Assembly (NCBI RefSeq): GCF_000204015.1
Contig: NZ_GL883080.1
Span: 247,776 to 282,038, forward strand
DNA: 34,263 nucleotides
Direction of reading: 5' to 3'
From: Asticcacaulis biprosthecium C19
Lineage (GTDB): Bacteria > Pseudomonadota > Alphaproteobacteria > Caulobacterales > Caulobacteraceae
In this document: positions 1 to 34,263 of the stretch, piece by piece
Layout: the number at the start of each line of letters is the position of its first letter
Numbering within the stretch: position 1 is the stretch's first letter
Notes under the pieces: model-generated
What the model was told of the DNA's origin: nothing
The model's database searches: none
The model's input: the letters and a program-made list of their open reading frames with translations, nothing else
Position numbers and translations under genes: made by a program

Positions 1-1
1 G

Positions 2-225
2 AAACTGGCAGTGGGAAAACCGTCGAATAATCCCGCATTCTATAACCTGACACCGTTATTCTCCGCATGAACAATTCGCGGACGATGTCGATGACGCTGG
101 ATAGCGACGGCGTACTCAGCGGTATCTCCGATACCGGGAGCTTTACGCCCCCGGGGCGTCGGCGGTGTGCGGGATTTTTGACTGTGCGGCCTGATTTAGG
201 TGACCGAACGCGTCGATATTTCTAG
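2..225 (+). pseudogene. Possible 3' remnant of a small lipoprotein-like gene, frame-disrupted
   Basis: Two short open stretches abut here in different frames. The frame from base 2 reads KLAVGKPSNNPAFYNLTPLF and stops at 68-70. The frame opened by the overlapping ATG at 67 reads MNNSRTMSMTLDSDGVLSGI and onward to a TAG at 223-225. Joined, as one extra base near 60-66 would do, they resemble the C-terminal half of a BamE/SmpA-like small outer-membrane lipoprotein, in which a beta strand of the type RTMxMxLDxxGxVxxI is common. The resemblance is from memory and weak. The window begins inside the putative gene, so the 5' part cannot be seen. An ATGA overlap of two real genes is the alternative. 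Bases 226-349 show nothing convincing. Confidence 0.25.
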
Positions 226-362
226 TGCGTGCATTGATAGGTAGGACCGACAAAATAGGCGAAAGAGGCGGGAACTCCCCGCTCGTCTGTCCCTGATCCT
301 GAGTGCTAACGCGATAGCGACCGCAACCAAAAGCTGATAACGTACACGCGGAGGGCAATATA

Positions 363-1693
363 TTGGAACTTAGCACCCGCGAATTCGCACTCTTGGTATG
401 GTCTCTCATCTTCATCGTGGGAGTTTCATACTATAAACCAGTCCGCCTAGCAGCGCTTGGCCTGCTCAAGACGCTGTTCAATATAACGCTCTTGGCTCCC
501 TTTTTCCTCGCCACGCTTTACGCCGCGATTTGTGTGTACGTGCTTTTCATCTTAAAATCTGGACGATTGACAGCCTGAAAACCACGCTTCTCTGGTTGGT
601 AACTTTTGGCTTTGTCACCATGGGTGACGTCATCGGTGCGTCAAGAAAGCCCAAAAAGCTGGTCGGATTGCTTCGAGACGCAGTCAACGCGACGGCATTC
701 GTCCTGTTTATTGCTGAATTCCAGACATTCCCCCTATGGGGCGAATTGCTTCTTGTGCCGCTGATGACGATAGTGGGGATGATGACCGCTATGGCTGGGC
801 GGCAGCCTGAACATGCGATTACCGCCAAATTCCTCACAAGATTCCAGATGATCGTTGCCATCGGCGCATTGGGATATAGCGTCTACTGGATCGCCACGCA
901 CTTCGCCGAATTTGTCTCACTCGACACACTGAGGGAGTTTGGAATCCCGATAGTGCTAACCGCGATGTTTCTTCCCTTTCTATATCTCCTGCTTCTTTAT
1001 TGTACGTTCGAGCAGGCTTCCGTTCGCATGTGTTTCATGCAGGATGACGAGAAACTTCGGCAGTACGCCATCTTCCGCAGCATCTGGATATTCCGCCGCG
1101 ACTTGGAATATTTTCATCGGTTCATGCGCGATATGCAACTGCACGAAGGGACTGGTAAGACCAGGATTGACGCATGTCTGGCGATGAGCCGGCAACTCCA
1201 AAAAAGGGAGAATAATCCTCCGGTCATTTTTTGGGATGAGGGATGGTCACCTTACGAAGCAAGAAAATTTCTCGAAGCAGAGGGCTTGCCCGCCGGAGAT
1301 TATCATCATTCATACGACGAGTGGTGGGCCTATTCGACGACGAAGGAGATGGGTGAGGCGATTTTTCCAGCCGACTTTACCTATCGGATACATGGCACCG
1401 ACCGCGCTGTTACCCGGATGAAACTGGTCATGGGCATTTTTCTGAATGGCGGTCCTGCAGACGCTGACGAACGCTTCACCGATTTGTCGGCGGCGCTGAT
1501 TACCCGGGCAGTTAACGCGGAGGCGGGGGAGCAGTTTAAAATGAATTGCGCCGCACTCAAATCAGTTTCGATTGCGTTGGGTGACGTACGTGTTTCTATC
1601 GATACAGAATATTGGAGTATCGACAACAGAGGGGGATATCGCCGATACCTGCGCATTCAGCACCCAAAGGATGATCGAAACGCCGATTTCTAA
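363..1693 (+). pseudogene. Multi-pass membrane protein of unknown function, split by a one-base frameshift
   Basis: The gene opens at TTG 363, with a good Shine-Dalgarno (GGAGGG, 350-355) 7 bases upstream. The first frame runs 71 codons to 578. A second frame overlaps it and stays open to 1693. Adding one A to the AAAA run at 554-557 joins them: ...VYVLFIL-K-IWTIDSLKTT..., giving about 443 residues. The joined protein has roughly seven hydrophobic helices in its first 230 residues (for example FALLVWSLIFIVGV, ELLLVPLMTIVGMM and VLTAMFLPFLYLLLLY), then a soluble tail of about 200 residues rich in Trp, Tyr and Arg. I recall uncharacterised bacterial membrane proteins in which the two parts are one chain, but could not check. 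A TTG at 530 could start the second part alone, but it lacks a ribosome site and lies inside a helix of the first. No function is assigned. Confidence 0.65.
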
Positions 1694-1752
1694 TCAGAGC
1701 GAAGCCGCGAACGTTTGATCACCCTAAAGCTGCGGACCAGATTTGTCAGTCG

Positions 1753-3087
1753 CTATGTCGTGCTTCGGCGGATTGCATGCATAATACGTCTCGTTTCCAC
1801 GAGGACAAGCAGCTTATCTTCCGATGTTAGAATACGAGCGTGCGCGGTCGGAATTCGAATTGGCTGAATACGTTGAAGTGACTCCCGTACGTCCTCTAAT
1901 CGGTCAAAGAACTTTGAGAAGACAGCTTTCCAGTTTGGGCCACGCTCAATAATTGGCCTGTAGTCCGAGAAGTCGGCATAATCGATAAGGGGCTTGGCAG
2001 GTCGCCCGGCTCTTTCGTCCTTATCACGTTTTTCTCGCCACTGCGAATACATGTTCGGCGGTAATTCCTGCTTTATCCAGTTTTCACCGTAGGCAGCAGT
2101 CATGACGCGAACGATGAACGCACGCAGGGCAATTTCAAAGCGCAGCAATCGACGGTAAACCGAAATGTTAATCTCAAGATCTACGTCCGAAAAACCATTT
2201 TCGCCAACTACTTCATCCGCACCGTCATCATCTAGCAGACCAGCAATCACGAGCGTCTCATTAAACGCCTCATCAGGAAAGTCGGTCAAACTAGGGTCGA
2301 ATCCACGTTCGCGGTATAACGTGGTCCGTGCCTCTACGTGGACTAAAGCCGCTTCGTCAAATGCTAGGCTATCTCGCCAGTCGCCAAGCATAGGCCGGGT
2401 GAAGTTGCCAAGCTCCATCGAAAAAGGTGCGAAAGCGTCTGACGCAAATCCAAGCCCTTGAAGCTTGGTGAAACCGATACCAGCCGAAACGAGATTTGAC
2501 GCGTCAACCCATGCTTGGTCCATCGAGGCCATACGGGAGGCTAATCCGTCAGTGCCGCCAATCCCGGCGATCACTTTATCGAACACCGACAGGTTCGAAA
2601 TGGATTCTGCAAGCCGACCGATTTCAGACCGGTCAGGGATATGAAAGCGGTCGTGATAGTGTAAGCCAAATGCGGCGATGTCCGGAATATGTACCCCTGC
2701 AGCGATATCATCGAAGGCCTTGCGTACCCCGCCATAGTCACCGGCAATGCTAGCCAGCGCCGACATGGACGTCAAATTCATGTCCACGCCGAAGTTTGAC
2801 GCAGCGCCGATCGCTGCAAGCTCAGCGGCCGACCACTTTATCGACGTGAGATCTTGGATGGCGGAATTGCGTAGAGCTTCGCTCAACAGATCTGTGTGAA
2901 TTCGGCCCATCGCTGCGAGGTCGGCAACCGACCTTTTCATCGAAGCGAGATCATCGATACCCGAGTTGCGCCACGCGTCCCCCAAAGCGTCCGTCGAACG
3001 CAATAGGCTTCCAAGATCGCTCTTACCGATCGCGTCGCGGAGTAGGCCTGATTGTCCGCTGGCAATATCAAAAAGCTTCTTGTCCAT
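1753..3087 (-). CDS. Swt1-type HEPN domain protein (possible RNase)
   Basis: Predicted 444 residues. ATG at 3087 is preferred over an in-frame TTG at 3105 because AAAGGA sits 5 bases before the ATG. The N-terminal third carries an imperfect repeat of about 33 residues: RNSGIDDLASMKRSVADLAA is echoed by RNSAIQDLTSIKWSAAELAA. The C-terminal 150 residues resemble the Swt1-type HEPN domain: RFEIALRAFIVRVMTAAYGENW, then DYADFSDYRPII, then a final helix pair containing RIPTAH, which fits the R-x4-H catalytic signature of HEPN ribonucleases. That assignment is from motif memory. In other genomes such domains occur in defence and toxin-antitoxin settings. Here the gene sits alone, between a broken membrane-protein gene (convergent, 59-base gap) and a mobilisation remnant, with no recognisable antitoxin. 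Ribonuclease activity is inferred only. Confidence 0.7.
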   Translation of the reverse strand: MDKKLFDIASGQSGLLRDAIGKSDLGSLLRSTDALGDAWRNSGIDDLASMKRSVADLAAMGRIHTDLLSEALRNSAIQDLTSIKWSAAELAAIGAASNFGVDMNLTSMSALASIAGDYGGVRKAFDDIAAGVHIPDIAAFGLHYHDRFHIPDRSEIGRLAESISNLSVFDKVIAGIGGTDGLASRMASMDQAWVDASNLVSAGIGFTKLQGLGFASDAFAPFSMELGNFTRPMLGDWRDSLAFDEAALVHVEARTTLYRERGFDPSLTDFPDEAFNETLVIAGLLDDDGADEVVGENGFSDVDLEINISVYRRLLRFEIALRAFIVRVMTAAYGENWIKQELPPNMYSQWREKRDKDERAGRPAKPLIDYADFSDYRPIIERGPNWKAVFSKFFDRLEDVRESLQRIQPIRIPTAHARILTSEDKLLVLVETRRIMHAIRRSTT

Positions 3088-3163
3088 GGCGATCCTTTCA
3101 ACCAAGGTGTAGACCTATATCGCCGTATAGTTGAAGTCAAAGACGATCGGAAAGCCGGTAAAA

Positions 3164-3593
3164 TTAAAGCCGGAGTGCGAAGTTTCTTCCATCGCCTGGC
3201 ATAGCGGCGGACTTAGATTTCGCAGCGTCTTTGTATATTGCCGATAGCTGCTTTGCGGCAGCGTTACGAACATGATCAAGTTCAACTTACAGCTTTTGAC
3301 GATCCGCCAGTTGTGCATCAATAAGGTCTTGGCGCTGGTTCCGGTCCCATTGCAAGCACCAATAGTTCTCCAATTCAATCTGCGGCTTTACCCTCGCATA
3401 TTCCCCGTGATCCGAGTCCAGAGGCCGTAGACACCCGTTGGCACGCGAGCCGCCCCAATTCTGGTTTCCGCTGTCCGGCGCGACCGTTGAAAGCGCCAAG
3501 CGGTTTGCCATTGGCGGCCGTTTTCAGTTCGGCCTCCTGGCTGTCCGACAGTCTCAACGACAGCGGCGCTTTCTCTTTCTTTCGTGGTTTCGG
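3164..3593 (-). pseudogene. Decayed mobilisation-protein remnant (MobC/relaxase-like)
   Basis: Reading the minus strand from 3593 gives a basic, helical stretch, PKPRKKEKAPLSLRLSDSQ, then EAELKTAANGKPLGAF. This resembles the ribbon-helix-helix start of alphaproteobacterial MobC-type accessory mobilisation proteins. The reading frame then fails. From about 3450 another frame gives DRNQRQDLIDAQLADRQKL, an in-frame TAA at 3287-3289, and then 40 further coding-like codons (VELDHVRNAAAKQLSAIYKD...) to a TAA at 3164-3166. The second half resembles the charged C-terminal helix of a relaxase more than MobC, so the remnant may be a deletion fusion of two neighbouring genes. No credible start codon precedes the first part. 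Confidence is moderate that this is a dead gene, lower for the family. Confidence 0.45.
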
Positions 3594-3612
3594 TATCTGA
3601 AATCTAACAAAC

Positions 3613-3651
3613 AGAAACGCCCGCCTTTTTGGGGAAAGCGGGCGTTTCTGC
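3613..3651. terminator. 13-bp perfect inverted repeat, terminator-like hairpin
   Basis: CAGAAACGCCCGC at 3613-3625 is exactly complementary to GCGGGCGTTTCTG at 3639-3651, with a 13-base loop. The stem is G+C-rich inside and A/T-rich outside on both sides, as in bidirectional intrinsic terminators, although no long T run follows. It lies just upstream of the mobilisation remnant (minus strand) and 82 bases before the next plus-strand gene. An origin-of-transfer hairpin is an alternative given the neighbour. Confidence 0.55.
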
Positions 3652-3733
3652 GAGTTGGGGTTAAAAGGTAATAGGTCGTATTGGTAATTCGCCGTATCTG
3701 CCGTACATCAGGCGATCTAAAGGGTGGCAGTCG

Positions 3734-4594
3734 ATGATTCCGCAACAGGTATTCGATGAGTATGAGGAAGCCGTCCGCTTGCTGAAACTGCGCCGCGACA
3801 ACGCGTTGCGCCGACAGTTTCTGACCGTCACAGATCATGCGATCAAACAAGGGGCGCAAGGCGGAAGCGGTGTACTTATTGCCTTAATGTCCGCCGCGAT
3901 TGACGAACTCCCAGGCCGCTTAAACGAGATCGTCGATAAATTCGTTGCCATCCTTTTACGGGACGAGGTCGAGTTAGGTGACGCAGATGTGGCAGCGCAA
4001 ACCCAGGCGCTGACCAATCGCCTTGATAACGAGAGGCGACACGCTGCGTCCGTGTTATTCGACCTGTCCGAATTTCAGCCAAGCGCTTTCGAAAAGCGCA
4101 CCAATAATTTCCATTATTGGAAGCAATGGCGCGACTTGGCTATACCGATATATGGCGAAGTAGTCTTATCACTAAAAGGGAAACTCAAATTGGCGAGTCA
4201 AAAATTGGGGACGCCGGGACCCGGCACTGTGATCCACAACAATACGTTTCATGCCCCGGTGGGAGCGGTAATTTATGGCAACAATAATACGACTTCCATT
4301 AGTCAGTCGATAGATGGCAATGCCTTGATAGCGTTAGGAGCAGCCCTCCAGATCCTCATCGAAAAGCTGGCAGATCATGTGCCATCGTCGCCCGATGAAC
4401 AGGGTAAGATCGACGCTATCGTGGATATGGCAAATGACGCCAAAGCCGAGACGGAAAAAGCCAAGCCAAATGGGACAAAGTTGCTCTTTTTCGTTCAGGG
4501 CATCGCAGCTACTTTTACTGCAATTGCAAACGCGCCAGAAGCATATGCAGCCCTCAAGCAGGCGGCGGAACTCGTCGGTCATCCGCTGCCGTAA
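3734..4594 (+). CDS. Hypothetical helical protein with a Gly/Asn-rich beta motif
   Basis: Predicted 286 residues, ATG at 3734 with AGGGTGG 6 bases upstream. Residues 1-160 are mostly charged helices. A short insert at about residues 163-190 reads GTVIHNNTFHAPVGAVIYGN and is followed by NNTTSISQSI. It resembles the beta element NxxxxxxPVGAVxxG that I have seen before helical C-termini in many uncharacterised bacterial proteins, some near defence genes. The rest is a predicted three-helix tail ending in AALKQAAELVGHPLP. No signal peptide or membrane helix is evident, although residues 246-262 (KLLFFVQGIAATFTAIA) are moderately hydrophobic. Codon use is less G/C-biased at the third position than in the catabolic genes to the right, in keeping with an acquired segment. 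No function is assigned. Confidence 0.75.
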   Translation: MIPQQVFDEYEEAVRLLKLRRDNALRRQFLTVTDHAIKQGAQGGSGVLIALMSAAIDELPGRLNEIVDKFVAILLRDEVELGDADVAAQTQALTNRLDNERRHAASVLFDLSEFQPSAFEKRTNNFHYWKQWRDLAIPIYGEVVLSLKGKLKLASQKLGTPGPGTVIHNNTFHAPVGAVIYGNNNTTSISQSIDGNALIALGAALQILIEKLADHVPSSPDEQGKIDAIVDMANDAKAETEKAKPNGTKLLFFVQGIAATFTAIANAPEAYAALKQAAELVGHPLP

Positions 4595-4754
4595 TACTAG
4601 AAAACGAGAATTGACCTTTCTGCCCGTATCCGTTTGTTTAGATTGAGGTTTCAATCAGGGCGCGGGTGTTCCGATATCCCACGCGACGTGCAACAAGCGG
4701 CGGTGGTTGTCTGCTCCCGGAACCAAGTCATCAATACTAACCTCGGATCATATC

Positions 4755-5122
4755 ATGGGTTTTTTGCTGTGCGGCCGACCCGTTCAACACCTTGAAGACG
4801 ACAGCGAATTCGCCAGGCTCGCGAGATCATGGAGCCGGCGGACCACAAACGGCGGATGTGCGGTCTGCTGGCTACCAACGGTTTCCAAGACGAGGCGCGG
4901 CCGCCTCTGGAAGATGCCGCCGGATCTGCGCTGAAGGCCTTTGCGGCCTTTGCTGGTTCAGCGGGGAGTGAAGACCTGCATGCAATGTTCGCGGCGGCTT
5001 CGTACAAGGTCACCAAGGGCCTGTCCAAGAATGCTGACATTACCGGCATTGCCTCGGCTGTCAACGACCTGTTCCAGGCGGTGGACGAACACCTTGATCT
5101 GGCCAGGCTGGAAGGTGCATGA
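4755..5122 (+). pseudogene. Small hypothetical gene, apparently frameshifted
   Basis: The frame from ATG 4829 to the TGA at 5120-5122 encodes 97 residues with strongly coding third positions (MCGLLATNGFQDEARPPLED..., ending DEHLDLARLEGA). It has no ribosome site. The stretch before it is coding-like in another frame: from ATG 4755 it reads MGFLLCGRPVQHLEDDSEFA then RLA. Adding one C at about 4822, so that GCGAG becomes GCCGAG, joins them as ...EFARLAEIMEPADHKRRMCG..., a continuous amphipathic sequence of about 123 residues. The most likely reading is therefore a one-base deletion. Past the stop, the frame KVHEFIRELVRRAAKEYQ (to 5180) is also coding-like and might be a third displaced piece. 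No family is recognised. Bases 4595-4754 hold nothing I can support. Confidence 0.45.
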
Positions 5123-5176
5123 ATTCATTCGCGAACTGGTGCGACGCGCTGCTAAGGAGTACCAGCCGGCCTCTCC

Positions 5177-8100
5177 TTAAAACTCCAGTCCTTCCGCATA
5201 GACGATCCGCGACGCCAGCGCTGGCGGTTCTTCGTGGTTCAGGACCTGGCTCGGATAGAGCTCGGTTTCGGTAACCAAAATCCGCCGATAGCCCTTGTTC
5301 GGCGCCGCCGGGGCCTCGATAAAGGTCTGCCAGATCAGGTTTTGCGGCAGGCGCACGCCCGCCGTCGAAGCCGGCGCGACACCGGCTGGCGCGACAGCCG
5401 CCATCGGTAACTCGGCGGTTTCGGCGAACGGAGTCGAGCCCGGCTTGCCCTTACCGGATGCCGTCTTAAGGCTGGCCGTGGCCAGGCGGCTGGCGGCCAT
5501 ATCGGCGGCGTCGCTGAGTTCGATATGCTCGCGGGTCGCATTACGCTTTATCGCCACACCGCCGTCAGACCTCAGTTTGGGGTTTCCGACATCGCGCCAG
5601 CCCAGGACCTCGTCGCTGTCGCCCTCGCGGACCTGGACACGCAGTTCGACATCGCCGATCCGCGCCTTTTCGTCGCCCTTCACGTCGGTCGGTTCGTCGC
5701 CGTACAGGAAGACGGCATAACCGCCGGCCTTGCCGACCGGCAGGATGACCAGGATGCGGTCAGCCGACAACTGCATGAAGTCGCATGTTACGCTCGACGA
5801 CAGGTGGCAACCCGGCTCCGACGTCGGCTGATACCGCGCCACCGACAACCGCACGAACGGGAAGTAGCTGCCCTTGGGGATGCGGATGGCGATATCGGCG
5901 TACCACAACTGGCGATCGCTATCGAAGCCGCAGGCATGGGGCGCGACCGCGTACAGCCCGTCCTGGCCCGGAATTGCGACATTGCTGAGCCCGCCAAACG
6001 CGTTGGGCGCCAGATTGCTGCCCTCGATCGCCGGGAAGTCGGTGCCCGGCGCCGGGATCGGGCCGCTGGTTCTTGCCAGGACAAAACTCGACAGCGGCGG
6101 ACTGACGGCGTTGATGTCAGCGCTGATGCGGATCGGGTCGCGGCCCCACTGGGTGACGTGGGGCAGGTTGCCGGTCGTCCCCGGCAGGTCACTGGCCGGC
6201 AGGATGACCGCCAGCATTTCGTTGTAGCCCGTCGTCATCCACGGCCGGTCGAGATAGACGCGCAGACCCGCCGTACGCCGGGTCGCCTTGACCTGTTTGT
6301 CGGCCAGCCAGCCGAAGGTCGGAATGACATAGACCACCTGCGGCGGCGGCGGCGGGGCAGAATTGTTGATCCATTGGACCTTTTCAGCCGACGTCACCGA
6401 CATGGCCTTTTCGGAGTCGCGCAGGGACTTTTCGAAGAACTCCTTGAACCGAGACACGGCCGTCATCGTGTAGCTGATGCGGCGGTAGCGCGTATCGGGC
6501 AGGGTATGGATCAAGCCCTGGCGACTGTAATCGCCAACGAATCCGTCGGCGCGCGAGGTCGGCAACTGAACGACATGCTGGGCATGCGGACGTACCACCG
6601 GCTCGGACTTGGCGGCGATTTCCGCGGCATTGTCGTCGGGCTCACTCCAGGTCGCGTCCAGGTCCAGCCGCACCGTCGAAAGGCCCGACAACGGCGTTGT
6701 CAGAGTATTGATGATGGCGTCGCGCTGGCCTTTGCCGCGGCTGATCTTGATCGCATTGAAAGCCGGCACTTTTAGCGGCTTTTGGGTGGCGTGGACCAGT
6801 TCGATCTCCCGCCATGGTGTGAACAACCAGTGCTTGCCTTCCAGGATCCGCGTCCGGACCCGGTCGATCGTCTTGCCGTTGGCCTCCTTGAGGATGAGCG
6901 GCCACACCGCCATCTTGTCGAGATTGTCCGGCGCCAGGATGCAGCTCAGCCGCACCCTTTGGCGGCAGGCCTTGGGCATCGGCACCTCCAGGGTGCGCGT
7001 CGCCGCAATATACTTGAACTCGGTGATATCCTCGCGGCCCTCGATGAGGATGGGGTGCGACGACTCGGGCCAGCCCTTGGGGAAGCCGTTGTTGACGATA
7101 TCGTAGACCAAGAAGATCTCGTCTTCCCAGGTCTTGTCGCCCACGCGGCGCAGGCGGGCGCAGATACCCACGGCATAGGGATCGGGCAGGTAGGGCAGGG
7201 CGAAGCCCTTGGGCGCCACCGCATAGGTGGTCGGCTTGCCCTCGAACGGCGTGGCCGTCTCCGGATCGGCGTTCAGCCAATCGGCCGACGGCATGCCGGT
7301 TTCCGGGAAGCCGTGGTCTTGTTTGCCAAGGATTTCGTACTTGTCCGGATCAGGGCGCCAGTCCTTGTCGCAGACCCCGTGGGTTTCGGCGAACCTCTGG
7401 GTCACACGCGGTGGCGCCAGGTTGCGCACGACCGACTTGGTGTTGCGCTCGGGCTTGTCCCAGTAGGTGCGCAGCGCCAGCCGGCCCATGCTTTCGCCCT
7501 GTTCGGGCTTGGACTGAACCGCGCTGAACGGGACAGAGCCGGTGCCCATGGTGATGTCCGGCGCGACCAGGGTCAGCACCGGCGTCTCAATCGGCTCATA
7601 GCGGCGATAGGTGACCTCGGGCGAAATGGCCACGGGTGGGGCGGCGGCATCCACCGGCTTGGATTGCCCCGTCAGGTCGACGACGCGCAGTCGCGCCCGG
7701 TACTTGCGGCCGAACCGCAGCGACGGCAACGACCCCGGTGCCGGCGTAAACCGGGCGTCCAGCGGAAGCGCCGGCGGAACTTGAGCGCCTTCCTTGGCCC
7801 CCATCTTGGCGTGCTGCTCGTCTTCCGAGAGGCCCGACAGGTCGCCGGGGTCATTGACCAGAACCTTGAACGGCTCAGGCGCGCTCAGCGACCAGCCGCG
7901 CCACACGAACAGGCCTTCGTGAAGCTTGTAGACATCGGCAACACTGCCGTCCGGGCTGGAGGTCAGAGAGGTACCGGAAAATCCCTCCTGGATGGTCGCT
8001 GCCGGGCCGACGACCTCAGTGCCTTCGCGCTGCCAGTGCAGGGTCTGGAGCGCCTGGTCGGTGAAGGCGGCGCCGTTGCGGAAGACGTAGTGCGACTGGC

Positions 8101-9427
8101 GGGCATGCAGCGAACGCCAGGTCTGGGCCGGGCGGGTGACGTCAAGGATATCGACGCGGAAACCGCGCGTCAGGTCCGAAGCGTCGAGGTCCGCCGGCGG
8201 GTGGTTGGCGCGCACGGCGGCGTCCAAACCGAAGGTCTTGTCGGCTTTTTCGCTGATATCGGCATGGCGGCGCGACTTGGCCAGCATAATTCCGGCGGTA
8301 CGCAAAGACGGCGCGGCCGCCTCGGGCTCGACCGGCTTGTCGTTGAACAGGTCGTCATTGACCTGGGTTGCCTGCATCGTCGGCAGGCTGGCGCCCAGCG
8401 CGATCGTCTTGTGGCCGGCGCCGTCGACATCGAGCTGGATCAGGTCCAGCCCGGCATTGGCCAGGGTGACGAAGCCGTTGGTCATCCTCGCTGGATTGAC
8501 CTCGGCGGCAAAGTCATGCTCGCCCAGGGTACAGCGAGTCACCGGGAAAACGTCGCGGACATCGGCCTGGCCGTTATTGGCGCGTGAGACGAAGGCCGAC
8601 AGCCGGACGACGCCGGTCGTCGGCAGGTCGCGGGCCGGGATCTCGAAATCGACAATCAGCCCGCACCACCGCGCCAAGTCGGGATAGTTGGTGACGGCCG
8701 AGGCGACGCGGTGCAGGTCGGTGTCGGCGGTCAGACGGTCGGCATTGGGCAGTTTCGGCGGCTTCTTGTGGCCGATCCAACTGGCGTTTTCGAGCGGATC
8801 GTCCGGCCCCTTTTTGGTGTAGCTGTGGGTCTCTTCCTTAAGCAGCGGTCGGTGATACAGCGAAAACACGTCCAGCAGGCCTTCCGGCGTTTTGGACAGC
8901 AGTTCCGGGCCGCGAGTGCGATAGCTGCCCAGCAGTTGCTCGGTCGTCGGCCGCGGCTTACGACGGAAGGACGGATCGGTATAGGGCCAACGCGCCTGGA
9001 CCAAGTCACCCGCCTTCGGCAGATCGTCATCGGACGCAAAACCCAGCTTGCCGTACAGGGTCTCGATCTGGTTGGCCAGTTGCGCTGTCGGATAGCTCAG
9101 GATGGTCTTGCCCTTCAGGTTCTTGAAGACATAGGGCTTGATCGGCGTGGTCTTGGGGAAGAGGGCGTTGAAGACGTCGTTGCGCGGCTGCGACAGCACC
9201 TTGACGCCGTCGGTCAGAGGCGTCCCCTGGCCGTCCAGCATCAGGCCGAAGCCGGCCTTGCCGACAATCTTGGCCCACATCGCCCACGAGTCGGGCAGGT
9301 CGGTGATGCGCGGCTGGCCTGACGTCACCTCGATGCGCGGGGCGATGTGCAGGCTGACCCGAAGGTCACCGTTGGCGTTGCGCCCCTGGGGGCAAAGGGT
9401 CCACAGGACCTGTTCACGAATAGCCAT
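5177..9427 (-). CDS. Giant uncharacterised protein, second gene of a two-protein cassette
   Basis: Predicted 1416 residues, starting MAIREQVLWTLCPQG. ATG 9427 is chosen because AAAGGG lies 9 bases before it; ATG 9433 (MTMAIREQ) has only 3 bases of spacing. There is no signal peptide or membrane helix. The chain is rich in beta-type segments. Stretches I recall from unannotated proteins of distant bacteria include the opening LxxxLxPxGR...LRVSLHIAPRIE, GLRVYLDRPWMTTGYNEMLA near residue 1055, YFPFVRLSVARYQPTSEPGC near residue 1190, and the ending RIVYAEGLEF. That recollection is unverified. A proline-rich linker (APPPPPPQVVYVIPTFGW) precedes the C-terminal third. The gene starts 13 bases after its partner's stop and is surely co-transcribed with it. 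The tail being nearly free of decay signals argues for selection. Function unknown; a large beta-rich binding or structural protein is the most I would infer. Confidence 0.85.
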   Translation of the reverse strand: MAIREQVLWTLCPQGRNANGDLRVSLHIAPRIEVTSGQPRITDLPDSWAMWAKIVGKAGFGLMLDGQGTPLTDGVKVLSQPRNDVFNALFPKTTPIKPYVFKNLKGKTILSYPTAQLANQIETLYGKLGFASDDDLPKAGDLVQARWPYTDPSFRRKPRPTTEQLLGSYRTRGPELLSKTPEGLLDVFSLYHRPLLKEETHSYTKKGPDDPLENASWIGHKKPPKLPNADRLTADTDLHRVASAVTNYPDLARWCGLIVDFEIPARDLPTTGVVRLSAFVSRANNGQADVRDVFPVTRCTLGEHDFAAEVNPARMTNGFVTLANAGLDLIQLDVDGAGHKTIALGASLPTMQATQVNDDLFNDKPVEPEAAAPSLRTAGIMLAKSRRHADISEKADKTFGLDAAVRANHPPADLDASDLTRGFRVDILDVTRPAQTWRSLHARQSHYVFRNGAAFTDQALQTLHWQREGTEVVGPAATIQEGFSGTSLTSSPDGSVADVYKLHEGLFVWRGWSLSAPEPFKVLVNDPGDLSGLSEDEQHAKMGAKEGAQVPPALPLDARFTPAPGSLPSLRFGRKYRARLRVVDLTGQSKPVDAAAPPVAISPEVTYRRYEPIETPVLTLVAPDITMGTGSVPFSAVQSKPEQGESMGRLALRTYWDKPERNTKSVVRNLAPPRVTQRFAETHGVCDKDWRPDPDKYEILGKQDHGFPETGMPSADWLNADPETATPFEGKPTTYAVAPKGFALPYLPDPYAVGICARLRRVGDKTWEDEIFLVYDIVNNGFPKGWPESSHPILIEGREDITEFKYIAATRTLEVPMPKACRQRVRLSCILAPDNLDKMAVWPLILKEANGKTIDRVRTRILEGKHWLFTPWREIELVHATQKPLKVPAFNAIKISRGKGQRDAIINTLTTPLSGLSTVRLDLDATWSEPDDNAAEIAAKSEPVVRPHAQHVVQLPTSRADGFVGDYSRQGLIHTLPDTRYRRISYTMTAVSRFKEFFEKSLRDSEKAMSVTSAEKVQWINNSAPPPPPQVVYVIPTFGWLADKQVKATRRTAGLRVYLDRPWMTTGYNEMLAVILPASDLPGTTGNLPHVTQWGRDPIRISADINAVSPPLSSFVLARTSGPIPAPGTDFPAIEGSNLAPNAFGGLSNVAIPGQDGLYAVAPHACGFDSDRQLWYADIAIRIPKGSYFPFVRLSVARYQPTSEPGCHLSSSVTCDFMQLSADRILVILPVGKAGGYAVFLYGDEPTDVKGDEKARIGDVELRVQVREGDSDEVLGWRDVGNPKLRSDGGVAIKRNATREHIELSDAADMAASRLATASLKTASGKGKPGSTPFAETAELPMAAVAPAGVAPASTAGVRLPQNLIWQTFIEAPAAPNKGYRRILVTETELYPSQVLNHEEPPALASRIVYAEGLEF

Positions 9428-9440
9428 GGTCATGGGCCCT

Positions 9441-12400
9441 TTATGCAAACGCCGAACAGTAATCCGTCCACATCTGCTTCTTCGGCACAAAGTCGAGGAA
9501 GAGCGGGTCGGCGTCGGAGCCGGCGAACTGGCGTTCGACCGAAATGTCCTGGGAGCAACTGAAGAACAGAATATCGATCTCGACCGTCAGCGTGGCGGTG
9601 CCGTACAGGCGCGTCTTGTTCGAAGTCTTTTCGTAGGTCAGGCCCAGGTGGAAGGTCAGCGACACCGTGATCAGCCCCAGCACCGACAGGTGACCGCCCA
9701 GTTCGATATAGCCTTCGAATGAGATCATCTGCTTGTCGGCCGGTTGGCCGATCCAGTGGAAATAGAAGCCGGCCTTGACATAGACCCCGCCCGAAGCCAC
9801 CCCCAAGTCGATTGACACCTGGGCGCCGAACTCCAGCGTGGCTTCCAGTTCCTGCACGCCGCCTGAACCGACGCGGATGGCAAAGAAGCCGCCGCCGCCC
9901 AGCATCGACACCGTCAGGTTGAACGGGTTGTGACGTTCGGCGAAGTTGAAGCGCGCGGTCGGGCCGTCGCCGTTGAACGGCAGGTCGAAACCGGCCCCCA
10001 GGCTGACATTCTGCAAGGTCAAGGCGCCGACCCCGATATCGGGCAGGCCCAGCGAATAGCTGGCAGAAATTCCGCCCGGGCCAACATCCAGTCCCGGCGG
10101 GTCGGAAAAACCGTCCATCGGGATAAAGCTGCGGAAGCCGTTGAGGAATTCCAGCGGGCCGCCGAACATCACACCGTTCTCGATGTCGAAGATCGGATCG
10201 ACCTCGGGCTTGCTACCTGGCCGCACCGTCAGGCTCAGCGACTGGAAGTTCAGGATGATGAAGCCGAACAGGTTGATCTTAAAGGCCTTCAGCGATGCCG
10301 TGACCGTGGCCTCAGGTTTTCCGCCGTCCTTGGCTACGACCAGGGTCGAGACCACGCGAAGCTGCGGATTGGCCTGCGATCCGCTGAACGGGCGCGAGAC
10401 GAAAATGCCGGCGCCGCCGGTCGGGGTCTTCACATTGGCCTGGGTCAGGTCGTAGGTGGTGGTGACCTCGGTGCCGGTGGTCACGGTCTTCAGTTGCGGC
10501 ACGCCCGGCGCCGAGCCACCCAGGACCAGCGGCGCAAGAATGTCTGCGATATCGACGACGCCCAGAAGTTTCATCCCGCTCAGCGCATCCAGCGGCAGCT
10601 TGCCGTCGGGCGCGAGATATTGTCCGACGTCGTTGAGCACACCCAACTTGCGCGACAATCCGTCAGGCTTGAGGCTGGGCGCCAGCAGCCCGCCGAACTT
10701 GTCCGTCGGCTTATCCTGCACCGACGGAACGGCCAGGGGGGTAAAGCCGAACACCACCTCGCCGGGATTGTCCCCGCCCAGGCCCTTCTGCAGGAAGGTG
10801 TCGTGGTAGGTGATCGTCGGATTGGCGGTGTGGCCGAGCAGGTTTTTCAGCGCCGGGACTTCGATCTGGGCGCTGAGGATTCCGGGATAGAAATGCGCCC
10901 CGTCGGGCGAACCGCCAGCCGGTGTGGCGCGGAACACCAGTTCCGACGTGTGATAATCGCTTTCGCCGGGCTCCAAGGCCCCGCCCTCGATATCGACGGC
11001 CGGGGTCAGGCGGATGAGTTGCCGGTCCAGCGCCAGTTTGCGGCGCTCGGTCACCGTCGCGTGGTTGCCATTGTAGTACTTGCTGACCTGCTGGACACTC
11101 GTCGGCTTTTGATTGCGCGTGCCGGAGATGAAAATCAGCGGCATGTCAGCCACCGTCTGGCGGCCGGCAGCGTCGCTGAAGATCATATGGAACAGGATAT
11201 CGCCGCCGCCGGCCATCCGCTTCGGCCAGAAGGTCTGGAAGGCGTTGGCCGGATTACCGTAATAGCCAGCGGTCAGCGGCTCGATCATCTGCGGCGCCTG
11301 CATGTCCGGCGTCTGTTGGGTGGTGATCTCGACCCGGGTGAAGGGGAAGTCGCGTCCCTGCCACATCTGGCCGTCGCCGGGGAAGGTGCGCAGGCGCTGG
11401 CGCACGATGATGTAGTATTTCTGCAGCACGGCGGCGACACGGCCACCGTCGCTCTGACCTGAGAACTTGCGCTCGGAGACCTTGATCAGCGAGGCGGCGT
11501 GGCCGAACGGGTAGAGAAAGCCGTCATAGATGACGCGAACAAACTGGTCGCGGCCGATCGAGGTAATGTGTTTCCACGCCACCAGGTCGCTATCGAGCGC
11601 CAGATTGTCGCTCCACAGGCCTTCAGCGTCCATCGAACCGCCTAATGCGGTGAGCCGCAGATGCCGCGCCGTAGCAGGCAAGGGCGTACGCGGTGTGCCA
11701 TTCAGCGCCGTCGGCGCCGACATCAGAGCCACCAGGTCACGGCGGTCGCGGGGATCCAGCGGCCAGGTCGGGCAGGGGAAGGTGTCTCCCAGGCAGAATT
11801 GGCCCTCGAACGGACCGTCGTCGGCATGGACGGCGCGCAGGGGCTGGGGCGTGTCACCCAACACCCAGTTACTGACCCGCGTGCCCATGCGGGTGTGCCA
11901 CAGCTCGGCGAACGGCGAGCCGTGATCGACGACGTCGCTGGCGTGGGTAAAGCCGGCCGTCGACAAAGGCGTCATGTGCAGGCGGAAGGGGATTTCGATG
12001 TCGGTGGCGTTGGGGTTGACGCTGCCGTTCTCCAACGGCTTGCGGTCCTCGTTCTGTTCGACCCGCATGACGGTGCCGACCAGCCCGCCCCGCGTCTGGG
12101 TGACGCCGCGACGGGTTTGCGCCAGATGCTTTGTCGCCTCGGCATTGACATAGAGTTTGAACTTCTGGCCGTTGCGCCCCTTCATCGGCTGCAGGACCTT
12201 GGCTTCGTCGGTGGACATCTGGTCAGGCGCGAGCGTCGCCTTGATTTCGTAGTCGATCAGGTCATCGATGACCTCGTCCGACAGGACAATGCCGGCATCG
12301 GCGGAACTGGCAATGGCCTCGGCGACCTTGCGGGCCGCGCGCTTCAACAGGGCCTCGACGGCCGGGTAGGCGTGCAGGGCGTCCTTCTGCTGGTTGGCAA

Positions 12401-13145
12401 TAAAGGTGAGGCGATCGCGGATCTGGTCGAAGGCGTGCAGTTCGGTCATGACGCCGGGAAGGCTGCCGGCGCGGGTGTCGAGATTGAGCGGCCAGGCGGC
12501 GCAGGCATCCAGCACGGCCTGCGCGGTGAAGTCGATCTCACTGGTGCCCGACGGCATGATGTAGGCGAGGCGCGACGGGCCGGCGATATAGGCGCGCGCC
12601 GTATCGGCCTTGCTGATCGGCAGCTTGGCGCCCGGATCGGGATTGACCGCAACACTTTCGTTGGTCTGAACGTCGGGCATGCCCTGGCCCTGAGTGTCAG
12701 GCCAGGTGCTTTCCATGATGGCCTGGGGCTGGTGCTGGACGATCATCAGCGCACGGTTGCCGTTGCGGCGGATCTTGCGGTTCTTGCCGGAACCCGAGAC
12801 ATGAGCATTGACCAGGCGGATATTGAGCACCACCAGGTCGCGCGGACGGATCAGGGTGAATTCGGTCAGGTTATCGGCCAGCCGGAAGGCCTCGGGCGAG
12901 ATGACCTGCAGGCCGTTGCCCTTTGGCACGACGATCTTGCTTGCATCCAGCACCTTGCGGGCGTCCTGACCCAGAACCGGGGCGGCGGCGCCTGCCAGCA
13001 GAAAACTGACGAGAAGTCGACGAGTAAGCCGGACCTCTTCCGCCGCAGCCTTGAGCAACGACTTGGATGTCGTTGATTTTGAAGGGGTCCTTCCGGCTTT
13101 GGCCGGTTTAGATGAGGGCGTTGCCCCCGTGTCCTTTTTGGACAT
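9441..13145 (-). CDS. Giant uncharacterised protein with Tat-like leader, first gene of the cassette
   Basis: Predicted 1234 residues from ATG 13145 (MSKKDTGATPSS); a TTG 12 bases upstream is less likely. A basic, Ser/Lys-rich leader of about 38 residues precedes LTRRLLVSFLLAGAAAPVLG, which looks like a twin-arginine signal (T-R-R-L-L) with a possible cut before QDARK. If the long leader stays inside, it would instead be an anchor. The middle contains EIPFRLHMTPLSTAGFTHAS and AELWHTRMG near residues 390-425. The C-terminal 350 residues are Gly-rich alternating beta strands (for example ISASYSLGLPDIGVGALTLQ) ending with a Cys-containing strand and DYCSAFA. I recall the same motifs in unannotated large proteins of other phyla, unverified. 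It is transcribed first, divergent from a peptidase gene. No enzyme motif is visible. Confidence 0.85.
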   Translation of the reverse strand: MSKKDTGATPSSKPAKAGRTPSKSTTSKSLLKAAAEEVRLTRRLLVSFLLAGAAAPVLGQDARKVLDASKIVVPKGNGLQVISPEAFRLADNLTEFTLIRPRDLVVLNIRLVNAHVSGSGKNRKIRRNGNRALMIVQHQPQAIMESTWPDTQGQGMPDVQTNESVAVNPDPGAKLPISKADTARAYIAGPSRLAYIMPSGTSEIDFTAQAVLDACAAWPLNLDTRAGSLPGVMTELHAFDQIRDRLTFIANQQKDALHAYPAVEALLKRAARKVAEAIASSADAGIVLSDEVIDDLIDYEIKATLAPDQMSTDEAKVLQPMKGRNGQKFKLYVNAEATKHLAQTRRGVTQTRGGLVGTVMRVEQNEDRKPLENGSVNPNATDIEIPFRLHMTPLSTAGFTHASDVVDHGSPFAELWHTRMGTRVSNWVLGDTPQPLRAVHADDGPFEGQFCLGDTFPCPTWPLDPRDRRDLVALMSAPTALNGTPRTPLPATARHLRLTALGGSMDAEGLWSDNLALDSDLVAWKHITSIGRDQFVRVIYDGFLYPFGHAASLIKVSERKFSGQSDGGRVAAVLQKYYIIVRQRLRTFPGDGQMWQGRDFPFTRVEITTQQTPDMQAPQMIEPLTAGYYGNPANAFQTFWPKRMAGGGDILFHMIFSDAAGRQTVADMPLIFISGTRNQKPTSVQQVSKYYNGNHATVTERRKLALDRQLIRLTPAVDIEGGALEPGESDYHTSELVFRATPAGGSPDGAHFYPGILSAQIEVPALKNLLGHTANPTITYHDTFLQKGLGGDNPGEVVFGFTPLAVPSVQDKPTDKFGGLLAPSLKPDGLSRKLGVLNDVGQYLAPDGKLPLDALSGMKLLGVVDIADILAPLVLGGSAPGVPQLKTVTTGTEVTTTYDLTQANVKTPTGGAGIFVSRPFSGSQANPQLRVVSTLVVAKDGGKPEATVTASLKAFKINLFGFIILNFQSLSLTVRPGSKPEVDPIFDIENGVMFGGPLEFLNGFRSFIPMDGFSDPPGLDVGPGGISASYSLGLPDIGVGALTLQNVSLGAGFDLPFNGDGPTARFNFAERHNPFNLTVSMLGGGGFFAIRVGSGGVQELEATLEFGAQVSIDLGVASGGVYVKAGFYFHWIGQPADKQMISFEGYIELGGHLSVLGLITVSLTFHLGLTYEKTSNKTRLYGTATLTVEIDILFFSCSQDISVERQFAGSDADPLFLDFVPKKQMWTDYCSAFA

Positions 13146-13360
13146 GTCTGCACCCAACCCTGTTCTACACGTTGACCATATCAGGGTTTTTCCGGTCGTC
13201 TACCCCAATTTCGAATCAAAACCCTGTCGGTGTCCTCAGCGGACACGGACGTGGCGGCGAAGCACCAAACGATTATAGCCAGCAACGAAGCCGTTGCGCC
13301 TGCGGTAACCGGGTGTACAGTGTTGCGACAAGAATGGTGGTTCAAAGACTGGAATTTCTC
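13146..13360. promoter_or_regulatory. Divergent intergenic region between giant cassette and peptidase gene
   Basis: These 215 bases separate two outward-facing transcription units and should hold both promoters. Visible structures are an inverted pair CAGGGTTTT (13182-13190) and AAAACCCTG (13218-13226), 27 bases apart, and a small hairpin GTGTCC-TCAGC-GGACAC at 13230-13246. No convincing -35/-10 pair was found on either strand, so this is only a location for regulation. Confidence 0.35.
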
Positions 13361-15289
13361 ATGCACAAATTGGCACGTTTCGTATCCTTGACCGCCATGA
13401 TCGTCTTTGTCCCAGTAGGCTCGGCCTTTGCCGATGCCGAAAAGCCGGCGGCCCTGGTCGCGGACGGCATTCCCGCCGTTCCGGACGCCATGGTCGCCAA
13501 GACGCGGCCCTATATGGAGTTCCGCACCGCATCCTTCGCGTCCTGGAATCCCAACGACAAATCGATGTTGATCACCACCCGCTTCGGCAATACGGCACAG
13601 TTGCACCAGGTGGCCGGGCCGATGATGGACCGCCGCCAGATCAGCTTCGAAGCCGAGCCGGTCAGCGGTTCCTGGTCGCCAAAGGGTGATGTGCTGATCA
13701 CCCAAAAAGATACCGGCGGCAATGAGTTCTTTCAGCTCTATAGGTTGAAGGACGGCCGGCTGACCCTGCTGACCGACGCAAAGAGCCGCAACTCCGGCAA
13801 TGCCTGGAGCCAGGACGGGCAATATTTCGCCTATACCTCGACGCGCCGCAACGGCAGCGACAACGACATCTATATCATTGATCCGCGCGATCCGGCCTCC
13901 AACCGGCTGGTGGCCCAGGTCAAGGGCGGCGGCTGGAGGTTGAGCGATTTCGCACCCGACGGCAAAACCGCAGTCGTGGCGGAATATCTTTCGGTCACCA
14001 AGTCGAACCTCTATGTGCTCGACATCGCCTCGGGCGTCATGACGCCGATCGGCGACTTGAAGAAAGACATCTCGTATGGCGGTGCCGAGTTTGCACCAGA
14101 TGGTAAGCTCTGGGTCACTTCCGACGAAGGCTCGGACTTCCAGCGACTGGGTGTTCTCGACGTCAAGACCGGCAAATTCACGCCGAAATCTCCCGAGCCG
14201 AAATGGGATATCCAGAGTTTCGACATCGCCGACGACGGCAGCTTTCTGGTCTACAGCATCAACGAAGCCGGCGCCGAAAAGGTCAAGGTGATGGACCTGA
14301 AGACCGGCGCTGTCCGCACCGTCGAAGATCTGCCAGCCGGCAATGTCGGTGGGATCGATATCGCACCGTGGGGGACGATCGGCCTGACCTTTACTTCGGC
14401 GCGCAGCGCCGCCGATGCCTACAGCATCGATCCGAAGACCCTGGCCGTCACGCGCTGGACGCAATCGGAGACCGGGGGGCTGGACGTCACAAAGAACGTC
14501 GAGCCGGAGTTCGTCGAAGTCAAATCGTTCGATGGCGAGCCCGTGTCGGGCTTCCTCTATCGTCCCGATCCTGCGAAATTCCCCGGCAAGCGGCCGTTGA
14601 TCGTCAATGTCCATGGCGGGCCGGAATCGCAGTTTGCGCCTGGCTTTATGGGGCGGACCAACTACCTGCTCAACGAATTGGGCATCGCCGTCTTTTATCC
14701 CAATGTTCGTGGTTCGACCGGCTTCGGCAAGCGTTTTGTCGGCCTCGATAACGGGCCTTTCCTGCGGGAAGATTCGGTCAAGGATATAGGCGCCTTCCTC
14801 GACCGTTTCGACGCGGATGCCGGTATCGACAAGAACCGCGTCGCCGTTACCGGCGGCTCCTATGGCGGCTATGTCTGCTACGCCGCCGCCATCCGCTACG
14901 GCGCGCGCCTGAAGGGCGCCAACTGCGTCGTCGCTATCTCCAACTTCGTCACCTTCCTGGAAAATACCCAGAGCTATCGCCGCGACCTGCGCCGCGTCGA
15001 ATACGGCGACGAGCGCGACCCCAAGCAACGCGCCAAGCTGCTGGAAATCTCGCCACTGACGGCGGCCGACAAGTTCAACATACCGCTGCTGGTGGTCACC
15101 GGCGCCAATGACCCGCGCGTACCGGCCTCCGAAGCTGACCAGATCATCGCCGCCGTTCGCGCCAAGGGCGGTACCGCCTGGCACCTGCTGGGCCAGGACG
15201 AAGGGCACGGTTTTGCCAAGAAGGTGAATCAGGACTATCAGTTCTGGGTGGGTCTCATGTTCTGGGAGCAGACCCTGCTGAAGGAGTAG
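13361..15289 (+). CDS. S9 family serine peptidase (prolyl oligopeptidase/acylaminoacyl-peptidase type), exported
   Basis: Predicted 642 residues. It starts with MHKLARFVSLTAMIVFVPVG and a cleavage site near SAFADA, so export to the periplasm is expected. ATG 13334, nine codons earlier, is possible but would lengthen the signal. Residues about 60-380 carry WD-like beta-propeller repeats (WNPNDKSMLITT, WSPKGDVLIT, WSQDGQYFAYTSTR, FAPDGKTAVV). The C-terminal alpha/beta hydrolase has the oxyanion-region motif VNVHGGPESQ, nucleophile Ser500 in GGSYGGY, Asp584 in TGANDPRVP and His616 in DEGHGF, a complete catalytic triad. It should cut peptides after proline or act on small acylated peptides; the substrate is unknown. 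The DUF1304 gene starts 4 bases after its stop, with AAGGAG inside its last codons. Confidence 0.9.
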   Translation: MHKLARFVSLTAMIVFVPVGSAFADAEKPAALVADGIPAVPDAMVAKTRPYMEFRTASFASWNPNDKSMLITTRFGNTAQLHQVAGPMMDRRQISFEAEPVSGSWSPKGDVLITQKDTGGNEFFQLYRLKDGRLTLLTDAKSRNSGNAWSQDGQYFAYTSTRRNGSDNDIYIIDPRDPASNRLVAQVKGGGWRLSDFAPDGKTAVVAEYLSVTKSNLYVLDIASGVMTPIGDLKKDISYGGAEFAPDGKLWVTSDEGSDFQRLGVLDVKTGKFTPKSPEPKWDIQSFDIADDGSFLVYSINEAGAEKVKVMDLKTGAVRTVEDLPAGNVGGIDIAPWGTIGLTFTSARSAADAYSIDPKTLAVTRWTQSETGGLDVTKNVEPEFVEVKSFDGEPVSGFLYRPDPAKFPGKRPLIVNVHGGPESQFAPGFMGRTNYLLNELGIAVFYPNVRGSTGFGKRFVGLDNGPFLREDSVKDIGAFLDRFDADAGIDKNRVAVTGGSYGGYVCYAAAIRYGARLKGANCVVAISNFVTFLENTQSYRRDLRRVEYGDERDPKQRAKLLEISPLTAADKFNIPLLVVTGANDPRVPASEADQIIAAVRAKGGTAWHLLGQDEGHGFAKKVNQDYQFWVGLMFWEQTLLKE

Positions 15290-15293
15290 GGGC

Positions 15294-15641
15294 ATGAAAA
15301 TCGCCGATATCGCCGTCCTGATCGTCGCCGCCTTGCACGGCGCCTTTCTGGTGCTGGAGATGTTCTTGTGGAACACGCCGTTCGGCCGAAAAACCTTCGG
15401 CCTGACGCCGGAATTCGCGGCACAGTCGGCCAAACTCGCTGCCAACCAGGGGCTCTACAATGGCTTCCTGGCGGTTGGCCTGGTGCTGGCGGTGTGGGGG
15501 CATGACTTTTATGCCAAGATATTCCTGCTGACCTGCGTCATCGTCGCCGGCCTGTACGCCGGGTTTACCGTCAAAAAGTCTATCCTGGTCATCCAGGCAC
15601 TCCCGGCATTGATCGCCCTGGTGCTGCTGCACTTCCCGTGA
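15294..15641 (+). CDS. DUF1304 family small membrane protein
   Basis: Predicted 115 residues with four hydrophobic helices: ADIAVLIVAALHGAFLVLEM, YNGFLAVGLVLAVWG, AKIFLLTCVIVAGLYAGF and LVIQALPALIALVLLHF. The motif ANQGLYNGFLA between helices one and two is the hallmark of the DUF1304 inner-membrane family, whose function is not known. Length and topology match that family. It is translationally linked on both sides: its ribosome site lies in the 3' end of the peptidase gene, and its TGA overlaps the GTG start of the methyltransferase gene. Co-regulation with the peptidase is likely, but a shared function cannot be inferred. Confidence 0.88.
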   Translation: MKIADIAVLIVAALHGAFLVLEMFLWNTPFGRKTFGLTPEFAAQSAKLAANQGLYNGFLAVGLVLAVWGHDFYAKIFLLTCVIVAGLYAGFTVKKSILVIQALPALIALVLLHFP

Positions 15642-16237
15642 GCGCCGCCGACGCCATCATAGAACTGTACGACCGGCGGGCCCTTGACTGGGACGCTGAC
15701 CGCGGCCGCGACCTGTTCGAGCGGCCGTGGCTGGACCGGTTCGCGGCCCTGCTGGCGGTGGGCGGAACGGTGCTCGATAGCGGCTGCGGGTCTGGCGATC
15801 CGATCGCGCGACATTTCCTGGAGAGCGGATATAATCTGACCGGCGTCGACTCTGGTGGCAACATGATCGCCATCTGCCGCGAGAAGTTTCCCGACGCAGA
15901 CTGGACCGTTTCGGACATGCGGGACCTCAATCTGGACAGGGCTTTCGACGGTATGCTCGCCTGGCACAGCCTGTTTCATTTGACGCCAGACGACCAGAGG
16001 AAAATGTTTCCCGTTTTTCGGAAGCACGCCAGATCGGGCACCGCACTGATGTTCACCTCGGGCAGCGACCACAACGAAATCGTCGGTCAATGGCACGAAG
16101 AGCCGCTGTATCACGGCAGCCTGTCACAAGACGAATATCGCACTCTGCTGGGCGCCAACGGCTTCGATATCGTGCATCACATCATCAGCGACCCGGCGTG
16201 CGGCAGCGCCACCGTCTGGCTCGCACGCGCCCGATGA
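15638..16237 (+). CDS. Class I SAM-dependent methyltransferase
   Basis: Predicted 199 residues. It starts at GTG 15638, which overlaps the upstream stop as GTGA. The fold is visible from motif I, VLDSGCGSG (residues 45-53), which binds S-adenosylmethionine, then GVDSGGNMI (acidic end of strand 2), SDMRDLNLD and AWHSLFHLTPDDQ (motif IV region). There is no signal peptide. The acceptor is unknown. The sequence fits the small-molecule methyltransferase group more than rRNA methylases, although the next gene modifies RNA, so an RNA substrate cannot be excluded. It ends in an ATGA overlap with that gene, which indicates translational coupling. Confidence 0.88.
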   Translation: MSAADAIIELYDRRALDWDADRGRDLFERPWLDRFAALLAVGGTVLDSGCGSGDPIARHFLESGYNLTGVDSGGNMIAICREKFPDADWTVSDMRDLNLDRAFDGMLAWHSLFHLTPDDQRKMFPVFRKHARSGTALMFTSGSDHNEIVGQWHEEPLYHGSLSQDEYRTLLGANGFDIVHHIISDPACGSATVWLARAR

Positions 16238-16836
16238 TCGTCTATGCCGACGAAGCCATGGTGGTCGCCGACAAGCCGGCGGGCTTGCTCAGCGTGCCGG
16301 GGCGGGGGCCGGACAAACAGGACTGCCTGGTCGCCCGTGTCCGCGATACCTACCCGGATGCGCTGACGGTTCACCGGCTGGATATGGCGACGTCCGGCCT
16401 GATCGTGCTGGGCCGTGGGCCCAACGCCCAGCGCGCTCTGTCGCAGGCCTTTGAAAACCGCCGGACGGAAAAACGCTATATTGCGGTGGTCCATGGCCAT
16501 ACGCCCGATGAAGGCGAAGTCAACCTGCCTTTGATCACTGACTGGCCCAACCGTCCGCGCCAGAAGGTCGACCACGACATCGGCAAGCCTTCCCTGACAC
16601 GCTATCGCATCATAAGCCGCGACGACACAACCTCCCGCGTCGAGCTGGAACCGGTCACGGGCCGCTCGCATCAGTTACGGGTACATATGTTGGCCATCGG
16701 CCACCCGATTGTCGGCGACGAATTCTATTGCCCGGATATCCCAGCGCCAAGGATGTTGCTGCACGCCGAACGCCTGGCCGTGCCGCATCCGCTGACCGGC
16801 GAGATGGTGCGGTTCTATAGTCCGGCAGCGTTTTAG
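16234..16836 (+). CDS. RluA-family pseudouridine synthase
   Basis: Predicted 200 residues, ATG 16234 overlapping the methyltransferase stop. Family motifs are clear: VVADKPAGLLSVPGRG (residues about 10-25), the active-site stretch HRLDMATSG with catalytic Asp50, EKRYIAVVHG, and GRSHQLRVHMLAIGHPIVGD. The protein converts uridine to pseudouridine in 23S rRNA or tRNA. It has only the catalytic domain and no N-terminal S4 domain, and is short, like the RluA (rRNA U746/tRNA U32) subgroup rather than RluC or RluD. The exact target is an inference. It is the last gene of a four-gene run; a palindromic repeat pair follows its stop after 12 bases and may end or protect the transcript. Confidence 0.9.
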   Translation: MIVYADEAMVVADKPAGLLSVPGRGPDKQDCLVARVRDTYPDALTVHRLDMATSGLIVLGRGPNAQRALSQAFENRRTEKRYIAVVHGHTPDEGEVNLPLITDWPNRPRQKVDHDIGKPSLTRYRIISRDDTTSRVELEPVTGRSHQLRVHMLAIGHPIVGDEFYCPDIPAPRMLLHAERLAVPHPLTGEMVRFYSPAAF

Positions 16837-16848
16837 CGAGCCAAACAA

Positions 16849-16990
16849 CCCCTCACCCCAACCCTCTCCCCTCGAGTGGGGAGAGGGAGCAATAGCGCTA
16901 TATCTAGATGAATTAAGCAAGTCCGCTAAGGCTTCAGATCGCTTAGGACTCCCTCTCCCCACTTGAGGGGAGAGGGCAGGGGTGAGGGGC
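16849..16990. repeat. Inverted pair of 42-bp REP-like repeats
   Basis: A 42-base unit at 16849-16890 (begins CCCCTCACCCCAACCCTC, ends GGGGAGAGGGAGC) recurs in reverse complement at 16949-16990 with about 3 mismatches, separated by 58 A/T-richer bases. Each unit also contains its own hairpin, CTCTCCCC around CTCGAG or CTTGAG. A third copy lies at 24044-24085. The position between convergent units is typical of REP/BIME-type elements, which can stop or stabilise transcripts. Confidence 0.85.
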
Positions 16991-17021
16991 TACTGTCGAA
17001 GGTTTCCAACGCAGGCTGTGT

Positions 17022-17052
17022 GAAAAGTAACCCGGCGAGTTGCGTCGCCGGG
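17022..17052 (-). terminator. Intrinsic terminator of the rhamnonate operon
   Basis: On the minus strand a stem CCCGGCGA / TCGCCGGG (17031-17052) with a 6-base loop is followed by TTACTTTTCA. It lies 29 bases after the stop of the SDR gene, a suitable place to end the dehydratase-hydrolase-dehydrogenase transcript. Confidence 0.7.
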
Positions 17053-17080
17053 TCAGTTTTCGGATCAAGGAGGTTGATCT

Positions 17081-17827
17081 TCAGAATGTCGTCCGTCCAC
17101 CCGAGGTGTCGAAGGTCGAAGCCGTCGTGAATGAGCACTCTTCCGAGGCCATGAAACACACGGTCGCAGCGCTTTCATCGACGATGCCCAGACGCCCCAT
17201 CGGAATTTTTGACCGCATATACTCGACCTGGCTCGGCGGCAGTTGCGCCAGGATCGGCGACTCGAATGTCGCCGGCGTCAAAGCATTGACGATCACGCCC
17301 TTGGTCGCCAGTTCCTTGCCCAGCGACTTGGTCAGCCCGATCACGCCGGCCTTCGAGGCGGAGTAGGCCGAGGCGTTTGGATTGCCTTCCTTGCCGGCCA
17401 CCGACGCGACATTGACGATACGGCCATAGCCGTTGTCGATCAGGAACGGAATGACCTCACGGCAGCAATAGAACAGGCCGTTCAGGTTGATATCCATTAC
17501 CTTCTGCCAGGAGTCCAAAGGGAACTCCCACAACGGCACAGTGGCGCCAGTGATGCCGGCTGAATTGATCAGGATGTCGATCTTGCCGAGGATCTCGTGG
17601 CTGGACTTGGCCGCCACCGCCACCGCAGCATGGTCCGACACATCCACCGCCACGACACCGACCGCGCCGGTATCGGCCTTGGAGGTTTCCAGTGCTTCCG
17701 GATTCAAGTCCCACAGCACGACCTTGCCGCCTTCAGCGGTGATCCGTGCCGCGGCCGCCTTGCCCAGGCCCGATCCGCCGCCGGTGACAATGGCGCAGCG
17801 GCCTGAAAAACGTCCTGCATAGATCAT
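17081..17827 (-). CDS. SDR dehydrogenase, probable 2-keto-3-deoxy-L-rhamnonate 4-dehydrogenase
   Basis: Predicted 248 residues. It is a classical short-chain dehydrogenase: TGGGSGLG (15-22), acidic D40 at the end of strand 2 (favours NAD+), NSAG (88-91), catalytic S142, Y155 and K159 (YSASK). The C-terminus TFDTSGGRTTF is of the kind seen in sugar-acid dehydrogenases. In the non-phosphorylative diketo-hydrolase route the 4-hydroxyl of 2-keto-3-deoxy-L-rhamnonate is oxidised to the 2,4-diketo acid, the substrate of the next enzyme. Its start overlaps the stop of that hydrolase gene (ATGA), so this role is the best fit. The same enzymes can serve L-fucose, and the dehydratase upstream decides for rhamnose. 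It is the last gene of the operon. Confidence 0.8.
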   Translation of the reverse strand: MIYAGRFSGRCAIVTGGGSGLGKAAAARITAEGGKVVLWDLNPEALETSKADTGAVGVVAVDVSDHAAVAVAAKSSHEILGKIDILINSAGITGATVPLWEFPLDSWQKVMDINLNGLFYCCREVIPFLIDNGYGRIVNVASVAGKEGNPNASAYSASKAGVIGLTKSLGKELATKGVIVNALTPATFESPILAQLPPSQVEYMRSKIPMGRLGIVDESAATVCFMASEECSFTTASTFDTSGGRTTF

Positions 17828-18696
17828 CCTAGGATCTCCAGGCCTGTCAGCGAGAACGGCACCACGGTCTGGCGCTGCTCGCCCAGCTTCGAGACGCCCA
17901 GATGCATGGTGTCGCCGGCGTTCAGGTAGACCGGGTTGGGCTTCTTGCCTTCGCCGACACCCGGCGGGGTACCGGTGATGACCAGATCGCCCGGCTGCAG
18001 CGTGATAAAGCGCGAAATGTACGAGATGCAGTGGGCGACGTTGAAGATCAGCGTCCTGGTATTGCCCGTCTGCATCCGTTGACCGTTGACGTCCAGGAAC
18101 ATGTCCAGGTTATGGACGTCGCCGACCTCGTCCGGCGTGACCAGCCACGGGCCGGTCGGCGCGAAGGTGTCGCAGCCCTTGCCCTTGACCCATTGCGAAC
18201 CGCGCTCCTTCTGGAAGGCGCGCTCCGACACGTCATTGACCAGGACATAGCCGGCGACATGCGACAGCGCTTCGGACTTTTCGACATAGCGGCAGGTCTT
18301 GCCGATGATCAGGCCCAACTCGACTTCCCAATCCATCTTGGTGGCGTCGCGCGGCTTCATGACCTCGTCATTGGGCCCCGTCAGCGAGGTGACGGCCTTG
18401 GTGAAGAAGATTGGCTCGGGCGGGACGGGCAGGTTGGATTCAGCCGCGTGGTCGGCATAGTTCAGCCCGACGGCGATGATCTTGCCAATGTTGTTGACCG
18501 GCACGCCATAGCGCGGCGTACCCGAAACGACGGGGAGGGCGGCGATATCGAGCGCGGTCAGCTTGGCCAGTTGCGACAGACGCACCGTGTCGGGCGTCAG
18601 GTCGGAGATAATGCCCGACAGGTCGCGGATGTGGCCGTCGGAATCGACGACGCCGGGTTTTTCGGAGCCCTTAGGGCCATAGCGGCAGAGTTTCAT
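17824..18696 (-). CDS. FAH-family hydrolase, probable 2,4-diketo-3-deoxy-L-rhamnonate hydrolase
   Basis: Predicted 290 residues from ATG 18696 (MKLCRYGPKG), with AAAGGA 9 bases upstream. An upstream in-frame extension runs into the palindromic repeat and is rejected. The fumarylacetoacetate-hydrolase fold is clear: VGLNYADHAAES (His83), PIFFTKAVTSLTGPND, the metal ligands E124 and E126 in WEVELGLIIG, D155 in VNDVSERAFQ, and ITGTPPGVGEG. In this pathway the enzyme splits 2,4-diketo-3-deoxy-L-rhamnonate into pyruvate and L-lactate. The L-fuconate analogue has nearly the same sequence signature, so the sugar is assigned from the operon. It overlaps the downstream SDR gene by four bases. The 5' gap to the dehydratase gene holds a 137-bp palindromic element. 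Confidence 0.87.
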   Translation of the reverse strand: MKLCRYGPKGSEKPGVVDSDGHIRDLSGIISDLTPDTVRLSQLAKLTALDIAALPVVSGTPRYGVPVNNIGKIIAVGLNYADHAAESNLPVPPEPIFFTKAVTSLTGPNDEVMKPRDATKMDWEVELGLIIGKTCRYVEKSEALSHVAGYVLVNDVSERAFQKERGSQWVKGKGCDTFAPTGPWLVTPDEVGDVHNLDMFLDVNGQRMQTGNTRTLIFNVAHCISYISRFITLQPGDLVITGTPPGVGEGKKPNPVYLNAGDTMHLGVSKLGEQRQTVVPFSLTGLEILG

Positions 18697-18750
18697 GGTC
18701 TTTGGTCCTTTGGATTTACCACGGACCACACGGCCTTTAGAAATAGCCTG

Positions 18751-18887
18751 GAACCGCCGCGCAGCGGCATCTGCTGAAAAGGGCATCCACAGATTACACA
18801 GATTACACAGATTAGGTTGAGCTTTAATCTGTGTAATCTGTGTAATCTGTGGAACTCTTAAAGATGCAGCCGCTACGCGGCGGGTTC
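18751..18887. repeat. Nested palindromic element, copy 1 (137 bp)
   Basis: The outer arms GAACCGCCGCGCAGCGGCATC (18751-18771) and a near-complementary copy (18863-18887) enclose a second, perfect inverted repeat: 28-base arms at 18787-18814 and 18825-18852 with a 10-base loop. Each inner arm is made of three tandem ACAGATTAC-type words. It lies in the middle of the rhamnonate operon. A second copy lies at 27358-27511. Confidence 0.9.
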
Positions 18888-18925
18888 AGATACGTCTCGA
18901 AGTCCGCGTGGTCCGTTGTGAAAAA

Positions 18926-20125
18926 TTAATGCGTATAGGGTCGGTACAGCTTGACGTCCGGATTGAGCTCAACCCCAAAGCCCGGCTTGTCCAGCGCCGA
19001 GACGTTCAGGCGGCCATTGACCGGCACAGGCTCACCCAGAAGCTGCGGATGGAACATCGGCGCGACGTGGTCGGCCTTGGGCGCCATCATCAGGAACTCG
19101 GCGAACGGCGAATTGTGACGCGTTATGACGAAGTGATACGAATAGACTGACGAGCCGTGCGGTACGACCATGATGCCGCGGGCATCCGCCATCGCCGAAA
19201 TCTTCAGCAGTTCCGTCACCCCGCCGCACCAGCCGACATCGGGCTGGATCAGGTCGCAGCAGTCCATTTCCATCAACATTCGGAAACCCCAGCGGGTGGC
19301 TTCGTGCTCACCGGTGGTGACCAGCATGCCAGCAGGGACATTCTTCTTGAGTTGGGCATAGCCCCAATAATCGTCCGGCGAAATGGCTTCCTCGATCCAC
19401 TTCAAACCGTGCGGCGCGCAGGCGTGCGCCAGCCGGGTGGCGTAGTTGACGTCCAGTGCCATCCAGCAGTCGTACATCAGCCAGAAGTCGTCACCGCACT
19501 TGGCGCGCATGTCGGCCAGAAGTTCGACATTCTTCTTCAGGCCCTCATCGCCCTCGATCGGACCGTGTAATAACGGAAGTTTGCCGCCAATAAAGCCCAT
19601 TTCCTTGGCCAAGTCCGGACGCGCACCCGTCGCGTAAAACTGCAACTCATTGCGCACGGCGCCGCCCAGCATATGATAGACGGGTTCACCGCGCAGGCGC
19701 CCCATCAGGTCCCACAAGGCCAGGTCGACGCCGGAAATGGCGTTCACCACAATGCCCTTGCGGCCATAATACTGTGACGCGAAATACATCTGGTCCCAGA
19801 TCGTCTCGTAATCGAACGGATCGCGGCCTTCCAGGAAACGGGCAAAGTGCTTTTCAACCATATAGGCTGCCGGCTCGCCGCCGGTGGTGACGGCGAATCC
19901 CGTCGTGCCGTCTTCGCACTCGATCTCGACGACCAGCGTTCCCAAAACGTTGATGCCGAAGGACTTGCGACTCTGGCGATATTCCGGATAGCGTCCCATC
20001 GAGGTGGCGATATGGTTGTCGATCCAATGGCCTTCGCCCTGGTCATGGTAGTCGGCACCGCCGCCGCCTTCGCCCCCCTTGATCACAGATGCGCGAATTT
20101 GCTTGATTTTAGAATGTTTTGACAT
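18926..20125 (-). CDS. rhmD: L-rhamnonate dehydratase (enolase superfamily)
   Basis: Predicted 399 residues from ATG 20125 ([11 protein letters not shown]), with GGTGAG just upstream. The enzyme removes water from L-rhamnonate to give 2-keto-3-deoxy-L-rhamnonate. The mandelate-racemase-type active site is complete: metal ligands D219 (MYDCWM), E245 (WIEEAISP) and E273 ([11 protein letters not shown]), with D296 (QPDVGWCGG) and catalytic H323 ([11 protein letters not shown]). The 26- and 28-residue spacings of the three ligands match what I recall for the E. coli enzyme. The N-terminal region [18 protein letters not shown] is specific to rhamnonate dehydratases. Cytoplasmic, Mg2+-dependent. 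First gene of the minus operon, divergent from the IclR regulator gene across 75 bases. Confidence 0.93.
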
Positions 20126-20137
20126 AGTCTCACCATT

Positions 20138-20176
20138 TGGGACATATCTCTGGGATTCGGCATTGTTTTTGTCCCA
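20138..20176. promoter_or_regulatory. Candidate IclR operator in the divergent rhmD-iclR promoter region
   Basis: The 75 bases between the two start codons contain TGGGACA (20138-20144) and its exact inverted copy TGTCCCA (20170-20176), 32 bases centre to centre, about three helical turns. This fits paired binding of a dimeric or tetrameric regulator between divergent genes. A core promoter could not be fixed on either strand. Confidence 0.5.
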
Positions 20177-20200
20177 CAATTTGCATATGAGTTCTAAAGA

Positions 20201-21010
20201 ATGAAACCAGCAGCGTCAACGGAGAATTTGCCTGAGGTCAGCGAGCCGAAGACGCTCGCCGGTGCGCAAACCCTTGTCCGCGGTCTCGACGTGCTGATGG
20301 CTGTTGCCGACAGCGGCAAGAACCTGCCGGAACTGTCCGAAGCCCTGGGCCTGACCCGATCCACCACCCACCGCCTGGCCACCACCCTTGTCGAACAGCG
20401 CTTCCTCAACTTTACGCCACGGGTCGGCTACAGCCTGGGGCCGCGTCTGCTGGAACTGGGCTATCTCGCCTCGCGCCAGATGAACCTGGCCCGCGTCGCC
20501 CATGACGACCTGGTCAACCTGGCCAAACAGACCGGCGACACCGTCCATCTCGGCATTCTCGACAATGGCCGCGCCCTGTATCTCGACAAGGTCCTGGGCA
20601 CCCGCCGCATCGAGATCAGCTCGCGTATCGGTGAACGCCAGCCCCTGCGCTCGACCGGCATCGGCAAGGCGCTGTTGCTGGACGAACCCGAGAGCGCCTT
20701 ACGCGACCTCTATGCCCGCGAAAGCCGTGATTTTCCGGGTTATCGCGTCTCGGAAGGCGACTGGCTGGAGCGCATGAAAAGCTACAGCCAATCCGGCTAC
20801 GCGCTGGATCTGGAAGAAAACGAAGACCGGATCCGTTGCGTTGCCGCGCCGATCCGTGATGCCGCCAATCGTATCATCGGCTCGATCAGCGTGTCGTCGG
20901 CGGCGCAATATATGGACGATGCGCGCATGAAGGCGCTGACTCAGGACGTTCTGGCCACGGTGCGCGCCATCTCCGCCGAATTCGGCTGGAGCGAAAAACA
21001 CTTAAAATAA
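20201..21010 (+). CDS. IclR family transcriptional regulator of the rhamnose genes
   Basis: Predicted 269 residues, ATG 20201. The N-terminal winged helix-turn-helix covers about residues 20-85 ([20 protein letters not shown], then [20 protein letters not shown]). The C-terminal IclR effector domain follows, with [21 protein letters not shown], the characteristic [11 protein letters not shown], and [20 protein letters not shown]. Neighbours on both sides encode L-rhamnose oxidation enzymes, so the inducer is probably rhamnose, rhamnonate or a keto-deoxy derivative; this is inference. A five-codon open frame (20187-20204, ATG AGT TCT AAA GAA TGA) ends across the start codon and could couple translation, but there is no clear ribosome site for either. 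The dehydrogenase gene follows after 12 bases and is probably co-transcribed. Confidence 0.9.
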
Positions 21011-21022
21011 TGGGGAAGCGAC

Positions 21023-21784
21023 ATGCTTTTGGAAGGACAAAAGGTTCTGATCACGGGGGCATCGCGCGGTATCGGCCGGGCGACGGCGATCATGTGCGCC
21101 CGCCACGGCGCTGATGTTGGCCTGAACGTCTATAAAGACCCGGACGCCACCGCCGACGTCGTTGCCGAAATCGAAGCGCTGGGCCGCAAGGCCTTTGTCT
21201 ATGACGGCGACGTCGCCGATGCGACCTCCGCTCCGGCCTTCGTCAAGGGCGCGGCCGCGGCCCTGGGCGGGGTGACGGCCTTCGTGTCCAATGCCGGCAT
21301 CTGCCCCTTCCACAGCTTCCTCGACATGCCGCAGGACGTGTTCCTGCGTACCCTGAACGTCAACTATACCGGCGCCTACTATATGTGCCAGGCGGCGGCA
21401 AACCAGATGGTTGAACAGGGGGGAGGCGGTTCGATCATCGCCGTATCGTCGATCTCGGCCCTGGTCGGCGGTGAAATGCAGACGCACTACACCCCGACCA
21501 AGGCTGGCGTGCATTCGCTGATGCAGTCGACGGCGATTGCGCTGGGCCGTTACGGCATTCGCTGCAACTCGGTCATGCCGGGCACAGTCGCGACCGACAT
21601 CAACAAGGACGACCTGGCCGATCCGGCCAAGCGCGAATACATGGAAAAGCGCATCCCCCTCGGCCGCATGGGCCATCCCGACGATATCGCCAAGGTGGTG
21701 GTCTTCCTGGCCTCGGACCTGAGCAGCTATGTCACCGGCGCCTCGGTCCTCACCGACGGCGGGATGTTCGTGAACCTGCAGTAA
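21023..21784 (+). CDS. L-rhamnose 1-dehydrogenase (SDR)
   Basis: Predicted 253 residues, ATG 21023 with GGGGAAG upstream. It has classical SDR features: TGASRGIG (11-18), SNAG (89-92), catalytic Ser at 142/143 (AVSSISA), Y156 and K160 in HYTPTKAG. The stretch THYTPTKAGVHSLMQS, then IRCNSVMPGTVATDINKDDL, and the ending GGMFVNLQ are those I associate with NAD(P)+-dependent L-rhamnose 1-dehydrogenases of Azotobacter and Sphingomonas (LRA1 type). It oxidises L-rhamnose to rhamnono-lactone, the first step of the non-phosphorylative route. No lactonase gene lies in the window, so the lactone must open spontaneously or be handled by an enzyme encoded elsewhere. The strand-2 end is NVYKDP, not acidic at the usual place, so NADP+ may also be accepted. 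Confidence 0.9.
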   Translation: MLLEGQKVLITGASRGIGRATAIMCARHGADVGLNVYKDPDATADVVAEIEALGRKAFVYDGDVADATSAPAFVKGAAAALGGVTAFVSNAGICPFHSFLDMPQDVFLRTLNVNYTGAYYMCQAAANQMVEQGGGGSIIAVSSISALVGGEMQTHYTPTKAGVHSLMQSTAIALGRYGIRCNSVMPGTVATDINKDDLADPAKREYMEKRIPLGRMGHPDDIAKVVVFLASDLSSYVTGASVLTDGGMFVNLQ

Positions 21785-21820
21785 TCCGACAAAGCAGCAG
21801 CTTCCCAAGCTGAATACGAG

Positions 21821-21851
21821 TTGCCTGAAATAAACATCATATATATGATGT
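21821..21851 (+). promoter_or_regulatory. Promoter with palindromic operator before the GH2 gene
   Basis: TTGCCT (21821-21826), a 17-base spacer and TATGAT (21844-21849) form a good sigma-70-type promoter. A perfect 18-bp palindrome, ACATCATATATATGATGT (21834-21851), covers the -10 box, as expected for a repressor site. The word TATGATGTATGA here recurs at 29097-29108 near the epimerase promoter. Confidence 0.65.
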
Positions 21852-21875
21852 ATGAAAAATAACGGGAAGCTCCCA

Positions 21876-23921
21876 ATGCCAAAATTCATCTTCCGCCTGT
21901 TGCTGGCCTTATGCCTAACCCTACCCAGTACGGTTTTAGCCCGCGAGAAAACCTCGCTTAACGCCGCTTGGCTGTTCCACAAAGGCGACGTCCCGGCTGC
22001 CATCGATCCGAACTTCCACTCTGATGGTTGGCAGTTGGTCACCCTGCCGCACACCTACAATGCGTCGGATGCCGGCGCCGGCGGGGACAAGGCGCGCGGC
22101 GAAGAGGAGGGCGTCTACTACCGCGGCCCGGCGTGGTACCGCCGTGAAGTGACGATTGCGCCGCAACCTGGCAAACGCTATTTCCTGCAATTCGACGGTG
22201 CCGCACTGATCACCGATGCCTGGCTCAATGGCAAGCCTGTCGGGCACCATGACGGCGGCTACGCCACGTTCCGCTTCGACATAACCGACGCCCTGACCTC
22301 AGGCCGCAATGCCCTGGCCGTCAAGGTCGACAACACCCGCGTCAGCCACATCGCGCCACTGACCGGGGATTTCAACGTCTTCGGCGGGCTGTACCGCAAT
22401 GTGTGGCTGGTCAGCGCCGACGACATCCATGTCGACCTGATGGACCATGGCGGCCCGGGTGTCTACGCGACCACGAAAGCCATCACCAACGCCTCGGCCG
22501 ATATCCATGTCAAAAGCCTGATCCGCAACGACACGGCGGCCGCCACGCCGGTCAAGGTGCGCACGACCATCCTCGATGCATCCGGCAAGACGGTGGCGCA
22601 ATCCACGACCACAGTCACCGTCGCCGCCAACACCACCCTCCCGGCCGAAACCAACCTGAGCCTGAAGAAACCGCGCCTGTGGGCGGGCCGCAAGGACCCG
22701 TACCTTTATACCGTCAAAATCGAGGCCGGCAGCGACACTGTCACCGTCCCTCTGGGCGTCCGCACCTTTACCATCGACGTCAAAAACGGCGTTTTACTGA
22801 ACGGAAAACCCTTCGCCGTTTATGGCGCCAACATGCAGCAACCCGGCCGCTACGGCAAAGGCACGGCTGTGTCCGACGCCGAGATTGACGAAGACATGCA
22901 GATCATGGACGAAATGGGCGTCACCGCCCTGCGCCTGGCCCATATGCAACACCACCCGCGCGTCTACGAAGAGGCCGACCGCCGCGGTATCCTGATCAGC
23001 ACCGAAGCGCCCCTGGTCGACTTTATCGACGCTTCGGACGCCTTCAAAGCCAATGCGGTCGAGCAGATGCAGGAGTTGATCGCCCAGACCTACAACAATC
23101 CGTCGGTAGTGGTGTGGGGGCTGGGCAACGAGATCCGCTCCAACGACCCGGACCCCAATCCCGTGCTGGCGGCGCTGCAATCGGCGGCGAAGGCGATGGA
23201 TAGCTCGCGCCCGACCGCCTATGCCCACTGCTGTCTGGACGATGACAATCCCGTCGCGCTGCACAGCGACATCGTCTCCTACAACAAGTATTTTGGTTGG
23301 TATTGGGGCGAATTCGAGGACATTGGTAAATGGGCTGATGAGGTCCACGCCAAACTCCCGAATCGCGTGATCGGGGTATCAGAATACGGCGCCGGCGCCT
23401 CGATCAAACATCAGGAGGACCTGCCCAAACGCACCGTCCCCCAAGCCTACTGGCACCCGGAGCAGTACCAGTCGGCCTATCACGAATCCAATTGGAAGGT
23501 GCTGAGCGCGCGGCGCTATCTGTGGTCGAACTTCATTTGGGTAGCGTTCGACTTCCCGTCCTTCCGCCGCAACGAAGGTGACCGCCCGGCCATAAACGAC
23601 AAGGGTTTGGTGACCGAAGACCGCAAGACGAAAAAGGACGCCTACTACTGGTACCAGGCCAACTGGTCAGATAAACCGATGGTGCATATCACCAGCTCCC
23701 GCGACACGCCCAAGCGCGTCCGCAAGGTAACGGTGAAGGTCTATTCCAACGCCGCGACCGTGCGCCTGCGCCTGAATGGCAAGGATATCGGCAGCGAGCC
23801 GGTGGTTGACCATATGGCCACCTGGAAGATCGAGCTGAAGGACGGCGACAACGTCGTTGAAGCGGTCGCTGGGGATGTCACGGACAAGGTGGTGTGGAGC
23901 TATACGGACAAATTGCAATAA
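21876..23921 (+). CDS. Exported glycoside hydrolase family 2 (beta-galactosidase-like)
   Basis: Predicted 681 residues from ATG 21876 (MPKFIFRLLLALCLTLPSTV, cleavage after VLA). GGGAAG lies 6 bases upstream; an in-frame ATG at 21852 lacks a ribosome site and would spoil the signal. Domain order: jelly-roll sugar-binding domain (residues about 25-180, PAWYRREVTIAPQPGKRYFL), Ig-like domain (to about 285), TIM barrel with acid/base E419 in WGLGNE and nucleophile E503 in GVSEYGAG, then a C-terminal DUF4982-like beta domain with LRLNGKDIG. It should hydrolyse a beta-galactoside, beta-glucuronide or similar terminal sugar in the periplasm. It lacks the extra C-terminal domains of LacZ. It sits beside rhamnose enzymes and opposite an alpha-rhamnosidase, so a rhamnose-containing plant glycan or glycoside is the likely common substrate. 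Confidence 0.88.
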   Translation: MPKFIFRLLLALCLTLPSTVLAREKTSLNAAWLFHKGDVPAAIDPNFHSDGWQLVTLPHTYNASDAGAGGDKARGEEEGVYYRGPAWYRREVTIAPQPGKRYFLQFDGAALITDAWLNGKPVGHHDGGYATFRFDITDALTSGRNALAVKVDNTRVSHIAPLTGDFNVFGGLYRNVWLVSADDIHVDLMDHGGPGVYATTKAITNASADIHVKSLIRNDTAAATPVKVRTTILDASGKTVAQSTTTVTVAANTTLPAETNLSLKKPRLWAGRKDPYLYTVKIEAGSDTVTVPLGVRTFTIDVKNGVLLNGKPFAVYGANMQQPGRYGKGTAVSDAEIDEDMQIMDEMGVTALRLAHMQHHPRVYEEADRRGILISTEAPLVDFIDASDAFKANAVEQMQELIAQTYNNPSVVVWGLGNEIRSNDPDPNPVLAALQSAAKAMDSSRPTAYAHCCLDDDNPVALHSDIVSYNKYFGWYWGEFEDIGKWADEVHAKLPNRVIGVSEYGAGASIKHQEDLPKRTVPQAYWHPEQYQSAYHESNWKVLSARRYLWSNFIWVAFDFPSFRRNEGDRPAINDKGLVTEDRKTKKDAYYWYQANWSDKPMVHITSSRDTPKRVRKVTVKVYSNAATVRLRLNGKDIGSEPVVDHMATWKIELKDGDNVVEAVAGDVTDKVVWSYTDKLQ

Positions 23922-23938
23922 CCTGAAATCGCTCTACT

Positions 23939-24085
23939 TTCCTTCTCCCCACTTGAGAGGAGAGGACGAGAGCGGAACGAAGTGAACGCGATCGGGTGAG
24001 CGGTTGAGGAAGACCGGATGACGACTGTTTCCAGCCAGGCCACCCCCTCACCCCAACCCTCTCCCCTCAAGTGGGGAGAGGGAGC
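23939..24085. repeat. REP-like repeat pair between convergent GH2 and GH78 genes
   Basis: A 42-base unit at 24044-24085 matches the unit at 16849-16890 almost exactly. A degraded inverted partner lies at 23941-23966 (CTTCTCCCCACTTGAGAGG), and 77 bases of other sequence lie between. It is placed between two convergent stops (23921 and 24110), where a bidirectional transcript end is needed. Confidence 0.8.
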
Positions 24086-24109
24086 AGAAGGCAAGTTCGC
24101 CCACTTTGG

Positions 24110-27100
24110 TTACTTACTCACAAACATGTATTCCCCTGAACCGACCTCTAGCGCTATCTTGCCGTCTTTGCGGCTCAACACCTTGACCTCGCGCGGCAAA
24201 CTCTTGCCGCCTTCGGTGACGGAATTGCCCGGCAGAACCACCTCAGCCACGGCATTCGCCGGTACCGTCAGCTTCAACGAAAAGCCGCCTTCGCCCTGAT
24301 CCCATTCGGTCGAGATCCGGCCCAGCACGCTGTCGTAATCGCCGCCACCGGTCTTCACCCGTCCATCAAGCACCGGGGCAAAGCGGAAGCGCCGGAAGCC
24401 CGGCTCGACCGGATCGATCCCGGCAATCCGCCGGAAGACAAACCCCGTCACCGCCCCCAAGGCATAGTGGTTGAACGAATTCATCGACACGTCGCCGACA
24501 TCACCGTTCCACCGCTCCCAGATGGTCGTCGCCCCCTTGGCCACCATGTAGCCCCACGATGGGAACTCGGTCCGCAGCAACAGATTATAGACGATGTCAG
24601 AATAGCCGGCGTCGGCCAACACATCCAGGCTGCTCGGGGTCCCCAAGAACCCGGTGGTCAGCAACATGCCGCGGCGCTTGATCTCGGCGACCAGATGCGC
24701 CGCCGTCGTCGCGCGCTGCTCCGTCGGGACGAGGTTGTATTTCAACGACAGAATATAGCCCGTGTGCGATCCGTTGCCGACCGTCCCATCGGCCCGCACA
24801 AACGCCTTCACGTAGGCGGTGCGCACCTTCTCGGCCGTCGCACGATACACGGCCGCTTCGGCCGCGCGGCCGCTGGCCTGGGCCATCGCCGTCATCATAT
24901 CCAGCGACATCTTCCACATCGCCGTGGCGACCAGGTCCTTGGGCGTGGTCGGATCACCGGGCTCCTTGGCGTCCAGCGCCACCCAGTCGGCATAGTCGTG
25001 GCCGCGCTTATTGAGCCACAGATAGTCCGGGTTATTGACCTCCAGGAAGCGCATATAGCGCGTCATGGCGTCCCAGTTCTCATCGATGACGCTGGTGTCG
25101 CCATAGCGCCACCACACCGTCCACGGCAGGATAACACCGGCATCGGACCAGCCGGGCGAAGCACCATGTTCGCCCCAGGCTTCATCCCAGGCATTGGGCG
25201 CGAAATCCGGAAACGCGCCGTCCTTCGTCTGGGCGTCGCGCACATCGTTCATGAATCGCCGCGTAAAGGCGACCACATTCATATTGAAGGCCGCCGCGTC
25301 CCAGAACACCCCGGCATCCCCCATCCACCCCAAGCGCTCGTCGCGTTGTGGGCAGTCGGTCGGCAAACCGACGAAGTTCGACCTCTGCGACCAAAGCGTA
25401 TTCTGCCAAAGCTGCTGAATCACTGGATTGCCGATGCGCAGGTGACCGGTCTCCGGTAGGTCGCTGTGAATGACCTGGCCGACGACGTCCTTGGCATTCG
25501 GCGTGCCGGGATAGCCTTCGACCTGGACATAGCGAAAACCATGATAGGTAAAGCAAGGCTCCCACCGCTCATGGTCGCCACCTTTAAGGATATAGGTGTC
25601 GGTACATTTGGCGGCGCGCAGATTCGCCTGATCGACCTCGCCCGACGGCAGCAGATATTCAGCAAACTTTAATGTGACGGTATCGCCCGCCTGGCCCCGC
25701 ACGATTAGCCGCACCCAGCCGGCAAAGTTCTGCCCGAAATCAAAGACATAAACACCCGGCTTTGGCTCAGTGATGGCATTGCTGGGCCGCGTCTGGGTCT
25801 GGCGGATCGGTTGCGAATCCTGCGCCTTTAGAGTACCCGCGGGCAATGGGGCCAATCCGGCGGCGTTCCAGCTCGTCGCATCAAGCCCGCCCTCGGACCA
25901 GCCGGCGATCTCCTTACGCGCGTCGTAGGTCTCGCCATTATAGATCTCGCTCATGACGATAGGTGAGGGGGTAATCCGCCACGAGTCGTCCGTCCCAACA
26001 GTCGTATGACTTCCGTCGGTGTAGGTGATTTCGAGCTGCGCCAGGTACCGCAGCGGCGGCGGACCATAGGCAAAACGCCCGGCCGGTGCATTGTAGCTAC
26101 CATACCATCCGTCACCAACGATGGCGCCAATAGCGTTCTCGACGCCCGCTTTCACCAATTTTGTAACGTCATACGTTTGATATAACACGCTTTCGCGGAA
26201 GTCGGTGCTCTCCGGCGTCAGCAGGGCATCACCGACCCTCTGGCCATTGATCCAGGTCTCGTAGCCACCCAGGGCCGAGGCATACAGCCGTGCCCGCGCC
26301 ACCGGCTTATCGGCCGAAAACGCCTTGCGCAGCAAATAGGCGCCTTTGCCGGGCAGGGCCTCCATCTGGTAGTCGGCTGTCTTGGCGACGGACCACGCAG
26401 CGTCATCGAACGCCGGCATCATCCATCCGGCATCGGCGACCAACGCCGTGCGCGTCCCGGCGCTGGAAAAACGCTGGGTGCGGCCGTCCTTGAACCTCGC
26501 ACGGATCAGGATGGCCATGGCGTTTTCGGGTTGATACATGGCCAGGAAGCCATCCGGATCCTTGACCTCGATGGCGACGACATGATCGCCCTTGCCCAGC
26601 GACACGGTCGATTCCGCCACCTCGCTCTTGCCGAACCGCGGCGCGCTATCGTCGGGCAGGGCGACGGCCTTGCCATCCACCCACAGCCGGTAGCTGTTGT
26701 TGGCAATGGTGACTAGGGTCGTCTCGGCCGCTTCGGCCAGGTTAAACTTTAGGCGAAACTGGCGCGGCGCCTGGTTGGGCGCCCGGCCTCCCGCCACCCA
26801 GGTCAGGCCGGCTTCGCGATCGGCGCGCGAACCTTCGTCCTCGGCGGCGATCCACTTGGCCGACCAGTCGGATGGCTGCAACAGTGCCATTTCCCAGGTC
26901 GCCGGCATACTGCGCGCGCTGTTGCCATGATTGTCCGTGACCAGGACATCCCAGAAGACGCGTTGCCGCGACGCCAACGGCTTGCCGGCATAGGTCACAT
27001 CGAAACACCTGTCCGACTCGACCTCGCCGGAATCCCACAGGTCGGCCTGGCCGCCGGCCAGCCCTTCATTCGACGACGCCACCCGCACGCGGTACCTGGT

Positions 27101-27295
27101 CTGCATCGTCTTGCGCTGGGGCGAGACGAGTTGCCATGACAATCGCACGGTCGCGTCATCAAGCCCGAGCGGATTGGTCAGGCTATTGGCCTGGAGGTTA
27201 CGCACCACGAGTCCGCTTTGGGCCAGGGCGGGCGCGGCGGTGGCAACGGAGGTGAGGGCGGCGGCGGTCATCAACCCGCGACGGGACAGTTTCAT
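24110..27295 (-). CDS. GH78 alpha-L-rhamnosidase, Tat-exported
   Basis: Predicted 1061 residues, ATG 27295 with GAGGAA 7 bases upstream. The N-terminus MKLSRRGLMTAAALTSVATA with PALAQ is a twin-arginine signal (S-R-R-G-L-M). Beta domains follow (Ig-like, then carbohydrate-binding, with WINGQRVGDALLTPESTDF near residue 350), then the (alpha/alpha)6 barrel and a C-terminal beta domain. GH78 active-site motifs are intact: DCPQRDERLGWMGD (647-660, general acid E653) and TTIWERWNGD (base E927). It releases terminal alpha-L-rhamnose from plant polysaccharides such as rhamnogalacturonan or from flavonoid glycosides. The freed rhamnose would feed the dehydrogenase-dehydratase-hydrolase set in this window. 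It probably lies downstream of lacI and the mutarotase gene in one minus-strand unit, with a 154-bp palindromic element between. Confidence 0.95.
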   Translation of the reverse strand: MKLSRRGLMTAAALTSVATAAPALAQSGLVVRNLQANSLTNPLGLDDATVRLSWQLVSPQRKTMQTRYRVRVASSNEGLAGGQADLWDSGEVESDRCFDVTYAGKPLASRQRVFWDVLVTDNHGNSARSMPATWEMALLQPSDWSAKWIAAEDEGSRADREAGLTWVAGGRAPNQAPRQFRLKFNLAEAAETTLVTIANNSYRLWVDGKAVALPDDSAPRFGKSEVAESTVSLGKGDHVVAIEVKDPDGFLAMYQPENAMAILIRARFKDGRTQRFSSAGTRTALVADAGWMMPAFDDAAWSVAKTADYQMEALPGKGAYLLRKAFSADKPVARARLYASALGGYETWINGQRVGDALLTPESTDFRESVLYQTYDVTKLVKAGVENAIGAIVGDGWYGSYNAPAGRFAYGPPPLRYLAQLEITYTDGSHTTVGTDDSWRITPSPIVMSEIYNGETYDARKEIAGWSEGGLDATSWNAAGLAPLPAGTLKAQDSQPIRQTQTRPSNAITEPKPGVYVFDFGQNFAGWVRLIVRGQAGDTVTLKFAEYLLPSGEVDQANLRAAKCTDTYILKGGDHERWEPCFTYHGFRYVQVEGYPGTPNAKDVVGQVIHSDLPETGHLRIGNPVIQQLWQNTLWSQRSNFVGLPTDCPQRDERLGWMGDAGVFWDAAAFNMNVVAFTRRFMNDVRDAQTKDGAFPDFAPNAWDEAWGEHGASPGWSDAGVILPWTVWWRYGDTSVIDENWDAMTRYMRFLEVNNPDYLWLNKRGHDYADWVALDAKEPGDPTTPKDLVATAMWKMSLDMMTAMAQASGRAAEAAVYRATAEKVRTAYVKAFVRADGTVGNGSHTGYILSLKYNLVPTEQRATTAAHLVAEIKRRGMLLTTGFLGTPSSLDVLADAGYSDIVYNLLLRTEFPSWGYMVAKGATTIWERWNGDVGDVSMNSFNHYALGAVTGFVFRRIAGIDPVEPGFRRFRFAPVLDGRVKTGGGDYDSVLGRISTEWDQGEGGFSLKLTVPANAVAEVVLPGNSVTEGGKSLPREVKVLSRKDGKIALEVGSGEYMFVSK

Positions 27296-27357
27296 CTGGC
27301 ATTTCCTCGTTTATTTTTGTTTTTCCCAATAACGCGGGGGCAACCTTTTTGGCGATC

Positions 27358-27511
27358 TGAAACCGCCGCGCAGCGGCATCATCGTAAAAGGGGATGCACA
27401 GATTACACCGATTTCCGCAGATGAGGTGTGGTGCCCTTTCTTACTTCATCTGTGTAATCTGTGTAATCTGTGGACCCACTTAAGGAAAAATGCCGCTGCG
27501 CGGCGGGTTCA
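27358..27511. repeat. Nested palindromic element, copy 2 (154 bp)
   Basis: The outer arms TGAAACCGCCGCGCAGCGGC (from 27358) and GCCGCTGCGCGGCGGGTTCA (27492-27511) are nearly complementary. Inside lie the CACAGATTAC and GTGTAATCTG words seen in copy 1 (18751-18887), but the left inner arm is degraded and the loop is longer. It lies between the rhamnosidase and mutarotase genes. Confidence 0.85.
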
Positions 27512-27522
27512 AATCATACTGC

Positions 27523-27876
27523 TTACGCCTGCTCGGCCAAACTATAGATGCGTTCCATCTCCAGCCAGGTCGAGCCCTCCGGTCCGAACGGCAGAGGCTT
27601 CTGGAACGTCCGCATCAGCGCATCCCACGCCGCAACATCCGGATTATCGCCATCCCGCTCAGCCTTTGCCGAAGGATCGAAATCCAGCCCCTGTTCCATG
27701 ATCAACACCATGCGGTCCCCGACCTGCCAGATCTCCAACTCGCGGATATCATCCGCCCGGATAGCCGCCGTCACCGCAACCGGCACGGCCCCGGCCGCAT
27801 GCCACGCCTTATACCGTTCAATCCGGTCGCCATCGTCGTAAATATCGACGGCATAGACCTTGCGTACCGTCGTCAT
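27523..27876 (-). CDS. L-rhamnose mutarotase-like protein (RhaM family)
   Basis: Predicted 117 residues, about the size of RhaM-type dimeric ferredoxin-like proteins. Family features are a leading strand with Tyr (KVYAVDIYDDGDRIERYKAWH), a central helix and strands with IRELEIWQVGDRMVLIMEQ, and the trailing WDALMRTFQKPLPF. The enzyme interconverts alpha and beta anomers of L-rhamnose, helping the dehydrogenase or an epimerase receive the right form. The usual RRH triad of RhaM is altered (YKAWHAAG), so a different sugar, such as L-fucose, is possible. Its ATG overlaps the stop of the lacI gene (ATGA), so the two are translationally coupled. Confidence 0.8.
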   Translation of the reverse strand: MTTVRKVYAVDIYDDGDRIERYKAWHAAGAVPVAVTAAIRADDIRELEIWQVGDRMVLIMEQGLDFDPSAKAERDGDNPDVAAWDALMRTFQKPLPFGPEGSTWLEMERIYSLAEQA

Positions 27877-28892
27877 TCGGGAATATTTTCCTTGAAAACA
27901 GCCTGGATGCGGATCGGGATAAACGGCTTCAGCGCTTCACCGCGAACGATCTGCGCCAGTTGATCGATCGCCTCGCGCGCCTCGACTCGCGGATTCTGGT
28001 CGATCACGGCATCTATCACCCCTGACAGCAAAAGCCGCCGCGTATGTTCGGTCAGCTCATGGCCGATGAAGACGATCTTGCGCGCCATGCCGGTCTCTTC
28101 CAGAGCCTTGGCGATACCGCGATTGCCGGCGCCGATATTGTAGATCCCGGCCAGTTCCGGATATTGCCGCAGCAACAACCGGCATTCCTCATAGGCGCGC
28201 TCGTCATTGTCCTGGACCTCGCGCAGTTCGACAATCGACAGACCGGGATAGTCCTCGCGCAGGATGTGCCGAAAACCCATCTCGCGCTCTTCATGGCCGC
28301 GATAGGACAGCGACCCGGCAAACAGAGCCAGCTTAGCCGGCCCCTTGGGCAGCAATCGCCCCAGCAGATAACCGCTCAGCCGGCCGGCGGCGCGGTTGTC
28401 GATACCGATATAGGATTCCCGCGGTACGTTGGAAATGTCGGAAATCAGGGTGACCACATGGGTGCCGGCATTGCGCACCTGACGCAGCGCTTCACGGACC
28501 AGCGGATGGTCCAAAGCAATCACCCCGACGCCGCGCGATTTCCCGGCCAGCTTCAGCAGGGTGTCGGCCAGCGCATAGGGATCGAAGCCCTGGATGAAGT
28601 GCAGCCGCAATTCGATATCGCCGCGGTCGGCAGCGACCTCTTCCAGCGCGGTGGCTAGGTTCTGCATGAAGCTGTTGCTGCCGCTGGGCAGCAGGAAGTC
28701 GAGTGCCACCGGCGCCCGGCTGATCCCGGTATCGGGCGATTGAGCGATGTAACCGAGCTTGGTGGCGGTCTGGAAGACGATGTCGCGGGTGCGGTCGCGC
28801 ACGCCGGGGCGGCGGTTCAACACACGATCGACCGTGGCGGTCGACACACCGGCCTGGCGGGCGATGTCGATCAGGGTGGCGCGATCGGCCAA
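27873..28892 (-). CDS. LacI family transcriptional regulator
   Basis: Predicted 339 residues. The start is TTG 28892 with GGAGGAG 6 bases upstream; no ATG is available near. The N-terminal helix-turn-helix is classic: ATLIDIARQAGVSTATVDRV with hinge region LNRRPGVRD. The rest is a periplasmic-binding-protein-like sensor domain of the RbsR type, with LDFLLPSGSNSFMQNLATAL, ESYIGIDNRAAGRLSGYLLG and AVIDQNPRVEAREAIDQL. It is divergent from the five-gene epimerase/CoA operon across 296 bases and coupled to the mutarotase gene, so it probably controls both directions. The effector is unknown, but a sugar is expected for this family. Its own promoter carries a 16-bp imperfect palindrome, suggesting autoregulation. 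Confidence 0.9.
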   Translation of the reverse strand: MADRATLIDIARQAGVSTATVDRVLNRRPGVRDRTRDIVFQTATKLGYIAQSPDTGISRAPVALDFLLPSGSNSFMQNLATALEEVAADRGDIELRLHFIQGFDPYALADTLLKLAGKSRGVGVIALDHPLVREALRQVRNAGTHVVTLISDISNVPRESYIGIDNRAAGRLSGYLLGRLLPKGPAKLALFAGSLSYRGHEEREMGFRHILREDYPGLSIVELREVQDNDERAYEECRLLLRQYPELAGIYNIGAGNRGIAKALEETGMARKIVFIGHELTEHTRRLLLSGVIDAVIDQNPRVEAREAIDQLAQIVRGEALKPFIPIRIQAVFKENIPE

Positions 28893-28939
28893 GTCGGTCT
28901 CCTCCGGGAGGTTCGCGCCGCTTCTGATGTAGCGCTGTT

Positions 28940-28977
28940 ATGCATCAAAATACATCGCGTCGCCGGCACTGTGTCAA
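28940..28977 (-). promoter_or_regulatory. lacI promoter with palindrome over the -10 box
   Basis: On the minus strand a consensus TTGACA (+ strand 28972-28977), a 17-base spacer and TGTATT (28949-28954) face the lacI start. The palindrome ATGCATCAAAATACAT (28940-28955, one mismatched pair) covers the -10 box, a plausible autoregulatory operator. Confidence 0.6.
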
Positions 28978-29097
28978 GCGGATTTATCGTGGTCGATCGG
29001 GGTGGCGGGCGCGCAGGTCCGGCTGTAAAAATGCTAACCATCGAAAAAATAATGACAAAATGCCAAGTCTCGGAGTCCATCACTAAAAATTACACGT

Positions 29098-29143
29098 ATG
29101 ATGTATGATGATCTGTTGACATCATCATCGATGCGTCTATGAC
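29098..29143 (+). promoter_or_regulatory. Promoter and candidate operators of the epimerase/CoA operon
   Basis: TTGACA (29116-29121) and TATGAC (29138-29143) are 16 bases apart and point at the gene starting at 29189. Inverted arms TGATGAT (29106-29112) and ATCATCA (29121-29127) bracket the -35 box. ATGATGTATGATG at 29098-29110 shares a 12-base word with the GH2 promoter. Together these suggest a common repressor. Confidence 0.6.
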
Positions 29144-29188
29144 TCTTAGCCAGCAAAAATATAAGCCGACAGGGACTTCGGAAATTAC

Positions 29189-30367
29189 ATGGCGCAGTTG
29201 TATCAACGCAGCTATACGCGTCGCGAACTGGCGGCCCACACCGGCCAACTCTCTCAGTTCGCCGGCGTCCGTCTGATGACCCTGGACGACGGGGTTGAAC
29301 GCGGCGTGCGCATGCTGGAATTCCGCACCGGCAGCGGCCTGCGCTTCACCGTCATGGTCGACCGCGCCATGGACATTGCCGATTGCGAACACAATGGCCG
29401 CGCCGTCGGCTGGCATTCGCCATCGGGTTTCCAAAACCCGGCCCTGCATCAATACGAAGGCGAGGGCGGTCTGGCCTGGTTCCGTGCCATGTCGGGCCTG
29501 ATCGTCACCTGCGGCCTCGACCACATTCTGTTCATGGACGAAGACGACGCCACCCAATACAACTACGGTCCCAAAAAGACGGTGAAGTCGTCGCTGCACG
29601 GCCGCGTCTGCACCATTCCCGCCCGCCTGACCGGCTACGGCGAAAGCTGGGACGGCGACCAATGCACCCTGTGGGCCGAAGGCATCGTGGCGCAGTCGAC
29701 CGTCTTCGGCGAGGACCTGCACCTGATCCGCCGCATCGAAGCCACCGTCGGCGGCGACGATATTCGCCTGACCGATCGCGTGATGAATCACGGCTTCTAC
29801 CGAACGCCGCACATGTACTGCTATCACATCAATGTCGGCCACCCGATCCTGGCCGAAGGGGCGCGCTACGTCGCCCCGATCAAGGACGTCGTCTGGGCCG
29901 CCCATGCCGGCGACGACTACCAAAAGCAAAATGTCGGCTATCGCACAATGCCGGCGCCGCAGATGAACTTCGACGAACAGGTCTGGCAACACGACATGGC
30001 GCCGGACGCTGACGGCAAGGTCAAGGTCGCCCTGGTTAACGACGCCATCGGCTTTGGCTTCGCGGTCGAGACGTTGAAATCGCAGTTCCCTGCCATGTAC
30101 GAATGGCAAAACCTCCAGGCCGGCCATTATGCCTTGGGCATCGAGCCCTCCACCAACCATGTTTACGGCAAACAATTCGCCCGCGAACGCGACGAACTGA
30201 TCTGGCTCGAACACGGCGACGAGCGCCGCTACGACACCACCCTGCGCATCCTCCCTGATGCCGAAGCCGTCCGCGCCTATTGCTCCCGCATAGCGGACGT
30301 CACACCTGCGCCGGAGGTGGACTATCCGGTCCCCTCCGGTCTTTTTCCCAAGATCGTCAGGGACTGA
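29189..30367 (+). CDS. DUF4432 family aldose 1-epimerase-like protein
   Basis: Predicted 392 residues, ATG 29189. It has the galactose-mutarotase-like beta-sandwich pattern of the DUF4432 family: RGVRMLEFRTGSGLRFTVMV, DRAMDIADCEHNGRAVGW, FRAMSGLIVTCGLDHI, LHGRVCTIPARLTGYGE, and near the end MYEWQNLQAGHYALGIEPST with NHVYGK. The family binds sugars, and some members have been proposed to epimerise or isomerise sugars or keto sugars; function here is not known. It is the first gene of the operon, and the SDR gene starts 5 bases after its stop. No signal peptide, so it acts in the cytoplasm. As the first step after uptake it could present the right anomer of the sugar to the dehydrogenase. Confidence 0.88.
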   Translation: MAQLYQRSYTRRELAAHTGQLSQFAGVRLMTLDDGVERGVRMLEFRTGSGLRFTVMVDRAMDIADCEHNGRAVGWHSPSGFQNPALHQYEGEGGLAWFRAMSGLIVTCGLDHILFMDEDDATQYNYGPKKTVKSSLHGRVCTIPARLTGYGESWDGDQCTLWAEGIVAQSTVFGEDLHLIRRIEATVGGDDIRLTDRVMNHGFYRTPHMYCYHINVGHPILAEGARYVAPIKDVVWAAHAGDDYQKQNVGYRTMPAPQMNFDEQVWQHDMAPDADGKVKVALVNDAIGFGFAVETLKSQFPAMYEWQNLQAGHYALGIEPSTNHVYGKQFARERDELIWLEHGDERRYDTTLRILPDAEAVRAYCSRIADVTPAPEVDYPVPSGLFPKIVRD

Positions 30368-30372
30368 CCCAT

Positions 30373-31119
30373 ATGCACGGCAAGACCATTCTTTATACCG
30401 GCGCGGCCGGCGGGCTAGGGCTCCAGACCACCTTACGGTTCCTCGAACGCGGCGCCACGGTGGTAGCGGTGGACCATGACGACGCCAAGATGGCCGCCCT
30501 GACCTCCGCCGCCGCCCCGATCACCAATGGCCGCCTGGTGCTGCTGCACAGTGACATGTCGGATCTCGACGGTTTCCGCGCCGGCCTGAAGCAAAAGCTG
30601 GAAGAAACCGGCGGCTTCGACGTCGTCATCAACAACGCCGCCATCTACCCGTCGAAACCGTTCGAAGGCTACACGGTCGAAGAGCATCAATTGGTCCAAC
30701 GGGTCAATGTCGACGCCGGCATCGTCGCGGTCCAGGAAGCCTTGCCCGGCATGAAGGCGCGCGGTTTCGGCCGTATCGTCAATGTCGCTTCGGTCACCGT
30801 CTACGGCGGCTGGGCCCTGCTGTCGCCCTACGTCGCCTCGAAGGGCGCCCTGGTCGGACTGACCCGGGCCTGGGCGCGCGAATTCGGCGTCTACGGCATC
30901 ACAGTCAATGCCATATCACCCGGCGCCTTTCCGACCGACGCCGAAAAGATCCATCCCGATCCTGACGGCTACACAAAGTTCGTCCTCGACCATCAGGCGG
31001 TCAAACGTCGTGGCCATGTCGGCGACATCGCCAATGCGATCGCCTTCCTCGCCTCCGAAGACACAGGTTTCATCACCGGCCAGACGCTGAATGTCGATGG
31101 CGGCTGGGTCATGCATTAA
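30373..31119 (+). CDS. SDR family dehydrogenase
   Basis: Predicted 248 residues, ATG 30373; longer in-frame starts would overlap the previous gene deeply. Motifs: TGAAGGLG (9-16), acidic D34 after strand 2 (NAD+ preference), NNAA (87-90), S140, Y153 and K157 (SPYVASKGA), and the ending GQTLNVDGGWVMH. The family oxidises secondary alcohols, including sugar C1 or C3 hydroxyls. In this operon, between an epimerase-like protein and a CoA-transferase, the natural role is oxidation of a sugar to a lactone or a keto sugar. It is only a distant relative of the two other SDRs in the window, so a different substrate position or sugar is likely. Confidence 0.88.
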   Translation: MHGKTILYTGAAGGLGLQTTLRFLERGATVVAVDHDDAKMAALTSAAAPITNGRLVLLHSDMSDLDGFRAGLKQKLEETGGFDVVINNAAIYPSKPFEGYTVEEHQLVQRVNVDAGIVAVQEALPGMKARGFGRIVNVASVTVYGGWALLSPYVASKGALVGLTRAWAREFGVYGITVNAISPGAFPTDAEKIHPDPDGYTKFVLDHQAVKRRGHVGDIANAIAFLASEDTGFITGQTLNVDGGWVMH

Positions 31120-31138
31120 CCCCCTGAAAAAACACACC

Positions 31139-32344
31139 ATGTCCATCCTCAAAGGTATTCGCGTCCTCGACTGCTCCATCGCCATGGCCGGGCCGTTTGC
31201 TGCCCAGCGCCTGGGTGACATGGGGGCTGACGTCATCAAGGTCGAGCCCGTCACCGGCGAGTGGCAACGCCACGCCCCGGCCGGCGGCGCCTGGGGCAAG
31301 GAGATTAACGTCTCCTTCCTGTCGTTGAACCGCAACAAACGCTCCCTGGCTGTCGATCTGAAAGCGCCCGAAGGCAAGGCGCTGCTGCTGGAACTGGTCA
31401 AGACCGCCGACGTCTTCCTGCAAAACTACCGCCCCGGCGTCGCGGCGCGCCTCGGTGTCGATTATGAAACCCTGTCGGCGATCAATCCGCGCCTGATCTA
31501 TGTCTCCATGTCGGGCTATGGCGAAGATGGCCCGTACAAGAACTATCCCGGCCAGGACCTGCTGCTGCAATCCATGTCCGGCGCCATGATGTCAGCCGGC
31601 CGCGCCGGTGAGCCGCCGTCGCCGGCGGGCCAATACCTGGTCGACGCCATCACCGCCTATTCGGCCTTCGAAGGCGCCCTGGCAGCCCTGTTCCATCGCG
31701 AACGGACGGGTGAGGGGCAAAAGGTCGAAGTTAACATGCTCGACGCCATAACCACCATCCAGATGCAGGAACTGTCGGTCTTCACGGTCGGCCATAAGCC
31801 TCAGGCGCGTTCGGCCGAACCGCACGCCCACTGCTATATCCGCGCGCCCTACGGCGTCTTCCGCACCAAGGATTCCTACCTGACCATTGCCATGGCGCCG
31901 CTGAAGCTGTTGGGCGAATTGCTGGGCGATCCCTTCTTCGAAAACCTGCAGGACCAGACCGATTCCTGGACCTACCGCGACGAAATCTACGCCCGCACCC
32001 AGGCCGGCCTGATGGCCAAAACCACCGACGAATGGCTGGCCCTGTTCCGCGCCGTCGATATCTGGGCCGGCCCGGTCTATGGTTACGAAGACCTGGTCAA
32101 CGACCCCCAGATCGCCCACAACGGTACCTTTGTCGAATACGACCACCCGACCGAAGGCCGGGTCAAGGTGCCGGGCTTTCCGATCAAATTCTCCAAAACC
32201 CCGTCGACGATCGAACGCGGCGCCCCGCGCATCGGCGAACACAGCCGCGAAGTCCTCAAAAGCCTTGGCAAGAGCGATGCCGAGATCGATGCCCTGCTGA
32301 GCAGCGGTGCCATCCGTCAGGCGCCTGAACTGCAACATGCTTAA
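31139..32344 (+). CDS. CaiB/BaiF family CoA-transferase
   Basis: Predicted 401 residues, ATG 31139 (MSILKGIRVLDCSIAMAGPF), 19 bases after the SDR stop. Class III CoA-transferase signature: GDMGADVIKVEPVTGE, NRNKRSLAVDLKAPEGK, DVFLQNYRPGVAARLGVDYE, SMSGYGEDGPYKNYPGQDLL, in which D140 matches the catalytic aspartate of formyl-CoA transferase, and the C-terminal GAPRIGEHSREVLKSLG. It moves CoA between carboxylic acids, or from a CoA donor to the pathway acid. Such a protein is unusual in sugar catabolism. Here it would activate the acid made by the SDR before the enoyl-CoA hydratase homologue acts. The donor and acceptor cannot be read from sequence. Confidence 0.92.
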   Translation: MSILKGIRVLDCSIAMAGPFAAQRLGDMGADVIKVEPVTGEWQRHAPAGGAWGKEINVSFLSLNRNKRSLAVDLKAPEGKALLLELVKTADVFLQNYRPGVAARLGVDYETLSAINPRLIYVSMSGYGEDGPYKNYPGQDLLLQSMSGAMMSAGRAGEPPSPAGQYLVDAITAYSAFEGALAALFHRERTGEGQKVEVNMLDAITTIQMQELSVFTVGHKPQARSAEPHAHCYIRAPYGVFRTKDSYLTIAMAPLKLLGELLGDPFFENLQDQTDSWTYRDEIYARTQAGLMAKTTDEWLALFRAVDIWAGPVYGYEDLVNDPQIAHNGTFVEYDHPTEGRVKVPGFPIKFSKTPSTIERGAPRIGEHSREVLKSLGKSDAEIDALLSSGAIRQAPELQHA

Positions 32345-33404
32345 GGGCTCCGCCTTCAGAGGCCTGACCTGGGATCACCCGCGCGGCTTCAACGCGCTGG
32401 ACGCGGCGTCCAAACGCCTCGACCTGACCTGGGACAAACACAGCCTGGAAGGGTTCGAAACCCACCCCATCGCCGACCTGTGCGCCCGCTATGACCTGGT
32501 CGTGCTGGACCACCCCCATGTCGGCGAAGCGGTCGCCGCCGACTGCCTGCGCCCGCTCGAAGATATTTTCACGGCCGACGACATCGCCACCTGGTCGCGC
32601 GACTGCATCGGGCCGTCCCTGGCCAGCTACCACTTTGCCGGCCGCCACTGGGCGCTGCCGCTGGACGCCGCGACCCAGGTCATGGCCTGCCGCAGCGATA
32701 TCGATACAGTTCCAGTAAATTGGAAGGATGTCCTGGCCGCCCCGTCACTGGTCATGTCGCTGTCCGGGCCGCATGCCGCCCTGACGTTTCAGTCGATCTG
32801 CGCCAGCCTCGGCGACCGTTGCGGCGGCGACACCTTCGTCACCCGCGACACCGGCGAGGAAGCCTTCGACCTGCTGGCGCAACTGACCGCCAACAGCCCC
32901 GAAAAACTGCGCGATTCCAATCCGATCGCCATCCTGCAATATCTCTGCGACCACGACGACGTCGCCCTGTGTCCGCTGGTCTACGGCTATGTCAACTACG
33001 CCCCGCGCCTGCGTTTCGCCAATGCGCCTTCCGGCCCTGCCGGCATTGGCAGCACCTTGGGCGGGACGGGAATTGGCATTTCCAAAAAATGCGAACTGAC
33101 ACCGGACCTGCTGGACCACCTGCGCTGGCTGATGTCGCCCAATACGCAGATCGACTTCATTCCGGCTCATGATGGCCAACCCTCTCTGCGCGCCGCCTGG
33201 CTTGACGGCGGCGTCAACGCCCGCTGGGGCGCCTTCTACCGCAACACCTTCAATACCCTGGAAGCCGCCTATGTCCGTCCGCGCCATGACGGCGCCATTC
33301 GTTTCCAAACCGCCGCTTCGCAGCGCCTGCGCGATGCCCTCTATGACGGCACCACGCGCAACCTGATCGACGACCTGAACGCCCTGTACGAGGCCACCCA
33401 ATGA
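32337..33404 (+). CDS. Solute-binding-protein-like protein without signal peptide
   Basis: Predicted 355 residues, ATG 32337 overlapping the CoA-transferase stop by 8 bases. The layout follows family 1 extracellular sugar-binding proteins of ABC transporters: FNALDAASKRLDLTWDKHSL (first lobe), YDLVVLDHPHVGEAVAADCL, RPLEDIFTADDI, HWALPLDAATQVMACRSDI, and late FYRNTFNTLEAAYVRPRHDG. But the N-terminus MLKGSAFRGLTWDHPRGFNA has no signal peptide or lipobox, and no permease or ATPase gene is near. The protein should stay in the cytoplasm. It may bind a pathway intermediate, act as a scaffold with the CoA enzymes, or have become an enzyme. Its 3' end overlaps the next gene (ATGA), so it belongs to the pathway. 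Confidence 0.8.
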   Translation: MLKGSAFRGLTWDHPRGFNALDAASKRLDLTWDKHSLEGFETHPIADLCARYDLVVLDHPHVGEAVAADCLRPLEDIFTADDIATWSRDCIGPSLASYHFAGRHWALPLDAATQVMACRSDIDTVPVNWKDVLAAPSLVMSLSGPHAALTFQSICASLGDRCGGDTFVTRDTGEEAFDLLAQLTANSPEKLRDSNPIAILQYLCDHDDVALCPLVYGYVNYAPRLRFANAPSGPAGIGSTLGGTGIGISKKCELTPDLLDHLRWLMSPNTQIDFIPAHDGQPSLRAAWLDGGVNARWGAFYRNTFNTLEAAYVRPRHDGAIRFQTAASQRLRDALYDGTTRNLIDDLNALYEATQ

Positions 33405-34171
33405 CAGATGAACTCCTGTTCGAAGTGGACGGCCATATCGCCGTCATCACCATCAACCGCCCGGCCAAGTTGAATGCGATGACGCCGGACATGGCACACG
33501 CCCTGGAACACGCGATCGCGCAGTGTAATGCCTCGGACACCATCCGCTGCATCATCGTGACGGGGGCAGGGGAGCGCGCCTTCTGCGCCGGCTCGGATAT
33601 CCGCATCTTGGACGACTACGAAACCCCGTGGCAGTTCCGTAACCGCGACGACTATTGCGACGCCATCCGCCTGTGCCAGAAGCCGACCATTGCCGCAGTC
33701 AACGGCTATGCCTTCGGCGGCGGACTGGAGACGGCGATGTCGTGCGATATCCGCATCGCCTCGAACAACGCCCAATTCGCCGCGCCGGAAATCAAGCTGG
33801 GCTGGATCGGTGGCGGCGGCATGGCGGCAGGCCTCGTCCATTCGCTCGGGGGGGCCAATGCGGCCCTGATGATCCTGACCGGCGATCCGATTTCGGCGCA
33901 TAAGGCCGAGCAATGGGGCCTGGTCTCCGAAGTCACTGAAGTGGCCGATTTGATGCCGCGCGCCCGTGCGATTGCGCAAACCATTGCCTCCCGCGCCCCG
34001 ATCGCCGCCGAAACCGGTAAGTTGAACCTGCGAGCCGCCCACACCATGCCGTATGAAAAAGCCGTGGAATACGAGCGCGACCTGCAAACCATCTGTTTCG
34101 CCACTGAAGACGCCCGCGAAGGCCGCGCCGCCTTCAAGGAAAAGCGTGCACCGGTGTTCAAGAGACGCTAG
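33401..34171 (+). CDS. Enoyl-CoA hydratase/isomerase family protein (crotonase fold)
   Basis: Predicted 256 residues, ATG 33401 overlapping the previous stop (ATGA). Crotonase motifs: IAVITINRPAKLNAMTPDM, the oxyanion-hole stretch GAGERAFCAGSDI, NGYAFGGGLETAMSCDIRIA and APEIKLGWIGGGG. E110 and E130 stand at the places of the two catalytic glutamates of enoyl-CoA hydratase (20 residues apart, as in the mammalian enzyme), so hydration or dehydration is likely rather than a divergent crotonase reaction. It would act on the acyl-CoA made by the CoA-transferase, for example removing water from a polyhydroxy-acyl-CoA. It is the last gene of the operon in view; a hairpin follows 29 bases later. Confidence 0.92.
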   Translation: MTDELLFEVDGHIAVITINRPAKLNAMTPDMAHALEHAIAQCNASDTIRCIIVTGAGERAFCAGSDIRILDDYETPWQFRNRDDYCDAIRLCQKPTIAAVNGYAFGGGLETAMSCDIRIASNNAQFAAPEIKLGWIGGGGMAAGLVHSLGGANAALMILTGDPISAHKAEQWGLVSEVTEVADLMPRARAIAQTIASRAPIAAETGKLNLRAAHTMPYEKAVEYERDLQTICFATEDAREGRAAFKEKRAPVFKRR

Positions 34172-34200
34172 ACGACTGTTGGACAACCGCTTCTTTTTCT

Positions 34201-34221
34201 CCTCCCCGCTTGTCGGGGAGG
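34201..34221. terminator. G+C-rich hairpin after the CoA operon
   Basis: CCTCCCCG (34201-34208) pairs exactly with CGGGGAGG (34214-34221) around CTTGT. The T-rich stretch lies before the stem on the plus strand, which suits a terminator for transcription from the right, or a REP-like repeat. The remaining bases to the window end show no gene. Confidence 0.5.
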
Positions 34222-34263
34222 GGGACCGCTCGAGTGAGTGGAGGCCTAAGGTCGAAGACCGAA

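Follow-up and report, generated by a model that had tools for sequence, protein, structure and literature searches.

Why should an operon of sugar enzymes also encode a CoA-transferase and a relative of the enoyl-CoA hydratases? The question is raised by the stretch of DNA analysed here (34,263 nucleotides from Asticcacaulis biprosthecium C19, termed ‘the window’), in which five co-directional open genes encode, in order, a DUF4432 protein, an SDR, a CoA-transferase (‘CaiB’), a solute-binding-protein-like protein (‘SBPc’) and a crotonase (Table 1), with intergenic gaps of 5 and 19 bases and overlaps of 8 and 4 bases. This layout, together with the LacI-type and mutarotase genes that face the operon, had been described in an earlier reading of the same letters (the ‘original prediction’), and the coordinates agree with it. 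Compared with its relatives in other genomes, the operon suggests that some plant sugars may be broken down via coenzyme-A-linked intermediates.

Table 1. The operon and its divergent neighbours, by position in the window
Feature	Coordinates	Strand	Basis
rhaM-family sugar mutarotase	27523..27876	-	PF05336, 3.4e-16
LacI-type regulator, divergent from operon	27873..28892	-	Pfam LacI and Peripla_BP_4
Divergent intergenic region with candidate promoter and inverted repeat	28893..29188	.	inference
DUF4432 (aldose-1-epimerase-like), 392 aa, proposed sugar mutarotase	29189..30367	+	Pfam PF14486, 1.4e-96
Classical SDR dehydrogenase, 248 aa, proposed sugar 1-dehydrogenase	30373..31119	+	Pfam SDR, 3e-51
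Class III CoA-transferase (CaiB/BaiF family), 401 aa	31139..32344	+	Pfam PF02515 CoA_transf_3, 4.6e-109
SBPc, solute-binding-protein-like, apparently cytosolic, 355 aa, proposed substrate-binding partner of CaiB	32337..33404	+	
Crotonase/enoyl-CoA hydratase family protein, 256 aa	33401..34171	+	Pfam PF00378 ECH_1, 1.1e-60

The operon and its relatives

Upstream of the operon lie a candidate promoter (TTGACA at 29116-29121 and TATGAC at 29138-29143, with a 16-base spacer) and an inverted repeat (TGATGAT-8-ATCATCA, 29106-29127), the core of which is conserved in an alignment with two related loci (L029 and L030) and partly with a third (L031). A consensus promoter scan did not return this candidate, and its total of promoters was no higher than in shuffled sequence. 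An NCBIfam scan of all five operon proteins gave nothing above any family cut-off, and an Rfam scan of the window gave no match; family labels in the gene maps were assigned by resemblance to reference proteins, partly by eye.

Next to the operon, the window carries a separate gene set for L-rhamnose (17081-21784), including an L-rhamnonate dehydratase (18926-20179; 743 bits, cut-off 393) and a 2,4-didehydro-3-deoxy-L-rhamnonate hydrolase (17824-18786; 539 bits, cut-off 500). Because this sugar has a route of its own, with its dehydratase and hydrolase already encoded at 17824-20179, assignment of the operon to L-rhamnose was rejected, and its substrate is probably a different one. The L-rhamnose diketo-hydrolase (LRA) pathway resembles the operon in having an SDR, and also uses FAH-superfamily enzymes; it differs in that it includes no CoA gene and is equipped with an L-rhamnonate dehydratase and a diketo-hydrolase of its own. 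Searches of the PDB with a sugar isomerase and a sugar-uptake binding protein indicated no particular sugar.

Conservation was assessed across the 80 best related loci. The CaiB, SBPc and crotonase genes are contiguous in 76 of these, DUF4432 and SDR are both present in 58, and homologues of rhaM and LacI1 occur in 21 and 14, respectively; the complete five-gene order, for which the original prediction had proposed a search across genomes, was recovered in 43. Among the Caulobacteraceae, DUF4432 is found in 10 of 11 SBPc-positive genomes, each time about 3 kb from SBPc, versus none of the 18 SBPc-negative genomes examined (Fisher p 5e-7, uncorrected for relatedness). On the strength of the two conserved gene orders and this co-occurrence, a chance grouping of genes was rejected. 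CoA and sugar genes stand together in loci from Pseudomonadota and Actinomycetota (at least 32 named genera in all) as well as in Acidobacteria bins, and the surroundings of the loci consist mostly of sugar genes.

Genes typical of fatty-acid or aromatic metabolism are nearly absent from the same 80 loci (acyl-CoA dehydrogenase and thiolase in none, AMP ligase and ring-hydroxylating dioxygenase in one each), and such a setting for the block was rejected. The pattern that had been named in advance as damaging to a sugar-linked role, CoA genes beside fatty-acid or aromatic genes and without the DUF4432/SDR pair, did not emerge from these loci. That pair is missing altogether from 14 loci, ten of which have other sugar genes; few or no sugar genes accompany the block in L060, L089, L095 and L097. 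Plasmids provide counter-examples to a sugar-linked role: on S. meliloti pSymB (L022) a CaiB-SBPc pair occurs with the hydratase and catabolic sugar genes absent alongside, and in L025 a MaoC-CaiB-SBPc set is followed by an AMP ligase. Among the papers searched, none on the CaiB-SBPc-crotonase module was listed; one study of S. meliloti mentions an enoyl-CoA hydratase and a CoA transferase, the transferases there being of the glutaconate type (PMC8407117).

The operon proteins and their conserved residues

The closest PDB matches to the sugar-side and transferase proteins are a ‘hypothetical aldose 1-epimerase’ for DUF4432 (3ty1, 1.2e-34), pyridoxal 4-dehydrogenase for the SDR (3ndr, 4e-40) and succinate-hydroxymethylglutarate CoA-transferase for CaiB (8e-64). 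The original prediction had held the catalytic residues of the SDR, transferase and crotonase to be intact, and conservation bears this out: the residues that we take, from the motifs of these families, to be catalytic are kept in 68 of 68 aligned SDR members (N112, S140, Y153 and K157), in 88 of 88 aligned crotonases (E110 and E130, 20 residues apart) and in 93 of 95 CaiB members (D185, presumably the catalytic aspartate), the other two having gaps at that position. In rat enoyl-CoA hydratase, E144 is named as catalytic (PMC9007349). In two rhizobia whose operon lacks CaiB, the transferase is encoded elsewhere and is 86-87% identical to the CaiB of L036.

The window crotonase is 63-93% identical to those of 24 other loci, and a polar loop (GSDIxxLDxYxTxWxFRNR) is conserved in the 25 aligned sequences; an alignment of five crotonases of solved structure did not show this loop. 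In a phylum-wide sample, either the crotonase (ECH) or MaoC, which has another hydratase fold and substitutes for it, was present in all 20 of the regions fetched.

The remaining protein, SBPc, scores 25.7 bits against Pfam SBP_bac_8, under the family cut-off of 27, and its profile (A1) matches sugar-binding proteins in the PDB, the best being the trehalose/maltose-binding protein 1eu8 (1.7e-16). The motif TW[DSN]HPRG begins at residue 6-20 in 78 of the 80 loci (it was unmatched in two), a position that leaves no space for the usual signal peptide, and the median N-terminal hydropathy is 1.03, where ordinary binding proteins, in three sets, give medians of 2.1-2.3; the ranges overlap. The early motif, the low hydropathy and the sub-cut-off Pfam score led to rejection of the idea that SBPc is an ordinary ABC binding protein; it seems instead to have remained inside the cell. 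SBPc adjoins CaiB in at least 76 of the 80 loci, and in one locus (L005) a single open frame covers SBPc and crotonase; judged by gene order, SBPc is the most constant partner of CaiB and no stray transporter part. A relative of sugar-binding proteins beside CaiB, combined with the polar loop of the crotonase, suggests a polyhydroxy substrate.

Candidate later enzymes and the missing sugar-acid dehydratase

An FAH-family relative of 2-keto-3-deoxy-D-arabinonate dehydratase (2q18) is encoded in 40 of the 80 loci, in 24 of them directly after the crotonase, an arrangement that indicates a 2-keto-3-deoxy acid. In Herbaspirillum an FAH-superfamily protein converts 2-keto-3-deoxypentonate to alpha-ketoglutaric semialdehyde (PMC6336799). 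In twelve loci the block is accompanied by FAH together with an aldehyde dehydrogenase, and a search reaching at most 10 kb to either side found no IlvD-type or enolase-type sugar-acid dehydratase in any of them; by gene content, the CoA genes occupy the place of the missing dehydratase. An enolase-type dehydratase does lie near the block in 22 of the 80 loci, possibly serving another sugar. The aldehyde dehydrogenases are candidate alpha-ketoglutaric semialdehyde dehydrogenases that score below the 770-bit cut-off for that enzyme, with 554 bits in L036 and just 80 in L051.

The window operon is without FAH; elsewhere in the genome, a xylose-type cluster contains one FAH relative (56% identity). 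The operons of Asticcacaulis and sphingomonads lead on to glyoxylate/hydroxypyruvate-reductase-like, glycerate-kinase-like and LldD proteins; in this genome the operon extends past position 34171 on the same contig to a 2-hydroxyacid dehydrogenase, a glycerate-kinase-like P-loop protein and an LldD-like protein. The P-loop protein, which its motifs suggest to be a glycerate kinase, has a weak Pfam match to MeaB and none in NCBIfam. Neither FAH nor this 2HAD/GLYK gene pair is nearby in 26 of the 80 loci. A route through 2-keto-3-deoxypentonate has no need of the window operon’s hydroxyacid dehydrogenase, glycerate-kinase-like gene or LldD.

A proposed CoA-dependent route and its rivals

At slightly better than even odds (a probability of about 0.5), a sugar, probably a pentose-type aldose of a plant glycan, is degraded by way of its sugar acid, carried as a CoA ester. 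DUF4432, the rhaM-type mutarotase or both would provide the correct anomer, which the SDR would oxidize to a lactone or acid; CaiB, with SBPc as its substrate-specificity partner, would transfer CoA onto the sugar acid; and the crotonase would dehydrate the 2,3-dihydroxyacyl-CoA to an enol, which would convert to a 2-keto-3-deoxyacyl-CoA. CaiB would pass the CoA from this product to the next sugar acid, and because CoA would be recycled in this way, a CoA ligase would be unnecessary beyond priming. The released 2-keto-3-deoxy acid could then be completed by a 2-keto-3-deoxypentonate dehydratase and a semialdehyde dehydrogenase, candidates for which are block-adjacent in other species. Counting against this model are the 22 loci with an enolase-type dehydratase near the block, the lack of FAH in the window operon and the genes to which that operon leads, the 26 loci with neither FAH nor 2HAD/GLYK nearby, the distant clusters in which a sugar-acid dehydratase accompanies MaoC and CaiB, and the plasmid counter-examples. 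The CoA-dependent sugar-acid pathway of the original prediction stands in outline, on comparative evidence: the sequences show which genes are present, that their catalytic residues are intact, how they are conserved and associated, and that the dehydratase gene is missing; the order of the steps, like each reaction, the substrate and the part played by SBPc, is what we infer.

A precedent for such recycling is found in carnitine metabolism, where CaiB and CaiD exchange CoA, which cycles between product and substrate. As judged from the genes, the likeness would extend to a class III CoA-transferase encoded near a crotonase-type protein, a dehydratase by family, with no thiolase or acyl-CoA dehydrogenase; in contrast to the carnitine genes, the operon has sugar genes around it and SBPc between transferase and crotonase, and a CaiC-like acyl-CoA ligase (by AMP-ligase match) is present in just one of the 80 loci. 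The Weimberg pathway, the oxidative, non-phosphorylative route for pentoses, is matched in part by 12 of the 80 loci, where the block has close to it the SDR, the FAH-type 2-keto-3-deoxypentonate-dehydratase relative and the aldehyde dehydrogenase; however, those loci carry CaiB-SBPc-crotonase instead of an IlvD- or enolase-type dehydratase, and the window operon lacks FAH. The original prediction also held that known sugar-acid routes use no CoA esters, which was too strong, as CoA-bound intermediates have been proposed for deoxyribonate in Klebsiella michiganensis (PMC6365646). That route, as outlined there, shares with the one proposed here a sugar acid carried as a CoA ester, and a glycerate kinase at its end, but uses a CoA synthetase, a hydroxyacyl-CoA dehydrogenase and a thiolase, where the present loci have a ligase in 1 of 80 and a thiolase in 0 of 80. 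A broader claim, that CaiB, SBPc as a solute-binding protein converted to a cytosolic subunit of the transferase, and a crotonase or MaoC form a new biochemical module that replaces the metal-dependent sugar-acid dehydratases by catalytic CoA exchange in a class of sugar catabolic clusters, found in Pseudomonadota, Actinomycetota and Acidobacteriota and on one or more Bacteroidota plasmids, is offered tentatively and must be considered doubtful.

It is unlikely that the CoA module acts instead further down the pathway, on a smaller acid such as a C4-C5 dicarboxylate or one resembling mesaconate, with the SDR and DUF4432 forming a CoA-free upper half. CaiB is nearest to succinate-glutarate and succinate-hydroxymethylglutarate CoA-transferases, pairs of succinyl-CoA:mesaconate transferase with MaoC exist, and in distant clusters a sugar-acid dehydratase occurs together with MaoC and CaiB, all of which would fit such a role; it sits poorly with the 12 loci in which FAH and aldehyde dehydrogenase are found without any tested sugar-acid dehydratase, and with the polyhydroxy substrate suggested by the crotonase loop and SBPc.

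We give still lower credence to CoA-dependent cleavage, in which the crotonase would be a C-C lyase or hydrolase acting on an aldonyl-CoA made by CaiB, either by a retro-aldol reaction or by a retro-Claisen reaction following oxidation at C3. Glycolyl-CoA, the donor for the next round, would be formed with a shorter aldehyde or acid, and glycerate would go to the glycerate-kinase-like enzyme. Crotonase-fold lyases and hydrolases exist, and the continuation of the Asticcacaulis and sphingomonad operons favours this scheme. So does the proposed deoxyribonate route, which finishes at glyceryl-CoA and glycerate kinase (PMC6365646). Retention of both hydratase glutamates in every aligned crotonase, however, raises the odds of dehydration and lowers those of cleavage. 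The FAH genes next to the crotonase, which point to a 2-keto-3-deoxy acid, and the replacement of the crotonase elsewhere by MaoC, a hydratase family, also count against cleavage. The 2HAD/GLYK genes, moreover, accompany glycan-degrading genes in every case (25 of 25 loci) and are absent from all 23 loci with Gfo+SPI, and with this confinement may serve another glycan sugar.

Very improbable, finally, is the alternative attached to the original prediction, that the CoA enzymes process a phenylpropanoid or other aromatic acid released from a plant glycoside: alpha-L-rhamnosidase and GH2 proteins are near the operon in the window, GH28-like proteins are found in relatives, and one plasmid relative (L023) adjoins not just sugar genes but also genes for thiolase, AMP ligase and ring dioxygenase, but the corresponding markers are all but lacking in the 80 loci, and a test of the 23 Gfo+SPI loci for four glycan-degrading families found no member of any, which makes the block independent of glycoside breakdown.

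If degradation through a sugar-acid CoA ester is correct, thioester activation, familiar from fatty and aromatic acids, would serve a central step of sugar catabolism, a transport protein would have been recruited into an enzyme system, and a function would be provided for DUF4432 and for many genes of plant-associated bacteria annotated as CoA transferase, enoyl-CoA hydratase or extracellular solute-binding protein; Asticcacaulis, Azospirillum brasilense and Sinorhizobium meliloti are suited to testing it. The CaiB-SBPc-crotonase gene set is widely shared and apparently unstudied, and a single scan yielded at least 580 SBPc stretches.

Conservation of the gene set

The operon is part of a large, conserved and mostly sugar-catabolic family of gene clusters that share a CoA module, a family that appears to be undescribed: a literature search, with most subscription journals outside its coverage, returned no report of a class III CoA-transferase (CaiB) with the solute-binding-protein-like protein (SBPc) or DUF4432 in sugar catabolism. 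The five genes are open frames, tightly packed in one direction, and the operon continues on the same strand in contig sequence fetched beyond the window end (L110; see table). The P-loop kinase encoded there is, judged by its motifs, presumably a D-glycerate 3-kinase. Genes for a LacI regulator and for a mutarotase of the rhaM type run divergently from the operon, and the intergenic region (296 bases) contains a block conserved in L029 and L030 and partially in L031. In this block we read a candidate promoter pair (TTGACA/TATGAC), not picked up by a consensus promoter scan, and a 7-base inverted repeat.

Coordinates of the features discussed (window numbering unless a locus is named)
Feature	Location	Strand
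DUF4432 protein	29189-30367	+
SDR	30373-31119	+
CaiB	31139-32344	+
SBPc	32337-33404	+
Crotonase	33401-34171	+
D-2-hydroxyacid dehydrogenase	L110:7245-8213	operon strand
P-loop kinase	L110:8210-8998	operon strand
LldD-like protein	L110:8995-10146	operon strand
L-rhamnose diketo-hydrolase cluster	17081-21784	
Two large open reading frames	5177-13157	-
HEPN-domain protein	1753-3105	-
Neighbouring proteins	530-1693; 3734-4594	
SBPc-crotonase single frame	L005 1492-3384	
CaiB-SBPc pair, S. meliloti pSymB	L022 7832-10119	
Two CaiB-SBPc pairs, Persicobacter plasmid	L026 7883-17336	
FAH-bearing cluster, own genome	L111, C2:1836000-1855000	

Because SBPc is the most specific gene of the operon, it was used as the search probe. 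In a family sample, 11 of 299 genomes carry it; among 29 genomes compared, DUF4432 (PF14486) is found in 10 of these 11 versus none of 18 examined from the 288 SBPc-negative ones, each time approximately 3 kb from SBPc (Fisher p 5e-7, relatedness of genomes uncorrected). The sole SBPc-positive genome without DUF4432 (G035) carries a distant SBPc (34% identity). A scan of genome contigs returned at least 580 stretches encoding an SBPc relative, of which the best 80 were kept, so that the sample is skewed to close relatives; counts out of 80 refer to these best matches. The nearest named locus among the matches listed belongs to Asticcacaulis sp. AC460 (L029; SBPc 88% identical), which makes this genus the probable origin of the window.

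CaiB, SBPc and crotonase are contiguous in 76/80 loci and the full five-gene order recurs in 43/80; DUF4432 and the SDR are both within the locus in 58/80 and both absent in 14/80. Identity between the window crotonase and its counterparts in 24 other selected loci, which represent Acidobacteria, Actinomycetota and Proteobacteria, lies at 63-93%. The exceptions are L052, where MaoC takes the crotonase position; L062 and L072, where the SDR is followed by SBPc without an intervening CaiB (their genomes encode CaiB elsewhere, 86-87% identical to that of L036); and the distant, rearranged L105. The original observation was borne out, and had been understated. In L005, SBPc and crotonase form a single open frame of 630 aa; this could reflect a true gene fusion or an error in the sequence.

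The catalytic residues are intact, as had been claimed: SDR N112/S140/Y153/K157 in 68/68 sequences, CaiB D185 in 93/95 (two gaps), and crotonase E110 and E130, which we take to correspond to rat E144 and E164, in 88/88, both glutamates being present also in five aligned solved crotonases. PMC9007349 names E144 of the rat enzyme and also Q162; the position matching Q162 is Ala in 86/88. A polar loop, GSDIxxLDxYxTxWxFRNR, is conserved across 25 aligned crotonases and was not seen among the five solved ones.

Sugar context versus fatty-acid and aromatic markers

Sugar uptake genes, by labels that we assigned, occur in 64/80 loci, and sugar ABC transporters accompany the block. Also near it are a Gfo/Idh/MocA oxidoreductase paired with a TIM-barrel protein resembling sugar isomerases (23/80), rhaM mutarotases (21/80) and GH28-, GH78-, GH2- or beta-helix proteins (28/80), and similar context appears in annotated plasmid records of Sinorhizobium, Pseudosulfitobacter, Streptomyces and Variovorax. 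A search of the same 80 loci with reference proteins for fatty-acid and aromatic markers found acyl-CoA dehydrogenase and thiolase in 0/80 each, and AMP ligase (L088, 131 bits) and ring-hydroxylating dioxygenase (L108, 144 bits) in 1/80 each. On the contrary side, four of the 14 loci that lack both DUF4432 and the SDR (L060, L089, L095, L097) have few or no sugar genes, and three plasmid cases stand apart: the distant L023 adjoins thiolase, AMP ligase and ring dioxygenase as well as sugar genes; an AMP ligase adjoins SBPc in L025; and the bare pSymB pair lies beside conjugation and amino-acid genes, with no hydratase or catabolic sugar genes next to it. In L041, L053, L069, L070, L076 and L080 (5' part) the block has split transketolase genes and a sugar isomerase of TIM-barrel type nearby, an arrangement resembling the apiose transketolase route.

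Comparative evidence favors the general proposal of a CoA-dependent sugar-acid pathway, although the accompanying statement that known sugar-acid routes use no CoA esters must yield to the one proposed case found, deoxyribonyl-CoA in Klebsiella michiganensis, in a route ending with glycerate kinase (PMC6365646). That route employs a CoA synthetase and a thiolase, in contrast to the 1/80 and 0/80 found here.

Proposed reaction, and distribution of the module

Of the candidate reactions, a dehydration with CoA exchange is the most likely. FAH-family proteins are present in 40/80 loci, directly after the crotonase in 24; that of L083 is related to 2-keto-3-deoxy-D-arabinonate dehydratase 2q18 (1.8e-20) and also matches 9kkt (5e-120). 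An FAH-superfamily protein of Herbaspirillum huttiense (COG3970) converts 2-keto-3-deoxypentonate to alpha-ketoglutaric semialdehyde by dehydration (PMC6336799). FAH and aldehyde dehydrogenase occur together in 12 of the best 80 loci; the L036 dehydrogenase has alpha-ketoglutaric semialdehyde dehydrogenase as its closest family (554 bits, under the cut-off of 770), and that of L051 matches this family weakly (80 bits). Within these 12 stretches the references tested detected no IlvD- or enolase-type sugar-acid dehydratase, and on the simplest reading CaiB, SBPc and crotonase would perform the dehydration that such enzymes carry out in known pathways. Counting against this reading, 22/80 loci contain an enolase-type protein, which possibly serves a second sugar, and 26/80 have neither FAH nor the 2-hydroxyacid dehydrogenase and glycerate-kinase-like genes. 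The latter accompany glycan-degrading genes in 25/25 cases and the Gfo/Idh/MocA-isomerase pair in 0/23, and therefore may belong to another sugar. In the own genome the one match detected for the block's FAH, in L111, lies beside an SDR, a lactonase-like protein and an IlvD/Edd-like dehydratase, a set that we read as a xylose Weimberg-type cluster.

SBPc relatives occur in 18 of 398 genomes of a phylum sample, the window's own included. Of the 22 listed places, 20 were fetched (all but the window and G348:C17), and each of these regions encodes CaiB, several genes distant in L160 and L161, together with crotonase or MaoC. Although their folds are unrelated, crotonase and MaoC share (de)hydratase chemistry, and the exchange of one for the other speaks for a hydration or dehydration step. 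Most regions are sugar clusters (rhaM, Gfo/Idh, enolase-type dehydratase, lactonase or ABC genes), L164 being plainer, with a weak thiolase match (70 bits); several distant clusters also hold a sugar-acid dehydratase, and the module may therefore act later there. A Bacteroidota plasmid (Persicobacter, L026) carries two consecutive CaiB-SBPc pairs with RhaT, Gfo/Idh, SDR and MaoC.

Other contents of the window

The L-rhamnose cluster comprises two SDRs, an IclR regulator, L-rhamnonate dehydratase (743 bits; NCBIfam cut-off 393) and 2,4-didehydro-3-deoxy-L-rhamnonate hydrolase (539 bits; cut-off 500), and is followed by a GH2-like protein (resembling that of L083) and an alpha-L-rhamnosidase. 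A separate route for L-rhamnose is therefore present, and it is likely that the CoA operon serves a different sugar of the same glycan. The two adjacent large reading frames (1437 and 1238 aa) have no Pfam match at 0.001; the second has, by eye, a signal-like N-terminal stretch. The 450-aa HEPN protein carries a C-terminal Swt1-like domain (PF18731), and with its neighbours, which have no Pfam match, could mark a defence or toxin-antitoxin type locus.
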